Positions 1-64,000 of a DNA stretch of 64,000 bases are shown here, piece by piece. Made by a program: the position numbers and the translations under genes. Within the stretch, counting starts at the first letter, position 1, and each line of letters opens with the position of its first letter. Under the pieces are notes generated by a model that saw only the letters and a list, made by a program, of their open reading frames with translations, did not search any database and was not told the origin of the DNA. This DNA comes from Thermoanaerobacterium sp. RBIITD (lineage in GTDB: Bacteria; Bacillota; Thermoanaerobacteria; Thermoanaerobacterales; Thermoanaerobacteraceae). The stretch covers positions 806,001 to 870,000 of the forward strand of contig NZ_LT906662.1 of NCBI RefSeq assembly GCF_900205865.1, in the 5' to 3' direction.

Positions 1-2
1 AC

Positions 3-104
3 ACGATCGTTTGGCGTAAAGATAATAACTTATTTTCCCTCATGTCAAAGATCGATAAGAATGAACTTATAAAAGCTGCTAAAAGCGCAAAAATAAATAA
101 ATAA
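3..104 (+). CDS. C-terminal end of a DUF4367-like protein (partial)
   Basis: An open frame enters from the left edge and stops with TAA at 102-104, giving 33 residues. The WRKDN...LMSKIDKNELIKAAKS pattern resembles the tail of DUF4367 domains, often found in anti-sigma-factor-like membrane proteins (a Trp-rich strand, then a helix with a KxELIKxAxS motif). Only the tail is visible, so function and start cannot be given. Confidence 0.45.
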   Translation, partial: TIVWRKDNNLFSLMSKIDKNELIKAAKSAKINK

Positions 105-246
105 AGTTAATTTTTTAGTTTTTTTCAAGGAAGCTATTAACAAAGGAAAATAATTATTTCCATACAAATAAAATTCATTTTGCAGTGTAACAAAATACCC
201 TCTAAATTTGTATATATTATATAGAAAACTATATTGAGGGGAATTA

Positions 247-357
247 ATGTTGAATAAATCTATTCTTAAAATTATTTTAGTATTTTGTTTAATTGTAATT
301 TTGAATTTTATAATGTTCTATGGAATATTTACTTTATATGGAGCAATTCATCCATAA
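247..357 (+). CDS. Small hydrophobic membrane peptide, 36 aa
   Basis: A GAGGGG ribosome-binding site lies 5 nt before an ATG that opens a 36-residue frame. The sequence starts MLNKSILK, then has about 22 hydrophobic residues (IILVFCLIVILNFIMFYGIF) and a short polar tail, so a single membrane span is likely. I do not recognise a family. The clear Shine-Dalgarno supports translation; the short length keeps confidence low. Confidence 0.4.
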   Translation: MLNKSILKIILVFCLIVILNFIMFYGIFTLYGAIHP

Positions 358-545
358 ATAATGTATTTTAAATTACTAATATATTAAGGAACATATCTGG
401 ATAAGAGGTTTTTAACTAAAACTTGTTAAAATGTGAGAATGAAGATAGTTTGTCATGTTTATTGGCAAAGCAGTACTGACACTCATTTAATATATAGCTT
501 ACATAGAAAAGTGAACATTATTTGTGTTTTTCATCAAAATAAAAA

Positions 546-578
546 AACAGCACCATCTGAATATAGTGCTGTTCTTTT
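546..578. terminator. Bidirectional intrinsic terminator
   Basis: AACAGCAC (546-553) pairs with GTGCTGTT (566-573) around a 12-nt loop. An A run precedes it and a T-rich stretch follows, so it can stop transcripts from either side. It separates the left-edge genes from the permease relic. Nothing else is visible in 358-543. Confidence 0.65.
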
Positions 579-599
579 ATTCATTAGTAGATTTTTACC

Positions 600-872
600 T
601 CCAAATGCTTAATGATCCCAGTATAGCTTAATGCAGCAAAAGGGCAAACCTGACAGAATAAATGACAAAATTAGGTCCGGCATATTTTGCTGCTACGCCA
701 ATCAACACAAAAATACCCGTTCCTATTATGGCTCCAATGCCAAAAAGAATAAGATCAAACCAGCTTAATGATTTTTTTAATGCATGTTTTTCATTATTTG
801 TGTCTTAATTATCATGTCAAGAGACTTTTTTCTTAATGTATTTATATTTCCTTCATCTTTGTGAAATATCAC
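600..872 (-). pseudogene. Decayed amino-acid permease (APC family) N-terminal relic
   Basis: On the minus strand a GTG with an AGAGGG site (872-870) begins a reading that is recognisably the start of a cationic amino-acid permease. RKKSLDMIIK is followed, after a frameshift, by NEKHALKKSLSWFDL, then the conserved first-helix motif GIGAIIGTGIFVLIG and YAGPNF. A second frameshift near 640 leads to an LSGL..FAALSYT remnant, after which homology ends. Stops and shifts show it is dead; only about 85 of roughly 460 residues remain. An intact copy may exist elsewhere. Confidence 0.75.
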
Positions 873-1013
873 CAAATGTTATCCCTCTATATTTTTAATT
901 GTAATTAATTAAGATATATTTTCCGTTGATTTTTTATGATTTTATTATATAATAATTTAATTTCGGCAATTGTACAAATAAGTTTTTAAGTGTTCAGAAT
1001 TTTTAATAATAAG

Positions 1014-1042
1014 GTTTAAAAAAATAACGCCATTAAGCGTTA
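1014..1042 (-). terminator. Terminator of the RNA methyltransferase gene pair
   Basis: TAACGC (1025-1030) and GCGTTA (1037-1042) form a 6-bp stem read on the minus strand directly after the stop of the gene at 1044. A run of T follows on that strand. Confidence 0.6.
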
Positions 1043-1043
1043 A

Positions 1044-2180
1044 TTATTTCCTCGGTGGTCTTGGACCATAATATTGATAATATGTAGTTTTTATCATGCC
1101 ATTATAAAGTTTTCTCCTTTTTGTAGCTTTTTTGCCAAAGAGTTTCTCAAATTCATCATGGGATGTTATTATGTAGTATGACCATGTATCAAAACTTTTG
1201 AAGATGTGTCCCATCTCACGATATAATCTTTCTACTTCTTTTAATTCTCCCATCCTCTCGCCATATGGAGGATTACATATTATTATCCCATATTTATCAT
1301 CTGTCTTTAAGTCCTTTAATGGAACGTTCTTAAATATAATAAATTCGTCAACACCGGCCTTCTCGGCATTGCTTTTTGATAGTTTAACAGCATCATTATT
1401 AATATCATATCCTTTTATATTTAGCTCAACATCCTTTTTTATTAAATCAAAGGCTTCTTTACGTGTATCCAACCACAATTTTTTAGGAATCTTTCCCCAT
1501 TTTTCAGCTGAAAATTCTCTATTTAATCCCGGTGCTATATTTAAACCAATAAGTGCTGCTTCTATTGCTATAGTACCAGAACCGCAAAACGGGTCAAGAA
1601 GAGGCCTATCATATCTCCAATCGCTTAACATAACCATGGCAGCTGCTAACGTTTCTCGGAGAGGCGCTTTGTTTGATATAGCCCTATAACCCCTTTTATG
1701 CAAACCTTCACCACTTGTATCAAGCATCAATGATGCTTTATCCTTCATTAAAGAAAACTTTATTCTGTACAATGGGCCATTTTCTTCAAACCACTCTTTC
1801 TTATATTTCTTTTTTAACCTCTCAACAACAGCTTTTTTTACTATTGCTTGGCAATCTGGAACGCTGTGCAATTTCGATTTAAGTGAATAACCATCAACGG
1901 GGAATTTCCCATTCTCTGGTATCCAGTCTTCCCACGGTAGTGCCTTTGCGCCTTCAAATAATTCGTCGTATGTTGTCGCATCAAATTCTCCTAATTTAAT
2001 TAATATTCTCTCGGCAGACCTTATCCAGACATTTGCTTTACATATTGCAGTTTCATCACCAATAAATGTCACCTTCCCATCTTCAACTTTTATATCATCA
2101 TAGCCAAGTGACTTTAGTTCCTTTGCAACTACAGATTCTATTCCAAATAACGTTGGTGCTACAAGCTCTAATTTTGACAT
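1044..2180 (-). CDS. THUMP-domain class I RNA methyltransferase (RlmL/YpsC family)
   Basis: The 378-residue cytoplasmic protein has an N-terminal THUMP RNA-binding region (about 45-160) and a Rossmann methyltransferase domain. Motif I DPFCGSGT is at 196-203 and the N6-adenine/N2-guanine catalytic motif NPPYGER at 303-309. Family members such as B. subtilis YpsC and the N-terminal half of E. coli RlmL modify rRNA using S-adenosylmethionine. Length matches the single-domain family. The ATG at 2180 has AGGAGA upstream. It lies 17 nt downstream of another methyltransferase gene, so the two are probably one operon. The exact target base cannot be read from sequence. Confidence 0.9.
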   Translation of the reverse strand: MSKLELVAPTLFGIESVVAKELKSLGYDDIKVEDGKVTFIGDETAICKANVWIRSAERILIKLGEFDATTYDELFEGAKALPWEDWIPENGKFPVDGYSLKSKLHSVPDCQAIVKKAVVERLKKKYKKEWFEENGPLYRIKFSLMKDKASLMLDTSGEGLHKRGYRAISNKAPLRETLAAAMVMLSDWRYDRPLLDPFCGSGTIAIEAALIGLNIAPGLNREFSAEKWGKIPKKLWLDTRKEAFDLIKKDVELNIKGYDINNDAVKLSKSNAEKAGVDEFIIFKNVPLKDLKTDDKYGIIICNPPYGERMGELKEVERLYREMGHIFKSFDTWSYYIITSHDEFEKLFGKKATKRRKLYNGMIKTTYYQYYGPRPPRK

Positions 2181-2197
2181 ATCACTATCTCCTAAAT

Positions 2198-2932
2198 TTA
2201 TTTAGTAGCAATAATAAATGCTCGTGTCAACATATCTATATTATCTACTTCAATAAACCTTCTATCCATTATTTTAATATCCTTAAAGTCCAAATTTAAA
2301 AGTACATTTTTTATATCATCAAGCGGAAAGCTAACTTCTCTAACTGTTTCCTCGTATCCTTCAAAAAGTAAATCATCCTTCTTAACAAATGCTGTAAAAG
2401 TAACGCATGCCATGTCACCAAAAGATATGCTTTTTGAAATATGATAATCACCTGCAGGATATTTTTTTATATGGATATTATTCCAGTTTTCCTTTAAATC
2501 TTTTAATGTATTCATATCAAACATAAAAAGGCCACCATCATTAAGATGTTCTTTGACACATTTAAACATGGATAACCACTTTTGAAAGTCTATCATATGA
2601 TTTATTGCATCAAATGTACATGTAACAAGATCGTATTTTTTATAAAGATTAAAATTGCTCATATCTCTATGGTATAAATTTATCTCAACACCATTTTCTT
2701 TAGCATTTGCACCCGCCTTCTTAAGCATTTCATCTGATATATCAAGTCCTTCAGCAATTATACCACCCTTCGAGGCACATATACATAGAGCGCCCGTTCC
2801 ACAAGCTATGTCAAGCAGTGTTTGTGGTTTGAAGCCGATTTTGTCTAAGTATGATTTAAAATCAGGCCACAGTTCTTTTGCATATGTGTCCCAACCTAGT
2901 CTATCGTAAAATTGTGCAAACTGTTCGTACAT
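2198..2932 (-). CDS. Class I SAM-dependent methyltransferase, substrate unknown
   Basis: The 244-residue protein has the SAM-binding motif I LLDIACGTG at 39-47, an acidic post-I strand (EGLDIS) and a DLVTCTFDAINHM segment, as in Methyltransf_25/11 proteins. The first residues MYEQFAQFYD are typical of small-molecule methyltransferases of the YodH/YqeM type. No RNA-binding domain is present. It is the first gene of a leftward pair with the THUMP methyltransferase. Substrate unknown; the enzyme class is secure. Confidence 0.85.
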   Translation of the reverse strand: MYEQFAQFYDRLGWDTYAKELWPDFKSYLDKIGFKPQTLLDIACGTGALCICASKGGIIAEGLDISDEMLKKAGANAKENGVEINLYHRDMSNFNLYKKYDLVTCTFDAINHMIDFQKWLSMFKCVKEHLNDGGLFMFDMNTLKDLKENWNNIHIKKYPAGDYHISKSISFGDMACVTFTAFVKKDDLLFEGYEETVREVSFPLDDIKNVLLNLDFKDIKIMDRRFIEVDNIDMLTRAFIIATK

Positions 2933-3098
2933 TATTACACCTCTTTATAAGCTTTAATAAGTTTATTATATCATATTTGAATTTTAATAATAAAATATTA
3001 CAATGTCAATTTGGTTGTAAACAAAGTGTATGTTATAATATACTATGCTATATGGAAAAAATTATTTTATTAATAATAATTATTATGGGGTGTTTATC

Positions 3099-3956
3099 TT
3101 GAAATCTTTGTCCTTAGATGATAAAAATTTATTTGAAAATTATTTTACTAAGTATCCACCATTAATATCTGAATACACTTTTACTAATTTATATATGTGG
3201 AATCATAAGTATAATATTAAGTACGATATAATAGATGATTGCCTTTGTATGGCGTCAGATAATACGATTTTTCCGCCTGTTGGACCGGCTGAAAATATTT
3301 TAAGTGCTTTTGATAAATTTTATAAGATGTTAAAATCTGATAATAATGAAATATATCTTGAAAGATTTGATAAAGATACCGCTTGTAAAATTTCGGAAAT
3401 ATATGGAATAGAAATGTTACATGATGAGGATAACTTTGATTATGTTTATAATACAAATGACCTTATTAATTTGTTCGGAAGAAAATATCATTCAAAGAAA
3501 AATCATATAAATAAATTTTTAAAAACATATGGTTATTCTATTGAAGAAATATCTATTAACAATGTAAATGAATGTCTTAAATTTACTGAAAACTGGATTT
3601 CTTCAAAGGGCATAAATGAAAACTCCGGAATTTTATCCGAATTTGAAGCAATTAAAAGGGTATTTGATAATTATAAATATTTTAATATAAAGGGAATTGT
3701 ATTAAGAATAGATGGGAAAATAGAAGCATACTCCTTTGGTGAAAGATTAAATCCCGATACGGCTGTCACACATATAGAAAAGGCAAATTCGGAAGTGCCT
3801 GATGCATATGCATTTATAAACATGTCCTTTGCTAAAATTATGTCGAATTACAACTATATAAATAGAGAACAAGATTTAGGATTGCCCGGCCTCAGAAAAG
3901 CAAAGCAATCATATCACCCAATCAAAATGATATACAAATTCAAAGGAAAGATGTAA
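3099..3956 (+). CDS. DUF2156-like GNAT-fold protein (LPG synthase C-terminal family)
   Basis: The chosen start is TTG at 3099, with GGGGTG 6 nt upstream; the longer frame from 3045 has no ribosome site. The 285-residue product resembles the DUF2156 / phosphatidylglycerol lysyltransferase C-terminal family. Features include an SEYTFTNLYMW segment near the start, FGRKYHSKKNHINKF in the middle, and the closing INREQDLGLPGLRKAKQSY. These soluble proteins have a tandem GNAT fold and are thought to use aminoacyl-tRNA or acyl-CoA donors. There is no membrane half as in MprF. Monocistronic and divergent from the methyltransferases. Substrate unknown. Confidence 0.8.
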   Translation: MKSLSLDDKNLFENYFTKYPPLISEYTFTNLYMWNHKYNIKYDIIDDCLCMASDNTIFPPVGPAENILSAFDKFYKMLKSDNNEIYLERFDKDTACKISEIYGIEMLHDEDNFDYVYNTNDLINLFGRKYHSKKNHINKFLKTYGYSIEEISINNVNECLKFTENWISSKGINENSGILSEFEAIKRVFDNYKYFNIKGIVLRIDGKIEAYSFGERLNPDTAVTHIEKANSEVPDAYAFINMSFAKIMSNYNYINREQDLGLPGLRKAKQSYHPIKMIYKFKGKM

Positions 3957-3997
3957 ATCGAAATGTAATTCATTTTAATAATTAATGCTTTATCTGA

Positions 3998-4026
3998 TTG
4001 AATTATTATAATATTTATATTATAAT
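3998..4026 (+). promoter_or_regulatory. Sigma-A type promoter of the alaR-alaT operon
   Basis: TTGAAT at 3998-4003 and a perfect TATAAT at 4021-4026 are 17 nt apart. The first gene's ATG follows 34 nt later. Confidence 0.7.
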
Positions 4027-4059
4027 GTGCATAACATGATAATTCAGGAGGTGTATTTA

Positions 4060-4548
4060 ATGTCGAAAAAGATTGATATTATTGAGCTTTTACGCGAAAA
4101 CAGCCGTCTTACCGATAAACAGATAGCTACAATTACAGGCCTTAATGAAGAAGATGTAAAAAATACGATCAAAAATCTCGAAGAAGAGAAAATCTTATTA
4201 AAGTACAGTGCACTTGTCAATTGGGAAAAGACTGAAAAAGAAATAGTTCATGCCCTTATTGATGTTAGGATAACTCCACAACAGGGGCATGGATTTAATG
4301 CCATCGCAGAAAGAATTGGCCAGTATGAAGAAGTAAAGTCTGTATCATTGATATCTGGAGGTTACGATTTATCTGTAGAAGTCGAAGGTAAAACAATGAA
4401 AGAAATAGCTATGTTTGTTGCGGAAAGACTCGCACCTATTGATGGTGTCCTAAGTACGACAACACATTTTATACTTAAAAGATATAAACAGGATGGTGTT
4501 TTCTTTACAGACGGACCTGAAGATAATAGATTGGTGGTAACGCCATGA
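4060..4548 (+). CDS. alaR: Lrp/AsnC family regulator, AlaR (YugG)-like
   Basis: The start is ATG 4060, 6 nt after a strong AGGAGGTG; the upstream in-frame ATG at 4027 lacks such a site. The 162-residue protein has an N-terminal winged HTH (about 5-50, SRLTDKQIATITGL) and a C-terminal RAM-type effector domain (about 62-140, with SLISGGYDLSVEVEG). Its stop overlaps the start of the aminotransferase gene (ATGA). This gene order equals B. subtilis yugG-yugH, now alaR-alaT, where the Lrp-type protein controls alanine transaminase. The symbol is given by synteny and family. Confidence 0.8.
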   Translation: MSKKIDIIELLRENSRLTDKQIATITGLNEEDVKNTIKNLEEEKILLKYSALVNWEKTEKEIVHALIDVRITPQQGHGFNAIAERIGQYEEVKSVSLISGGYDLSVEVEGKTMKEIAMFVAERLAPIDGVLSTTTHFILKRYKQDGVFFTDGPEDNRLVVTP

Positions 4549-5711
4549 TAGAAGACAAATATATTTCAGACATAGTTAAAAACATTCCTCCATCTGGGAT
4601 AAGGAAATTCTTTGACCTTGTAACAAATTCAAAGGATATTATATCACTCGGTGTAGGTGAACCAGATTTTGTAACACCGTGGGCAATACGCAAGGAAGGT
4701 ATTGATTCTCTTGATCGCGGGAGCACGACATATACTTCAAATCTTGGCTTACCAGAACTCAGAATTGCTATATCACATTTCCTTAAAACACATTATGATA
4801 TAAGTTATGACCCAGAGAAAGAAATTATGGTAACTGTTGGAGCTAGTGAAGCTATTGACCTTGCACTTCGTTGCCTGCTAAATAATAATGATGAAGTACT
4901 TGTACCAGTACCAAGCTATGTTTCATATGCACCATGTGTCGCGCTTACAAGAGGTATCCCAGTTTACGTGCCAACGGATGATAAAAATAATTTTATTCTC
5001 ACACCCGATGATTTAAAATCAAAAATAACAAATAGAACAAAAGCACTAATACTTCCATATCCAAATAATCCCACAGGAGCTATTATGAAAAGGGAAGACT
5101 TAGAAGCCATCGTAGATATAATTATTGAACATGATTTAATAGTTATATCTGACGAGATATACAGTGAACTTACATATGATGGTAAACACGTAAGCATTGC
5201 ATCACTTCCAGAAATGAAAGAAAGAACGATTCTTATAAACGGCTTTTCAAAAGCGTTTGCAATGACTGGATGGAGGCTGGGATACATTGCTGCAGAACAT
5301 GGCTTTATAGATGCGATGAATAAGATACACCAATATACAACAATTTGTTCGCCAATCATGTCACAGTACGCTGGTATCAAAGCCATATATGAATGTGAAG
5401 AAGACATCGAAAAGATGCGTAAAACCTATGACCAAAGAAGGAGATTTATAGTTAGTGGTTTTCGTGAGATAGGTTTTGACTGTTTTGAACCTAAGGGCGC
5501 ATTTTATATATTCCCATCAATCAAAAAGACCGGACTAAATTCACAGGAATTCTGTGAAAGGCTTTTAAAAGAAGAAAAGATTGCAGTTGTACCAGGTGAT
5601 GCATTTGGACCGGGTGGTGACGGATATATAAGAGTATCTTATGCATATTCACTTGATAAAATTATGAAAGCGCTTGAAAGGATAAAAAGCTTTGCAAAGA
5701 AAATATTTTAA
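4545..5711 (+). CDS. alaT: Class I/II PLP-dependent aminotransferase, AlaT (YugH)-like
   Basis: The 388-residue fold-type I aminotransferase has the substrate region SLGVGEPDFVTP (35-46), the NNPTGA motif (174-179), a DEIY motif (203-206) and the PLP lysine in GFSKAFAMTGWRLGY (K236). The C-terminal arginine region is GDGYIRVSYA. Members transfer amino groups between alanine or aspartate and 2-oxo acids; alanine transaminase is favoured because of the coupled AlaR-like gene. It is translationally coupled to alaR by a 4-nt overlap and followed by a terminator. Confidence 0.85.
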   Translation: MIEDKYISDIVKNIPPSGIRKFFDLVTNSKDIISLGVGEPDFVTPWAIRKEGIDSLDRGSTTYTSNLGLPELRIAISHFLKTHYDISYDPEKEIMVTVGASEAIDLALRCLLNNNDEVLVPVPSYVSYAPCVALTRGIPVYVPTDDKNNFILTPDDLKSKITNRTKALILPYPNNPTGAIMKREDLEAIVDIIIEHDLIVISDEIYSELTYDGKHVSIASLPEMKERTILINGFSKAFAMTGWRLGYIAAEHGFIDAMNKIHQYTTICSPIMSQYAGIKAIYECEEDIEKMRKTYDQRRRFIVSGFREIGFDCFEPKGAFYIFPSIKKTGLNSQEFCERLLKEEKIAVVPGDAFGPGGDGYIRVSYAYSLDKIMKALERIKSFAKKIF

Positions 5712-5737
5712 GAGGTGGAATGCCACCTCTTATTTTG
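5711..5737 (+). terminator. Intrinsic terminator after alaT
   Basis: AGAGGTGG (5711-5718) and CCACCTCT (5723-5730) form a perfect 8-bp stem with a 4-nt loop, followed by TATTTTG. The stem overlaps the stop codon. The next 250 nt up to 5985 hold no convincing gene. Confidence 0.85.
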
Positions 5738-5985
5738 TCAATTCGGTTTTATTTTGTAACATCAATTCAGAATTTCTTCCCCACCATTTAATTATGAATA
5801 CCTGGACTATAATCATTTTGACATGCCTCTTATTGATAAATCCATTAAGACCACCTCTTTTTGTTGTTAATATTATCATATAGCCATAGTGCCGTCTACT
5901 GTATTAACTTTTATTAGGCAAATTTGATGAAATATTTTAATATTAATGTTACAATAGATATAAATATTGTAGATTGGAGAAAATT

Positions 5986-6426
5986 ATGAAAATACTTGTT
6001 GATGCGGATGCATGTCCTGTAAAGGACATTATAGTAAAAGTCGCAAAGGAATATAATTTGCCTGTAATAATGTTTATCGATACAACGCATATACTAGATG
6101 ACGGTTATTCTGAAATTATTGTTGTTGACAAAGGTTTTAATTCCGTTGATATTGCTTTAATAAATAAGGCGGCAAGAGGCGATATCATTGTAACGCAGGA
6201 TTTTGGTGTTGCAACAATGGCACTTGCAAGAGGCTCATATGCTTTAAATCAAAATGGGCTTATATTCTCAAATAAAAATATGGATAGGTTATTATTTGAA
6301 AAACACATTTCTCAAAAAATACGTAGATCAGGTGGTAGAACTTCAAATCCTAAAAAGCGAACAAAAGAAAATGATGAGAAATTTGAGGCATCATTAAGGA
6401 AAATAATTGAGACACATTTAAAATAG
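5986..6426 (+). CDS. YaiI/YqxD (UPF0178, DUF188) family protein
   Basis: The start is ATG 5986 with TTGGAGA upstream; the in-frame TTG at 5974 is part of that ribosome site. The 146-residue protein begins MKILVDADACPVKD, the hallmark of the DUF188/YaiI/YqxD family, and contains DIIVTQDFGVATMAL in the middle and a basic SGGRTSNPKKR segment. The acidic clusters suggest a PIN-like nuclease fold, but no activity is established for the family. Monocistronic, with its own terminator. Confidence 0.9.
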   Translation: MKILVDADACPVKDIIVKVAKEYNLPVIMFIDTTHILDDGYSEIIVVDKGFNSVDIALINKAARGDIIVTQDFGVATMALARGSYALNQNGLIFSNKNMDRLLFEKHISQKIRRSGGRTSNPKKRTKENDEKFEASLRKIIETHLK

Positions 6427-6450
6427 GGCCCCAGTGGGCCTTTCCTATTT
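6421..6450 (+). terminator. Terminator after the YaiI-family gene
   Basis: GGCCC (6427-6431) pairs with GGGCC (6436-6440). The outer arms AAATAGG and CCTATTT extend the hairpin after an internal bulge. It may also serve the convergent DUF134 gene. Confidence 0.7.
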
Positions 6451-6507
6451 TGTATAAACTGTACCTACAAGATAACATTGTATATACATATCAGTTTTGT
6501 TACATTT

Positions 6508-6870
6508 TTATATCTTATTATTTAACTGTCCATGCCTATGACAACACCCATGCCCATGTTGTTCTATGTTATCTTCGTTATATATCCTATAATTTCCACC
6601 TTCAACTTTAATTGCTTTACCATTAACTAAAGCATCTGCAACCTTTTCCCTTGCGGACATTATTATTCTAAAGAATGTAGGTCTTGATATCTTCATTTTA
6701 TCTGCACATTCTTCCTGTTCAAGTCCTTCAAGGTCTTTAAGTCTTATTGCTTCCAATTCTTCTACAGATAGCACAACCTCTTCTAAGGAATGCATTGGAA
6801 CACCCATTGGTTTAAAATAAGTTATATCTGGTTCACCTTTAACCCATCTACATTTTTGCGGTCTCGGCAT
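6508..6870 (-). CDS. DUF134 family HTH protein
   Basis: The 120-residue protein starts MPRPQKCRWV, as DUF134 members do. A sigma-70 region 4-like HTH follows at about 40-85 (EELEAIRLKDLEGLEQEEC...ISRPTFFRIIMSAREKVADAL). The C-terminus is rich in His and Cys (QHGHGCCHRHG), suggesting metal binding. DUF134 genes often lie near NifX/NifB-type iron-molybdenum cofactor proteins, but none is present here. Probably a DNA-binding regulator; target unknown. Confidence 0.85.
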   Translation of the reverse strand: MPRPQKCRWVKGEPDITYFKPMGVPMHSLEEVVLSVEELEAIRLKDLEGLEQEECADKMKISRPTFFRIIMSAREKVADALVNGKAIKVEGGNYRIYNEDNIEQHGHGCCHRHGQLNNKI

Positions 6871-7222
6871 ATTATCACATCCTATTATATTTAAAATTCA
6901 TTTGAAATATATTTTATACTTTTATAAAACTATTATCAATAAAAATATTATAACATAAAATCTCTTAATACTGCTAAACAAAAAATTTTACGAAACCTTA
7001 TACTACTTTATCTAAATAATTTATTGTTACTACCTCTGCTCTCTTTTTTGCATCTTCTACTATATCTTCTATTTTCAACCTCTCGGCATATAAATCACTT
7101 CCTTTTAATATTTATTGCCATATGGCTATTACATAATTATAATGTCATCGCTATGAACATATGTCAATATTTTTTTATTAAATTTTTAAAAAAGGAATTC
7201 TTGAAAGGTTACATCTTATATA
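6871..7222. other. Gene-free, AT-rich spacer with weak coding relic
   Basis: No intact gene on either strand. On the minus strand around 7100-6998 a short frame reads ERLKIEDIVEDAKKRAEVV before a stop. It has no aligned start codon and is preceded by an in-frame stop, so it looks like a worn coding remnant of unknown family. A TTGACA lies further upstream on the minus strand. Confidence 0.3.
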
Positions 7223-7515
7223 TTAAGCAATATATATTTGTTTTTCGTCAGAACTTTTATTATTTTCATCAATAAACATTCTATGCCACAATTCAAATGT
7301 CAAAAGCATCCATATTTGTCTTCCTTTATAGCATGACTTTTTTTGTTCCCGCAATAAGCCTTCAATATATGATTTGTTAAAATAGCCCCTATTCATTGTA
7401 CTTTGCGATAATAGTATATCTTTAGCAAATTCTTCGTATTCAGTGTTTAATAATGAACTAATAGGGATAGGAAATCCATAGTCATATCACCTGAAAAACC
7501 GCATATTCCACACAT
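7223..7515 (-). pseudogene. asnB-like asparagine synthetase with large internal deletion
   Basis: A GGAGG site precedes ATG 7515 and the frame begins MCGICGFSGD, the exposed Cys2 N-terminus of glutamine-dependent asparagine synthetase B. About 12 residues later the sequence jumps, with a frameshift, into the extreme C-terminus of the same enzyme (FPIPISSLLNTEYEEFAKDI ... NRGYFNKSYIEGLL ... RQIWMLLTFELWHRMFID), ending at 7223. More than 500 of about 610 residues are missing. Both ends are recognisable, so one internal deletion removed the catalytic body. Confidence 0.85.
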
Positions 7516-7614
7516 ATCCTTTACCTCCACTTTAAATTTACATAGTGAATTATAACCATAGACAATTAAAATAAGATTAAAATCGATAAAACATGTTGAG
7601 ATATCATATAGAAA

Positions 7615-7647
7615 ATAAAGGTGATTACATATTGTAACCACCTTTAT
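7615..7647 (-). terminator. Terminator of the PepSY protein gene
   Basis: ATAAAGGTG (7615-7623) and CACCTTTAT (7639-7647), with inner TTAC/GTAA pairs, form a long stem. On the minus strand it is followed by a T-rich stretch. Confidence 0.8.
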
Positions 7648-7672
7648 CGCGCATTTGGAGGCCTATATTTTT

Positions 7673-8218
7673 TTAGTTTTGATATTCACCTTGTTGTTCT
7701 ACCTGAATATTATCTTTATCAGGAGTATTTGATTTTTCTGTCTCTTTTGATGTTTCTTTTCCTTTGCTTTCATTATCACCACCGTTATCCTGGCTTAGTA
7801 CCATTCCGCTACCTGCATCAACTTTCACATCTACGGATCCTTTATTTGTTTTAATATCCACACTATAAACTAAGTTCCCATTTTCATTGTCTAACTCTAT
7901 TTTGTTTACGGTACCTGTTACTGCTTTTAATGCCGCATCTTTTGCTTGTATTTCTGTTATTTTCGCAAGTGATTTAAGTTTTGCACTTTCGTTTGCCTCA
8001 TTATCTTTTACACCCTTTGCACCGTCTTTTGTATTATTTTGATTAGGTACTTTTATTGATCCATTATAATTAGGCTGGTTTAGATTATTCTGCACAGATG
8101 ATTGAATTTTTGCAGGTGTGTTTGTCGCCGCTTTTGCAATTGAAAGTGTACTTGCACCTCCTATCGCACCAAGTGATATTGCTCCCGTCACAAAGTATGC
8201 TAGCAATTTTTTGTTCAT
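7673..8218 (-). CDS. Secreted PepSY-domain protein
   Basis: The start is ATG 8218 (MNKKLLAYFV) with AAAGGATG upstream. The 181-residue product has a signal peptide ending near AKAAT, a Gln/Asn-rich linker, one PepSY domain (about 80-140: ITEIQAKDAALKAVTGTVNKIEL ... YSVDIKTNKGSVDVKVDAGSG) and an acidic, charged tail. PepSY domains are extracytoplasmic and are thought to inhibit or bind peptidases. It is divergent from a two-component system, an arrangement typical of PepSY proteins controlled by the neighbouring OmpR-type regulator. No protease gene is adjacent. Confidence 0.85.
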   Translation of the reverse strand: MNKKLLAYFVTGAISLGAIGGASTLSIAKAATNTPAKIQSSVQNNLNQPNYNGSIKVPNQNNTKDGAKGVKDNEANESAKLKSLAKITEIQAKDAALKAVTGTVNKIELDNENGNLVYSVDIKTNKGSVDVKVDAGSGMVLSQDNGGDNESKGKETSKETEKSNTPDKDNIQVEQQGEYQN

Positions 8219-8417
8219 TAAGATCATCCTTTCTTTTATTTTTTTAGTTGATGCTTTAATCAACTACAAGTTTATTTTACAGTTCATATATTAAAGCCAA
8301 ATTAATCGAAAATTAATATAATATTAAAATGATTTAATTTCGAAAAAAATTTTTAATGTGAATTTAATAATATTTTGATAAAATATATTAAAAATGTAAC
8401 TTTTAAGGACTGTTTTT

Positions 8418-9089
8418 ATGAGGATATTAGTTGTAGATGATGAACCCTATCTTACAGATATTTTATATAAATCTTTAAAGGAAGATGGTTATAGTGTTGA
8501 TATTGCACAGGACGGAATTGATGGTATGGAATATGCAAAATTAAATGTTTATGATGTAATAATACTGGATATTATGCTGCCTGGTATTGATGGCATTCAG
8601 ATACTAAAAAATTTAAGAAATATGGGTATTAATACACCTGTTTTGATGTTAACTGCAAAAGACGCATTGGAAGATAAAGTAAATGGGCTTGATATGGGTG
8701 CTGATGATTACATGACTAAACCATTTGAATTATCAGAATTAATGGCAAGAATAAGAGCATTATTAAGAAGAGACCAACCATCAAAATCACCTATATTAAA
8801 GATTTCTGATCTAGAAGTTAATACTCTAACACATGAGGTAAAACGAGGTAACAAAAATATCATACTTACAAGTAAAGAATATTCTTTACTTGAATATATG
8901 ATGAGAAATGCAGGGAGAGTTCTTACACGGACACAGATAGTAGATCATGTATGGGATTATGAATTTGATGGTTTATCAAACATAATAGATGTATATATAC
9001 GGTATCTAAGAAAAAAAATTGACGATGGTTTCGGGCAAAAACTAATTCATACTATTCGCGGTAGCGGATACTGTCTTAAGGAGAATTAA
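8418..9089 (+). CDS. OmpR/PhoB-type response regulator
   Basis: The 223-residue protein has a receiver domain (1-115) with the acidic pocket VVDDE, the phosphoacceptor Asp51 in LDIMLPG, Thr in LMLTAKD and the switch lysine in TKPF. A winged-helix DNA-binding domain follows (about 128-222, ending IHTIRGSGYCLKEN). It is followed 1 nt later by its histidine kinase. The pair and the divergent PepSY gene suggest an envelope stress or peptide-sensing system; the signal cannot be read from sequence. Confidence 0.93.
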   Translation: MRILVVDDEPYLTDILYKSLKEDGYSVDIAQDGIDGMEYAKLNVYDVIILDIMLPGIDGIQILKNLRNMGINTPVLMLTAKDALEDKVNGLDMGADDYMTKPFELSELMARIRALLRRDQPSKSPILKISDLEVNTLTHEVKRGNKNIILTSKEYSLLEYMMRNAGRVLTRTQIVDHVWDYEFDGLSNIIDVYIRYLRKKIDDGFGQKLIHTIRGSGYCLKEN

Positions 9090-9090
9090 T

Positions 9091-10470
9091 ATGAAAAAGA
9101 TATATTTTCCTATAAAATTAAAATTAACGTTATGGTATGTTACACTTTTGATTATAGTTATAATAGCATTTAGTGTAACTATTTATTTTAGCCTGCAAAG
9201 GATGATTATAATTAATGAAGATACTCTTCTGAAATCGCAAGTAGCTCAAACTATAGCTACATTAGATGTGGAAAATGGCAGATTAAAACCTAGTGAGGCA
9301 CCATTTTATGCAAATACAAATTTCTATGGTACACTATTGTCATACCCGGATATGAAAATAGTAGAGTCGAATTTATCTGATAAAATATTAAAATTATATA
9401 TGCCTAAAGATTCTGGTTTTATAGGGAAATATAAAACAATTACAAATGGTGATAATAAATGGAGAATATATTCAGAACCTATCTATTCTGAGCATAAAAA
9501 AATCGGCATTTTAATATTAGCACAGCCTCTTAATCTAGCCTACATTGCTATCAACAATTTATTTGTATTATTTATATATCTCATACCATTTATAGTTATT
9601 ATCGCCATATTAGGTGGCCTTTTACTTGCAAATAAAGCACTAAAACCAATAAGCTATATGACGAAAATCGCACGTGAAATAAGTATGGGAGATTTATCAA
9701 AAAGGTTGAATCTTCCCTATACTAATGATGAAATAGGAAAACTCGCTCAAACATTTGATATGATGCTTGATAAAATAGATATATCTGTAAAAAAGCAAAG
9801 GCAATTTACACATGATGCATCACATGAATTGAGAACACCCATCGCCGTTATACAAAGCAGAGCCGAATCAATGTTAGCAACAAAATACACTGATGAAGAA
9901 TATAAAAAATCAATTTCTATTATCCTTGATGAAGCAAAACATATGGGAAAACTCGTTTCAAACCTATTATTTTTGGCAAGAGGTGATTCAAATACAGATA
10001 AACTTAAAATGGAAAATTTAAATTTTACTGAATTGGTAGAAGGCATTGTAGATGAACTAAAACCAATTGCACAAGATAACAATATAGACATTAAAATAAT
10101 AAAAAGTGAGATATCATATATATATGGTGATCAGACACGTTTAACACAACTTCTATACAATATTATAGATAATGCTATAAAATACAATGTCCCTGGTGGA
10201 AAAATTTTTGTTTCAGTAGAAACAAAGGGGAAATATCTCAAAACATCGATACAGGATACAGGTATAGGAATACCGGCGGAACATCTTCCACATATTTTCG
10301 AGAGATTTTACCGTGTTGACAAAGCACGCTCAAGAAAAAGTGGTGGTAGCGGGTTAGGACTTTCTATATGTCAATGGATAGCAAATGTACATGGCGGTAA
10401 AATCGATGCTATAAGTAGAGAAGGTAAAGGTAGTACATTTATTATATGGCTTCCTTTAAAAACGCAATGA
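9091..10470 (+). CDS. Sensor histidine kinase (HAMP-HisKA-HATPase)
   Basis: The 459-residue membrane kinase partners the preceding regulator. It has a first membrane helix (about 13-34), an extracellular region of about 120 residues, a second helix (about 157-181), HAMP (to about 235), HisKA with phospho-His245 in FTHDASHELRTP, an N box (IIDNAIKYN), G1 DTGIGIP and G2 GGSGLGLS. An AAGGAG site overlaps the end of the regulator gene, so the two are translationally linked. The sensor domain has no recognisable fold. Confidence 0.93.
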   Translation: MKKIYFPIKLKLTLWYVTLLIIVIIAFSVTIYFSLQRMIIINEDTLLKSQVAQTIATLDVENGRLKPSEAPFYANTNFYGTLLSYPDMKIVESNLSDKILKLYMPKDSGFIGKYKTITNGDNKWRIYSEPIYSEHKKIGILILAQPLNLAYIAINNLFVLFIYLIPFIVIIAILGGLLLANKALKPISYMTKIAREISMGDLSKRLNLPYTNDEIGKLAQTFDMMLDKIDISVKKQRQFTHDASHELRTPIAVIQSRAESMLATKYTDEEYKKSISIILDEAKHMGKLVSNLLFLARGDSNTDKLKMENLNFTELVEGIVDELKPIAQDNNIDIKIIKSEISYIYGDQTRLTQLLYNIIDNAIKYNVPGGKIFVSVETKGKYLKTSIQDTGIGIPAEHLPHIFERFYRVDKARSRKSGGSGLGLSICQWIANVHGGKIDAISREGKGSTFIIWLPLKTQ

Positions 10471-10699
10471 CATATCATTACACTAATCTTACTTTATGCT
10501 TTAACATGTATGCTTTAAATTGTATAAAATATAATATCTTTTACAAACCCAAAAGAAAATATAAATGCAATATCAATTATGAATATAAATTTGCCTGTAC
10601 CTCGATTTATACAATATATTAGGATCGTGGTTAATTGCCCTTGGTGCATTTATCGATACAATTGGTACAGAAGAAAAAGCCATAACTTAAGTCATATTT

Positions 10700-10730
10700 A
10701 AAAAGGGTAAAGTTTATCTTTACTCTTTTT
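10700..10730. terminator. Bidirectional terminator between converging genes
   Basis: AAAAAGGGTAAAG (10700-10712) and CTTTACTCTTTTT (10718-10730) form a stem of about 12 bp with a 5-nt loop and A/T flanks. It serves both the kinase operon and the convergent phosphatase gene, whose stop it overlaps. Confidence 0.8.
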
Positions 10731-11289
10731 AAACTGTTATCCATCTATGCCAGATTGTTAATATATACTTCTCTATCGGTTTTAATACAACACTCATGTG
10801 CTTTACAATTTTACTGCTAATGTATCCTATTATAAAACCTCCTATTACATCAATAGGATAATGAACACCAACATAAACCCTTGCTACCAGTAACACTAAC
10901 GTCAGTACCATCATAATGCTTCCGATAACTTTGTCATGCATGAGTTCTGTAAATGTTAATGAAGATCCACCTGCTGAATGATCACTAGGAAAGGATGCAT
11001 CTGGTGGGTGTTTAACAAGTAAATGCACTTTATGGCTCACAAATGGCCTTGGTTCAAAATAAAATACTGAAATAATTTGATTTATACTCAATGCTATCAA
11101 TGCAGCAAAAAATGCATCCATTGAAGCACTTTTTCCACGATCACCACCAATAAACCATTGTATTATCATTAAAACCCCATATAAGATTGGAGAATATACA
11201 GCAATAAATATCATAGTTTTGTCGATTATCCCACCATGACCTGCCATTCCATTAATCATTTGAAATAAAGTAAGATTCAACCACATCAC
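10729..11289 (-). CDS. bcrC: PAP2-type undecaprenyl-diphosphatase, BcrC-like
   Basis: The 186-residue membrane protein has the acid phosphatase/PAP2 signature: FEPRPF (motif 1), ASFPSDHSAGG (motif 2, catalytic His) and ARVYVGVHYPIDVIGG (motif 3). The N-terminal helix MINGMAGHGGIIDKTMIFIA and the short length match the BcrC/YwoA group, which dephosphorylates undecaprenyl diphosphate outside the membrane to recycle the cell wall carrier lipid and confers bacitracin tolerance. A general PAP2 lipid phosphatase is the alternative. Confidence 0.75.
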   Translation of the reverse strand: MMWLNLTLFQMINGMAGHGGIIDKTMIFIAVYSPILYGVLMIIQWFIGGDRGKSASMDAFFAALIALSINQIISVFYFEPRPFVSHKVHLLVKHPPDASFPSDHSAGGSSLTFTELMHDKVIGSIMMVLTLVLLVARVYVGVHYPIDVIGGFIIGYISSKIVKHMSVVLKPIEKYILTIWHRWITV

Positions 11290-11360
11290 CTCTAGTATTA
11301 TTGTAAGTTCTATTATTTAAAAATAAATTAGTTTATCATTAGAATTAGATTAGAAATCTC

Positions 11361-11389
11361 TTGACATTTTATATAAATAGTTATAAAAT
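11361..11389 (+). promoter_or_regulatory. Promoter of the fur-znuACB genes
   Basis: A perfect TTGACA (11361-11366) is followed after 17 nt by TAAAAT (11384-11389). No convincing Fur/Zur inverted repeat of the classic type is visible near it. Confidence 0.6.
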
Positions 11390-11433
11390 CCTAAATAGTA
11401 AAATATTCTTATTTAAAAAAGGATAGTGATAAC

Positions 11434-11844
11434 ATGACAAAGGAAGATATCTTAAACAAAATTAAAAATAACAATTTTAAAATTACACCGCAGAGGGAAT
11501 TAATAATAGATATAATGCTAAATTCTCAAGGATATTTATCTGTAAAAGACATTTATTCAAAAGTTAAAAATTCCTTCCCACAGGTTAGCTTAGATACTGT
11601 TTATAGGAATTTAAATCTTTTAAAAGATATTAATATATTAAGAGAGGTAACTATTGGTAACAATATAATGTATGAGGTTCAAAATAATATACATGAACAT
11701 ATTATGAAATGCTTAAAATGCGGTAAAATTTTCGAGCTTGATATTTGTCCTTTGGACTTATGCATCAATAAAATAGATGATTTCGAAATAGTTGACCACA
11801 AAATTGAAATAACAGGATACTGCAAAAATTGCAGAAATCATTAG
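11434..11844 (+). CDS. Fur-family metalloregulator, probably Zur-like
   Basis: The 136-residue protein has the Fur winged-helix (about 10-85, FKITPQRELIIDIML ... VSLDTVYRNLNLL) and a metal-binding dimerisation domain with HEHIMKCLKCGKIFEL and a closing CKNC, forming the two CxxC structural zinc site. It lies 13 nt before a ZnuA-type binding protein. That context makes it the likely zinc (Zur) or manganese sensor of the operon rather than iron Fur or PerR. Which metal cannot be settled from sequence. Confidence 0.85.
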   Translation: MTKEDILNKIKNNNFKITPQRELIIDIMLNSQGYLSVKDIYSKVKNSFPQVSLDTVYRNLNLLKDINILREVTIGNNIMYEVQNNIHEHIMKCLKCGKIFELDICPLDLCINKIDDFEIVDHKIEITGYCKNCRNH

Positions 11845-11857
11845 GAGGGTTTGAATT

Positions 11858-12736
11858 ATGAAAAAATCAGTTTCATTTTTATTAATTTTGATATTTTTAT
11901 TCGGTTTGACATCATGTAGTGTCACAGCCAAAAAACCGCAAAAGTCGATAGTATACGCATCTTTTTACCCCATTTATGACCTTACAAAAAAAATAGGCGG
12001 TGATAAAATAAACGTAAATAATATCATTCCACCAGGTGTTGAACCACATGATTGGGAACCGACAACAAAACAGGTGGCTGATATAAGCAAAGCCTCCCTT
12101 GTAATATATTTAGGTCTCGGTATGGATTCATGGATTAGCAAAATAGAAGCATCTACATCAGGTCCTAAATTTATAGAAGTATCAAAAGATATAAATACTA
12201 TAAAACAGGGAAACACAATAAATCCGCATGTATGGCTTTCACCAAAAGAATCCCTAATATTAGCCAAAAATATTAAGGATGCACTTGTAACAAATGACAA
12301 TAAAAATAAAGATTACTATGAAAAAAATTATGAAGGCCTTAAAAAAACTTTAACACAACTTGATAACGAATATGTTTCAAGACTAAAAAATACTAAATTA
12401 AAAACCTTTGTTGTTTACCATAGCGCTTTTGACTACATAGCAAGGGATTACGGACTTAAACAGGTTTCTGTTGTGGGTATGAGCGAAGAAGCTGAAGCAA
12501 GCCCTGCCAAAATCGCTGATGTTATTAAACTAGTAAAAGAAAATAATTTAAAATATATATTTACGGAACCACTTACATCTCCTAAGCCAATACAAACTAT
12601 TGCAAATGAAAGCGGTGCAAAAATACTACCTTTAAATACAATTGAAGGTTTGACAAAAGATGAAATGAATAAGGGCTATGATTATATATCACTTATGAAT
12701 CAAAATATTGAAAATCTCGTGAAGGCACTTGAGTAG
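11858..12736 (+). CDS. znuA: Zinc/manganese ABC transporter binding lipoprotein (ZnuA/TroA family)
   Basis: The 292-residue lipoprotein has lipobox LTSC with Cys20. The cluster A-I fold is shown by YASFYPIYDLTKKIGG, the ligand His in GVEPHDWEP, the His in NPHVWLSP, YHSAFDY and a C-terminal FTEPLTSPKP. It captures Zn2+ or Mn2+ outside the cell for the following ATPase and permease. The long His-rich loop of classical ZnuA is absent. AGGAGGG precedes the ATG. Confidence 0.88.
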   Translation: MKKSVSFLLILIFLFGLTSCSVTAKKPQKSIVYASFYPIYDLTKKIGGDKINVNNIIPPGVEPHDWEPTTKQVADISKASLVIYLGLGMDSWISKIEASTSGPKFIEVSKDINTIKQGNTINPHVWLSPKESLILAKNIKDALVTNDNKNKDYYEKNYEGLKKTLTQLDNEYVSRLKNTKLKTFVVYHSAFDYIARDYGLKQVSVVGMSEEAEASPAKIADVIKLVKENNLKYIFTEPLTSPKPIQTIANESGAKILPLNTIEGLTKDEMNKGYDYISLMNQNIENLVKALE

Positions 12737-12837
12737 AGTTTTGTATTGTAATTATTAGCGCATTTTGAATTCAAGATATACTTGAAATACTTATTGCTCC
12801 AGCTTTTTTATAAATATATTGAAAGGAATAAACGTAT

Positions 12838-13599
12838 ATGAGCAAAATTATAGAGTTAAAAAATGTAAATTTCTCGTACGGTGATAAAAACGTTCTTAAA
12901 AATATCACATTATCTATAGATGATGGTGAATTCGTAGGTCTTATTGGTCCTAATGGTTCCGGTAAAAGCACTCTTGTAAAAATTATGATTGGTGACTTGA
13001 AACCTTCATCAGGCGAAGTTTTAATAAATGGCATAGATATAAAAAATCTAAAAAATAGGTCTATAATTGGATATGTTCCTCAGAAGTCATATTCTTTCAA
13101 TGCTTCCTTCCCCGCAAGTGTGAAAGAAGTCGTGTCTATGGGACTTTATGCAAAAGTAGGCTTATTTAAAAAACTTTCAAAAGAAGATTGGGATGTAATT
13201 GATAAAGCCCTTTTAACTGTTGACATGTTTGATTATAAAGACCGCTTAATAGGAAATTTATCCGGTGGACAACAGCAAAGGGTATTTATCGCAAGAGCTC
13301 TTGTAAGCAACCCAAAGATATTATTCCTCGATGAACCAACAACAGGAATTGACGTCAAATCTGAAGAAACTTTGTATGAAATTCTCGACAAATTAAATAA
13401 AGAAAGAAAAATTACGATAATCATGGTTACACATGATGTATGGGCTATAACAGACAGAGTTTCAAGGATTATATGTATGGGTAATGGTAAACTGTTTGAT
13501 AAATGTGATACTCTGGACTTTTCAAGTAGGGAATTGGCAGAGATATATGGCTATGATGTCAAAATTGATATTCATCATCACAATGAGAATAATCATTGA
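12838..13599 (+). CDS. znuC: Zinc/manganese ABC transporter ATPase
   Basis: The 253-residue ATPase has Walker A GPNGSGKST (37-45), the Q-loop VPQKSYSF, signature LSGGQQQR, Walker B ILFLDEP and an H-switch VTHD. The C-terminus DIHHHNENNH is His-rich, as in many zinc-transporter ATPases. It energises uptake with ZnuA and ZnuB. A 101-nt gap after znuA contains the inverted repeat TTCAAG-N5-CTTGAA (12770-12786). A GAAAGGA site precedes the ATG. Confidence 0.88.
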   Translation: MSKIIELKNVNFSYGDKNVLKNITLSIDDGEFVGLIGPNGSGKSTLVKIMIGDLKPSSGEVLINGIDIKNLKNRSIIGYVPQKSYSFNASFPASVKEVVSMGLYAKVGLFKKLSKEDWDVIDKALLTVDMFDYKDRLIGNLSGGQQQRVFIARALVSNPKILFLDEPTTGIDVKSEETLYEILDKLNKERKITIIMVTHDVWAITDRVSRIICMGNGKLFDKCDTLDFSSRELAEIYGYDVKIDIHHHNENNH

Positions 13600-13621
13600 T
13601 TTTATGGATTGAGGTGTAATA

Positions 13622-14422
13622 ATGCTTAATATTTTTACATATGACTTTATGATAAGGGCATTTATAGCAGGTGGACTCATATCAATAATAGCACCACTTG
13701 TCGGAAGTTTTTTGGTTCTACGTAGGCTTTCGCAAATGGGTGATACACTATCACACGTAGCACTAGCAGGCGTTGCCGGTGGATTATTAATAGGAATAAA
13801 TCCAACAATAGGGTCAATAATTTTTGTAATACTATCATCATTTGGAATCGAGCGCTTAAGAAAATCGTATTTTAGATATTCAGAAATATCTATTGCTGTA
13901 GTCATGTCTGCAGGAATGGCGATTGCAGTAATACTGCTTAGTCTTTCAAAAGGAAGCCCTGCAAACATAATGAATTATCTCTTTGGAAGCATAATATCAA
14001 TTAATAACACTGATGTATTGCTATCACTCATACTTAGCATTGCAGTAATAGCTGTAATTTATATTTTTTACAAAGAACTTCTATACATTACATTTGATGA
14101 AGAAGCTGCTTTAATATCAGGAATTCCAGTAAACCTGGTAAATATAATATTTACCATGATTGTCGCCATAACTGTGGCAGTATCCATGAGAATAGTTGGG
14201 GCACTACTCGTATCAGCATTAATGGTCATACCTGCAGCAGCAAGCCTTAAAATTGCCAAAAACTTCAGGCAGACTATTTTTTTTGCAGTATTATTTTCTT
14301 TTGTATCTGTATTCGCCGGAATAATCCTCTCCTTCTATCTCAATCTCTCACCAGGCGGCAGCATCGTAATAGTTTCTCTCATAATCATGGGTTTAGCAAG
14401 TATAAAGAAGGCAGGTAACTAA
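13622..14422 (+). CDS. znuB: Zinc/manganese ABC transporter permease
   Basis: The 266-residue ABC-3 family permease has about eight hydrophobic spans. The conserved GDTLSHVALAGVAGG and the coupling region EEAALISGIPVN ... RIVGALLVSALMVIPAAAS identify it. A GAGGTG ribosome site and a 22-nt gap after the ATPase gene show co-transcription. It is the last gene of the unit and ends inside a terminator. Confidence 0.88.
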   Translation: MLNIFTYDFMIRAFIAGGLISIIAPLVGSFLVLRRLSQMGDTLSHVALAGVAGGLLIGINPTIGSIIFVILSSFGIERLRKSYFRYSEISIAVVMSAGMAIAVILLSLSKGSPANIMNYLFGSIISINNTDVLLSLILSIAVIAVIYIFYKELLYITFDEEAALISGIPVNLVNIIFTMIVAITVAVSMRIVGALLVSALMVIPAAASLKIAKNFRQTIFFAVLFSFVSVFAGIILSFYLNLSPGGSIVIVSLIIMGLASIKKAGN

Positions 14423-14438
14423 CCTGCTTTTTTTGTTT
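14411..14438 (+). terminator. Terminator of the znuACB unit
   Basis: GCAGGT (14411-14416) pairs with ACCTGC (14422-14427) across a loop that contains the znuB stop codon. A TTTTTTTG tract follows. Confidence 0.85.
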
Positions 14439-14493
14439 TTAACTTGGATAACGAAATGTACTGACTTAAGGTTTTCGTTTAAATCTTTGTCTA

Positions 14494-14670
14494 TCAGCTA
14501 TATCTTAAAAATATATATCCCACATACAAAAACAACAAAGTAGCAATTACATCTATTATATTAGATATATTTGCAAAAAGCTCTATGTCCATAGATACAA
14601 TAGATTTAATGATCGCAATAATGCAAAATAAGCCAATGATGATAAATAATATCCCGACAATTTTTAACAA
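14494..14670 (-). CDS. Small two-span membrane protein, 58 aa
   Basis: A minus-strand frame opens with TTG 14670 after a weak AGAGA and codes for two hydrophobic segments (IVGILFIIIGLFCIIAII and VIATLLFLYVGYIFL) joined by an acidic MDIELFANISN loop. It follows the VanZ gene on the same strand and may end that transcript. No family recognised; start uncertain because the ribosome site is poor. Confidence 0.4.
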   Translation of the reverse strand: MLKIVGILFIIIGLFCIIAIIKSIVSMDIELFANISNIIDVIATLLFLYVGYIFLRYS

Positions 14671-14731
14671 TCTCTTTTTTTAATCCAACTATTAGAACCT
14701 ACTAACTGTGAAAATATTTTCTCAACAAAAA

Positions 14732-15292
14732 TTATTGAAAGTCATGCTGTGGCGATTCACAAAATAAATGATTATCTTTTTTGAATATAGGTAGCAAAAT
14801 TTTAAAAGAGATATAACCAATTAATGCTCCAAATACGTTTAATATAAAATCATTTATATCACAAATTTTATATGCAAAACCGTATATTAATGAAACAAGC
14901 AATTGTGTTATTTCAATACAAAAAGATGTTATTGCACATAAAGATATATTTTTTCTAAATGAAATATATTTATAGTTAATAAAAGGCATTAAAAATGCCA
15001 AAGGCATCAAAAGTACAATATCCCCTATTATTTGTATTTTTGTATAACGCAGCATTGGTAATAGCGGAATTAAATTATATGATTTATTTTTTGTGCCTTT
15101 TAAAAACTGAATCATATCACTTTGTATTGGTATAGGAAAAAATACGGCATTTATTAAAACTGCAATATAAGCAACTAAAACCGCATATTTAATATATTTT
15201 TCAAATTTAGCTTTTTTATAATATAATTTAAGAGCTATTATTACATAAATAATAAAAAATAAAACTTTAAAAAGAATATTAAATTCCAACAT
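14732..15292 (-). CDS. VanZ-family membrane protein
   Basis: The 186-residue protein has about five membrane spans. VanZ features include NAVFFPIPIQ after the second span, NLIPLLPMLRY, IIGDIVLLMPLAFLMPF, the acidic FCIEITQLL helix and NDFILNVFGALIGY. VanZ proteins are linked to low-level teicoplanin resistance and other envelope roles, but most have unknown function. GGAGG lies upstream of the start. It follows a hairpin that closes the upstream lipoprotein gene, so it may be a read-through or separate unit. Confidence 0.85.
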   Translation of the reverse strand: MLEFNILFKVLFFIIYVIIALKLYYKKAKFEKYIKYAVLVAYIAVLINAVFFPIPIQSDMIQFLKGTKNKSYNLIPLLPMLRYTKIQIIGDIVLLMPLAFLMPFINYKYISFRKNISLCAITSFCIEITQLLVSLIYGFAYKICDINDFILNVFGALIGYISFKILLPIFKKDNHLFCESPQHDFQ

Positions 15293-15366
15293 ATTGCAAG
15301 AGCATCCTCCTAGAAAATTTAATGGGAAGTTACTGTAAATTCTAATTTAATTAGTTACCGTTCCAG

Positions 15367-15433
15367 ATACATCTTTGTATAGTTTTCACATAAAAACCAA
15401 AAAAACTATATAAAGATATAGTCTTAAGTTCAA
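15367..15433 (-). repeat. Long hairpin repeat, copy 1
   Basis: A stem of about 20 bp surrounds a loop containing ACATAAAAACCA. Allowing about four differences it is identical to the hairpin at 18217-18287, including the flank that carries the TGA stop of the upstream minus-strand gene. The right arm is intact and the left arm has one mismatch. It can act as a terminator or mRNA 3'-end protector on the minus strand. Confidence 0.75.
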
Positions 15434-15851
15434 TTTATCTCACATTGATTTAGCAATACCGTACTGCTTTTATTATCGTATTTTATAATCACTGTATATT
15501 TTTGATTTTTATATTTTTTATAAAATTCGTCTGACTTTAATTCAACTTTGTATTGTCCAAATTTAAACTTTGGATCAGGAATGTATCTTAGCCTACCAGT
15601 AAATAAACGTTTATTGTTAATGACAATGTCAACATTGATTTCATCAGGTATCACAAAATCCTCATTAAAAGGTTGAATCATTAATTCACTGTTATACGGT
15701 ACATCTATGCTCAGAAATACTATCCAATAATGATTTGCACCTTTTAAATTTACTGTAGTATCTGGAGGATAAGCGGCGTACATGCACTTAACATAAATAT
15801 TGAAATTATTATCATAATGGCAATAAAAATTTCTGAAAGTTTTTTCTTCAT
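15430..15851 (-). pseudogene. Lipoprotein of unknown function, broken by a 1-nt deletion
   Basis: AAAGGAGG precedes ATG 15851, which opens MKKKLSEIFIAIM... with a lipobox LSAC, so the product is a lipoprotein. Just after the lipid Cys the frame runs to an early stop. The rest of the protein (YPPDTTVNLKGANHYWIVFL ... YTVIIKYDNKSSTVLLNQCEIN) continues in another frame to 15430. Loss of one base near 15770 (CGCCGCTTATCC) explains it. About 139 residues if restored; beta-rich, domain not recognised. The longer single-frame ORF starting at 15885 would lack a signal peptide and is less credible. Confidence 0.65.
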
Positions 15852-15920
15852 TAAGAAAGCCTCCTTTAATATCACCAACAAGCAATTATTATAATATTTC
15901 ATTCAAAACATCTAACGATT

Positions 15921-16475
15921 TTATGGGAAATACACATTTCGCTTTAAATATATTTTTTTGCCCATTAATTCTACCGCATTATCACCTAATTTCTTTATTG
16001 AAATATCATATATATGATCTTGACGGAGTAAATTTTTAACAACTAAGATACCTTTTATAATTTCTTTTTCCTGTCTTACAACAATTCCATAATCTGTAGT
16101 GGCACCAAAATTTGTTCTATAAACCACAACAGAACTTGAATCAATCATTATTTTATGAACCGGCATGAATGCTTCATTTTTATTAAGAGTAGAAATATTA
16201 AATAAAATCACTATTGCAACTGCTATACTTATCAAAGATAAAGTTAACGAAAATATGCTATTGATTATCTTTGCAGAAATATGTTTAAATCTAAAACCAT
16301 TTATTAACAGCATTAATGGAATTATCTGAATACATAAAGAAAAAATATCGTTTAATTTTAAAGACTTAAATCTTATAAAAGGATAAAAGTAATCTAAATT
16401 CAATATCCATAAAATATAAATAGCTAATAGAACTATATGGATAATGTATTTATTATTTCGAATTAAACTATTCAC
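15921..16475 (-). CDS. Unknown membrane protein with C-terminal extracytoplasmic domain
   Basis: The start is GTG 16475, with AGGTG 6 nt upstream; it overlaps the stop of the upstream (frameshifted) gene by 8 nt, so translation is coupled. The 184-residue product has three hydrophobic spans (about 12-27, 40-57, 70-92), then about 90 residues of soluble sequence (KIMIDSSSVVVYRTNFGATTD...). No family recognised. It belongs to the 14.5-19 kb accessory block. Confidence 0.6.
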   Translation of the reverse strand: MNSLIRNNKYIIHIVLLAIYILWILNLDYFYPFIRFKSLKLNDIFSLCIQIIPLMLLINGFRFKHISAKIINSIFSLTLSLISIAVAIVILFNISTLNKNEAFMPVHKIMIDSSSVVVYRTNFGATTDYGIVVRQEKEIIKGILVVKNLLRQDHIYDISIKKLGDNAVELMGKKIYLKRNVYFP

Positions 16476-16858
16476 TAATATCACCTATTCCTGTATATAA
16501 TAGTTGCCTGTTTGCAAAACCTGTGTGCTGGTATTCATTTATCTTATAAATTTCATTATTGATGACAGCAATCAAGTTATTTCCATTATTTGCATCATAC
16601 TTGACATCGTAAAATATATTCCTGATTTCATATTTTTTTGTTATTTTTAATATCGTATATTAAAACGGGAAATGATGAACCATTACCTTCCATAAGCATG
16701 ATTTCACCTTTTAATCCGGAAAAGCTTTTATAATTTTGAAATACACTGAGTAAAACTATGAAGATTATTATGCTCATGAGAATAATTACAAATATTGATA
16801 TTGATATTGATCTTTTTATTGCAATCACATCCTTTCCCAATGATTTTTTCACACTCAC
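16468..16858 (-). pseudogene. Unknown single-span membrane protein with a frameshift at an A7 run
   Basis: The frame from ATG 16858 has basic N-terminal residues, one membrane span (SISIFVIILMSIIIFIVLLSVF) and an exported part ending IYDIKNNKKI then TGA. The adjacent frame continues without a break as YEIRNIFYDVKYDANNGN ... TGIGDISE to a TAG at 16468 that overlaps the next gene's GTG start. Removing one A from the AAAAAAA run near 16637 joins both halves into about 129 residues. The coupled stop/start argues that the long product is the ancestral one. Confidence 0.65.
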
Positions 16859-16906
16859 ATATGATTCAATTTATCTTATTAAGGTATATTTTTAATTTAT
16901 AATTAA

Positions 16907-17188
16907 TTATTTAACAATTTTATAATATAGTTTAATAGAATATTTTAAAATTAAGAATATGATTAAAACAGAAAATAAAAATATATCAACTCTAAAGCTT
17001 ATTTTAGTTATGTTATTCAAAGAAAGTAATTCTAAATTATTTTTTGGTATATTATAATCGTAGTACTCTAAAAATTTGAAAGGTAATCCTAATCCGTGTT
17101 TAAAGTTTGAATAATCTTTAAATTTATCAAAAAATATTGTTGATAAAGTGATAGTTATACTAATAACTAATAATTTAGAATTTTTCAT
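16907..17188 (-). CDS. Small two-span membrane protein, unknown
   Basis: The start is ATG 17188 (MKNSKLLVIS) with GGAAGGTGG upstream. The 93-residue product has an N-terminal hydrophobic segment, a 50-residue polar region (FDKFKDYSNFKHGLGLPFKF...) and a C-terminal span (VDIFLFSVLIIFLILKY). No domain recognised. It is the first of three overlapping or closely spaced leftward genes for membrane and lipoprotein products in the accessory block. Confidence 0.55.
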   Translation of the reverse strand: MKNSKLLVISITITLSTIFFDKFKDYSNFKHGLGLPFKFLEYYDYNIPKNNLELLSLNNITKISFRVDIFLFSVLIIFLILKYSIKLYYKIVK

Positions 17189-17274
17189 TATAACCCACCT
17201 TCCTTTTGCTTTACTCAGGTACAAGTCGTAATGAAACTGTACAACTGAGCGATATTTTTTAATTTATAGACACA

Positions 17275-17304
17275 CTAAAATAATGGAGGAGGAAGTAAAA
17301 TCAT
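17275..17304 (-). CDS. Possible 9-codon leader or signal peptide ORF
   Basis: AAAGGAG is followed at proper spacing by ATG 17304 and the frame MILLPPPLF-stop. The site lies in the 200-nt gap between the terminator after the secreted protein gene and the small membrane protein gene. Three consecutive prolines would stall ribosomes, so it could be an arrest leader; a short hydrophobic signalling peptide is the alternative. At this length chance cannot be excluded. Confidence 0.25.
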   Translation of the reverse strand: MILLPPPLF

Positions 17305-17379
17305 TGTTAAAGCTCCTTTTGTGTGCAAATTTCAAAATTTCTCTTTTGCACTATTAAACTTTATATGTTTATGATATTA

Positions 17380-17400
17380 AAAAATCGGTGATAAAACCGC
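17380..17400 (-). terminator. Terminator after the secreted protein gene
   Basis: CGGT (17386-17389) and ACCG (17396-17399) form a short G+C stem. On the minus strand it is followed by ATTTTTTAA. Confidence 0.55.
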
Positions 17401-17428
17401 TTTATATCTTTTGTAATTTTAATAATTT

Positions 17429-18121
17429 TTAATCTAAATCAAGCGAGCAATTCCATGTGTCACTTACTACCATTCCAACTGGGTAATTACCAACCTGTAT
17501 CCCAAAAAGAAAATAACCTATTACTTTAATAAAAGCTGTATCATTATAAGTATCAGTTGTTCCAATATAGTAAGAAGAATTTGTTTGATGCCACGTAGCT
17601 TCAACTAATCCAGAAACATATGAATTTATATTTGATACACTTACGAATTGTGGATTTCCATTTACAAATGTATATTTGTAATTAAAGGTAACATTTTTCC
17701 AACATGCTAATCCATTTCCTCCAGCAAATGGTGCCCACCAAGTTATTCTATCACTATCACTATATGTTGTACTATATGTACTAACTAATCCTTCATTATT
17801 ATAAGTTGAATTTAAACCTGCTGTTTTAAGTTTTATACTTACCAACCTATTTTGGGAATTTTTAAAGTTTTTTAAAAAGTTCTCCAATTCTTTTACGTCT
17901 TTAAATTTTAAAGTCTCTGAACCAGTTACACTTGTCTTAATAAATGTTACATCATATTTACTTTCAAGTTGTTTTAATGAGCTTTCTATTTCACTGTTTT
18001 CTTCACCTGTAATTATTGAATTATTAGTTTTTTCAGAGACAGTACTTTGCGCAAAAGCTGAAGTTGTAACCAAGATCATAATAACCATCATTGTAGTAAA
18101 TAATTTAACAATTCTATGCAT
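17429..18121 (-). CDS. Secreted protein of unknown family, aromatic-rich C-terminal domain
   Basis: The start is ATG 18121 (MHRIVKLFTTMMV) with GAGGAG 7 nt upstream. The 230-residue product has a signal peptide ending near SAFAQ, a charged N-terminal half (to about 100) and a C-terminal beta-rich domain of about 110 residues. That domain has many Trp/Tyr/Phe (ITWWAPFAGGNGLACWKNV) and two Cys, one in LACW and one in WNCSL, which could form a disulfide. Regulated alone: a LuxR-type gene ends upstream and a terminator follows. I do not recognise the domain; adhesin, bacteriocin-like or coat protein roles are all open. Confidence 0.7.
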   Translation of the reverse strand: MHRIVKLFTTMMVIMILVTTSAFAQSTVSEKTNNSIITGEENSEIESSLKQLESKYDVTFIKTSVTGSETLKFKDVKELENFLKNFKNSQNRLVSIKLKTAGLNSTYNNEGLVSTYSTTYSDSDRITWWAPFAGGNGLACWKNVTFNYKYTFVNGNPQFVSVSNINSYVSGLVEATWHQTNSSYYIGTTDTYNDTAFIKVIGYFLFGIQVGNYPVGMVVSDTWNCSLDLD

Positions 18122-18216
18122 TTTCTTTCTCCTCTCTTTTAATTTATTAAACATTCTTTATCAATTCTTTAACGAATTGATTTCTTAATTTCATTTTACA
18201 TTGAGAATTTTCCAAT

Positions 18217-18287
18217 GTCTACTATATCTTTGTATAGTTTTTACATAAAAACCAAAAAACTATACAAAGATATAGTCCTAAGTTCAA
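18217..18287 (-). repeat. Long hairpin repeat, copy 2
   Basis: A perfect 22-bp inverted repeat: the left arm 18221-18242 starts ACTATATCTTTG, the right arm 18255-18276 ends AAGATATAGT, and the loop is 12 nt. The minus-strand flank begins at the TGA of the LuxR gene. It is nearly identical to copy 1 at 15367-15433, with about four differences over some 63 nt. Confidence 0.8.
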
Positions 18288-19061
18288 TCAATATCTATTA
18301 AATTTAATTTTGTTGCCTTTACTATTGCTTCTTGAATGCTTTTTACACAAAGTTTCTCAATTATTTTCTTCTTATGATATTTTACAGTGACTGGTTTAAT
18401 CCCAAGTTCCCTTGATATGTTCAATTCTTTATAGCCTTTTGCAAGCATTATCAATATTTTTATTTGTTTGTCTGTAAAATCTATATTTTTGTTTACTAGT
18501 TCAGAATTCTTCAAACAGTTTTTATATTCATTGGCAATTTTATCTGAAAGTAATTCAACAACTACATTCATTTCTTCTGTCATGTCTCTTTCTATCGTTG
18601 AAACATCTAAATATCCTATTATCTTTTCATCTATAATTATAGGAGCAGCAATGCCATTTTTTTAGAATGTCACAATAATGATACTGATGTTCTAAATATA
18701 CTAATCTTTTTAGTTTCATCGCCATTGATATAGCATTTGTACCTATGGCTTCTTCTTTAAAAGATATGCCAATTGAACAGTCAAAATTGATGTGACATAG
18801 CATTTTCTTATAACACATCGTATCCAAAAGATATCCTTCATCGTCAGTTAATAAAAATATGTACTTACCCTGTAAGCTTCTTAAAATATTGCCAATGACA
18901 TTTTTAAATATCTTAATCAATGTCATATTTTTCTTTAATCTGATTTGCAAATTATTTCCTTTTAAAATTATTGCAGGATGTGCAATCGAACTTGTAAGCC
19001 CTGCTTCTACGCATCTTTTATATGAATTAAGTATTTCATCATATTTTTTCATATTTCCCAT
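18284..19061 (-). pseudogene. LuxR-type regulator with GAF-like sensor, split by an A7 frameshift
   Basis: The start is ATG 19061 with GGGGGA upstream. The N-terminal half resembles the sensor of AcoR-type activators (SYKRCVEAGL at the start, then EEAIGTNAISMAMKL, a GAF-like end). It breaks at CTA AAA AAA TGG near 18660. The adjacent frame continues NGIAAPIIIDEKIIGYLDVS and ends in a LuxR helix-turn-helix (FTDKQIKILIMLAKGYKELN ... VKYHKKKIIEKL) up to 18284. One A fewer restores a protein of about 258 residues. The combination of a sigma-54-activator-like sensor with a LuxR output is recognisable. It probably controls the neighbouring secreted protein gene. Confidence 0.75.
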
Positions 19062-19208
19062 ATAAATCCCCCGCAAAACTTTCAAATTATTCTCTCATAA
19101 TATAAGACAATTTTTTAAAAGATTTGTTACAGTTTTTTATAAAAAATTTTTTAAAATCATAACCACCAGTAAAACGGGTAATTTTCTCTGAAGCTATAAA
19201 CTTCTATT

Positions 19209-19320
19209 TTTAGCCAGCGCCTTTAGACGCTGGCTTTCACTTTGTTCAAGCCACTATGCATTTGTCACTTTTGTCCACACCTCAAGAGACAAACGTACTA
19301 CGGGCTACCTCTTAAATGGT
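19209..19320 (-). ncRNA. Candidate structured RNA upstream of the LuxR-type gene
   Basis: This stretch is visibly richer in G+C than its surroundings and codes for nothing convincing. On the minus strand it can form AGCCAGCG/CGCTGGCT (19212-19219 with 19228-19235), or the competing TGGCTT/AAGCCA pair (19231-19236 with 19248-19253), and an outer AAGAG/CTCTT pairing. It lies between the stop of the ATPase gene and the LuxR gene start, about 150 nt from the latter. It could be a 5' regulatory RNA, or the end of an old IS200/IS605 element with its guide RNA. Confidence 0.35.
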
Positions 19321-19346
19321 TCTCATATTCTTTTGAGAAAAATAAG

Positions 19347-20780
19347 TTAGCGTCTTCCAAACAAATACAAAAATACATAAGCAGGAATTTTTATTATTGG
19401 TACCTTTGTCGAAACCTTAACTTTCCCATAATCTTCTGGTCTTTTTGTTACTAATATTGCTGAATCAATATTTTTTTCTTTTTGGCTCATCTCAACAATG
19501 GCATCATTCTCGGAAAGTGTCGTATCTTCTCTGAATTTCACTTCGATTAAGGATTTACTATGTGGGAATTCAACCACTACGTCAATCTCTTTTTGATTGT
19601 CACTAGCTTTTCTAAAATAACCTATTCTAGCATTTGTTTGCAGGTAAAAATTATAGATATGTTTAAAAACTGCTGTTTCAACCGTTATTCCAAGTTCTTT
19701 ACTGTCTAAGAGTATATTGTCTATCATTAAAACTGCATTTCTTAGGGCAGGATCGGAAACGTAAATTTTGGGTTTTGCTTTTAGAACTTTTTTCCCGCCT
19801 AATTCTATAGGTAAACTTTTATAAATCAAATTTGCATTTTCAAGAAGATGAATATAGTTTTCTACTGTTACTGTTGAAACATCTCCAATTTCTTTACTTA
19901 GCGTTGAAATACTTATAACATTTGCAGAATTAAAGCATAAGTACAAAAAAACCTTATCTAACACTGCTAAATTTCTTACATTAAACAAGGAAGGTATATC
20001 TCTTTTAATAACTTTATCAACCACATCTTCTCTTAACATTCTTTGCACTAAAAATTGGTCTTCCGAGAATACAAATTCGGGAAATCCTCCTATTGTTAAA
20101 TACTTATAAAAGTACTTTTGCAATGGCATAAGCAAAAACATAAGCTCATTTAATTGAGAGTCATTTAAATTTGAAATTTCATTTAAGTTTAAATTTGGCA
20201 GATTGCTTGGTCTTTCTGGAACACCAAGTATTTCGCAAAATTCATAGAAAGAAAGAGTAGGTACAGAAATTACAGTCCAGCGGCCAACACCACTTTCTTT
20301 TGTACCTTCAATAAGTGCAGGAGAAGCCGAGCCTGTAGCAATGATTCTCCAGTTTGGTTTGGTGTCATAATAGACTTTTAGCCATCTGTCCCAATCACTT
20401 GCATATTGAATTTCATCTAAAAATATATAAGCCTCTTTTTCTTCATTTATGGTGGTCTCATAAAGGTTAATAATTTGGTCAAAAGAACTTAATTTAAACA
20501 AAGGATGATCAAAAGATATATATAGTATCTTTTTTTGGTTCACTTGATTTTTTAAAAGGGTTTTTATCATTTGATATAAAATAGTAGTTTTACCTACACG
20601 ACGTGCACCTGAAAGTATAACATATCTTCTGATAGCTGGATGCATTAGTAACTCAAATGCCTGATGATAGACTACTCTCTTTACGGGTTTTGACAAATCC
20701 TGAGGGAAATATCCTTCTCTCCACCATGGGTTATACGAGTACAAAATCCTTAATATATTTTCTGAGCTTGTAATAGACAT
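19347..20780 (-). CDS. AAA_14 / DUF4143 ATPase
   Basis: The start is ATG 20780 (MSITSSENILRIL) with AGAGGTG upstream. The 477-residue protein has Walker A in LSGARRVGKTT (about 55-65) and Walker B in YIFLDEIQYASDW, followed by the winged HTH and the C-terminal DUF4143 nuclease-like region with FRKASDNQKEIDVVVEF and SLIEVKFRED, a PD-(D/E)xK pattern. Such orphan ATPases are common in anaerobes and are frequently mobile; their role is unknown and defence or toxin functions have been suggested. Stands alone. Confidence 0.85.
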   Translation of the reverse strand: MSITSSENILRILYSYNPWWREGYFPQDLSKPVKRVVYHQAFELLMHPAIRRYVILSGARRVGKTTILYQMIKTLLKNQVNQKKILYISFDHPLFKLSSFDQIINLYETTINEEKEAYIFLDEIQYASDWDRWLKVYYDTKPNWRIIATGSASPALIEGTKESGVGRWTVISVPTLSFYEFCEILGVPERPSNLPNLNLNEISNLNDSQLNELMFLLMPLQKYFYKYLTIGGFPEFVFSEDQFLVQRMLREDVVDKVIKRDIPSLFNVRNLAVLDKVFLYLCFNSANVISISTLSKEIGDVSTVTVENYIHLLENANLIYKSLPIELGGKKVLKAKPKIYVSDPALRNAVLMIDNILLDSKELGITVETAVFKHIYNFYLQTNARIGYFRKASDNQKEIDVVVEFPHSKSLIEVKFREDTTLSENDAIVEMSQKEKNIDSAILVTKRPEDYGKVKVSTKVPIIKIPAYVFLYLFGRR

Positions 20781-20918
20781 TTTTATCACCTCTAATATAA
20801 TATTATAACACATACTTTATATTTTTATACAAAAAATATGAAGTATACTATATATTTTATATGTAATTTTTTAAACTACATTTTAAATTATTAATTCAGC
20901 ATCTTTCTATAAAAAAAT

Positions 20919-20949
20919 AAACTGGCGTTTGAAATCTTCAAGCCAGTTT
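20919..20949 (-). terminator. Terminator of the YiiX-like hydrolase gene
   Basis: AAACTGGC (20919-20926) pairs with GCCAGTTT (20942-20949), and inner TTGAA/TTCAA extends the stem. On the minus strand a T-rich run follows. Confidence 0.8.
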
Positions 20950-20982
20950 ATATTATTCATCTAATTTAATTTTGCATTATAT

Positions 20983-21765
20983 TTATGAATTAGAATATTC
21001 AAATACCTCTGTTTCCTTTGAAGTAAAGATGTCAATTGGCAACACCCAAAAGCCTCCATTTCCGTCTATATCTATTCCTGATGCCTTTTTGTATGCGGCC
21101 CATGGGACTTTTGAGCAATACCAGTTATCATCATCGTTTTTATCAGCTCTCCAACTGTAAGGTTTTCCAACAAACTTAGATACTTCATCAACGGCTTTGA
21201 TTCTCTCTTCTATTGTGGCCTTTGGAACTGTCAGTCCCCATGCTTCGCTAAAATTCTCTCTGTAAAATCTTATGGTCTCATAAATCACGCCTTGGTCTGG
21301 TTCTGCCGTTAAAAGGCACTTATCATCGATGCTTCCATGATATCTTCTGCTGTCAAATATTGCAGCATGCCTTATTGCACCTTGCACGTGAAATCCTTGG
21401 CTTGTTGCTACTATTATGTCTCCTATCGTAAACTTGTCAAATGAAATACTGTTTTTGTAATTAATTGTATCATTACTTCTAACAGGAAGTTTTATTCCAA
21501 ATACTTCTTCAGAGTTGATATTTCTAATTAAGTCATATAAACTTACATAAAATTTTTTTACCTCATCAGCCTCAAAAGGTTTCGATATCATAATAGCACC
21601 ATTCAGCATAAGAAATCTTTTATAAAAGTCTTTTTTCTTTAAAATACTTTTTTTCTTCATCACTTCTTTAAATTTAAATTCTTCAACATTTACACTAGAT
21701 ATTTCACTGATTTTTAAGATATCTTTGTTTTTTGGTGAATATTTAGTGCTTGCTTGTACGCCCAT
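20983..21765 (-). CDS. YiiX/YycO-like permuted papain-fold cysteine hydrolase
   Basis: The start is ATG 21765, 6 nt after GGGGG. The 260-residue protein has the permuted NlpC/P60 (C92, YaeF/YiiX) pattern: a first motif GDIIVATSQGF...IRHAAIFDSR with the catalytic His, and a later NWYCSKVPWAAYKKASGIDID with the catalytic Cys. A WVLPIDIFTSKET segment is typical of the YycO group. No signal peptide is visible; the first 70 residues are charged. Such enzymes cleave amide or ester bonds in wall or lipid substrates; the substrate is unknown. Monocistronic. Confidence 0.75.
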   Translation of the reverse strand: MGVQASTKYSPKNKDILKISEISSVNVEEFKFKEVMKKKSILKKKDFYKRFLMLNGAIMISKPFEADEVKKFYVSLYDLIRNINSEEVFGIKLPVRSNDTINYKNSISFDKFTIGDIIVATSQGFHVQGAIRHAAIFDSRRYHGSIDDKCLLTAEPDQGVIYETIRFYRENFSEAWGLTVPKATIEERIKAVDEVSKFVGKPYSWRADKNDDDNWYCSKVPWAAYKKASGIDIDGNGGFWVLPIDIFTSKETEVFEYSNS

Positions 21766-21821
21766 ACACACATCCCCCTTCTTCTTAAATTATGATAGTA
21801 TTGAAGGGTTTTGTGCATGTC

Positions 21822-22580
21822 TCATTTTATAATATCAAATACCATTTTAATAGCATATGCTATAGTAACACATACAAGTATAGGTCGTATTAACTTAGCA
21901 CCACTTTTTATTGCCACTTTCGTACCAAATCTGGCACCAATTATCATAGCAATTGCCATAGGAATTGCTGCAGAATAAATTATCTTACTGTTCATAGCAA
22001 ATAGGACTAATGATGTAACATTGCTTACAAAATTAAGTATCTTTCCATTCCCAGCGCTTATTCTGAAGTCATACCCCAATAATATTATAAACAAAAAAAT
22101 ATAAAAAGAGCCTGTGCCAGGTCCAAAAAAGCCATCATAGAAACCCAAAACTATAGATATAATAAGTCCAATTACTATCGTCTTTTTATAAACACCTTTA
22201 AAATTATTTACATTTCCGACATTTTTCGATAGCAATGTATATATTGCAACAAATATCATTAATATTATTATGATGATTCTCAATTTTGAACTATCTAATA
22301 ACAAAACCGCCTTAACACCTAAAATTGCTCCTATTAATGTCCCGAAAACAAGGTATTTCAATAAATTGATATCATATACTTTGTATTTTATGAAAGTCAT
22401 AGAACTTGTAAAAGACGCACACGTTGATGCGAATTTATTGGTCCCAAGAGCATATGCAGGAGGCACGCCTAAAACCATAAGCCCTGGAAGGCTTATTATG
22501 CCTCCCCCACCTGCTATAGAATCAATAAATGCAGCAATAAATCCTATTACGCATAATGATAGTATATATTCTAATGACAA
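21822..22580 (-). CDS. TSUP (TauE/SafE) family transporter
   Basis: The start is TTG 22580, with GGAGG 8 nt upstream, which also removes an overlap with dusB. The 252-residue membrane protein has eight hydrophobic spans and the repeated TSUP motifs: AAFIDSIAGGGGIISLPGL in the first half and GFYDGFFGPGTGSFY in the second, with NFVSNVTSL nearby. Members export or import sulfite, sulfoacetate, taurine-derived ions or other organosulfur anions; substrate unknown. It lies 31 nt after dusB and may share its transcript. Confidence 0.88.
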   Translation of the reverse strand: MSLEYILSLCVIGFIAAFIDSIAGGGGIISLPGLMVLGVPPAYALGTNKFASTCASFTSSMTFIKYKVYDINLLKYLVFGTLIGAILGVKAVLLLDSSKLRIIIIILMIFVAIYTLLSKNVGNVNNFKGVYKKTIVIGLIISIVLGFYDGFFGPGTGSFYIFLFIILLGYDFRISAGNGKILNFVSNVTSLVLFAMNSKIIYSAAIPMAIAMIIGARFGTKVAIKSGAKLIRPILVCVTIAYAIKMVFDIIK

Positions 22581-22611
22581 GATATCTTCCTCCAAATTAT
22601 ATGACTTGATT

Positions 22612-23571
22612 CTATGTAAAACTTTTAACACTAAGTAACAGGTCTTTAACCTCTTTATAGTTAGACATCGTAAATACCATTTGCTTTATCTTAGATGCGC
22701 CGCGGATACCTTTTAGATACCATGCTATATGCTTTCTCATCTCCAATATTCCAACATGTTCTCCTTTGTAATCTATCATCATGTCAAGGTGCTTTAAAAT
22801 CATATCAATTTTTTCGCTTACGGTAGGCTCTGGCAGAATTTCACCTGTATTTAGATAGTGAACAATTCTTTTAAAAATCCACGGATTCCCTTCTGCCCCT
22901 CTGCCAACCATTACTGCATCGCAGCCCGTCTCGTCTATCATTCTTTTTGCGTCTTCCGGTGTAAATATATCTCCATTGCCTATTACAGGTATTTTTAGAT
23001 TATCTTTCACTTTCTTTATAATATCCCAGTCGGCGCGACCTGAGTAAAACTGTTCTCTCGTCCTGCCGTGTATAGCAACCGCTTTTACGCCACAGCTTTC
23101 AGCCATTTTAGCAATCTCCACAGCATTTATGTGATCATCGTCCCATCCTTTTCTTATTTTTATAGTGATAGGCTTAATAGAGTTTTTCACTACTGCTTTA
23201 ATCACGCTTTCTGCCACATCAGGATGCATCATTAAAGCTGAGCCATCACCATTTTTTACTATTTTCGGAGTTGGGCATCCCATGTTTATATCTATTGTCT
23301 TTGCTTTTGATGTGTTTAATCTCTTTGCAATTTCACCCATTATATAAGGATCAGAGCCAAATATCTGCAGTGCCACATTTTCCTCATCATCTATGTCTGT
23401 AAGAAATTCCGTATTTTCGCTTCCATAGTAAAGACCTTTAGCACTAACCATTTCAGTGTATTGAAAGCCACATCCCATATCACTGCATATGCGCCTGTAC
23501 GGTTTATCTGTAACACCTGCCATAGGTGCTAAAAATACATTGTTTTTGATTTCTATGTCACCTATCTTCAA
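22612..23571 (-). CDS. dusB: tRNA-dihydrouridine synthase DusB
   Basis: The likely start is TTG 23571 (MKIGDIEIKNNVFLAPMAG), matching the usual DusB N-terminus with GAGG upstream; a GTG at 23586 is the alternative. The 319-residue flavoenzyme has the FMN-barrel motif APMAGVTDKPYRR, the catalytic Cys in MGCPTPK, GRTREQFYSGRADW and VMVGRGAEGNPW. It reduces uridine to dihydrouridine in the tRNA D-loop using NADPH and FMN. Length and motifs are normal. Confidence 0.93.
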   Translation of the reverse strand: MKIGDIEIKNNVFLAPMAGVTDKPYRRICSDMGCGFQYTEMVSAKGLYYGSENTEFLTDIDDEENVALQIFGSDPYIMGEIAKRLNTSKAKTIDINMGCPTPKIVKNGDGSALMMHPDVAESVIKAVVKNSIKPITIKIRKGWDDDHINAVEIAKMAESCGVKAVAIHGRTREQFYSGRADWDIIKKVKDNLKIPVIGNGDIFTPEDAKRMIDETGCDAVMVGRGAEGNPWIFKRIVHYLNTGEILPEPTVSEKIDMILKHLDMMIDYKGEHVGILEMRKHIAWYLKGIRGASKIKQMVFTMSNYKEVKDLLLSVKSFT

Positions 23572-23670
23572 AAATATCAGCCTCACTAAATATCTTTATA
23601 CTTTATATATTTTATCACTTATATAATATTGTCACCAGTGATAAATCTTAAATTTAATCATAAAGCATAA

Positions 23671-23692
23671 AAAAAAACGCGGTTTCCCGCGG
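23671..23692 (-). terminator. Terminator of the 5'-nucleotidase gene
   Basis: CGCGG (23678-23682) pairs with CCGCG (23687-23691) around a 4-nt loop. On the minus strand it is followed by a run of T. Confidence 0.8.
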
Positions 23693-23705
23693 TTTATAAT
23701 TTTAT

Positions 23706-26700
23706 TTATTTTGTATAGCCGGCATATACATAGCCATATCCATTATTGTATTCTACTTGATACCAGCCATTGTATTCACCTACTACCTTTAATTCCGTTC
23801 CATATGGTACAGCGCCAATTCTTCTTGCAGCTGTTGAATTATTTACTCTAACATTTAATCCGCTCTTAGCAGTTACTCTTACTTTCTTAAGAACAACTAC
23901 ATTCGACGGGTTCGGCGTTGCAGCTACATATTTACTGTATATATATCCTGTCTTTCCGTTATAATCAATTTGATACCAGTCATTTACTTTGCCTATAAGA
24001 TTTACTACTTTTCCTGCGTATAATAAACCTACTACGCTATATTGTGTTCCTGCGCCAGACCTTACATTTAGAACTGATGCAGTAACAACGCCGTAATTTG
24101 AAGGTGCTGTACTTGGTGTCGGTACAGGATTTGGTGTTGGAGCTGGTACTGGGTTTTCTCCAGATTCAGATGTTTTAGATATTGTCCAGTAGTTGTCAAC
24201 TGTTGGGTCTATTGTGCCTTTTTCTTGAATGTACTTTATCATTAAATTTCTAACCTGTCCATCATCACCATATACTTTTGCTGAATCAAAGACTACTTCT
24301 GGATTTGTTATTCCTGCTGCTTTCATGAATCCACCGCCACCATTAAACCTGTAGTTATTAATAGCAACGGTAAATACGTCACTGTCTTTGACAGGTTTGC
24401 CATTAACAGATAGATTTTTTATTCTGCTTCCTGCTGGCTGTGTTAAATCTATTGTATATGATGCACCATATAACTGGTCGAGATTATAATCTGGTATATT
24501 CAATGTCTTGTCCTTTGTTATTGGATCTTGTGGTGATTTTACCTGCTGATAATACCTTACTGACCATTCCATCCAATCCTTCAATTGCTTACCTGTCATC
24601 TTTATTCCATATAAGTAGTTTTCATATACATAGACTCTCATCATATCCTGTATTGTTACATCGCCTTTTAGTATCTGCGCTGAACTGCTAAGTGGTGCTG
24701 CAATTGAAAGGTCAGTCTTTGCATAGTATTTCTGAACTTTGTTTATAAGGTCCATCAAAGCTGTCTCTTTTGTTAATTGATCTGTTCCAAGAAAATCGCC
24801 AGATGCCACTCCTATCTTTGTCCCTACATATTTTAATGTTGCATCTTGATAAGATTCTGCAAGCTGCATTATTGTTGGATCTGCTTGTATTGAATCATCC
24901 ATTTTTACGGCTTTACTTGTCTTATTGTCTATTACCCATTTACCGTTTGAATCTTTCGAGATATTGAAGTCTATTTGCGATACATATTGACCCCATTTGC
25001 CTGGCTCGGTTACTATAACATTTTGTCCAGCTGGGTTTTTGTAGGTATCCTGCTGTATAACCGCATGTGTATGTCCTGCTATGATTGCGTCAATACCATT
25101 CACGCCAGTCGCTACTGCCTTTACCTGGTTTTCTGGTATTGTATCTGATGCAGATTCTTCGCCTGAATGCATTGCAACAACTACTATATCTGCACCCGCG
25201 GCTCTTACCTTCGGTACCCATTTGTTTGCTTCTTCTACAAGGTCATTGAAGTTCAGCCCTGCATAATGTGCCTTGTCTTCCCATGACGGTATTGTCTTTG
25301 TTGTAAGACCAAGTATGCCTACTTTAACATCACCTTGTGGTGTTGTAATTGTCTTAATGTAATACGGCTCTACAAAGTTTGTTCCATCATCTTTATAAGT
25401 ATTTGCTGATAATACATGTATATTTTCTTTCTGCATATTTTTTATAACTCGATTTAATACATCAAAACCGTAGTTGTACTCGTGGTTTCCAAGTGTCCAT
25501 GTATCATATTTCATAGCACCCATTGCTTTTGCCATTGGATATTCTGTGGTTGTATCTATTTTATCGTAGTAGTATGAGAGGGGTGTTCCCTGTATTGTGT
25601 CGCCATTATCAGCTAATACTACATTCGGATTTTGAGACCTTACCTGATTTACATATGTAGCTACTTTTGCAAGACCTTGATTTGCTGATTTTGCACTGCT
25701 GTAATCCCAAGGTACCAAGTTTCCGTGTAAGTCTGATGTTGCAAGAACGGTCACTGTTGTACCGTTTGATACAGGCATCGTAGCCGGTGCTATTCTATTA
25801 TCAATCTTTGATGTTACGTTCTTTTGAGCTTTTACTGCGTCAATCAAAGCATCTCTAACTAATTTTTGTGTATCTATATAAGTCTTTTGAACATCCGGAT
25901 CTACAAATTCTTTAAATCCGTCTCCGCCTGCTCCCATGAAGTTATTTGTTGCAACGAGGTATTTTGCATTCATATCAATAGGAGTACCATCAGATTTTTT
26001 CATATCAAATACTCTTTGCATTGATGGTTTAGATGGATCATATTTAAATTTAAGTCCTGCTACCTGTATGCCCTTTCCACCATCTTGTACTCCTTGTTCA
26101 AGTACTGTTTTAATCTGTGCGCCTGTCATGCTCATGGTAACAATTGTATTATCAAACGGCATAAGTGTGTACATTGTTCCGACTGTTATATCACCTTTTG
26201 GAACATCAATTCTAAGTCCTCCATTATTGGCAAATCCTATGTCTGCTTTAACTGCGTCTTTTGTTACTTCTGATACCCAATTGCCAAGTATTGAATCACC
26301 ATAAGGCTCAGCACTCTGTGCTCTTGTTAAATCTATATCTGCTGTGCCTATAACTTGCTTAAATAAAGGACCAGCATCATTAACCGCTTTATCAATGATA
26401 GCTTGTACATCTGGATCAACTACAGGTGTTTTTGTATTATAAAGGTTGTAATCATCGTTATATTTCATATCACCTGTGGTAACTGTTCCATCGGCATTCA
26501 ACGTAATCTTTAAATCAATGTACCCAAATCCGGCATTATTTGCAACCCCTACAGGAATTCCATTGACTTTTGTTGCAACAATAGTATGTGTATGTCCTCC
26601 AAATATTGCGTCAACACCTTTAACCTGTTTTGCAAAATCAATGAGATTTCCTGTTGTTGCACCAGTATTTTTATCTGTAATCGCACCCATATGTGCTAGT

Positions 26701-27380
26701 ACTACTACGATCTGTGCACCATTTTTTCTTAATTGCTGTGCAAGGTCGTTTACGATAGGAACAGGATCTTTAAAATCTACATCTTTTATAAACGCAGGCA
26801 TTATTATATCTGGAAATTCTTTATTGTCTACAATGCCTATTATGCCTATTTTAACTCCATCTCTTTCAAGCAAAACATATGGTTTAGTGTAATTAACTGG
26901 TTTACCTGTCGTCTTGTCATATACATTTGCAGCTAAAACTGGTATTGAAGAATTTTTAAGTGTTGCATTATTAGTATCAATGATAGAATCAATACCCCAG
27001 TCATACTCATGATTTCCTAGGGTCATCGCATCAAATCCTATGCTTTTCATCATGTTAATGACAGGTTGACCTTTTAAAACATTAGAAAGTGGTGTACCTT
27101 GAAACATATCTCCGCCAGATAGCACGACTGTGTCTGGGTTTGCTGCTTTAATGTCTTTTATCTGTTTTGCAAGAACAGAGCCCCTCTCCTGTGTTATTGC
27201 TGTTCCATCACTCAGTTTGCCGGATGCTTGTAAATTTCCATGAAAGTCCGTTACCTCAACGAAATCAAAAGTCTTAGATGTCGCTGCAAATGCAGTCTGA
27301 GGTATGCTTGATATAAACATGCTGAAAACCATGAAAAGAGCAACAAAAACACTTATAAACCTGCCTTTGTTTTTAAACAT
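23706..27380 (-). CDS. Secreted tandem 5'-nucleotidase / cyclic phosphodiesterase with SH3 repeats
   Basis: The 1224-residue exported protein has two complete UshA/YfkN-type units. The signal peptide is residues 1-32. Unit 1 has a metallophosphatase domain (37-275: DFHGN 45-49, GDMFQGT 90-96, GNHEYDWG 122-129, GGHTHT 261-266) and a 5'-nucleotidase C domain (about 345-500). Unit 2 repeats this (DLHGN 550-554, NGDTIQGT 592-599, GNHEYNYG 631-638, GHTHA 769-773, C domain to about 1035). A Pro/Thr linker (1077-1093) and two bacterial SH3 domains (1096-1152, 1168-1222) follow and should bind the cell wall. It would release phosphate from nucleotides outside the cell. A Pho-box-like promoter precedes it. 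Confidence 0.92.
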   Translation of the reverse strand: MFKNKGRFISVFVALFMVFSMFISSIPQTAFAATSKTFDFVEVTDFHGNLQASGKLSDGTAITQERGSVLAKQIKDIKAANPDTVVLSGGDMFQGTPLSNVLKGQPVINMMKSIGFDAMTLGNHEYDWGIDSIIDTNNATLKNSSIPVLAANVYDKTTGKPVNYTKPYVLLERDGVKIGIIGIVDNKEFPDIIMPAFIKDVDFKDPVPIVNDLAQQLRKNGAQIVVVLAHMGAITDKNTGATTGNLIDFAKQVKGVDAIFGGHTHTIVATKVNGIPVGVANNAGFGYIDLKITLNADGTVTTGDMKYNDDYNLYNTKTPVVDPDVQAIIDKAVNDAGPLFKQVIGTADIDLTRAQSAEPYGDSILGNWVSEVTKDAVKADIGFANNGGLRIDVPKGDITVGTMYTLMPFDNTIVTMSMTGAQIKTVLEQGVQDGGKGIQVAGLKFKYDPSKPSMQRVFDMKKSDGTPIDMNAKYLVATNNFMGAGGDGFKEFVDPDVQKTYIDTQKLVRDALIDAVKAQKNVTSKIDNRIAPATMPVSNGTTVTVLATSDLHGNLVPWDYSSAKSANQGLAKVATYVNQVRSQNPNVVLADNGDTIQGTPLSYYYDKIDTTTEYPMAKAMGAMKYDTWTLGNHEYNYGFDVLNRVIKNMQKENIHVLSANTYKDDGTNFVEPYYIKTITTPQGDVKVGILGLTTKTIPSWEDKAHYAGLNFNDLVEEANKWVPKVRAAGADIVVVAMHSGEESASDTIPENQVKAVATGVNGIDAIIAGHTHAVIQQDTYKNPAGQNVIVTEPGKWGQYVSQIDFNISKDSNGKWVIDNKTSKAVKMDDSIQADPTIMQLAESYQDATLKYVGTKIGVASGDFLGTDQLTKETALMDLINKVQKYYAKTDLSIAAPLSSSAQILKGDVTIQDMMRVYVYENYLYGIKMTGKQLKDWMEWSVRYYQQVKSPQDPITKDKTLNIPDYNLDQLYGASYTIDLTQPAGSRIKNLSVNGKPVKDSDVFTVAINNYRFNGGGGFMKAAGITNPEVVFDSAKVYGDDGQVRNLMIKYIQEKGTIDPTVDNYWTISKTSESGENPVPAPTPNPVPTPSTAPSNYGVVTASVLNVRSGAGTQYSVVGLLYAGKVVNLIGKVNDWYQIDYNGKTGYIYSKYVAATPNPSNVVVLKKVRVTAKSGLNVRVNNSTAARRIGAVPYGTELKVVGEYNGWYQVEYNNGYGYVYAGYTK

Positions 27381-27477
27381 AAAAACCCTCCTATTTGTTT
27401 ATTATATGGGATATAGCAGAAAATAATTTAAATAACCTCCCCCTTTGAAATGCATTATTTTGATTAAGACAATTAAT

Positions 27478-27520
27478 ATTATATAGTGTGAATGTTAATT
27501 TAATGTTAAGTTGTAATTAA
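27478..27520 (-). promoter_or_regulatory. Pho-box-like promoter of the 5'-nucleotidase gene
   Basis: Read on the minus strand, TTAATT, TTAACA and TTAACA hexamers begin every 11 bp (27520-27515, 27509-27504, 27498-27493). A TATAAT (27483-27478) lies 9 nt after the last hexamer. B. subtilis PhoP binds TTAACA-like repeats with this 11-bp period just upstream of the -10. The product releases phosphate, so phosphate-starvation control fits. Confidence 0.65.
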
Positions 27521-27966
27521 TTATACATAAACTGCATAATATCTGATGTCAGACAACTTATAATAATATTTTACATTATATATAAAACAATTACAATATC
27601 TAAAATTTATTAAATTGATGATTTATTGAAGAAATTCTAATATTCTCTTAATCTTTTTTAAATTTGCTATAGATCAGAAAATTTGAAGTAGATATAACCT
27701 TGGATAGATACACTTTGCTTATGCCAGTTTTAATTGCTCAAAAATCTCATCAATAGGTGTGTATTTTTAGATCATAAGTCCATTGAATACGCTGCTTATT
27801 TGCATCTTTGCGAGCTATTATTATTCTATCGCCAAATTTGTAATATTTATCTCTTCATACTGTATAAATGATATAAGGCATAATAACCTATATATCGATT
27901 TTGTATAGCGTATCTGATACGTATTTAACCCGAGATTATTTTTTGTCTGTCAGAAGAATATTTCTA
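27521..27966. other. Gene-free stretch with unidentified coding relic
   Basis: No intact gene is visible. Around 27850-27760 the minus strand reads FGDRIIIARKDANKQRIQWTY, which looks like a protein fragment, but stops surround it and I cannot name the family. It directly follows the decayed LevR-type regulator and may belong to the same eroded locus. Confidence 0.3.
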
Positions 27967-28612
27967 TAGGCCATCTTTGAATGTGATTGATGATTTTTTA
28001 TTAAGATATGGCATCAACTTTCTCCTTCCTTTTCCTATACCGTTACCTAATATGATATCTACAAGGCTCATAAATGGTGCATTGGGATAGCCAGGATCAA
28101 CACTTCCGGCAATTAACATAATTTCTCTGTCAGAGGCAATATTTTTTATATTTAATGCAGAAGTTTTTTATCATTCATGCCCATTTCAATTATATCTATT
28201 CCATCCATTTTATTTTCCATAAGTGTTTTACTGATTACCTGTTTTAAATATCTAACAGTTCACTTGCCAGTTCTACATACCGTAAATATAACCTTCTCCT
28301 TGCACACATCTATAACTTATCTCTTTTAAGTTCCTTAAATAATGTTTTTTCAGGCTCTAAAAAATGGTGCACCAATTCTTAAAACTTCTCTATTGAAAAA
28401 ATCCGTTATTATCTTTAGCCTCTCATTAAGATTTCTGTCCTTGAGCCCCGGCAATTTTCAACTAAATCATTTTTATCGGTCGACACATTATTTTTTGCAA
28501 GATTTAATTTATGTGCAATATATTAATCAGAAGAACCGGCATTAGTGAAATTTCTTAGATTTAATGATTTGCATTTTTTTAAATATAAATATACTTTATC
28601 TTTGCGGAGCAT
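27967..28612 (-). pseudogene. Decayed LevR-type PRD/sigma-54 activator lacking its AAA+ domain
   Basis: From ATG 28612 the minus strand reads MLRKDKVYLYLKKC, then an in-frame stop, then YIAHKLNLAKNNVSTD. This is the N-terminal HTH of LevR-type activators and matches the intact regulator at 55257-57959. The AAA+ ATPase is gone. Later fragments (CRTGK..., GIDIIEMGMND, IASDREIMLIAGSVDPGYP, MSLVDIILGNGIGK) match the C-terminal phosphotransferase-like region. Several stops and shifts show long decay. Its former PTS target is not evident nearby. Confidence 0.7.
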
Positions 28613-28632
28613 AATATCACCAAAATCCACAA

Positions 28633-29823
28633 TTATAAAGAAATTTTTCCCATTACAACAGGGTGATGTGCACCGGTCGCATTAGGAACATTGTTGTAAT
28701 TTCCATTTATTGTTTCATTCGCTAATACCGCAAAGGCAACTGCCTCTTTTGCATCGCTATTATATCCAATGTCCTCTTGTGTAAGCACATCAATTTTGTT
28801 TAGATAGTTCTTTATCATCCTTAAAAGTGTCTTATTATAACTTCCTCCACCACCTATTATAATTTTATCAAGTCCATACTTAGGAATGACAAAATCTTTA
28901 TAACTTAACGCAATTGACTTTGCAGTTAAGGCCGTTACAGTTGCTATTAAATCAAATTTATCAATTCTCAAATTTTTAGCAAATTCCATTAATTTGTCTG
29001 AATATTGTACACCAAAATATTCTCTTCCTGTTGTCTTTGGCGGCATCTTTTTAAAATAGTCATCGTTTAATAGTTTATTGAGCAACAAATCATTTATTTT
29101 ACCTTTTTCGGCCAACAGCCCATCTTTATCATAGCTCATATTCCCTTCTGTTACCCTTTTTGTCACTTCATCAATTACCATGTTTCCTGGCCCATTATCA
29201 AATGCCATTACATCTTCAAGCTTGCAGTTCTTTGGTAATACAGTTACATTTGCTATACCACCTATATTTTGAAGAGCTATCGTCTTATTCTTTTCACGAT
29301 AAAGAAGATATTCTGTATAGGGAACAAGTGGTGCGCCTTGCCCACCAGCCGCCATATCTCTAACTCTAAAATCAGATACTGTAACAATTCCTGTCCTTTC
29401 TGCAATAACTGCCGCTTCACCTATTTGTAATGTGGATTTTATGGAATACCCACTATCTTCAATATCCATTGGAATATGATATATTGTCTGCCCATGTGAA
29501 CCAATTAAGTCAATGTCATCTGGCGCAAATCCCACTTTTTTTATAATTCGTAAAACTGCATCAGCAAAAAATTCGCCAAGTAAAAAATTCATATGGCAAA
29601 TTTTATCAACTGAACTTGTATTAGGATTAAAAAGTTCAAATATTTTCTCTCTTATAGCTTTTGAAAATGCATAATTTTCAAATTCTATAAGCTCAACTTT
29701 AGTATTAACACCTCTTCCTTTTATCTTAACCAGAGCAGTGTCAATACCATCGACAGATGTACCTGACATTATCCCAATTACAAATCTCTCATCTTTTTCA
29801 TATATCCTTTTTAATCTATTCAT
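28633..29823 (-). CDS. anmK: Anhydro-N-acetylmuramic acid kinase
   Basis: The start is ATG 29823 (MNRLKRIYEKD) with AAAGGG upstream; the earlier in-frame starts lack spacing. The 396-residue sugar kinase has the AnmK signature GIMSGTSVDGIDTALV, then GSHGQTIYH, DFRVRDMAAGGQGAPLVPY, NIGGIANVT and the closing GGGGSYN. AnmK opens the anhydro ring of 1,6-anhydroMurNAc and phosphorylates it to MurNAc-6-phosphate, the substrate of MurQ. It is the last gene of the muropeptide cluster, 20 nt after murK. Confidence 0.92.
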   Translation of the reverse strand: MNRLKRIYEKDERFVIGIMSGTSVDGIDTALVKIKGRGVNTKVELIEFENYAFSKAIREKIFELFNPNTSSVDKICHMNFLLGEFFADAVLRIIKKVGFAPDDIDLIGSHGQTIYHIPMDIEDSGYSIKSTLQIGEAAVIAERTGIVTVSDFRVRDMAAGGQGAPLVPYTEYLLYREKNKTIALQNIGGIANVTVLPKNCKLEDVMAFDNGPGNMVIDEVTKRVTEGNMSYDKDGLLAEKGKINDLLLNKLLNDDYFKKMPPKTTGREYFGVQYSDKLMEFAKNLRIDKFDLIATVTALTAKSIALSYKDFVIPKYGLDKIIIGGGGSYNKTLLRMIKNYLNKIDVLTQEDIGYNSDAKEAVAFAVLANETINGNYNNVPNATGAHHPVVMGKISL

Positions 29824-29842
29824 GTTGCGCATCCCTTTCATT

Positions 29843-30769
29843 TTATGATGTACCAAGTGAATTCAAAGCAATACATAAAGCACCCTCTGATGCATCGCCG
29901 GTCAATTTTACAATATTTATATTCGAATATGCCTCTTTTATAAGCCCTTTTAAAGTTTCAAAAATAAATGTATTTTTTATAAGAACGCTTCCACTGGCAA
30001 CAATTGTAACTCTTTCATTCCCAAATTTTAATCTTTTAATCACTGCACTGGATAATTCAAATAATGCCCATGCAGAATTTATAAGTATTTCCTTTGCTTT
30101 ATTATCACCCTTTTGATATGCTTCATCTACTAAAACTGCAAATGATGCTATTTCACTTTTTTTAAGATCATCACGATAGATATATTTCACAAAGTCTTCA
30201 GGTTTTTCTAAATGAGCTTTTTCCATTGTCATAGAAAGCAGTTCAGTATATGGTTCCCTACCATCATAATATCTCAATGCTGCTTTTATTGCCTCAAGGC
30301 CTATATAATATCCACTTCCTTCATCACCAAGCACGTGACCCCAGCCACCTACTCTGACCCTTAATCCTTCATTATTAATCCCATATGCAATAGAACCTGT
30401 TCCGGAAATTAAAGCAACTCCTTCCATTTTACCTGTACCTGCAGCAATTACTATTTCCGCATCATTCGTTACTATTATATTTCCTTTTATGCCTATTGAC
30501 TTTATAATATCTTTTAAAGTATCTTTATCTTCTTTTACTCCAGCCCCAGCTGTGCCAAGACATAATGCAACACAATCATCAATATCTAAATTGGCATTTT
30601 TTATCGAATTTTCTATAAGTTTACTTAAAGATATTTCAACATTTTCCTTCGATGTAGCCCTAATATTTGTAGTACCACCATATCCCTTCATTATAAAACT
30701 CCCATTTACGTCCTTTATCGTCAAAATGCTCTTTGTACCGCCGCCATCGATTCCAATAACATACTTCAT
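29843..30769 (-). CDS. murK: BadF/BadG-type amino-sugar kinase (MurK/NagK-like)
   Basis: The 308-residue ASKHA kinase has the phosphate-1 motif GIDGGGTKSILTI, phosphate-2 ALISGTGSIAYG and adenosine motif ASGSVL. In clostridia this family includes MurK, which phosphorylates both MurNAc and GlcNAc at O6. The surroundings (NagZ, AnmK, MurQ) support that role: it would supply MurNAc-6P to MurQ and GlcNAc-6P to glycolysis. Three nt separate it from nagZ, so the two are co-translated. Confidence 0.82.
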   Translation of the reverse strand: MKYVIGIDGGGTKSILTIKDVNGSFIMKGYGGTTNIRATSKENVEISLSKLIENSIKNANLDIDDCVALCLGTAGAGVKEDKDTLKDIIKSIGIKGNIIVTNDAEIVIAAGTGKMEGVALISGTGSIAYGINNEGLRVRVGGWGHVLGDEGSGYYIGLEAIKAALRYYDGREPYTELLSMTMEKAHLEKPEDFVKYIYRDDLKKSEIASFAVLVDEAYQKGDNKAKEILINSAWALFELSSAVIKRLKFGNERVTIVASGSVLIKNTFIFETLKGLIKEAYSNINIVKLTGDASEGALCIALNSLGTS

Positions 30770-30772
30770 AAC

Positions 30773-32362
30773 TTACATCCTTTCAAGTGTCACGGGTAAG
30801 TTCCCAGAAGGTATATATTTTCCTTCTAAAGCATCTAAAACACTTTCTATTGAAAGTGGGGTATATTCAAATGTGCAAATATATGTTGGTACATCTCTGA
30901 ACATCATAACGTCATATGGATTTCTTAAAGCAACTACAATAATGTTTTTATTTATTTTCATAATGGATTTAATGAGCTTACATTGACCAATATTTAAATT
31001 CGCATTATATGTGCCAATTATTATTAATTTTTTATCAGTTGTTAAATCCATTATATTATTAATAACATCATCATCGGGATTAACAGGTATAGTAATATCA
31101 GCACCTCCAAATCGCTTTGAACATGCTTTTGCAAAAGATATTCTCTCAGTAAGTCTGTCGTCTATCCCTGATAATACAACGGGTTCAGGTGATATTGATA
31201 AAATATTTGTTTCTCTTATAGGTATTTGCTTGAGTTCGTCTTTCACAAGTGTTATGCTTTTTCTACTTACATCTTTGGCAATTTCTACATGTTCAATACA
31301 TCCAACCGTATTTTCAAGTTTATCTTGATCTGGATGAGATTTTTGAAAGAGATGATATTTCTCTTTCATATTTAATATTCGTGTAACAGATTCATCTATC
31401 CTATCTAAAGAAATATCACCAGATTCAATAGCTCTTTTTATCTCACTAAATGCACCAATTTGCAAATCTTTTGTGTGCGATACTAATACAATATCTGCAC
31501 CTGCCTGAATAGCCATAGCTGCCGCCTTTGCTGTTCCATAATATTTTGCTATTGCATTCATTTCCATACAATCAGTCATGATTAAACCATTGAAACGAAG
31601 CTTATCTCTTAATAGTTTTTTAAGTATATTATATGATAATGTCGCAGGTAATTTTTTATCATCAAAAGCTGGAAACAATATATGTGCCGACATAATAGCA
31701 TCAATTCCATTTTTTATAGCATTTATAAACGGATATAGTTCAATATTGAATAATCTATCTTTATTATGTGATACAATAGGGAGGTCAAGATGTGAGTCAA
31801 CAGATGTATCTCCATGCCCTGGAAAATGCTTAGCTGTTGCAATAACCTCCTTTTCTTGTAAACCCTTTATATAATTCACACCAAATTCTGCTACCTTCTT
31901 AGGATCTTCACCATATGACCTAACACCAATTACCGGATTACGAGGATTATTGTTGACATCTAATACAGGTGCAAAATTTATGTTTATACCAAGAGCTCTT
32001 AATTCTTCTCCTGCTATTTTTCCTATTAAATATGCATATTTTTTATCATCTGTTGCCGCAATTGCCATATTTCCAGGTAAATATGTTGCATCTTTATAAA
32101 TCCTTGTAACCATCCCGCCTTCTTGATCGATAGCAATAAAAGCTGGAATCTTTGTATTTCTAATAACATTATCTTGTATATCGCTGTTTAACTTTGCTAA
32201 TTGATACTTCCCATTTACATTTCTTGAAAAAAGTATTACATTGCCTATCTTACAATTTATAACTAAATCATTAATATGATCATCATATACATTGCTTGGA
32301 AATCCAACCATCAACATCTGTCCAATTTTCTCATCAATTGTCATATCATTTAAATCAATCAA
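30773..32362 (-). CDS. nagZ: Beta-N-acetylglucosaminidase NagZ (GH3), intracellular
   Basis: The start is TTG 32362 after AAGGAG. The 529-residue GH3 enzyme has AIDQEGGMVTR, AKHFPGHGDTSVDSH (the Asp-x-His acid/base loop of NagZ) and GLIMTDCMEMNAI with the nucleophile Asp. An additional C-terminal alpha/beta domain of about 180 residues resembles that of B. subtilis YbbD. Unlike YbbD it shows no signal peptide, so it should act in the cytoplasm, removing GlcNAc from GlcNAc-MurNAc(-peptide). Part of the leftward muropeptide operon. Confidence 0.92.
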   Translation of the reverse strand: MIDLNDMTIDEKIGQMLMVGFPSNVYDDHINDLVINCKIGNVILFSRNVNGKYQLAKLNSDIQDNVIRNTKIPAFIAIDQEGGMVTRIYKDATYLPGNMAIAATDDKKYAYLIGKIAGEELRALGININFAPVLDVNNNPRNPVIGVRSYGEDPKKVAEFGVNYIKGLQEKEVIATAKHFPGHGDTSVDSHLDLPIVSHNKDRLFNIELYPFINAIKNGIDAIMSAHILFPAFDDKKLPATLSYNILKKLLRDKLRFNGLIMTDCMEMNAIAKYYGTAKAAAMAIQAGADIVLVSHTKDLQIGAFSEIKRAIESGDISLDRIDESVTRILNMKEKYHLFQKSHPDQDKLENTVGCIEHVEIAKDVSRKSITLVKDELKQIPIRETNILSISPEPVVLSGIDDRLTERISFAKACSKRFGGADITIPVNPDDDVINNIMDLTTDKKLIIIGTYNANLNIGQCKLIKSIMKINKNIIVVALRNPYDVMMFRDVPTYICTFEYTPLSIESVLDALEGKYIPSGNLPVTLERM

Positions 32363-32446
32363 TTAAATTCATCTCCTTGTTAATTCTCAACTATTAAAAA
32401 CAAATATGTTCCCTCAATAATATAAATTATTATAAATTATATAAGA

Positions 32447-33595
32447 TTATTTATTTAAATATAAATGATATTTAACTTTTAGTTTTGAAAATTCTTTACT
32501 GTCACTATTCCACTTATCAAGAAGTTCTTCTGCCGAATACTTCATTTTTCTTAATTCATCAGTTCCTGCAAGGTGATCTATAATATATTGCCCACCTTCT
32601 TTAGATGTTTTCACCCATTTAAAATTATCTTTACTGATTTTTATAACTTCATAAAGCAATTTTACACCTATTTCAACTGAATTTAAGGTTCTCTTATTTT
32701 TAACATGTATCTGTACGCCACCACATAATTGACCGCTATGTTTTGAAAATGACGGAACAAAATACACGGGTCTAAAGATAACGCCTTCAAGGCCCATTTC
32801 ATTCATTACATCTGAAAGTTTATAACCATCCAACCATGGTGCACCAATCATCTCGAACGGCTTTGTTGTCCCCCTTCCTTCTGATATATTTGTCCCCTCA
32901 AAAAGGCATGTTCCATTGTATAAAACAGCTGAATCAATCAGCGGAATATTTGGTGATGGATTAACCCAAAGAAGTCCTGTTTCATCATAGTACATATCCC
33001 TTTTCCAACCTTCTAACTTAACAACATTAAGTTCGCATCCTATGTTAAACTCTTCATTAAAAAACTTTGCTATCTCACCTATTGTAAGCCCATATCGCTG
33101 TGTTATAGGGTATAATCCTACAAATGAACTAAACTTCGTATTTAGAATATTGCCTTCTACCTTAGACCCTCCAATTGGATTTGGCCTATCAAGAACAACA
33201 AATGTCTTATCATTTTCCTTACAGGCTTCCATCGCATATGCCATTGTATAAAGAAAAGTATAATATCTTGAGCCAACATCCTGGACATCAATTACCATGA
33301 TATCTATGTCTTGAAGCATTTCCTTAGTTGGTTTTTTATTATTACCATAAAGGCTAAACACTTTAATACCCGTTCTTTCATCTATATAATCCCCTACTTT
33401 TTCTCCTGCCTGGAAGTTACCCCTTACACCGTGTTCAGGTGAATATAATGCAGTTAAATTAAAATTCTTATTTATGATATCAATGGTAGAATTTAAATTC
33501 CTGTCAACACCAGAAGGTCCTGTAATAAGTCCAATTCTTTTATTTCCAAATATATTCGAATATTCTTCAATAACATCTATACCACATTTAACCAA
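32447..33595 (-). CDS. namZ: Exo-beta-N-acetylmuramidase NamZ (DUF1343, GH171)
   Basis: The start is TTG 33595 behind AAAGG. The 382-residue DUF1343 protein has RIGLITGPSGVDRN, LYSPEHGVRGNFQAGE, VIDVQDVGSRYYTFLYTMAYAM, DRPNPIGG and EGTNISEGRGTTKPFE, as in B. subtilis YbbC/NamZ, which removes MurNAc from the non-reducing end of peptidoglycan chains. No signal peptide is present here, in contrast to the secreted Bacillus enzyme, so an intracellular disaccharide or short oligosaccharide substrate is likely. Confidence 0.88.
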   Translation of the reverse strand: MVKCGIDVIEEYSNIFGNKRIGLITGPSGVDRNLNSTIDIINKNFNLTALYSPEHGVRGNFQAGEKVGDYIDERTGIKVFSLYGNNKKPTKEMLQDIDIMVIDVQDVGSRYYTFLYTMAYAMEACKENDKTFVVLDRPNPIGGSKVEGNILNTKFSSFVGLYPITQRYGLTIGEIAKFFNEEFNIGCELNVVKLEGWKRDMYYDETGLLWVNPSPNIPLIDSAVLYNGTCLFEGTNISEGRGTTKPFEMIGAPWLDGYKLSDVMNEMGLEGVIFRPVYFVPSFSKHSGQLCGGVQIHVKNKRTLNSVEIGVKLLYEVIKISKDNFKWVKTSKEGGQYIIDHLAGTDELRKMKYSAEELLDKWNSDSKEFSKLKVKYHLYLNK

Positions 33596-33622
33596 AACAT
33601 TTCATTCCTTTCGAGACTCAAT

Positions 33623-34687
33623 TTATTCTTCATAAAGAGAAGCCATAACTGCATTATGAAAAATTCTACGAAACCTTAAAATTTTTATATTATTCCTTGT
33701 TGGATGCACTCTGTTTGTTAAAAGTATTATATATACACCATAAAACGGGTCAACCCATAACGAGGTTCCCGTAAAACCTGTATGTCCGAAAGCTTCTTCT
33801 GAAAACAAATCACCACCTGCACTTGTATTTCCCTTTATGCACCATCCTAAGCCTCTACTTTCGCTATTTCCTTTAGTATAATCTTTTATCATCCTCACAT
33901 ATGTTGGATATGACAAGAATACTTCTCCATTTGCCTTCCCTTTATTTAATAGCATTTCAGCAAATTTTATCATATCATCAATCGTAGAAAATAACCCCGC
34001 ATGACCGGATATTCCTCCAAAAAACCTCGCGTTTTCATCATGGCAGACACCACAAATAATATCATCAGAATCTTTATATTTCTCAGTTGGAACAAAATCT
34101 CCTATTTTAGGATTATAAGATGTATGCTGCATATTAAGTGGATTAAATATATATTCTTTGCTTAATTTATCGAGACGCCCTCCTAAAACTATCTCGATTA
34201 TTTTTCCGAGCAAGATAAAATTAAGGTCGCTGTATTCAACAACGCCTACTTTGTTTAATTTTACTTCTTCACATATATACTTTATTGAGCTTTCAAAATC
34301 AGAACAAATTTTGTAAAAAGGTACATATGCAGGCAGGCCTGATGTATGTGTCACAAGATTAAATATAGTTATATCCTCTTTTCCATCACTATTGAAATCC
34401 GGAAGGTATTCACAAATCTTATCATGCATAGATATTAAACCCATTTCTAACATTCTCATAAGCAGTGTATTTGTCGCAACAACTTTTGTCAATGACGCAA
34501 GGTCAAACAAGGAATATCTTTGCAAAGGTTCTTTATATGGCACAATGCGTTTGTTACCTGCAATTTTAATCTTTACTGTTCCATTGATGTCGCCAACAGC
34601 TGCTGCCGCACATGAGAAAACTCCATTCTCTATCCCCTTATCTATCAAACTGAAGGCATTATCGAGCTTTTTTTCATCGAACTTCAT
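33623..34687 (-). CDS. Serine beta-lactamase-family hydrolase, AmiE (YbbE)-like
   Basis: The 354-residue protein from ATG 34687 (a second ATG at 34699 sits too close to the AAAGG) has the penicillin-binding-protein fold motifs SLTK (in FDLASLTKVV), YSDLN and GHTGFTG. Next to namZ and nagZ in B. subtilis lies amiE, an N-acetylmuramyl-L-alanine amidase of this same family, so peptide removal from MurNAc is the likely job. There is no signal peptide, consistent with cytoplasmic muropeptide breakdown. Confidence 0.78.
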   Translation of the reverse strand: MKFDEKKLDNAFSLIDKGIENGVFSCAAAAVGDINGTVKIKIAGNKRIVPYKEPLQRYSLFDLASLTKVVATNTLLMRMLEMGLISMHDKICEYLPDFNSDGKEDITIFNLVTHTSGLPAYVPFYKICSDFESSIKYICEEVKLNKVGVVEYSDLNFILLGKIIEIVLGGRLDKLSKEYIFNPLNMQHTSYNPKIGDFVPTEKYKDSDDIICGVCHDENARFFGGISGHAGLFSTIDDMIKFAEMLLNKGKANGEVFLSYPTYVRMIKDYTKGNSESRGLGWCIKGNTSAGGDLFSEEAFGHTGFTGTSLWVDPFYGVYIILLTNRVHPTRNNIKILRFRRIFHNAVMASLYEE

Positions 34688-34763
34688 AATAACTTTCATT
34701 CCTTTCTCTGATTAAGCATAAAAATTTATAAATGCATCATATTCAATCATGATTTCGGTAATA

Positions 34764-35468
34764 TCATCTTACCGGAAAATAGTCATATACTTGCTTCATT
34801 CCAAGTGGATCTACAGCAAATGCTTCAGCATAAGTTTTCCTCGATTCAGCACCTCTTACAACACTTAATGCACTATAATAATCGAGATATTTAAAGGAAG
34901 GGCTTTTTACTACAAATTCATAAGATCTTAATGCATCTATCCATTTATCAAATGACTTTGAAATATCAACATAAACATATGGTTTAAATTCATATGGATC
35001 TTCCCAATTCTCTGCAAAATATAACCCTTGTACAAAATGAGCCGGAAGTTTTCTTTTGAAAGATTTAATTGCAGCATAAAAATATGCATCCTGTACTATC
35101 CTGTACGTTGTCGCGTGATCCTTATGCATGCTGTTTTTCCAATGCGTTATTATGATATCAGGTTTTTTATCCCTTATTATATCACATACTTGAAACTTTA
35201 CATCATCATTATCAGGCAATTCGCCATCTTTGTAATCAAGAACTATAGCTTTTCCACCTATTTTTTCGGCAAAAGCATTTGCCTCTCCTATTTTTTGCTT
35301 TCTATATTCATCATCTGTCAATTTAGGATGTCCTTTTTCACCTGCTGTCATATGAAGAAGTGTAATCATATGCCCTTCCATAGCATATTTAGTCAAAACG
35401 CCACCACATGTAAGCTCCATGTCACCCGCATGTGCACCAATTGCCATAATGTGTATTTTTCTATCCAT
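34764..35468 (-). CDS. PIG-L family de-N-acetylase in the muropeptide cluster
   Basis: The 234-residue LmbE/PIG-L zinc deacetylase has the first metal motif as AIGAHAGDMELTCGG (AHAGD rather than the usual AHPDD; the catalytic Asp and the Glu are kept) and the second motif MHKDHATTY. These enzymes remove acetyl from N-acetyl amino sugars such as GlcNAc conjugates. Its stop region overlaps the GNAT gene by 8 nt. Position among amino-sugar genes suggests a GlcNAc- or MurNAc-containing substrate; bacillithiol-type BshB is an alternative. Confidence 0.8.
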   Translation of the reverse strand: MDRKIHIMAIGAHAGDMELTCGGVLTKYAMEGHMITLLHMTAGEKGHPKLTDDEYRKQKIGEANAFAEKIGGKAIVLDYKDGELPDNDDVKFQVCDIIRDKKPDIIITHWKNSMHKDHATTYRIVQDAYFYAAIKSFKRKLPAHFVQGLYFAENWEDPYEFKPYVYVDISKSFDKWIDALRSYEFVVKSPSFKYLDYYSALSVVRGAESRKTYAEAFAVDPLGMKQVYDYFPVR

Positions 35469-36489
35469 TCTTCATATCTCCCATTTCTTTGTATTTTGTA
35501 TCAAACTTCTTTTTAAATAAAGCCCATTGCCTTACTATTTTAAAACCAGCTGCATCATACATTCTTCTTGCATAATTTTCAATACCTGTAAATATTGACA
35601 TAAATGACGCACCTTCATTTTTAAAACTCTCACAAAGTTTAAAGAATAAGGCTTTTCCTATACCATAACCTTGATAGTTGGGATCTACACCAATTCCTGT
35701 AAATTTGCCTCTACCGCTTTCCTGGACTTCAATAGGTCCTGTAAAACCGATTACTTTTTTATTATTAACTGCTACTAATACAGGATACGGCTTTGGTAAA
35801 GCGAGGTTATCATTTATTTCTTTTCTCCAGTATTCATTTTTTAAGTTATCAAAGAATTCCTCAAGACCATAATGTTTTTTACTATCATAGTACTCAATCG
35901 TAATGTTTTTTTCATTAAGTATTTTATATTTCTCAATTATTTCATCTTTTATTGAGAACTTTTCAAGGTTTAGATACATTGAAACTTCTTTAGTCCTTTC
36001 AATATATCCCATATTCTTAAAAAAGCCATAGCCTTTACCATGAACATCGACGCCTGGAGCATTTGGATGGTCATGTTTATTTGTACCTGGAATATACCAT
36101 TCAAGATTAATCGGATTAAAGAAATCTATATGAATTTCCTTTTTGCCTTTACCGGCAAGATAATCTTCAACTTTTTTCAATAAGCTCTTTCCAATCCCTT
36201 TGTTTTGCAGTTCTTTCTTAACAAGCACCATAGTAACATATCCGGGAATTGTATCAAAAGTCTCGCCTGGTAGATATGTCTTTCTATAGATACCATTTGC
36301 AAAGCCTACAATTTCACAATTCAAAATAGCAACAAATGTACTTTCATAATCAAAATTAGGATTTCTTATAAATTTATCTAAAAAACTTTCATTTGTGAAG
36401 GGCTTGTAAACGAAGTCTTCATCTATACTTTTATTCCATAATGATACAATTCCGGGTATATATTTATCTTCAAATCTGACTATCTCCAT
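35461..36489 (-). CDS. Tandem GNAT acetyltransferase
   Basis: The 342-residue protein has two Gcn5-related domains. The first has KKELQNKGIGKSLLKKVEDYL (about 95-115), the second has GVDPNYQGYGIGKALFFKL (about 272-290), both acetyl-CoA pyrophosphate-binding loops. It overlaps the PIG-L deacetylase gene, so the two are translated together. One may acylate the amine that the other exposes, but no target can be read. TAGGAAA serves as ribosome site. Confidence 0.8.
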   Translation of the reverse strand: MEIVRFEDKYIPGIVSLWNKSIDEDFVYKPFTNESFLDKFIRNPNFDYESTFVAILNCEIVGFANGIYRKTYLPGETFDTIPGYVTMVLVKKELQNKGIGKSLLKKVEDYLAGKGKKEIHIDFFNPINLEWYIPGTNKHDHPNAPGVDVHGKGYGFFKNMGYIERTKEVSMYLNLEKFSIKDEIIEKYKILNEKNITIEYYDSKKHYGLEEFFDNLKNEYWRKEINDNLALPKPYPVLVAVNNKKVIGFTGPIEVQESGRGKFTGIGVDPNYQGYGIGKALFFKLCESFKNEGASFMSIFTGIENYARRMYDAAGFKIVRQWALFKKKFDTKYKEMGDMKNG

Positions 36490-36529
36490 ATTAATTTCCT
36501 ACTTTCACTTAAAATAAATTTGTAAAAGA

Positions 36530-37186
36530 TTATTCTTCGTTATTGTCTTTATACTTCAAAAGCAGATTATTATATAAATTTAAAAGGAATATCGAAAGCA
36601 TTCCAGCGAATAATAATGGCACACTTACAATTGTTATTAATAACAATGCACTAACCGTTATAATTTGTACAAGCGAACCAACTGTATACAAGCCGTTATC
36701 AAGAAACAGTTTGACTGATGTATTTATAGTCACAATCATTTTTTTGTCTTCATTAATAAGGCATGGTAAAAAGTATATTTGTGATAGAATGATAAACAAA
36801 AAGAGATATGTTTGGATAACTGCAATAATAAATGCGAAAATTGTCCTTACCTTGAAATAATACCACCATGATGACACGGGTATCATAACAAAGAAAAATA
36901 GCAATATACTGTAAAGAAAAGCTCTAAAATAAAATTTCTTTATCCCGGTAAAAAACATACTATATTTAAATGGTTTTCTATCTATCCTTTGCTTTAATGC
37001 ATACATTACACCTGCAAATGATGGTACTGCTGTTAATATGAGATAAAATGGTGCAATATATGGTGTAAATAAAAATATTGCCGGAGATATCAATATAAAC
37101 CACATAATACTTATTAAAACTACATTAATTATATTTTCATAAATATCATGGCCGCTTTTTACAAGTACATTGCTAAGACTATTCAA
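36530..37186 (-). CDS. YesL / DUF624 membrane protein
   Basis: The start is TTG 37186, 8 nt after GGAGG. The 218-residue integral membrane protein has about five spans and the DUF624 pattern (VVLISIMWFILISPAIFLF ... PSFAGVMYALKQ ... NTSVKLFLDNGLYTVG). DUF624/YesL proteins are nearly always encoded with carbohydrate ABC importers and glycosidases, as here, but their task is unknown. It sits between the MsmX-like ATPase gene and the acetyltransferase gene. Confidence 0.82.
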   Translation of the reverse strand: MNSLSNVLVKSGHDIYENIINVVLISIMWFILISPAIFLFTPYIAPFYLILTAVPSFAGVMYALKQRIDRKPFKYSMFFTGIKKFYFRAFLYSILLFFFVMIPVSSWWYYFKVRTIFAFIIAVIQTYLFLFIILSQIYFLPCLINEDKKMIVTINTSVKLFLDNGLYTVGSLVQIITVSALLLITIVSVPLLFAGMLSIFLLNLYNNLLLKYKDNNEE

Positions 37187-37241
37187 TCTTTATTCCTCCA
37201 TACCTAATATTTTTTATGAATTTTAAATACATGATATAGTT

Positions 37242-38345
37242 TTACAACAATGTATTTCCAGTAGCTTTATCAAACAAATATATCTTATCCATATTAAATA
37301 CTATTTTCGCGTCGTCACCAGAAGTAATTCTGCTTTGTGGATCAACTTTTGCCGTAATAGTTGTACCATATTTATCAAAGTATAAGAGATTTTCAGAACC
37401 CAACTTCTCTACAACTTTCACATATGCATCAATTTCTGCTCTGTTTTTTACATTCTGTACTAAATTTGCATCGTAAATATCTTCAGGCCTTATGCCAAGA
37501 ATTAATTCTTTTCTATTTATGTTTGATATTATTTTTTTGTATTTATCAGGTAAATTTAATACTGTGTTATTTATTACTATTTTACCATCATCTATCTTGC
37601 AATTTATAAAATTCATAGATGGTGCACCGATAAATCCTGCAACAAATATATTTACAGGTCTATTATAAAGTTCGTCAGGTGTTGCAATTTGCTGTATTAC
37701 ACCTTTATTCATAACAACAATTCGTTGTCCCAGTGTCATCGCTTCAACTTGATCATGTGTTACATAGACTATTGTTGTCTGAAGCTTTTTGTGAAGCTCC
37801 GCAATTTCTACCCTCATTTGTACCCTTAACTTTGCATCAAGATTTGATAATGGCTCGTCGAAGAGAAAAACCTTAGGATTCCTGACTATGGCACGGCCAA
37901 CAGCGACCCTTTGCCTTTGTCCACCTGATAGTTCTCTCGGCTTGCGGTCAAGTAGATCCCCAATACCAAGTATTTCTGACGCTTTTTTTACTTTCTCGTC
38001 GATTTCCTTTTTAGGCACTTTTAAATTCTTCAATCCAAATGATAAGTTTTCATAAACTGTCATGTGGGGATACAATGCATAATCCTGGAATACCATCGCA
38101 ATATCCCTTTCCTTTGGATGCAAGTTATTCACAAGTCTATCACCTATATATATATTCCCCATTGTCTGTTTTTCAAGACCTGCTATCATCCTCAACGATG
38201 TAGTCTTACCGCAACCTGATGGCCCTACAAATACCATAAACTCTTTATCATTTATTGTAAAATTAGCATCATTAACAGCTTTAACTTTCCCTCTTTTTTC
38301 ATCAATAAATTCTTTTGTTACATGTTCAAATATGATCTTAGCCAT
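37242..38345 (-). CDS. Sugar ABC transporter ATPase, MsmX/UgpC-like
   Basis: The 367-residue ATPase has Walker [10 protein letters not shown] (41-49), signature [14 protein letters not shown], Walker [17 protein letters not shown] and a C-terminal regulatory TOBE/OB region (about 240-367) as in MalK/MsmX. It energises CUT1 sugar importers and lies directly after the two permease genes (13 nt). In many Firmicutes one MsmX serves several importers; here it is encoded with its own system. Confidence 0.9.
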
Positions 38346-38358
38346 ATATTTGTCCTCC

Positions 38359-39252
38359 TCATCCCTTTATTGCTCCAATAGTAATACCTTGTAAGAAATA
38401 CTTTTGTAATGCAAAGAATAGTATAAACATTGGTATTGATGCAATCACAGCGCCTGCCATCATTGGTCCATATTGTGTACTGTCCGCAAACTTAAATGAT
38501 GTAAGACCAACCTGTATTGTCCTCATTGCACTTGTCTTTGTAACAAGAAATGGCCAGAAAAAATCATTCCATTGTCCAACAAATGTAAAAATACCCATTA
38601 CTGCTAAACCAGGTTTTGCAAGTGGTAATATGACTTTTCTATATATTCCAAATTCCGTACATGCATCAATTCTTGCTGCATCAATCAATGTAGAAGGTAT
38701 TGATGTCATGTATTGTTTCATAAGAAATATATTGTATATAGAAACAAGGCTCGGTAAAATAATTGCAAAATACGTATCAGACAAATTAAATACATTTACA
38801 ACAAGAACATATAATGGTATCAAAGTTACTTGTCCCGGTATCATTATTGCACACATCAATATCCAAAATATAGTATTTCTTCCTGGAAATCTGAGTTTAG
38901 AAAATGCGTAACCTGCCATAGATGCAAATAATACATTCGATAGAGTAATAACCGATGCTATAAAAAGTGAATTAAAAAGCCATCTCATAACATACTTGTT
39001 GAATGTAAAAAAGTATTTATATGAGGCTAAGGTGAATTCTTTCGGTATAATACTAAATGTCATGTTAGCTGATAAATTTGGATCCATAAAAGATGATGTA
39101 ATCATCCAATATAGAGGAAATATTGTAAATATTGACCACAATATTAACAAAGTATATATCAATGTTCTTTTCACGTAAAAAGAAGTACCCTTTTTCTCTT
39201 TAAATATAGGAATTTCATTATCTTTTTTAATTAATTCAACAGAAGTATTCAT
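38359..39252 (-). CDS. Sugar ABC transporter permease (AraQ/UgpE type)
   Basis: The 297-residue CUT1 inner-membrane subunit has six spans and the EAA loop [20 protein letters not shown]. The N-terminus (about 50 residues before and including the first span) and the closing [13 protein letters not shown] are typical of MalG-like subunits. With the next gene it forms the membrane channel of the importer in the muropeptide cluster. TAGGAGGA precedes the ATG. Confidence 0.92.
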
Positions 39253-39263
39253 AAAAATTCCTC

Positions 39264-40178
39264 CTAATACTCAACGTCAGAGCCAAGATATTTAAACTGC
39301 AAGATTGAAACACCAACAATAATTATTGCCAATACGAAAGACTCTGCCGCTGCAAAGCCAAAGTCAAAATATTCAAATGCATCTTGATATATAAGATATG
39401 CTATTGTTGTTGTAGCATGGTTCGGTCCACCACTTGTCATAAGATATGCTGTCATAAATACTTGAGATGATCCAATTATCCCTGTTACAAACATATATAA
39501 TGTAGTTGGCTTTAATAATGGCCATGTTATATTTCTAAATTTTGACCATGTGCTTGCGGCATCTATTTCTGCTGCTTCATATATCGTTTTTGGAATACCT
39601 CCAAGTGAAGCGAGATATAGAATTATTCCACTACCATGGCCACCTATAAATGTCATAAGCATTAATGAAAATAACGCGATATCCATTCTTCCAAGCCAAT
39701 TAATATTTGGCATGCCAAATAAGTGAATAACTTTGTTTAATAATCCGTCTGGTGTAGGATCATACATAATTAGCCATACTAAAGACATTGTAACACCTGA
39801 GGCAACTGCGGGAAGATAAAATGATGCCTTAAAAAATGTCTGTGCCTTTTTGCCAAGTTGAAATATTAAAAGTGCAAGTCCTAATGATATCATAATATTA
39901 ACCGGTACTGTACCTACAGTATAAATAAATGTATTATAAAGCGCCTTTAAAAACAATTTGCTTCTTAATATTCGCGCATAATTTTCAAATCCAATCCATT
40001 GTGATCCCATTACCTGATATTGTTGAAAGCTCATAATAAAAGCTCTTAATAGAGGATATAGTGTAAATGTAAGAAATAATAAAACTGGAAGCGCAATAAA
40101 AATATAGCACCATCCATAGTCTATTATAAATTGCTTAACTTTTTCCGATTTCGCGGGATATCTAATAATATTTTGCAT
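39264..40178 (-). CDS. Sugar ABC transporter permease (UgpA/MalF type)
   Basis: The 304-residue CUT1 permease has six spans and the EAA loop EAAEIDAASTWSKFRNITWP. It is 11 nt upstream of the partner permease and follows the binding protein gene after an intercistronic hairpin. Substrate is inferred from the cluster: amino sugar or muropeptide. Confidence 0.92.
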   Translation of the reverse strand: MQNIIRYPAKSEKVKQFIIDYGWCYIFIALPVLLFLTFTLYPLLRAFIMSFQQYQVMGSQWIGFENYARILRSKLFLKALYNTFIYTVGTVPVNIMISLGLALLIFQLGKKAQTFFKASFYLPAVASGVTMSLVWLIMYDPTPDGLLNKVIHLFGMPNINWLGRMDIALFSLMLMTFIGGHGSGIILYLASLGGIPKTIYEAAEIDAASTWSKFRNITWPLLKPTTLYMFVTGIIGSSQVFMTAYLMTSGGPNHATTTIAYLIYQDAFEYFDFGFAAAESFVLAIIIVGVSILQFKYLGSDVEY

Positions 40179-40204
40179 AATAAACTCCCCTTATATTAAT
40201 ATTC

Positions 40205-40230
40205 AGCTTAAGGGCTTACGCCCTTAAGCT
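40205..40230 (-). terminator. Intercistronic hairpin between binding-protein and permease genes
   Basis: AGCTTAAGGGC (40205-40215) and GCCCTTAAGCT (40220-40230) form a perfect 11-bp stem with a TTAC loop, 8 nt after the binding protein stop. No long T run follows on the minus strand, so partial termination or mRNA 3'-end protection is more likely than full stop. This would raise the amount of binding protein over permease. Confidence 0.75.
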
Positions 40231-40237
40231 ATTAATA

Positions 40238-41626
40238 TCATTCGCCTAACATTTCCTGTGCAGCATTCTTTACATCTTGATACATCTTATCTGGTGTAAT
40301 ATCACCGCCTAGTAATGCTGGATATTCTGCCTTAATTACCTGATCATATAATTTTTGAGCTTTTTGTGCTTTTGCTGGATCGATTTGTACAGGTGGTAAT
40401 ACATTCTTAAATAATCTATCAACTTCTGCCTTATTTTCTGGTTTCATCGTGTATTTATCTTTCCACATTGCGTCACCTGATTTAGTAACTTGTGGTAAGC
40501 AGAGGACTTTCGCAGATACACCTGCTTCGCCTGATGTCAGGGCAACAAGTACTTTTGCTACGTTCTTTAAATGCTGTTCTTGACTTACAGGGCCGCTGTA
40601 GTTCTTTTGTTTGTACATTGAATAGCCATCAACACCACCAATAGTAACAGCTTTTTGTCCTTGTGCATGTGGCTCGGGAAGTAATACAAAATCAACTTCT
40701 TTTTGTCCGGCAGGTGCTGTCTTATCTTGTACTTTTTTATTGTTATCACCTATAACAACTTCATAATATGGCATTGCTTTTCCAATTATCATTGCCTGCT
40801 CTGTGTAGAAATACTCCATTCTCTTCTGTGGTGTGATCTGATTCGATTCTTTCGGCATAATTCCTTCATCTATCATTGATTTTATAAATTTCAATGTCTC
40901 TAAGAATTTAGGATCTGTATACATGAATTTACCATTCTTGTCCATTATATATGGCAAACCATTATTTGCATTCATATGATCTAATAGTTCTGTAATATCA
41001 GTACCAGCACCATGGAATACAAACCCATATTGCTTCTTTCCATCTGCATTTATTTTCGTTCCTTTTTTAGCAGCTTCTTTAAATTCATCCCATGTCCATC
41101 CATTTTCTTGAATCTTCTTCCAATCAATGCCAGCTTCTTCAAGAAGCTTTTTATTTCCAGCAATCGTATGGATTTTCATGTAAAGTGGTAATCCGTAAAG
41201 TTTACCTCCGACTTTCATGTATTCTAACCCTGTTGGATAATAATCACTTAGTGCTTTTTTGTCTATGTATTTATCAATGGGAACAGCAAGACCTGTTTGA
41301 ACATATTTTGCTGATGGTACTACAAACATTAAATCTGGTGGGTCACCTGCATTTATAGCTGTATCAAATTTTGTTACACCTTCTGCCCATGATAGGTCTT
41401 CTCTCTGTATCTCTATATTAGGATTTTTGCTTTCAAAATCTGCCTTTATTTTTTCAAAGTTTTGCACATAATCTTTTTCTACTGGAAATGTCCATACCTT
41501 AACAATGTCCTTCTTTGTCGATGTTGTACCCCCCTGCGAGTTTTCTGATGTCTTTGAGCAACCTGCAAGTATTGATGCTATCATCGCCATAGCTAATAGA
41601 ATTGCTAATATTTTTTTTAACTTCAT
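40238..41626 (-). CDS. Sugar ABC transporter substrate-binding lipoprotein
   Basis: The 462-residue family 1 solute-binding lipoprotein has signal peptide and lipobox LAGC near residue 23. Type features are VWTFPVEKDYVQNFEKIKADF, DPPDLMFV, YGLPLYM and GGVDGYSMYK. It is cluster B (CUT1) and should capture an oligosaccharide outside the cell. Encoded between MurQ and the permeases, its ligand is likely GlcNAc-MurNAc, MurNAc or a muropeptide; chitooligosaccharide is the main alternative. Its own promoter and a 16-bp palindrome precede it. Confidence 0.88.
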   Translation of the reverse strand: MKLKKILAILLAMAMIASILAGCSKTSENSQGGTTSTKKDIVKVWTFPVEKDYVQNFEKIKADFESKNPNIEIQREDLSWAEGVTKFDTAINAGDPPDLMFVVPSAKYVQTGLAVPIDKYIDKKALSDYYPTGLEYMKVGGKLYGLPLYMKIHTIAGNKKLLEEAGIDWKKIQENGWTWDEFKEAAKKGTKINADGKKQYGFVFHGAGTDITELLDHMNANNGLPYIMDKNGKFMYTDPKFLETLKFIKSMIDEGIMPKESNQITPQKRMEYFYTEQAMIIGKAMPYYEVVIGDNNKKVQDKTAPAGQKEVDFVLLPEPHAQGQKAVTIGGVDGYSMYKQKNYSGPVSQEQHLKNVAKVLVALTSGEAGVSAKVLCLPQVTKSGDAMWKDKYTMKPENKAEVDRLFKNVLPPVQIDPAKAQKAQKLYDQVIKAEYPALLGGDITPDKMYQDVKNAAQEMLGE

Positions 41627-41649
41627 TTTTAAACCCCCTTATATTATTT

Positions 41650-41665
41650 AACCGGATATCCGGTT
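41650..41665 (-). promoter_or_regulatory. 16-bp perfect palindrome, candidate operator
   Basis: AACCGGATATCCGGTT lies 24 nt before the ATG of the binding protein gene, downstream of an AT-rich region with possible -10 elements. A perfect palindrome without loop suits a dimeric repressor rather than an RNA hairpin. I see no second copy in the window, and MurR-family sites look different, so the regulator is unknown. Confidence 0.55.
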
Positions 41666-41744
41666 ATTGACATGATTAAATATAGTAAAACTTTACATCC
41701 ATTAACAACTCAATTAAACTTAAAAACCAACATTATCTTTCAAA

Positions 41745-42650
41745 TCACCACCTTTCACTAAGTTTAATTGCCTTAGCTATATATCCATCTGACAATTTTA
41801 AAAGTTCCTGGGCTTTCATCATATCAAGACCAGTTACTATCATTAAAATTGTAAGTTTAACATTGTAGTGTGTTTTTTGTAAAGTTTTTTTTATTATTTC
41901 ATCATCCTCTCCTGTTGCAAGTTTAACAATTCTTTTTGCCCTTTCTAATAATTTTTCATTATTTGCCTGTACATCCACCATCAAATTGCTATAAACTTTG
42001 CCAAGTTTAATCATTGTACATGTTGATAGCATATTTAAAACTAGCTTCTGTGCTGTACCTGCCTTCATTCTCGTTGATCCCATTATCACCTCTGGCCCTA
42101 CAACAGGTGTTATCATAACATCAACTACATCTGAAAAACCTGCCTCTGGATTACACGATAAACCTATTGTAAATGTGCCAACCATTTTGCAATACTCTAA
42201 AGCGCCTATTACATATGGCGTTCTTCCACTTGCGGCTATTCCAACAACTGAATCATTTGCAGTTAAATTTATGTTTATCAAATCCTGCTTTCCAGCGTCT
42301 TTGTTATCTTCGGCACCTTCCACTGCATTTCTAATAGCTTTATCTCCACCTGCTATTATTCCAACAACAAGATTAGGATCTGTGCCATATGTTGGTGGAC
42401 ATTCAGATGCATCTAAAATACCGAGCCTCCCGCTTGTACCAGCCCCTATATATATAAGCCGTCCCCCTCTTTTCATCCTCTCAACAATACCATCGACTGC
42501 CTTAGCAATATCAGGTACTACTTTTTCTACAGCTATTGCAACTTTTTTATCTTCATTATTTATCTTTTTTAGCATATCTATGGTATCAAGTTTATCAATA
42601 TCCATAGTATCTGGGTTTCTACCCTCAGTTATTAATTTTTCAAGATTCAT
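41745..42650 (-). CDS. murQ: N-acetylmuramic acid 6-phosphate etherase MurQ
   Basis: The start is ATG 42650 ([13 protein letters not shown]) with AAAGGG upstream; a longer frame would run into murR. The 301-residue SIS-domain lyase has [36 protein letters not shown] with the catalytic Glu, [17 protein letters not shown] and [17 protein letters not shown]. It splits MurNAc-6P into GlcNAc-6P and D-lactate, the committed step of muramic acid use. Encoded 31 nt after murR. Confidence 0.95.
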
Positions 42651-42681
42651 TACATCAGCCCTTTCATGGAAGAAAGTAAAT

Positions 42682-43530
42682 TTACTTATATGTCTTTCGC
42701 ATTGATAGTACTTCGCTGGTATTCTCAAGATATTTTACAACATCATTGTATTTTTTCCTTGCGACAAGTATAAATAGTATGTCAATAACACTTAATTGTG
42801 CAATTCTTGACGCCATGGCAGCAGACCTAAACATCGCTTCTTCAGATGATACAAAGAGATTAATATCTGCTACTTTAATAAGAGGAAATTGTCCAAGTTT
42901 GCTCAAACTAATAGTTGTTGCACCTGAATTTTTAGCTACTTTTATTGCCTCTACTATTTCTTTAGTGCAGCCAGAATATGAAATCCCAAATGCTACATCA
43001 CCTTTCTCTAAGTTTGCTGCCGATGTTAGTTGAACATGTGTATCTTGATATGCTGTACATGGTATATTAATCCTCAGGAATTTGAGCATTGCATCATATG
43101 CAACAATACCCGATGCAGCAACACCATAAAAGTCTATTTTCTTTGCATTTGACAATGCCTCAACAGCATCATTAATACTATCAACGTCAAGCAAAGAGAT
43201 AGTACTATCAATTGCCTGTTTGTTAAAATTCGCTATTTTTTGAATAACATCTGCAATATTATCGTCATCTGTAATACCGCCATCAAGCTTTTTTGCCTGT
43301 TTGGATAAAGATGCTGCTATGCGAATTTTTAGCTCTTGAAACCCTTTTAGCCCAATTGTCCTGCAAAATCTGACTATGCTTGCTTCACTTGTATCACAAG
43401 CCTTTGCAAGCTCATTAATCGTTAGTTCTGTCACAGTTGCAACATTTTCCATGATGTATTTTGCAATCTTTTCTTCTGATGGTTTGTAAGATGGTCCAAG
43501 TTCTTTAATGGCCATTAAAATGTCTTGCAT
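42682..43530 (-). CDS. murR: RpiR-family regulator MurR
   Basis: The start is ATG 43530; the GTG 9 nt before it lies inside the AAAGGGTGG ribosome site. The 282-residue protein has the HTH_6 domain (1-77, with [24 protein letters not shown]) and a SIS phosphosugar-binding domain (about 120-250, [15 protein letters not shown] ... [14 protein letters not shown]). It precedes murQ, the classic arrangement in which MurNAc-6P relieves repression. Repeats in its promoter are candidate binding sites. Confidence 0.88.
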
Positions 43531-43541
43531 ATATACCACCC

Positions 43542-43596
43542 TTTACATTTTGTAAACATTTTATCTATATAATAGATATTCGACACATTTTGTAAA
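43542..43596 (-). promoter_or_regulatory. murR promoter with repeated operator-like motif
   Basis: The 12-mer ACATTTTGTAAA (plus-strand reading) occurs at 43545-43556 and 43585-43596, 40 bp apart. The first copy lies in the inverted repeat TTTACA-TTT-TGTAAA (43542-43556). On the minus strand the upstream copy supplies TTTACA as a -35, with TATTAT (43574-43569) as -10 after 16 nt, so bound repressor would block it. Confidence 0.55.
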
Positions 43597-43650
43597 AATC
43601 CTTCTTATTATTTAAATTTTTTTGTAGTTTTTTTTCGTAATAGATAAAAT

Positions 43651-43686
43651 AAAAACGCCTTAAAACATACCAACGTTTTAGGGCGC
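43651..43686 (-). terminator. Terminator upstream of the murR promoter
   Basis: CGCCTTAAAAC (43656-43666) and GTTTTAGGGCG (43675-43685) form an 11-bp stem, one pair being G-U, followed on the minus strand by a T run. It isolates murR from the leftward mupG / HEPN-relic transcript. Confidence 0.75.
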
Positions 43687-43777
43687 CATCGCTCATAAAA
43701 ATTTATTTAATTTATTTAATTTGATTATATAATAATATTGTAAGCTTGTCAAGTATTCTATGCAAATTTTCTCACCT

Positions 43778-44151
43778 TTATCGGTTTTGCTTACTATATA
43801 TAACTACACCTTCTTTTTAGATGTTTTCAAGAAGCTTTTTTTATGCCATTTGTTAACATCTTATTATATCTACTTTTATATCTACTTTACAAATACCTAC
43901 AACATCATCAATATCTATTTAATTCCACCATCCTCAACAATTCCTGTTGTAATAGCTTCTATGAATATTTCTCTCGGAAACCTAATATCTTCACCACATT
44001 CATATTTTATAAATACTTTCATCAATTTCCACACCAATTCATAAGTAAACTCAAACCGCTTAATAACTAAATCATATACTTATTAATCAGCATTTTTCTC
44101 GTTTAGAACTTCTTCTAGTCTAAATTGTCGAATTTTTTTCTTATACTCCAT
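43778..44151 (-). pseudogene. Relic of a HepT-MntA (HEPN-nucleotidyltransferase) toxin-antitoxin pair
   Basis: From ATG 44151 the minus strand reads MEYKKKIRQFRLEEVLNEK, then stops, then VIKRFEFTYELVWKLMK ... RFPREIFIEAITTGIVEDG, the HI0074/HepT HEPN core. It continues with scraps of an MntA nucleotidyltransferase: KVDIKVDII and, at the end, KLLENI-stop-KEGVVIYSK. Stops in both parts and the loss of the nucleotidyltransferase catalytic region show it is inactive. Confidence 0.7.
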
Positions 44152-44175
44152 TAAAAATATAAAATGCTTAATCTT

Positions 44176-45261
44176 TCAAATTTTTTTAAACCTAAATTTT
44201 GTTCCTGGTTTAATTAAATCAACCAGAATATGCTCATCATCAGGTATATAACCAACTACATTAACTCTATTATCCTTTGACATATTCGACATACATATAT
44301 TTAGTTCACCCGAGTATCTCTTAAAGCCATTATTGTCTATAGTAACACTGTATTTTTCTCTTCCTATGCAATTATGAGCATATATTTCTGAAGTATTTTT
44401 AAAACACATTCTTGATTCTTTTGATCTTACTACATATTCAGATGCATCGAGTCTATTCGTATGAATGGTATTAAATATTATATTTTTTTCAATTTCAGAC
44501 AAGCAATCGTAAGTAATAATCTTTAATTCAATTACATTTTTATCAATCGAAGTCACTGATTTTATTTCATCTTCGTGAGCATATGCATCCCCAAAATATA
44601 TATCATCAACTAATCCAGAATATATAAAATATTTTGCAGCTATTTCAGGATTTAAATTTCTATGATTCTCGATTGTTGGTAAACCTTCATATATTGGTCC
44701 TCTTTTGCCTTTCTGCGACGGTATGAATGCAGATACCTTTAATCCATATCCTTTAATCATCTTTGTCTGTTCTACGAAAAACCTATATGACAGACCAGTA
44801 TATGGTTTTGGATAAAAATTATGACATGTTCTTAGATTTCTTATATTTGCTCCTTTCTTTATTAAATCCTCGATTAATTCTTTCTTTATAGTACTTGCAT
44901 TTAATTCAATTCCAATATTAAATTTATTTTTAGTCATTATAGCAATTTCATTTGGTAAAAATCCATAATCGAGCCTGAGGTAATCAAATCCTAATTCGTA
45001 AAATGCAGATAAATTATCATAAGTCGAACCAACAATATTTAAAATTTTAGGAGATATATCTACTGTTATTTGCATATTAAATGATTTTATATACTTTATT
45101 AGCTTTTTTATTTTTTTTAATTTTTCTTTATAATTTATTTCTAGCATATTGAGTGATGTAAATACTTTTTCTACACCATTTTCTTTTGCTAATCTTATAT
45201 ATTTCATATTATTCTCTAAAGTAAATTCTTCATTTGAATATATTGATACTCCTATATTCAT
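44176..45261 (-). CDS. mupG: DUF871 family, MupG-like 6-phospho-N-acetylmuramidase
   Basis: The 361-residue DUF871 protein has an N-terminal TIM barrel (MNIGVSIYSNEEF ... VEKVFTSLNMLE ... FDYLRLDYGF ... NLRTCHNFYPKPYTGLS) and a small C-terminal beta domain (about 250-361). S. aureus MupG of this family hydrolyses MurNAc-6P-GlcNAc in the cytoplasm after PTS uptake. Its position just upstream of murR-murQ fits that activity: its product MurNAc-6P feeds MurQ. A PTS EIIC remnant lies directly upstream, so its original transporter may have been lost. Confidence 0.82.
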   Translation of the reverse strand: MNIGVSIYSNEEFTLENNMKYIRLAKENGVEKVFTSLNMLEINYKEKLKKIKKLIKYIKSFNMQITVDISPKILNIVGSTYDNLSAFYELGFDYLRLDYGFLPNEIAIMTKNKFNIGIELNASTIKKELIEDLIKKGANIRNLRTCHNFYPKPYTGLSYRFFVEQTKMIKGYGLKVSAFIPSQKGKRGPIYEGLPTIENHRNLNPEIAAKYFIYSGLVDDIYFGDAYAHEDEIKSVTSIDKNVIELKIITYDCLSEIEKNIIFNTIHTNRLDASEYVVRSKESRMCFKNTSEIYAHNCIGREKYSVTIDNNGFKRYSGELNICMSNMSKDNRVNVVGYIPDDEHILVDLIKPGTKFRFKKI

Positions 45262-45345
45262 TTTATTAGCTCCTTAATAGTTCTTTTATTAAAACATTAT
45301 TGAATTTTTTTATTTGATTATATTTTATCAAATAAAAGCACACCT

Positions 45346-45672
45346 CTACAACAGAATCCAATAAAGTCGTTCATGAATCCCTACTGTCCATAATAAACAC
45401 ATTATTAATACATGAATACATAATCCCCATATTGTGTTTAATCCAAATACTAAAAGGCTAAAAATTATTTGTAAAAATTTAGTAATATCAGAGCCAATTG
45501 ATACTTGAATAAACCATATTAACAATATAACAGCTGCAACTGGCAAAAGTGATATAAAAGAATTGGCTATGGCAGGTATAATTCCTTCGGGCAATCTTAT
45601 GACAATATTTTTCTTAAGAAATAGGTCAGATTTCCAACAATACAAGACATAAATGGGAAAGGAGAATTCCAT
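45346..45672 (-). pseudogene. Internal fragment of a lactose/cellobiose-type PTS EIIC
   Basis: The open frame of 108 residues contains KKNIVIRLPEGIIPAIANSF, LLPVAAVILLIWFI and the conserved FGLNTIWGLCIHVLIMCLLWTVGIH of the EIIC(Lac/Cel) family. It is cut at both ends: residues before KKNIVI do not fit, and homology stops at WTVGIH, followed by eight unrelated residues. About 90 of roughly 430 residues remain, so it cannot transport. Confidence 0.8.
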
Positions 45673-45689
45673 ATTATCCTCTTTGCACT

Positions 45690-45869
45690 ATTCCTTTTGT
45701 CCTCGCATTTATATTTGTATGGATGCCACCGGTTGGGATTTTGTGCAATAATATAGCATTATTCTTCGTTTTTATGTTAGAGGCACTGCACTATTCCTCA
45801 TTATTAGGATACTTGTTGTATAGAAATTATGAAAAGAAAAGTTTTTGTAATTATGAAATTATCGAGTAG
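45690..45869 (+). pseudogene. Fragment of a GPH-family sugar:cation symporter
   Basis: The plus-strand frame reads IPFVLAFIFVWMPPVGILCNNIALFF, matching the third-to-fourth helix region of glycoside-pentoside-hexuronide symporters. After 45776 the sequence departs into a repeat also found at 59383. The C-terminal part of a like protein lies on the same strand at 58698-59321. Confidence 0.55.
45780..45852 (+). repeat. Junction repeat, copy 1
   Basis: A sequence beginning GAGGCACTGCACTATTCCT and ending AAAGTTTTTGTAATT recurs at 59383-59440 with a gap of about 15 nt and a few mismatches. Its TGCACTATTCCT core also occurs at 45684-45695. It may be an insertion-element end or recombination scar. 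Confidence 0.55.
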
Positions 45870-45940
45870 GAGCTGAATAATTATTTCATTCAGCGTCCTC
45901 TCACACCACCGTACGTACCGTTCGGTATACAGCAGTTCAT
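45862..45940 (-). mobile_element. Group II intron 3' end (domains V and VI), relic
   Basis: On the minus strand ACTGCTGTATACC pairs with GGTACGTACGGTGGT, with G-U pairs and a bulge (domain V, about 45899-45938). It is followed by GTGAGAGGACGCTGAAT...ATTCAGCTCCTACTCGAT (domain VI, about 45864-45897), the typical end of bacterial group II introns. The preceding reading NKYLEGIGYKSLSKRYLIVH may be the tail of the intron-encoded reverse transcriptase. The rest of the intron is absent. Confidence 0.65.
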
Positions 45941-46050
45941 TAAGATTTAATGTACAATTAGATATCTTTTTGATAAACTCTTGTAACCTATGCCTTCGAG
46001 GTATTTATTTGTAAGAGTCATATTGAGTATTGAATTAAAATTTACTTATT

Positions 46051-47361
46051 TCATTTATATTGCGGCAAGTAATATATGTTCTCTCTAATAATATCATCGA
46101 GTATTTTTTTAGCTACGGTTAATGATGGAACTAAAGGATGTATTGTTAAAGCTTGAAGTGCAGTATAGTAATCGCCTGTCACACCAGCTTCGATTGTTAA
46201 TTCCTCATACGCCTTAACAGACTGCATTAATCCTCTTATCTTTGTCGGCACATGACCTATATTTATTGGATGTGCACCATTTCTATCTATCACCGCATTT
46301 GTTTCTATTACTACATCATCAGGCAGATCTAAAATTGTTCCATTGTTTTTTACGTTAACTACTTGTATATCTTTTTTGTTGTTGTATATAGAACTTATAA
46401 GCGAACACGCAGCATCAGAGTAATGTGCACCGCCTCTTTTTTCAAGTTGTGGCGGCTTTATATTGAGGTTCGGATCTTTATATAATTCAAATAATTCTTT
46501 TTCAAGTTTTTTTACCTGTTCACCTCTTGTCCCTACCGTCGCTGCATCTTTCTTTTCTTCTTCCAACATTTTATCAGTTAAATAATAATACCTATGATAT
46601 GGACACGGATACATGCCAAGCGATTTAATAAACTCTGGCTCCCATGGTAAGTCAGGCACATTTTTCATCGACATTGACTTACCTCCAGCAAAACTGTCTA
46701 TTAATTTTTCTGTGATGTCTTCACCATCTAAATACACATGTGTACCCCATACAAGATGATTAAGCCCTGCAAAATCTATCGATACTCTTTCTACATCTAC
46801 ATCTAACATTTCTGCAACGCCATATACCATACCTATTGGAACATTGCAAAGTCCAATTGCTTTTACATTTGTATGTTTTAAAACCGTTTCTGTAATTATA
46901 CCTGAAGGATTTGTAAAGTTAATAAGCCATGCATCTGGAGATAGTTCTTCTATGTCTTCACATATATCAAGTATGACCGGTATTGTCCTCTGAGCCTTTG
47001 CAAATCCGCCGGGACCTGTCGTCTCCTGTCCTATTACATCATATTTTAAAGGTATTTTCTCATCTCTGATTCGTGCATCTAAAAGTCCAACCCTAAACTG
47101 TGTAGTTACAAAGTCTGCATCTTTTATTGCTTCACGCCTATCTAGAGTTAAATGAATATTTATATCCACGCCTGCTTTTTCAACCATGCGCTTTGCAAGA
47201 TTTCCTACTATCTCTAGTTTCTCTTTCCCCTCTTCTATATCCACTAAATATAAATCTTTTACGGGTAATTCATCATATCTTTTTATAAAACCCTCTATTA
47301 ATTCAGGTGTATAGCTAGAACCTCCTCCTATTGTAGATATTTTTAAACCCTTTTTAGGCAT
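46051..47361 (-). CDS. licH: GH4 6-phospho-beta-glucosidase (LicH/CelF-like)
   Basis: The 436-residue NAD+- and Mn2+-dependent GH4 enzyme has the N-terminal dinucleotide motif STIGGGSSYTPELI, DFVTTQFRVGLLDARIRDE, GLCNVPIGMVYG with the metal-binding Cys, and FAGLNHLVWG with the metal His. It hydrolyses phosphorylated beta-glucosides brought in by the PTS. Its start overlaps the EIIA stop by 8 nt, showing an EIIB-EIIA-licH operon. Confidence 0.9.
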   Translation of the reverse strand: MPKKGLKISTIGGGSSYTPELIEGFIKRYDELPVKDLYLVDIEEGKEKLEIVGNLAKRMVEKAGVDINIHLTLDRREAIKDADFVTTQFRVGLLDARIRDEKIPLKYDVIGQETTGPGGFAKAQRTIPVILDICEDIEELSPDAWLINFTNPSGIITETVLKHTNVKAIGLCNVPIGMVYGVAEMLDVDVERVSIDFAGLNHLVWGTHVYLDGEDITEKLIDSFAGGKSMSMKNVPDLPWEPEFIKSLGMYPCPYHRYYYLTDKMLEEEKKDAATVGTRGEQVKKLEKELFELYKDPNLNIKPPQLEKRGGAHYSDAACSLISSIYNNKKDIQVVNVKNNGTILDLPDDVVIETNAVIDRNGAHPINIGHVPTKIRGLMQSVKAYEELTIEAGVTGDYYTALQALTIHPLVPSLTVAKKILDDIIRENIYYLPQYK

Positions 47362-47686
47362 TTAAAGAATTCTCCTTCTTATTATTTAGTGTTTTATAAA
47401 TTTCAATCATCTCTGTAATCAATTCTTTAGCAAGAATTGCTGTCATTAGATGATCTTCTGCGTGCATCAATAAAAGTGTAACTTCTTGTTTATCGCCAGA
47501 TGCTTCTTTTTGTATCATATCTGTTTGTATATGGTGAGCTTCTAGTAGTTCTTCACTTGCATTTTTTATATAATTTTCAGCTCCAAGTATATTTCCTTCT
47601 CTTGCACATTTTAATGCCTCAAAACATAAACTCCTAGCATTACCTGCATGCGAAATTATTGTAAATACAATTTGTTCAAAATCCAT
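47354..47686 (-). CDS. PTS EIIA, lactose/cellobiose family
   Basis: The start is ATG 47686 (MDFEQIVFTIISHAGNARS) after GGAGGCG. The 110-residue helical EIIA has the phospho-acceptor His in LLMHAEDHLMTAILA and the conserved SHAGNARS start. It passes phosphate from HPr to EIIB. The cognate EIIB upstream is frameshifted, so this subunit may now be partnerless or work with the other EIIB. Confidence 0.9.
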   Translation of the reverse strand: MDFEQIVFTIISHAGNARSLCFEALKCAREGNILGAENYIKNASEELLEAHHIQTDMIQKEASGDKQEVTLLLMHAEDHLMTAILAKELITEMIEIYKTLNNKKENSLNA

Positions 47687-47700
47687 ATTTACGCCTCCAT

Positions 47701-48004
47701 TCATTTTAAAAGCTGCAAAGCAAGTTCCAATGTTTTTTTACCATCAACCAAACCATATACTTGTATTGGTATAGTTGTACATTTTTTACCTTTAGACTCT
47801 ATTATCTTTTTTGCCCATTTTTCTTTGTATTTGACTTGTGGTCCTAACAAAAATACATCATAATTATCAACATATTTTTCTAAATTTTCAATAGGTTCAC
47901 TATCTATTGTTATCAGCATATCCACTTTCTCTAGCATATTTTTTCATCTTATTTACAAGTAAACTTGTTGACATACCTGCTGCGCACATTAACAATATTT
48001 TCAT
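47701..48004 (-). pseudogene. PTS EIIB, lactose/cellobiose family, frameshifted
   Basis: From ATG 48004, behind GAGGAGATG, the frame reads MKILLMCAAGMSTSLLVNKM, the phosphocysteine loop of EIIB(Cel). It runs out of frame around 47955 and stops. The remainder (ITIDSEPIENLEKYVDNYDV ... ALQLLK) is in the adjacent frame to 47701. One extra base in the AGTGGATATGCTGATAAC region accounts for it; no homopolymer is involved. The intact protein would have about 100 residues. Confidence 0.8.
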
Positions 48005-48051
48005 TATACATCTCCTCTTTCTATTTATTAATTATTTAAGTTTACAAATAA

Positions 48052-49476
<1,425 letters not shown>

Positions 49477-49509
49477 TCAATATAAATATACAATAATCAG
49501 CTTTTCCAA

Positions 49510-51012
<1,503 letters not shown>

Positions 51013-51028
51013 TTAAAGTTATTTCTTC

Positions 51029-52330
51029 CTATTCGTATTTTGCTTCTTCTAAAGCAGCAGCTTTTTCTTTAGCAACTAATTGCCTCTCATAAATCTTAAA
51101 GAATGGATACCAAACAATCGCAGAAGGAATCAACATTAAATAATCCCAAATTGCATTTTGCCATCTTAATGTCCCCAGATAATTGCCAAACCCCATCGGA
51201 AGCAAAGAAAATATAGGTATCCATTGAGGTTGTAAGAAGCCAAATTTATACCCAAGATATGTGCAAAGCATAACAACAGGGATATTTAATACATATGGAA
51301 TGCAAAGAATAGGATTGTACATTATTGGCATACCAAATGTAACAGGTTCGTTAATATTAAACCATCCAGGAACAAGGGCAATTTTTGAAACAGCACAGAT
51401 TTGTTTCGATTTTGATTTTAATCCCATTAGCACAAGCGGTAAAGTATTGCCTGTACCACCAGCAATTGATATTGCACCAAATAATACAACAGGATAGAAT
51501 ACCAATGGTTTACCAGCTTGATGTAACGCAGCATTTGAAACTGCTGCCTGAATAAGTAAAGGAAAAACTACTGAGAATACAATCATGCTGCCATGAATTC
51601 CAAAGCACCATAACAATGCGGCAAAAATGCCGAGGATAAACATACCTGGAACTGAAATCAAAACATTTAATGGAATTCCTAATACTTTCATAAATCCAGA
51701 AGGCACATTGTAAGCTCCTCCAGTAGCTGCTGAAACAATCGTAGAAACTGTCAAGAAGAAAATAACACTAAATAATAATGGTAAAATTGATGCAAAACCG
51801 TCTTGTAGGAATTGAGGTACAACATCAGGCATTTTTATGCGAATATTCTTATCAGCACAGAATTTTTCAATATGCACAGATATAAACACAACCGCAAAAC
51901 CAATAAACATGCCTTGAGCACCAAGATAAGTCATATCAATGCCTGTAATTCCTTGTTTATTTGTAATTAAAGTTCCAGATACCAATAGAAAGCTTACCAA
52001 TGCATCAACAGCATTCATTATAGGGGATTTCATTTTTAAATTTTTAGCATAATTATATGCTAGTATTGCAACAACCCACAATGATAAAGAATTCATTGTG
52101 AATTGATACGGTAGATAGAGAATTGAATAAATTTTACTCTTTGTGCTAAAAAGGTTTAACATGCTTTCGCTGCCTACCGCAGAAAGAATTTGGAATATAG
52201 CACCAACCATGATAATACCCGTTAACGACATCATGGCACCTTGTAATGCAGTTAAAAACTTATTTCGTCCTAGCTTTTGGCCAAAGTCCTGAAGTTTAAT
52301 CATAAATTTGCTTTCTAATAAATGTTCCAT
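51029..52330 (-). CDS. celB: PTS EIIC, lactose/cellobiose family permease
   Basis: The start is ATG 52330 (MEHLLESKFM) with AGGAG 7 nt upstream. The 433-residue membrane subunit has about ten spans and the family motifs LTALQGAMMSLTGIIMVGAIFQIL, CFGIHGSMIVFSVVFPLL and PGWFNINEPVTFGMPIMYNP. It moves and phosphorylates beta-glucosides with EIIA and EIIB. Its 5' side abuts an ISLre2 element, which separates it from the EIIA-EIIB genes and the sigma-54 promoter. Confidence 0.9.
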   Translation of the reverse strand: MEHLLESKFMIKLQDFGQKLGRNKFLTALQGAMMSLTGIIMVGAIFQILSAVGSESMLNLFSTKSKIYSILYLPYQFTMNSLSLWVVAILAYNYAKNLKMKSPIMNAVDALVSFLLVSGTLITNKQGITGIDMTYLGAQGMFIGFAVVFISVHIEKFCADKNIRIKMPDVVPQFLQDGFASILPLLFSVIFFLTVSTIVSAATGGAYNVPSGFMKVLGIPLNVLISVPGMFILGIFAALLWCFGIHGSMIVFSVVFPLLIQAAVSNAALHQAGKPLVFYPVVLFGAISIAGGTGNTLPLVLMGLKSKSKQICAVSKIALVPGWFNINEPVTFGMPIMYNPILCIPYVLNIPVVMLCTYLGYKFGFLQPQWIPIFSLLPMGFGNYLGTLRWQNAIWDYLMLIPSAIVWYPFFKIYERQLVAKEKAAALEEAKYE

Positions 52331-52463
52331 TATACCACTCCTTTTCATATAATTTATTTTTGCATTTGTAAAACCCTATAATAATTTAAACACGGGTTTT
52401 ACTATATTTATAAAGGATTAACCCTTAGTGTATAATTTTAGTAGGCGGTAAAAAATAGAAAAA

Positions 52464-52488
52464 GGAAGGCATCCAAAAGATACCTTCC
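52464..52488 (-). terminator. Terminator at the left end of ISLre2, active leftward
   Basis: GGAAGG (52464-52469) and CCTTCC (52483-52488), with inner ATC/GAT, form a hairpin. On the minus strand it is followed by TTTTTC, so transcripts arriving from EIIB would end before celB. Confidence 0.65.
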
Positions 52489-52555
52489 ATTCACATGAAT
52501 CATCCGCTATAATGTTTAAATAGAAAAAACAAAAAAGCGTTATAGAGGTGATTAC

Positions 52556-54040
52556 ATGCTAGAAATAAGTTTAAACGAAAATGAAATAAATTTCAAGGAT
52601 TTAGAAGTAGAAATTTACAAATTAGTCTGCGAAGAAGCTTGTAAAATAATGGCTCAAATCCTTATGAAAATAGATGATATGCTACTAGAAAAAAGGGACA
52701 AAAAAGAATATAGGTGTAAAGGTAAAAAGCATACAAACGTAAAGACAATTATGGGCACTGTTGAATTTGATAAAAGAATTTATGGACATATAAATAGTGA
52801 AGGTAAAAAGGAATATGTTTATCTTTTAGATGAGTATTTAAAAATGGATACAATAGGGCATATATCAACAAATCTTATTGAAAAAGTTGTAGAAAATGTA
52901 ACAGAAATATCATATAGAGAAGCAGCGAAAAATATAGAATCATTAACAAATCAAAGCATAAGCCATACAACTGCATGGAATATAATACAAAAGATTGGAG
53001 AGAAAATAGCGGAATTAGAAAAACAAGATATAAAACTATTCAAAGAAAACAAATTAAGAGGAGAAAAAGAAACAAAAATGTTATTTCAAGAAATGGATGG
53101 ATTATGGTTATCTATGCAAGGCAAAGATAGACCAAAAGGCAAAAAAAGCAGAGGGAAGAAAGAAATAAAATTAGCAGTAGCATACGACGGATGGGTAAAA
53201 AGAAGCCCAGGAAGTAATGAATATATAACACATAATAAAATAGCATGTGCAGGATTTGCAAGCAGCAAAGAATTTAAAGAATTAGTAGATGCAACGATAG
53301 CAAAAGAATACAACATAGACGAAATAGAAATAAAGATAATAAATGGGGATGGAGCAAGTTGGATTAAAGAAAGCTTGGGAGAAGAAGGAGTATATTTTCA
53401 ATTAGATCCATTTCATAAAAGCCAAGCAGTAATAAGGAATGTAGAGAACAAAAAAGATGCCCGCAAATTAATGAAAATGCTAGATGAAGGAAAAGCAGAA
53501 GAAAGCCTAGAATACATAGCAAAATTAATGATAGAGCAAAAAGATGATGAAAAGCAAATGAAGAAATTAGAAAAACTATATAGCTATTTAGTAGCCAATA
53601 AAGAAGGGATAAAACCATACCAAAAGAGAGAAGAAATAAAAATACCAGAAGCCCCAGAAGGAATAGAATACAAACATTTAGGAACAATGGAAAACAATAT
53701 ATTTGACACATTAGCAAGCAGAATGAATGCAGGAAAAATGAGTTGGACAGAAAAAGGTGCAAACAATTTAGCAAAGATATTAGCCTTAAAGACAAGTGGA
53801 AAACTTTATAGTGTAGTAGAAACATACTTCAATGTTATAATATCAAAAGAAAAATTAACAGAGATAAAAGAAGAAATAAAACTATCAGCAGCGGATGTAA
53901 ACAAAAAGCAGAAAAAAGCAAAAACATATCGCATACAAAGAGGCGGTATGCCGTTTGAAGGTTGTGCAATGACAAACAGTCGAAAAGCAATAAGAGAAAT
54001 ACTCAGATACAAATGTTTAAGTGAATTAAAAGTCATATAA
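52556..54040 (+). CDS. ISLre2 family transposase (UPF0236)
   Basis: The 494-residue protein has the ISLre2 pattern: an N-terminal region with KKHTNVKTIMGTVEFDKRIY, LFQEMDGLWLSMQ with the first catalytic Asp, INGDGASWIKE, FQLDPFHKSQA and a C-terminal WTEKGANNLAKILALK with a catalytic Glu candidate. The closing GGMPFEGCAMTNSRKAIR is also found in the relic at 58029. Its AGAGGTGAT ribosome site is good and the frame is full length, so it could be active. Confidence 0.92.
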   Translation: MLEISLNENEINFKDLEVEIYKLVCEEACKIMAQILMKIDDMLLEKRDKKEYRCKGKKHTNVKTIMGTVEFDKRIYGHINSEGKKEYVYLLDEYLKMDTIGHISTNLIEKVVENVTEISYREAAKNIESLTNQSISHTTAWNIIQKIGEKIAELEKQDIKLFKENKLRGEKETKMLFQEMDGLWLSMQGKDRPKGKKSRGKKEIKLAVAYDGWVKRSPGSNEYITHNKIACAGFASSKEFKELVDATIAKEYNIDEIEIKIINGDGASWIKESLGEEGVYFQLDPFHKSQAVIRNVENKKDARKLMKMLDEGKAEESLEYIAKLMIEQKDDEKQMKKLEKLYSYLVANKEGIKPYQKREEIKIPEAPEGIEYKHLGTMENNIFDTLASRMNAGKMSWTEKGANNLAKILALKTSGKLYSVVETYFNVIISKEKLTEIKEEIKLSAADVNKKQKKAKTYRIQRGGMPFEGCAMTNSRKAIREILRYKCLSELKVI

Positions 54041-54176
54041 AAGGCGCAATATGAAGATAAGAATGGAGTAAAAACAATTGCACGAAAATTCACAATACAT
54101 TAAACATTATGCGGATAAAATTTGAAGAAAAAAATTTGCCAACAACTACTTGACACAAACCGATTAACCTCCAATT

Positions 54177-54230
54177 TTGACATTTAATATATAATGTGTT
54201 ATATTAACACATAGGAGACATAGGAGGTAT
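54177..54230 (+). promoter_or_regulatory. Orphan promoter-operator with ribosome site and no gene
   Basis: TTGACA (54177-54182) and TATATT (54200-54205) are 17 nt apart. The -10 lies in the perfect inverted repeat GTGTTA-TAT-TAACAC (54196-54210). An AGGAGGT follows, but no start codon or open frame of use comes next; transcription would run antisense into the EIIB gene. It resembles the control region of small GntR-type regulators and may be left from a deletion next to the IS. Confidence 0.45.
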
Positions 54231-54322
54231 CCTTATAAAACAAGCTTTTAATAACCATTTTACGTTTTTTATGATAATTTTATATTGTGCATGTCTTTTT
54301 CTTTTTTTGCTTCAAATTTAAT

Positions 54323-54622
54323 CTATTTTTTTGAATATAGGTCTTTAGCTAACTTCATAATATTAGGGCAGTTTCCAACAGCATAATCAAATGATGGAAT
54401 TGCAGCACATGGCAAACCTGTATTTTCTTTTATTTCTTGTAAACGATATGATACTTGAGGACCAACTAGAATTATATCATAATTTTGATATACATCTTGA
54501 TACTCTCCCAATCCTACTGCCTTAATATCAAGTTCTTCCCCAGCCTGCTTCCAATAGCTCTCCATCTTTTTCATTAAAATGCTTGTTGACATCCCGCCAG
54601 CGCATACTAATAAAATTTTCAT
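54323..54622 (-). CDS. celA: PTS EIIB, lactose/cellobiose family
   Basis: The 99-residue subunit has the phosphocysteine loop MKILLVCAGGMSTSILMKKM (Cys7), then YDIILVGPQVSYRL and a closing Pro-rich PCAAIPSFDYAVG. It accepts phosphate from EIIA and gives it to the sugar at EIIC. GGAGG precedes the ATG. It is the intact counterpart of the frameshifted EIIB at 47701 and the last gene before the ISLre2 element. Confidence 0.92.
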   Translation of the reverse strand: MKILLVCAGGMSTSILMKKMESYWKQAGEELDIKAVGLGEYQDVYQNYDIILVGPQVSYRLQEIKENTGLPCAAIPSFDYAVGNCPNIMKLAKDLYSKK

Positions 54623-54709
54623 ACTTTTCTCCTCCTTTTTACTAACTTACAAATTTTTTAATATTTGTCATCTATAAACATATTTATCATGATATTTTTG
54701 AATAGTTAA

Positions 54710-55039
54710 TTACTTTACCTTTTCATAACTATATAGTTTTTTGTAAAGGAATATAATTTCTTTAATAAGTTCGTACGCAAGCATACTTGTCATAAAATGG
54801 TCTTGCGCATGCACAAGCAATACATTAATTTCTTGTTTCTCGCCGTTAGCCTCCTTAAATAGCAACTCAGTTTGAGCTTTGTGAGCTACATGTGCTACTT
54901 CTTCTGATTTAGATAATAATTCTTCCGCTTTCTCAAAATTTCCTGCTTTAGCTTCATTTAATGCTTGAAATGCAAAAGAACGTGCATCTCCTGAGTTTGC
55001 AATGATTGTCATCGATACCAAGCTGATTTCGTCATCCAT
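54710..55039 (-). CDS. celC: PTS EIIA, lactose/cellobiose family
   Basis: The 109-residue EIIA has SGDARSFAFQALNEAKAGNF near the start and the active His in LLVHAQDHFMTSMLA. It is the first gene behind the sigma-54 promoter at 55132-55149 and is followed after 87 nt by EIIB. A GAGGGA site precedes the ATG. Confidence 0.92.
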   Translation of the reverse strand: MDDEISLVSMTIIANSGDARSFAFQALNEAKAGNFEKAEELLSKSEEVAHVAHKAQTELLFKEANGEKQEINVLLVHAQDHFMTSMLAYELIKEIIFLYKKLYSYEKVK

Positions 55040-55131
55040 ATATTATCCCTCGCTTTCTTAGAAAAGTAATGTTTCTTAAGTCAAAATCACTATCAAAAAT
55101 ATTTCAATAATGATTTCTTTGCTTTTTATTC

Positions 55132-55149
55132 ATGCAAAAATCATGCCAA
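55132..55149 (-). promoter_or_regulatory. Sigma-54 (-24/-12) promoter of the PTS operon
   Basis: On the minus strand TTGGCA (55149-55144) and TTGCAT (55137-55132) have the GG and GC dinucleotides exactly 12 nt apart, as required for RpoN. It lies 93 nt before the EIIA start and next to a gene for a GAFTGA-type activator. Confidence 0.8.
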
Positions 55150-55203
55150 ATTAAAATTAGGTATGTTATTGCAATATCAGTAAGCCTTTTCACTTATTAA
55201 TGT

Positions 55204-55260
55204 TTATGTGTATTAATCTGTATCGCTTGTAACCGTAATCAATACACTTATGTGTATTAA
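55204..55260 (-). promoter_or_regulatory. Candidate activator-binding sites (UAS) for the LevR-type regulator
   Basis: The 13-mer TTATGTGTATTAA occurs exactly at 55204-55216 and 55248-55260, 44 bp apart, with an inverted AATACAC at 55241-55247. These sit 55-110 bp upstream of the sigma-54 promoter, the usual place for enhancer sites. A reverse copy, TTAATACACAT, lies at 57996-58006 before the regulator gene, pointing to autoregulation. Confidence 0.6.
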
Positions 55261-57959
55261 AGTGAAAAAACTATCATCATTATGCTAACGTATTCGTCAT
55301 CTGATAAAGTCACGTTAAATGCTTCGTTTACAGGTTTTATGGAATTTTTTATCATTTCGTATTTTGATGCGTTGTCTTCTATGATTGATTTGCAATTTTT
55401 TATCCGTATTAATTCTCCACCTTTTAATACACGTTCTATTGCACAAGCCAGATGCAGTATTAACCCGATTATTTTATCGTTGTCGAGACTTACTTTGTTT
55501 TCCGCGATGTTTAGGTAAAATTCTTTAAAAGCATTGATGTATTTATCTGCATCAATATCTACGTTTTCTGCGATTATCTCTTTCATGTTGTTTATGGTGT
55601 CCAGTGCGTCTCTTGAATCAATCATAGCCTTTAAAGAACATAATTTTCGATTGTCAAATATATCAGTAGTTGAAATGTATTTAAGTGTATCATCGCCTGG
55701 GTCAAAAGCACTTACTACAGCTAATATGTTTTTCTCCCTTTTTATATTTTGCAGTTTTCGTTTAAACTCTCTTTTATCCTCTATATTTAGAGGTATGATA
55801 TCAATTCCTGCTGATTTTAAATCAAGTTTTTTTTCTAAAATAGATTTCAATTTTAAAGCAGTACCTTCGCCTGTTATACAAGCAGTTATTATGACGTCAT
55901 TTTTAAAACCATTTTGTATCTCAAAATTATCCTTATATATTCTTCCTATATACGGACTTAGATTTAACGCAGAATCGTATACTTCATCAAGAGTTGCATT
56001 TAATAAGGCTTTTCTTCCGGCTTCTAACACCATAGGTGTAGATGCCATTTCAACCGTCTTGACTGGAATACCTGTTTTCTCGTAGACCATGTCTCCAAAG
56101 AATACTAATGAGCCCATATCTACAAGCAGCAGTACACCTTTACCTTTATTTGTCTTCCTAATTAAATCGCATAAATTATTAAACGCAATTTCAGGTTTTT
56201 GATCGAGGGGCATATTGTACCCAATGACAAAATTTTCTCCCAACAATCTATTTGAAACATCTGTTATAGACGTAGCTGTCGATTCTCCATGCATTGCAAC
56301 TATTACAGTTACTTTTTCGTCATCTTTTTCTTGCCTTATATCAAGGCAGAGAAACATCGTTATAAAACCTACTTCATCTTCTGGTATGACAATGTTAAAC
56401 TCTTTCTCAATTGAATCTTTTAATTCCTTAGAAACTTTAAATTCGTCCCTGTATATCCTTTTTATATCATCTAATTGATGATTTTCTATTTTCTTTCCGC
56501 TTAATATCCTCTCAATGGAGCTTGCAACGTGCATAGAAAGTCCATACAGAGTTTTTTCACTGAAATCCCTCTTTAATATTTTTCTTGCATGATTCAGAAA
56601 ATTATCCACAATATCGACAATCCTTTTGTCAACAACTTTATAAAGCTCTTCCAAATTATATCTTTTTGCTTCGTTAATATATCTTTTTAAATATGTTTCA
56701 ATATCGAGACTCATAATAAGCTTTATATCATTTTCACTTATGCCCTTTTCCTCTAAAGACCTTCTCTTTTCTTCTAGAGCTTCATAAAAATTAAATGTCT
56801 TGCTGTTATCCGATGTAATAACAGTTTTTTGTTCTGTGGAAAATCTTATTTTATCATCTTTAATAAATTTATCTATATCATTTTTTTCTTCCTTATACTT
56901 AAAAAGACCTCTTCTTATATACTGCGGAAGGTCCTCTGTGTGTATACATACATCATTATCCCTGTTCATCATGAATCCAAGATACGCTTTAGCGGAGCAT
57001 AATTTAATGTCACTTTTTAATTGACCAATATTATTTGGACAATCATACAATAAAAGTGCTTTTAGGGCATTTGGTGTAACAAGGATATCATTTTTAATGA
57101 CAGATGCTTCTTCTATTATAAAGCTTTTAATAATATCATATCTTTCATCATATGTCCTTTCCTTCAATGATGGAAGATTTATCACCATTGGAATACGCCT
57201 AGTAAATGTCTTTAGAAGTATGGATTCTACATTTTCAGTTGTCGCACATATTATAAGAACATCTACCTTATGCTGTATATCTGTTTCGCCTAAGTGTCTA
57301 AACATCCCTTTGTCGATTAAGTAAAACAACATTTCTTGCCCTTCTGGTGGCAGCCTATGGACTTCATCGAGAAATAATATCCCTTTATCCGCTTTTTCTA
57401 CTATTCCAACTTTGTCTCTATCCGCACCAGTGTACGCCCCTTTTTTCACTCCAAATAGCTGTGCCATAAGAAGCTGCGGATTATTTGCATAATCTGCGCA
57501 ATTAAACGTTATAAACGGTGCATTTGCCTTAAGCCTTCCTATCTCTTTAGCGTATTCATACATTATCTCAGCAAACATTGACTTACCTGTACCTGTCTCT
57601 CCCAAGATAAGTGTATGAAGGCCATGTGGAGGATACATTATGGCTGCTTTAGCTTGTTGAACAGCATTTTTAAGACTTAAATTATAACCTATTATCTTAT
57701 TGAATACATCTTTATCTATTAGCTCATCATTTTTATTCAAATCATCAAATTTTATACTATATAGAACAGGTTTCCCTTCAATTTTATTTATTTTTCCATT
57801 CTTAAATAACTTGTTTAAATCACTAGACGCATTTGTTCTCTGTATGTTAAGTGCATTAGCTAAGTCTATAGCAGAACATCCTGATATTTTTCCTTCATTT
57901 TTTAATTGTTTTAAACAAATTTCTCTCAGCTTATCGTAAACCTTATCAATCCTCTTCAT
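55257..57959 (-). CDS. celR: LevR/CelR-type sigma-54-dependent PTS regulator
   Basis: The 900-residue protein has an N-terminal HTH (about 1-65), an AAA+ domain with Walker A GETGTGKS (120-127), the sigma-54 contact loop KKGAYTGADRDK and Walker B GILFLDEVHRLPPEGQ. PRD1 (about 430-535), an EIIA(Man)-like domain (about 555-690, VTVIVAMHGESTATSITDVS), an EIIB-like segment (VIITACITGEGTA) and PRD2 (about 790-900) follow. PTS phosphorylation of the PRDs would tune activity to sugar supply. It reads toward the sigma-54 promoter of celC-celA. Confidence 0.92.
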   Translation of the reverse strand: MKRIDKVYDKLREICLKQLKNEGKISGCSAIDLANALNIQRTNASSDLNKLFKNGKINKIEGKPVLYSIKFDDLNKNDELIDKDVFNKIIGYNLSLKNAVQQAKAAIMYPPHGLHTLILGETGTGKSMFAEIMYEYAKEIGRLKANAPFITFNCADYANNPQLLMAQLFGVKKGAYTGADRDKVGIVEKADKGILFLDEVHRLPPEGQEMLFYLIDKGMFRHLGETDIQHKVDVLIICATTENVESILLKTFTRRIPMVINLPSLKERTYDERYDIIKSFIIEEASVIKNDILVTPNALKALLLYDCPNNIGQLKSDIKLCSAKAYLGFMMNRDNDVCIHTEDLPQYIRRGLFKYKEEKNDIDKFIKDDKIRFSTEQKTVITSDNSKTFNFYEALEEKRRSLEEKGISENDIKLIMSLDIETYLKRYINEAKRYNLEELYKVVDKRIVDIVDNFLNHARKILKRDFSEKTLYGLSMHVASSIERILSGKKIENHQLDDIKRIYRDEFKVSKELKDSIEKEFNIVIPEDEVGFITMFLCLDIRQEKDDEKVTVIVAMHGESTATSITDVSNRLLGENFVIGYNMPLDQKPEIAFNNLCDLIRKTNKGKGVLLLVDMGSLVFFGDMVYEKTGIPVKTVEMASTPMVLEAGRKALLNATLDEVYDSALNLSPYIGRIYKDNFEIQNGFKNDVIITACITGEGTALKLKSILEKKLDLKSAGIDIIPLNIEDKREFKRKLQNIKREKNILAVVSAFDPGDDTLKYISTTDIFDNRKLCSLKAMIDSRDALDTINNMKEIIAENVDIDADKYINAFKEFYLNIAENKVSLDNDKIIGLILHLACAIERVLKGGELIRIKNCKSIIEDNASKYEMIKNSIKPVNEAFNVTLSDDEYVSIMMIVFSL

Positions 57960-58028
57960 AAAAAATACCCCCTACAAAAGGTATTATATCATAAATTAAT
58001 ACACATTGAAACACATTATTGATTTTTG

Positions 58029-58697
58029 TTAGTGTCAAGTAGTTGTTGGCAAATTCTTTTATGTCAATATCATCCATCTAATGTTTAGTATGTTATAAGT
58101 TTTCATGCAATTTCTTTTGCATTATTCTTCATACGTCTTGTAACTTCTTTAGTAATTTTCCTCATTTATATAATTTTTTAATTCACTTATACACCTGTTC
58201 CTTAGCATTTCTCTTATTACTTTTCTACAATTTTTCATTGAGCATCCTTCAAATGGCATTCTACCCTTATGTTCATGGTATATTTTCGATTTTTTGGGCT
58301 ATATATTTAAATCTGCTGCCGATAGTTTAATTTCTTCTTTTATTTCTTTTAATTTTTCTTCTGGTAATATTCCGTTAAAGTACGTGGCTATTACATTATA
58401 AAGCTTCCCACTTACTTTTAATGCTAACATCTTTGACAAATTGTTTACTCCTTTTTCTGGCCAGCTCATCTTGCGTCCTTTCATCCTTTGCACCAATATA
58501 TCGCATACATTATGCTCCATAATACCTAAATGCCTGTATACTACCCCTTCAGGTGGCTCAGGTAGTTTTATGTCCTCTCTTAAGTGATATAGTTTTAAAC
58601 CACTTTTATTGGTTACTAAAAGTTTTTAAGTCTTTTAATTTTGCTTTTTTCTTTTCATAATCCTTTTGCTTTATTATAAGTTTTGTTATGTATTCGT
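58029..58697 (-). mobile_element. ISLre2 relic, 3' end only
   Basis: The end GTTAGTGTCAAGTAGTTG matches the right end of the complete ISLre2. Moving inward on the minus strand the transposase C-terminus is readable in pieces: KDYEKKKAKLKDLKT, LPEPPEGVVYRHLGIMEHNV, MSWPEKGVNNLSKMLALK, then a stop and GRMPFEGCSMKNCRKVIREML. The left part is missing and frames are broken. It abuts the truncated symporter gene. Confidence 0.85.
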
Positions 58698-59321
58698 GGA
58701 TTTAAAGTATCGTTGCTCCTTGGCTCTACATTTGTTGTAGCATTGATTGTCATAGGATTTTGGAGTATGATTGCTAATAAAAAAGGATCTAAATATAACA
58801 ATTGATAATATCATCACTGTTTTATGCAGTTGCACTTATACCGCTTTGGTTCTCAAATACTTTTACATCTGCTGTTCTTTCAACAGCTTTTCTTGGTATA
58901 GGTCTTTCTGGAATACTCCTCCTCGATGTATTTATTTCTGATGTTGTTGATGAAGATGAACTAAGAACAGGTGCTAGAAGAGAAGGCATATACTTCGGCA
59001 TCAATGGATTTATGATAAGACTTGGAATATCTGCTCAGTCGGCTTATAATAGGTTTTATATTAAATACGACTGAATATAATGAAAATTTGCCATTCGATT
59101 CTCAGCCTCCTTCGGCTTTATTTGGTATAAAAATTATTATAACATTAACCCCACTCATTTCCATTTTTATAACAATATTTTTCTTCTCAAAATACCCACT
59201 TTACGGTAAAAGATTATCAGATGTCAAAGAACAAGTTGCTATGCGGCATGCAGAAAGAAATAAAGAATTAGTAAAAATATTAATTAATGGAACAGTTCGA
59301 AATGAAACCGTCTCTTTTTAA
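58698..59321 (+). pseudogene. C-terminal half of a GPH-family symporter, frameshifted
   Basis: The plus strand reads GFKVSLLLGSTFVVALIVIG, then, after a shift near 58800, LIISSLFYAVALIPLWF ... GISGILLLDVFISDVVDEDE-like sequence with LRTGARREGIYFGINGF, a hallmark of GPH/MelB-type transporters. Another shift near 59045 leads to FIGFILNTTEYN ... PLISIFITIFFFSKYPLYG and a normal-looking C-terminus. The N-terminal half has been replaced by the ISLre2 relic. Confidence 0.82.
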
Positions 59322-59382
59322 TGTCTTTTATTAATTTTCTTAATTTAATAAGAAGCTAATTTTTATGAGATAAAGTTCATTG

Positions 59383-59440
59383 GAGGCACTGCACTATTCC
59401 TTATTATATGATACTTTATGAAAAAAAAGTTTTTGTAATT
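59383..59440 (+). repeat. Junction repeat, copy 2
   Basis: Same sequence as at 45780-45852: GAGGCACTGCACTATTCCT at the start and AAAAAGTTTTTGTAATT at the end, with about 15 nt missing in the middle. It lies just after the symporter relic. Confidence 0.55.
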
Positions 59441-59457
59441 GGAAATAAAATAAAAAA

Positions 59458-59482
59458 GGGATATAAGTTGACTTTATATCCC
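59458..59482 (-). terminator. Terminator of the first oligopeptide-binding protein gene
   Basis: GGGATATAA (59458-59466) and TTATATCCC (59474-59482) form a 9-bp stem; on the minus strand a T run follows. Confidence 0.8.
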
Positions 59483-59501
59483 TTTTATTATTTTTCAAAA
59501 C

Positions 59502-61124
59502 CTATTTTTCTATATATACCCATTTCCATTCGTCAGATACGCCGACCGGATGTCTTACATATCCTTTCACATAATCCTTTTGTACATACGATGTTGATGA
59601 ATAATAAATTGGTGCAACCGACATTGCGTCAATAAAGATTTTTTCAGCCTTCTTCATGTCATCCATACGCAATTTAGCATCTGGAGTAGATTTAGCCTCG
59701 TTTATTAATTTATCATATTCAGGATCTGAAAAACCAGAGTCATTATTTCCTCCATTTGTAACCCACATGTCAAGAAATGTCATAGGATCATTGTAGTCTG
59801 CAATCCAATCATCTATAGCCATATCGTATTGTTTATTTTTAAGCCTTTGAAGCCTAACTTTAAATGCCATACTTTGTATTTCGACATCGACTCCAAGGTT
59901 CTTTTTCCAAAACTCTTGTAATGCCTGCGCTAACTTTTTGCCGGAATCAGAATCACTAGCTAAAAGTGTAATCTTAGGCAATTTTGTTATATTAAGTTCC
60001 TTCATGCCTTCATTTAATAATTCTTTCGCTTTATTTGTATCCTCGCTAAATAGGTCACCAACTTCTTTTCTGTATTCGTCTTTTTCACCCGGTATGCCCT
60101 TTGGAACTATGCCATATGCTGGTGAAGAACCATCTTTAAGTACATTGTCCGCAAGCTCTTTCCTATTTATCGCCAAACTAAATGCCCTTCTAATATTTGC
60201 ATTTTTAAATATCGGATTTGTATTATTTAATGCTACAAAATAAACCTCGCCATTTGGAGCATATTTTACTTGTCCTTTATATTTGTCAATATAATCACCT
60301 GTTACACCTATTTCGTCATATTTTCCGGTGTCGTAATTTTGTGCCAAGGTATTTAAGTCTTTCACTATATCAAGGTCTATTTCACTCAATTTAACATTAT
60401 TTTTGTCCCAGTAATTTTCGTTTTTTACCAATGTTAGATTTTGTTCATGGTTCCATTCTTTTAATTTAAAGGGTCCACTAAACACCATATTATCTGGGCT
60501 TGATGCTAATTTATCACCGACTTTTTCTACAAATGATTTCTCAACAGGAAGATATGTGATAAATGATGTCAGCCCTAAAAAATATGGTGTAGGCATCTCG
60601 AGTGTAACTTGTAATGTTTTAGAGTCAAGTGCTTTAACACCGACATCATCAGCAGATGCTTTACCTGAATTATATTTCTCTGCATTTTTAATAGGATACA
60701 AAATATAAGCATATTCTGATGCAGTCTTTGGATCTAATGCTCTTTTCCATGAATATTCAAAGTCTTGTGCTGTTATAGGATTTCCATCACTCCACTTGAT
60801 ATTATCCTTTAAATGAAAGGTATATATAAGTTTGTCCGGAGAGATTGTCCAATCCTTGGCTAAACCTGAGCCATTTTCCACTTTTCCGTCTTTATCTATT
60901 CTTACTAATCCTTCTAATACTGCATTTAAAATCTTAAATGATGTCATATCTGTTGCTCTTTGTGGATCTAACATAGGTGGATCATTTGCAAGGCTTAAAT
61001 GTAGCACCTGCTTGACATTTGAATTGGTGTTTGTCGTCGATATGTCTTTAGCGCTTTTGCCACACCCTGTTAATAAAATTGATAACACTAAAATAGCAAT
61101 TAAAGTTCGCGTAACAAAACGCAT
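59502..61124 (-). CDS. Oligopeptide ABC transporter binding lipoprotein (OppA family), copy 1
   Basis: The 540-residue SBP_bac_5 lipoprotein has lipobox LTGC near residue 21 and the family patterns PPMLDPQRATDMTSF, IKWSDGNPITAQDFEYSWKR, IRRAFSLAINRKELADNVL and a DDWIADYNDPMTFLDMW segment. It should bind oligopeptides, perhaps wall peptides, and deliver them to an Opp-type importer, which is not encoded in the window. It is a close paralogue of the next gene, from which it is separated by a possible terminator. Confidence 0.9.
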   Translation of the reverse strand: MRFVTRTLIAILVLSILLTGCGKSAKDISTTNTNSNVKQVLHLSLANDPPMLDPQRATDMTSFKILNAVLEGLVRIDKDGKVENGSGLAKDWTISPDKLIYTFHLKDNIKWSDGNPITAQDFEYSWKRALDPKTASEYAYILYPIKNAEKYNSGKASADDVGVKALDSKTLQVTLEMPTPYFLGLTSFITYLPVEKSFVEKVGDKLASSPDNMVFSGPFKLKEWNHEQNLTLVKNENYWDKNNVKLSEIDLDIVKDLNTLAQNYDTGKYDEIGVTGDYIDKYKGQVKYAPNGEVYFVALNNTNPIFKNANIRRAFSLAINRKELADNVLKDGSSPAYGIVPKGIPGEKDEYRKEVGDLFSEDTNKAKELLNEGMKELNITKLPKITLLASDSDSGKKLAQALQEFWKKNLGVDVEIQSMAFKVRLQRLKNKQYDMAIDDWIADYNDPMTFLDMWVTNGGNNDSGFSDPEYDKLINEAKSTPDAKLRMDDMKKAEKIFIDAMSVAPIYYSSTSYVQKDYVKGYVRHPVGVSDEWKWVYIEK

Positions 61125-61192
61125 AATACAGCCTCCTCTTTATTTATTGGTTTTTTAAATTATATTAAGTTTGTTTATTTAAATATAAAAAT

Positions 61193-61223
61193 AAGGGCAT
61201 TCCTTTATAACAGAGTGCCCCTT
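61193..61223 (-). terminator. Weak terminator after the second oligopeptide-binding protein gene
   Basis: AAGGGCA (61193-61199) and TGCCCCTT (61216-61223) form a stem of 5-7 bp with a long loop. On the minus strand a T-containing tract follows. Confidence 0.5.
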
Positions 61224-61290
61224 TGCACGAAATTTACATTTGGTATCGGGACTATATAAAATTATGCCCCATAAAATTAGTTACTAATCT

Positions 61291-62931
61291 TTACTTTTCT
61301 ATATATGTCCATTTCCAATCGCTATCAACACCTACTGGATGTCTAACCCATCCTTTTACATAATCCTGCTGCACATATGCAGTTGCAGAGTAGAATAAAG
61401 GACCAACAGGCATGTCATTCATTAAAATTTTTTCCGCTTCCCTCATTTTATCCATGCGCAATTTGTTATCATTTGTAATCTTTGCTTCTTTTATTAATTT
61501 ATCATATTGTGGATTTGAATATTTTACATTATTGTTACCAGCATCTGTTGTCCAGAGGTCTAAAAATGTCATAGGATCATTGTAGTCCGCTCCCCATCTT
61601 GTAAGACAAACATCATACTGCTGTTTTGAAAACATCTGAAGTCTAACTTTATATGCAACATTTTGTATTGTGACCTCTACACCAAGATTATCCTTCCAAA
61701 ACTGCTGTATTGCTTGTGCCTCTTTTTTTGCCACATCTGTATCATCTGTAAGTAATGTTATCTTAGGTAATTTTGTTATATTTAATTCATTCATTCCTTT
61801 TTGAAGGAGTATTTTTGCTTCTTTGGAATCCTCTTTAAAAAGATTTTCACCTGCTTCTTTTCTGAATTCTCCATTTAAACCGGTTATACCATTCGGCACA
61901 AATGCATATGCAGGTATAGAACCATCTTTTAATACATTATCAGCAAATGCTTTTCTATTAATAGCAATAGTAAATGCCTTTCTTATATTTGCATTTTTAA
62001 ATACCGAATTTAAATTGTTAAAACCAAGAAAATACGTAAATCCGTTTGGATGTGTTTGTACTTTATCTTTGTATTTGGCGACATAATCACCACTTATATT
62101 GATTTCATCATACTGACCTGAGTCATAACTCTGTGCCGCTGTATTTAAATCTTTTATCATGTCAAAATCAATCTCATCTAATTTAACATTATCTTTATCC
62201 CAATATTTATCATTCTTAACGATAACTATATTCTGCTCATGATTCCATGTCTTTAGTACAAATGGACCGCTGTATACCAAATTTTCCGGGCTTGATGCTA
62301 ATTTATCACCAACTTTTTCAACAAAAGACTTTTCAACAGGCAAATATGTAATAAAAGCAGTCAAGCTTAAGAAATATGGCGTAGGTTCCTGCAACTCAAC
62401 TTTCAATGTTTTATCATCCAAGGCTTTTACACCGACAGAGTCTGCACTTGCTTTTCCCGAATTATACGCTTCGGCATTTTTTATTGGGTACATGATATAA
62501 GCATATTCCGATGCTGTTTTTGGATCAAGTGCTCTCTTCCATGAATATTCAAAATCCTGTGCTGTTATTGGATTTCCATCACTCCACTTAATATCATCTT
62601 TTAAATGGAAAGTATATGTAAGTCCATCTGGTGAAACTTCCCAATCTTTAGCAAGCCCTGAACCTTTTTTAGCCTTTTCATTTGAATCCAATCTTACTAA
62701 ACCTTCAAGTACAGCATTAAGTATTTGAAAAGAAACGCCATCTGTTGATTTTTGAGGATCAAGCATTGGTGGTTCTTCTCCAAGATTTAAATGCAGTACC
62801 TTTTTATCAGATTTTTGTGAAGTCTGTCCTGTTTGATTTGATGATACTTTAGTACCATTATTACCGCAACCTGCTAAAACGCTTGTTATTAAAATAATTA
62901 ATGCAAGAAAGCAAACCAAATATTTCTTCAT
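61291..62931 (-). CDS. Oligopeptide ABC transporter binding lipoprotein (OppA family), copy 2
   Basis: The start is ATG 62931 (MKKYLVCFLALI), 7 nt after GGGGGG. The 546-residue lipoprotein has lipobox LAGC, EEPPMLDPQKSTDGVSF, the same KWSDGNPITAQDFEYSWKR stretch as its neighbour and RWGADYNDPMTFLDLW. The two genes look like a local tandem duplication with later divergence in the ligand-contacting middle part, so they may serve different peptides. No permease or ATPase genes adjoin. Confidence 0.9.
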   Translation of the reverse strand: MKKYLVCFLALIILITSVLAGCGNNGTKVSSNQTGQTSQKSDKKVLHLNLGEEPPMLDPQKSTDGVSFQILNAVLEGLVRLDSNEKAKKGSGLAKDWEVSPDGLTYTFHLKDDIKWSDGNPITAQDFEYSWKRALDPKTASEYAYIMYPIKNAEAYNSGKASADSVGVKALDDKTLKVELQEPTPYFLSLTAFITYLPVEKSFVEKVGDKLASSPENLVYSGPFVLKTWNHEQNIVIVKNDKYWDKDNVKLDEIDFDMIKDLNTAAQSYDSGQYDEINISGDYVAKYKDKVQTHPNGFTYFLGFNNLNSVFKNANIRKAFTIAINRKAFADNVLKDGSIPAYAFVPNGITGLNGEFRKEAGENLFKEDSKEAKILLQKGMNELNITKLPKITLLTDDTDVAKKEAQAIQQFWKDNLGVEVTIQNVAYKVRLQMFSKQQYDVCLTRWGADYNDPMTFLDLWTTDAGNNNVKYSNPQYDKLIKEAKITNDNKLRMDKMREAEKILMNDMPVGPLFYSATAYVQQDYVKGWVRHPVGVDSDWKWTYIEK

Positions 62932-63090
62932 GTGTGTTCCCCCCATGTACAATTCATTAAAATTATATCATCATATGAATATTAATTCAAAGAAAATTGT
63001 TTGCTTTATTAATAATTTTTAATAATTACATATAATTTACTATAACGTTATCTAAATATCCTTTATCATAAACTAAAAATCATAAATTTA

Positions 63091-63135
63091 AAAGGCACAC
63101 AATTATACATGTATGCCTTATGAATTGGTGTGCAC
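63091..63135 (-). terminator. Terminator region after the DUF47 gene with two alternative hairpins
   Basis: On the minus strand GCACACCAATT can pair with AATTGTGTGC and is followed by CTTTT. A shorter AAGGCA/TGCCTT hairpin (63114-63119 with 63092-63097) shares the same 3' arm. The long stem is the likely terminator. Confidence 0.55.
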
Positions 63136-63148
63136 TCATTATTTGTCT

Positions 63149-63763
63149 TTATATATCCTTAACAAGTATATGACCAAGTATGTCACCTGCTAAATCCATT
63201 TTATCTGCACAATTGCTTAAATGCCTATATATTTCACGCATTTTTAGGATGTATTTAATGTCATCCTTCTTTAACAGCTCTGCAAGGTATTTTCTGTAGT
63301 ATGATTCCATCTCATTTTCAAGCTTTTTAGCCTTCAGAGCACATTCCATTGACAATTTTTTATCTTTATCAAGATTATATACACTTTTATTGATCAGTTC
63401 TGTACCTTTATATATAACATCTATCATTTCTTTAAGTTCCTCTGTTGGTTTAAGTTCATATATTTCCATCTCCTTAACAGTCGTTTCGCAGTAATCAAGT
63501 ATATTGTCAATCGCACTTGATAGTGCATAAATATCTTCTCTTTCAAAAGGTGTAATGAATGTGCTGTCAAGTTCATCAATAAGCTCTTTTCTCTTTCTAT
63601 CTGCTAATTTTTCTATTTGTATTACATTATTTCCGTCCTCTTCCGTACCAGTTTTCATAAACGTGACAAGTGCCTGTACACCTTTTAATGTCAAATCAGA
63701 ATGTTCCTGCAGGAGTTTATAAAAATCGACGCCTTTTGAAAATAGCCAACTTAAAATTCCCAT
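63149..63763 (-). CDS. DUF47 (PhoU-like) phosphate transport regulator
   Basis: The 204-residue all-helical protein has the DUF47 pattern: SKGVDFYKLLQEHSDL, DRKRKELIDELDSTFITPFEREDIYALSSAIDNILDY with the metal-binding E/D residues, and a final MREIYRHLSNCADKMDLAGDIL. DUF47 proteins are encoded directly upstream or downstream of PiT phosphate transporters and regulate or assist them. Here it follows the transporter gene by 13 nt. Confidence 0.9.
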   Translation of the reverse strand: MGILSWLFSKGVDFYKLLQEHSDLTLKGVQALVTFMKTGTEEDGNNVIQIEKLADRKRKELIDELDSTFITPFEREDIYALSSAIDNILDYCETTVKEMEIYELKPTEELKEMIDVIYKGTELINKSVYNLDKDKKLSMECALKAKKLENEMESYYRKYLAELLKKDDIKYILKMREIYRHLSNCADKMDLAGDILGHILVKDI

Positions 63764-63776
63764 TCCAAGACCTCCT

Positions 63777-64000
63777 TTAAGTGAACTTTACAGCCAGATA
63801 AATTAATGATGATACTAAGAATGAAGCCGGTATTGTAACAATCCATGCCATTACCATACTTTTTGCAAATTGCCATCTGACAGCTTTTGGCCTCTCCCCC
63901 ACACCAACTCCTAATACAGATGAATTTACGATCTGTGTTCCGCTTGTAGGTGCGCCAATTATTGCAGCAGTTATAACGATAAATAAAGAAGACAATTGTG
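63777..64000 (-). CDS. pit: PiT-family inorganic phosphate transporter, C-terminal part (cut by window edge)
   Basis: The frame is open to the right edge. The visible 74 residues read SLFIVITAAIIGAPTSGTQIVNSSVLGVGVG, RPKAVRWQFAKSMVMAWIVTIPASF and a last span, the second conserved GAPTS-type repeat and C-terminus of PiT permeases, which import phosphate with H+ or Na+. Its operon partner is the DUF47 gene. Confidence 0.88.
   Translation of the reverse strand, partial: QLSSLFIVITAAIIGAPTSGTQIVNSSVLGVGVGERPKAVRWQFAKSMVMAWIVTIPASFLVSSLIYLAVKFT

Follow-up and report, generated by a model that had tools for sequence, protein, structure and literature searches.

How do peptidoglycan sugars enter a cell whose wall-salvage operon encodes a sugar-type ABC importer, and where are they cut? 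We approached this question in a 64,000-nucleotide stretch of the Thermoanaerobacterium sp. RBIITD chromosome (the window), in which the operon spans positions 28633-43530 of the minus strand. Pfam and equivalog scans of the open reading frames revealed tightly packed genes, all in the same direction (Table 1). The first-pass annotation had described MurR, MurQ, an ABC importer, an AmiE-like protein, NamZ, NagZ, MurK and AnmK gathered on one strand, and all of them were found, co-directional. Its assignment of the importer to the CUT1 type also holds, as Pfam detects an SBP_bac_1 lipoprotein, two BPD_transp_1 permeases and a MalK-type ATPase. The tandem GNAT, the PIG-L deacetylase and the small membrane protein inside the operon had been missed, as had MupG, just upstream and beyond the coordinates covered. 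In the sister genus, the genome G005 has this operon with its gene order almost unchanged and a binding protein that is 83% identical; thus, the arrangement is not due to chance. The window gave no match when scanned for Rfam families and tRNAs.

Table 1. Features of the salvage operon and of the adjoining upstream region (window coordinates).
Feature	Coordinates	Strand	Basis
MurR-like RpiR-family regulator	42682..43530	-	Pfam HTH_6 and SIS; ATG start at 43530 from start-region sequence
MurQ, MurNAc-6P etherase	41745..42728	-	TIGR00274, 415 bits (cut-off 302)
Lipoprotein solute-binding protein (CUT1)	40238..41626	-	Pfam SBP_bac_1
CUT1 permease 1	39264..40178	-	PF00528
CUT1 permease 2	38359..39252	-	PF00528
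MsmX/MalK-type ATPase	37242..38345	-	ABC_tran and OB_MalK
Small membrane protein	36530..37186	-	Homologue beside ATPase in L052, L007, L058
Tandem GNAT acetyltransferase	35461..36489	-	PF00583, two stretches
PIG-L/LmbE family de-N-acetylase	34764..35468	-	PF02585; best PDB match LmbE 2ixd, 63 bits
AmiE-like beta-lactamase-family amidase (putative activity)	33623..34699	-	PF00144
NamZ exo-beta-N-acetylmuramidase	32447..33595	-	NamZ_N 297 bits, NamZ_C 175 bits
NagZ-type GH3 beta-N-acetylglucosaminidase	30773..32362	-	PRK05337, 225.7 bits (cut-off 207)
MurK-like MurNAc/GlcNAc kinase (BadF family)	29843..30769	-	PDB 8zo3, 239 bits over residues 1-302
AnmK, anhydro-MurNAc kinase	28633..29856	-	NF007151, 660 bits (cut-off 599)
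MupG-family 6-phospho-N-acetylmuramidase	44176..45261	-	MupG_N and MupG_C
PTS EIIC fragment, not MurP	45346..45672	-	PF02378, positions 136-220 of 319

The MurQ frame in Table 1 is the longest one, and its real start probably lies near 42650, where the alignment begins. NamZ is the sole match to its profile in the genome. NagZ passes the beta-N-acetylhexosaminidase equivalog cut-off and contains the motif KHFPGHGD, and the AmiE-like protein has SLTK, YSD and HTG, which we take to be its catalytic motifs. The kinase is similar over its full length to a MurNAc/GlcNAc kinase (PDB 8zo3) and is predicted to phosphorylate MurNAc at C6. NagA is encoded elsewhere in the genome (C1:653092-654207; TIGR00221, 380 bits, cut-off 226), and with the etherase and this downstream enzyme both above equivalog cut-offs the genome is equipped for MurQ-dependent MurNAc salvage. 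Because NagA is present, PIG-L is not needed as its substitute, and this role was discarded. Mycothiol-type MshD has a tandem GNAT architecture; the protein was likewise rejected as such an enzyme, as a PDB search (E up to 0.01) gave two weak matches, neither of them so named. The small membrane protein, which we assume to be DUF624-like, had no match in the Pfam scan; it travels with the importer.

The first-pass annotation noted that the hydrolases have no signal peptide. In agreement with this, the longest NamZ, NagZ and AmiE frames carry none, as called in the operon and in the survey below by our own hydropathy heuristic and not by SignalP. A stop codon lies fewer than 50 codons upstream of each of the three starts, therefore no longer start can add a signal, and none of the N-termini has an uncharged hydrophobic stretch before the domain. 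The AmiE start matches a loose lipobox pattern; since the Pfam match starts as early as residue 24, we read this pattern as lying inside the domain. Altogether, these data support a cytosolic location for NamZ, NagZ and the AmiE-like protein, as predicted from sequence. We also considered GH3 paralogues of the same genome as an exported NagZ and regard them as unlikely candidates: the two matches are 30% identical and their frames, of 710 and 718 aa, are longer than NagZ.

MurNAc entry here had been proposed not to proceed through MurP, and this was borne out. A search for the glucose-family EIIB domain (PTS_EIIB, PF00367) drew a blank in this genome while detecting it in 5 of 14 controls, B. 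subtilis among them; hence, there is no MurP. A single-protein MurP query, run with no positive control, found no match in the genome, and tblastn with the MurP of L188 or L196 and the EIIA of L188 left no trace in the window. MupG matches that of the genus relatives at 63% and has no MurP partner in the genome, which leaves the S. aureus-type MurP-MupG pair incomplete. The locus is not of the B. subtilis type either, with no MurP EIIBC and no signals on AmiE, NagZ and NamZ. The adjoining PTS fragment was discarded as a MurP remnant: it matches an EIIC of L189 at 55% and has no match to the MurP of L188 or L196.

We consider it about 75% probable that this is an ABC-type salvage operon that imports unphosphorylated peptidoglycan disaccharides, cuts them inside and relies on kinases for the phosphate, in a cassette swapped with a PTS-type one. 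Wall turnover outside the cell would release disaccharides, the lipoprotein would capture MurNAc-GlcNAc and GlcNAc-MurNAc, and the CUT1 importer would bring them in unphosphorylated. Judging from their families, NamZ would then split MurNAc-GlcNAc, NagZ would split GlcNAc-MurNAc, and the AmiE-like enzyme would remove any peptide. MurK would phosphorylate free MurNAc and GlcNAc, AnmK would convert anhydro-MurNAc to MurNAc-6P, and MurQ would turn MurNAc-6P into GlcNAc-6P and D-lactate, with NagA acting next. In a PTS route MupG would receive its disaccharide in phosphorylated form, whereas ABC import would call for NamZ as the counterpart of MupG and for separate kinases, MurK and AnmK supplying the phosphate otherwise given by the PTS. 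Among the observations that sit against this scheme, the MupG gene still adjoins the operon, and the PIG-L and GNAT genes have no place in it.

We infer the substrate of the importer, peptidoglycan disaccharides, from genomic context. Relatives of the binding protein occur at seven or more loci, the window counted, a lower bound since the phylum-wide search scored at most four candidates per genome. Six of the seven encode MurQ together with further salvage genes; the remaining one (L060) stops at a contig end beside the binding protein. MurQ-bearing related operons lie in at least five other genomes or plasmids, representing several families and one plasmid. A PDB sequence search with the binding protein retrieved distant sugar-binding proteins of many kinds (best 62 bits) and indicated no specific substrate, and its AlphaFold model was poor (mean pLDDT 59, 9 sequences). 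The earlier proposal that larger GlcNAc-MurNAc(-peptide) pieces enter and are cut inside stands as to the inside cutting, which the combination of cytosolic hydrolases with a CUT1 importer favours. As to the pieces themselves, MurNAc-GlcNAc is at least as likely because NamZ replaces MupG.

A reading that overlaps this one and differs in the main substrate is that the importer takes mainly peptide-bearing or anhydro-muropeptides, in which case the decisive early steps would fall to AmiE and AnmK. Both genes are in the operon, and there is an ABC precedent in Agrobacterium, where YejBEF-YepA imports muropeptides for a cytosolic NagZ (PMC9790009). That system resembles the proposed one in ABC import of wall fragments that feed a cytosolic NagZ. 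Unlike the window, it belongs to a Gram-negative bacterium, and YepA pairs with a peptide-type transporter (PMC9790009), whereas SBP_bac_1 is a sugar-type binding protein. Moreover, apart from the AmiE-like enzyme, no scanned operon protein matches a peptidase family. Muropeptides as the main cargo are thus possible, and we regard them as unlikely.

A survey of NamZ neighbourhoods bears on the disaccharide reading and on a second alternative. NamZ gave 110 matches in 85 of 398 genomes; 99 of them, plus two ORFs from G005 and G011, make up the 101 ORFs surveyed. The eleven matches left out are eight partial ones and three that cover the full model or nearly so (G118, G179 (contig end), G292 contig 16), and for long ORFs (e.g. 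L101, L146, L176) the start positions used in signal calls are uncertain. Within the 102-locus NamZ/SBP set, all six loci with a MurP-like PTS have a signalled NamZ, and no MurP-like protein stands beside the 45 unsignalled NamZ ORFs (p=0.03). This finding supports the contrast drawn in the first-pass annotation with a B. subtilis-like pairing of exported hydrolases and PTS, exemplified by L093, L096 and L099 (signalled NamZ, NagZ and AmiE plus PTS EIIBC). Signal state is concordant in 22 of 26 NamZ/NagZ pairs and in 21 of 22 NamZ/AmiE pairs. By counts, unsignalled NamZ is strongly linked to kinase or ABC genes; on the NamZ tree, where signal state changes seven times, an independent-pairs test of this link had too few pairs for support, and we do not retain repeated co-evolution. 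Of the 45 unsignalled NamZ ORFs, 33 lack a permease pair accompanied by a salvage gene within 9.5 kb. In two genomes (G009, G011) the cytosolic hydrolase cassette comes with no ABC genes, so the hydrolases do not strictly require the importer; G009 has no second MurQ above the cut-off.

Such parting of modules, together with a MurK-type kinase, would fit an importer of free MurNAc and GlcNAc made outside by other hydrolases, with cytosolic NamZ and NagZ serving other substrates or persisting as relics. This alternative demands cleavage outside, as at the six MurP-type loci with signalled NamZ, and NamZ, NagZ and AmiE are intact and adjacent in G005, a distant form occurring in Bacillus REN16; we find it improbable. 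An importer for some unrelated oligosaccharide, placed in this operon by chance, is very improbable given the recurrence of MurQ beside related binding proteins, even granting that no close relative has a known specificity and that the importer is missing from the cassette at L053 and L054.

The preferred disaccharide scheme departs in part from known systems. The B. subtilis cluster, reportedly ordered MurQ-MurR-MurP-AmiE-NagZ-NamZ, shares the MurQ, MurR, AmiE, NagZ and NamZ families with the window; unlike here, its hydrolases are exported and a PTS performs import. The S. aureus-type MurR-MurP-MupG-MurQ cassette is the closer comparison, because the genus relatives carry such a cassette at the same site. 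In the S. aureus MupG-MurQ-MurP-MurR pathway, the disaccharide enters whole and is cut inside (PMC6262408). The window shares MurQ, MurR, a nearby MupG member and, as proposed, inside cutting of a whole disaccharide. It differs in the absence of MurP, with NamZ and MurK in place of MupG and PTS phosphorylation, and adds NagZ, AmiE, AnmK, PIG-L and GNAT. In C. acetobutylicum, MurK is said to cluster with NagZ. The MurK of that species phosphorylates MurNAc and GlcNAc (PMC5790795), and the window kinase resembles the PDB entry 8zo3 of that name. A review of cell-wall hydrolases assigns wall amino sugars to PTS permeases and wall peptides to ABC transporters (PMC6403190). The present operon suggests a sugar-type ABC route in which the pieces are cut inside. 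Our literature search found no paper on the ABC arrangement, with most subscription papers out of reach, and we do not claim its absence from print. The claim of a distinct wall-recycling design holds with respect to B. subtilis, given the cytosolic hydrolases and lack of MurP, and does not hold as uniqueness, in view of the related MurQ operons elsewhere. Should the proposed scheme be confirmed, the way a genome imports wall sugars could be read from whether it has NamZ or MupG, and MurK or PTS phosphorylation.

The gene content of the operon is best explained by the exchange of one cassette for another. A PTS-type cassette, MurR-EIIA-MurP-MupG-MurQ, occupies the same site in seven of eight genus relatives. 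EIIBC, MupG and MurQ are present in all seven and MurR and EIIA in six, with families confirmed on sampled members; the seventh cassette is interrupted by a contig end. The eighth relative (G021) has no MurQ above the cut-off, and its local site lay outside the comparison. Against G019, the flanks of the window are 89-98% identical overall (19310-23555 at 93-98%, 48045-52423 at 89-95%, 54162-55154 at 98%), whereas the cassette retains only patches of 72-74% in MurQ, MurR and MupG. Within the sister genus, G005 is ABC-type where others are PTS-type: with the PTS-type G012 it shares a stretch of 3854 b at 98.2% identity that stops immediately ahead of MurR, and downstream it matches G008 in patches (86-94%). 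Within the family, MurQ groups according to cassette type rather than genus. MurQ of the hydrolase/ABC-type cassettes forms a clade (support 97/96), and AU tests reject a single MurQ clade for the window's own genus (p=2e-05) and for the sister genus (p=5e-06). This pattern is consistent with an apparent in-situ swap of recycling cassettes at one site. Such an exchange between close relatives constitutes a natural experiment, with the same flanks and end product and different import chemistry.

We can only tentatively go further and propose, as a rather doubtful joint reading, that the salvage site is exchangeable between the equivalents PTS/MurP-MupG and ABC/NamZ-MurK, at least twice in the family, with PIG-L and the tandem GNAT adjusting N-acetylation. 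If so, natural strain pairs would differ in import chemistry at a single site, and NagZ and NamZ of the ABC form could cut partly de-N-acetylated wall pieces. The MurQ proteins of more distant ABC-type operons (L007, L058, L059, L187) fall outside the group of the window MurQ.

The minus strand of the window carries 14 closely spaced genes encoding MurR, MurQ, the solute-binding lipoprotein (SBP), two permeases and the ATPase of a CUT1 importer, a small membrane protein, a tandem GNAT, a PIG-L deacetylase, an AmiE-like hydrolase, NamZ, NagZ, a MurK-like kinase (identified by its match to PDB 8zo3) and AnmK. Because several neighbouring genes overlap or sit within 20 bases of each other, this arrangement suggests one operon. 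For NamZ, NagZ and AmiE, stop codons close the reading frame ahead of each start, and none of the three proteins has a signal-like N-terminus under a simple hydropathy rule. Thus, the cluster without exported hydrolases described in the first-pass annotation is borne out by protein families, upstream stops and N-termini. The genes that it named are all present; its inventory omitted the membrane protein, GNAT, PIG-L and a nearby MupG-family gene. Altogether, the salvage operon is real and conserved, and is a variant of Gram-positive wall-sugar salvage with probable ABC import of the sugars and cutting inside the cell.

Features of the window and of related loci
Feature	Coordinates	Remark
Salvage operon	28633-43530	minus strand
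SBP	40238-41626
PIG-L deacetylase adjoining tandem GNAT	34764-36489
MupG-family gene	44176-45261	63% to genus MupG; neighbouring GH4 94-96% to genus copies
Possible decayed PTS gene	45262-46050
Broken PTS EIIC fragment	45346-45672	55% to an EIIC of locus L189
5'-nucleotidase-like protein, large	23706-27380	signal-like start (by reading); outer neighbours 83-93% to genus copies
Match to G019	19310-23555	93-98% identity
Match to G019	48045-52423	89-95%
Match to G019	54162-55154	98.2%
Transposase-like ORF	52556-54040	by reading
Fragment like the end of that ORF	58299-58520	by reading
Two lipoproteins	59502-62952	by reading
DUF3604 protein, G113	L059:3768-6203	about 800 aa, beside importer
DUF3604 protein, G231	L060:4258-6663	about 800 aa, beside importer
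MurQ of PTS-type cassette, G011	L200:4212-5119	two ORFs; full-length MurQ in second, hydrolase-type cassette

The gene content is what an ABC route would demand. Import by an ABC transporter involves no phosphorylation of the cargo, and NamZ-family enzymes act on the unphosphorylated disaccharide. Because the cargo would arrive unphosphorylated, such a cassette would need NamZ to act on the disaccharide and, judging by family functions, MurK and AnmK as kinases; this predicted need matches the genes present. In the PTS route of S. aureus, MurNAc-GlcNAc is imported and phosphorylated by MurP, and MupG cuts MurNAc-6P-GlcNAc, as described in PMC6262408.

We found that the operon occupies the site where relatives have a PTS-type cassette. 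Of eight relatives from the genus in the genome set, seven carry this cassette beside a 5'-nucleotidase gene; it comprises MurR, EIIA (165 aa), a PTS EIIBC (457 aa), MupG and MurQ, with PTS_EIIA_1, EIIB, EIIC and MupG domains confirmed in sampled members. In G018 the contig stops before MurR and EIIA, leaving one flank visible, and the MurQ ORF of G016 reads as shortened. No MurQ passes the cut-off in the eighth relative, G021; the comparison covers the sites of the other seven. Outside the cassette the window matches the genus relative G019 in three stretches; within it, alignment is confined to MurQ, MurR and MupG, with identities of 72-74%. Searches of the window for MurP and EIIA by tblastn revealed no trace of either. 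Since the 5'-nucleotidase gene has a DNA identity of only 76-78% to all seven PTS-type relatives, the exchanged block may include it. The transposase-like ORF and the related fragment lie close to the PTS block that adjoins the exchanged site.

A similar difference is seen in the sister genus, which includes Caldanaerobacter: locus L003, from C. subterraneus, has the gene set of G011. ABC-type G005 matches PTS-type G012 at 98.2% over 3854 bases, stopping just before MurR. Downstream, G005 resembles G008 in patches with 86-94% identity, of which the longest spans 3295 bases at 93.6%, with about 4 kb of other genes between cassette and patches in G005 and about 9 kb between MurQ and patches in G008, whose contig starts inside an EIIC followed by MupG and MurQ; both flanks are visible in no single PTS-type genome of this genus. 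Within the family, the MurQ tree joins the window to G005, G009 and G011 (97/96) and sets the PTS-type sequences from the two genera apart (93/93, not starred); the distant ABC-type operons have a MurQ that branches elsewhere. One MurQ clade per genus was rejected for either genus, the groups being taxonomic but tested after the tree had been seen. On these comparisons, exchange between genomes and old coexistence followed by differential loss would both fit.

G005 shares the order MurR, MurQ, SBP (83%), both permeases, ATPase, membrane protein, AmiE, NamZ, NagZ, MurK and AnmK, followed by GNAT, PIG-L and GNAT. More distant forms occur in Bacillus REN16, G101, G113 (NamZ being absent from the stretch examined) and on a plasmid of Paenibacillus guangzhouensis, whose annotation lists MurR, murQ, SBP, two permeases, AnmK, GNAT, PIG-L, DUF1343 (NamZ) and a BadF protein. 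Related SBPs are found at seven loci, counting the window and G231, where the contig end adjoins the SBP gene; MurQ accompanies six of the seven. It is chiefly from this linkage that a wall sugar is predicted as the cargo. With E up to 1e-30, searches turned up SBP relatives in 2 of the 37 class genomes and in at least 4 of the 398 in the phylum sample, own genome included in each. The DUF3604 proteins of G113 and G231 are possibly extra salvage enzymes.

Some observations sit less easily with the salvage reading. G009 and G011 carry the hydrolase cassette without the importer, and the importer is a separable module, since G005 and importer-less G009 are 96.5% alike over the 9 kb that begins at AmiE. 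G011 has a shortened NagZ frame with neither MurK nor AnmK after it, and a PTS-type cassette is also present. G009, by contrast, lacks a second MurQ that passes the cut-off. Moreover, ABC salvage does not account for the orphan MupG and the PIG-L/GNAT pair.

Across the phylum, 101 NamZ ORFs (99 of 110 matches plus two more) divide into 45 without and 56 with a signal-like N-terminus. Within 9.5 kb and on the NamZ strand, a MurK- or AnmK-like gene occurs in 13/45 unsignalled versus 1/56 signalled cases (9/21 versus 1/30 by family), and a pair of CUT1 permeases accompanied by a salvage gene in 12/45 versus 2/56 (8/21 versus 2/30 by family). PIG-L homologues are nearby at 8/45 versus 1/56 loci (by family 5/21 versus 1/30, p=0.07). 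NamZ is signalled at all six loci with a MurP-like PTS (p=0.03), and its signal state agrees with that of NagZ in 22/26 pairs and of AmiE in 21/22. Signal state changes only seven times on the NamZ tree, and a test of independent pairs yields too few informative ones. The association of unsignalled NamZ with kinases and ABC importers is real by count, though it may reflect a few old events.

The window's genome (3.40 Mb, single contig) has one NamZ copy; NamZ is present in 4/24 genomes of the order, own included, and in none of the eight other genus members. NagA is encoded elsewhere in the genome. The glucose-family PTS_EIIB domain borne by relatives' MurP is absent from it, and the MupG gene has no MurP partner there. 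Two lipoproteins resembling oligopeptide-binding proteins could serve wall peptides.
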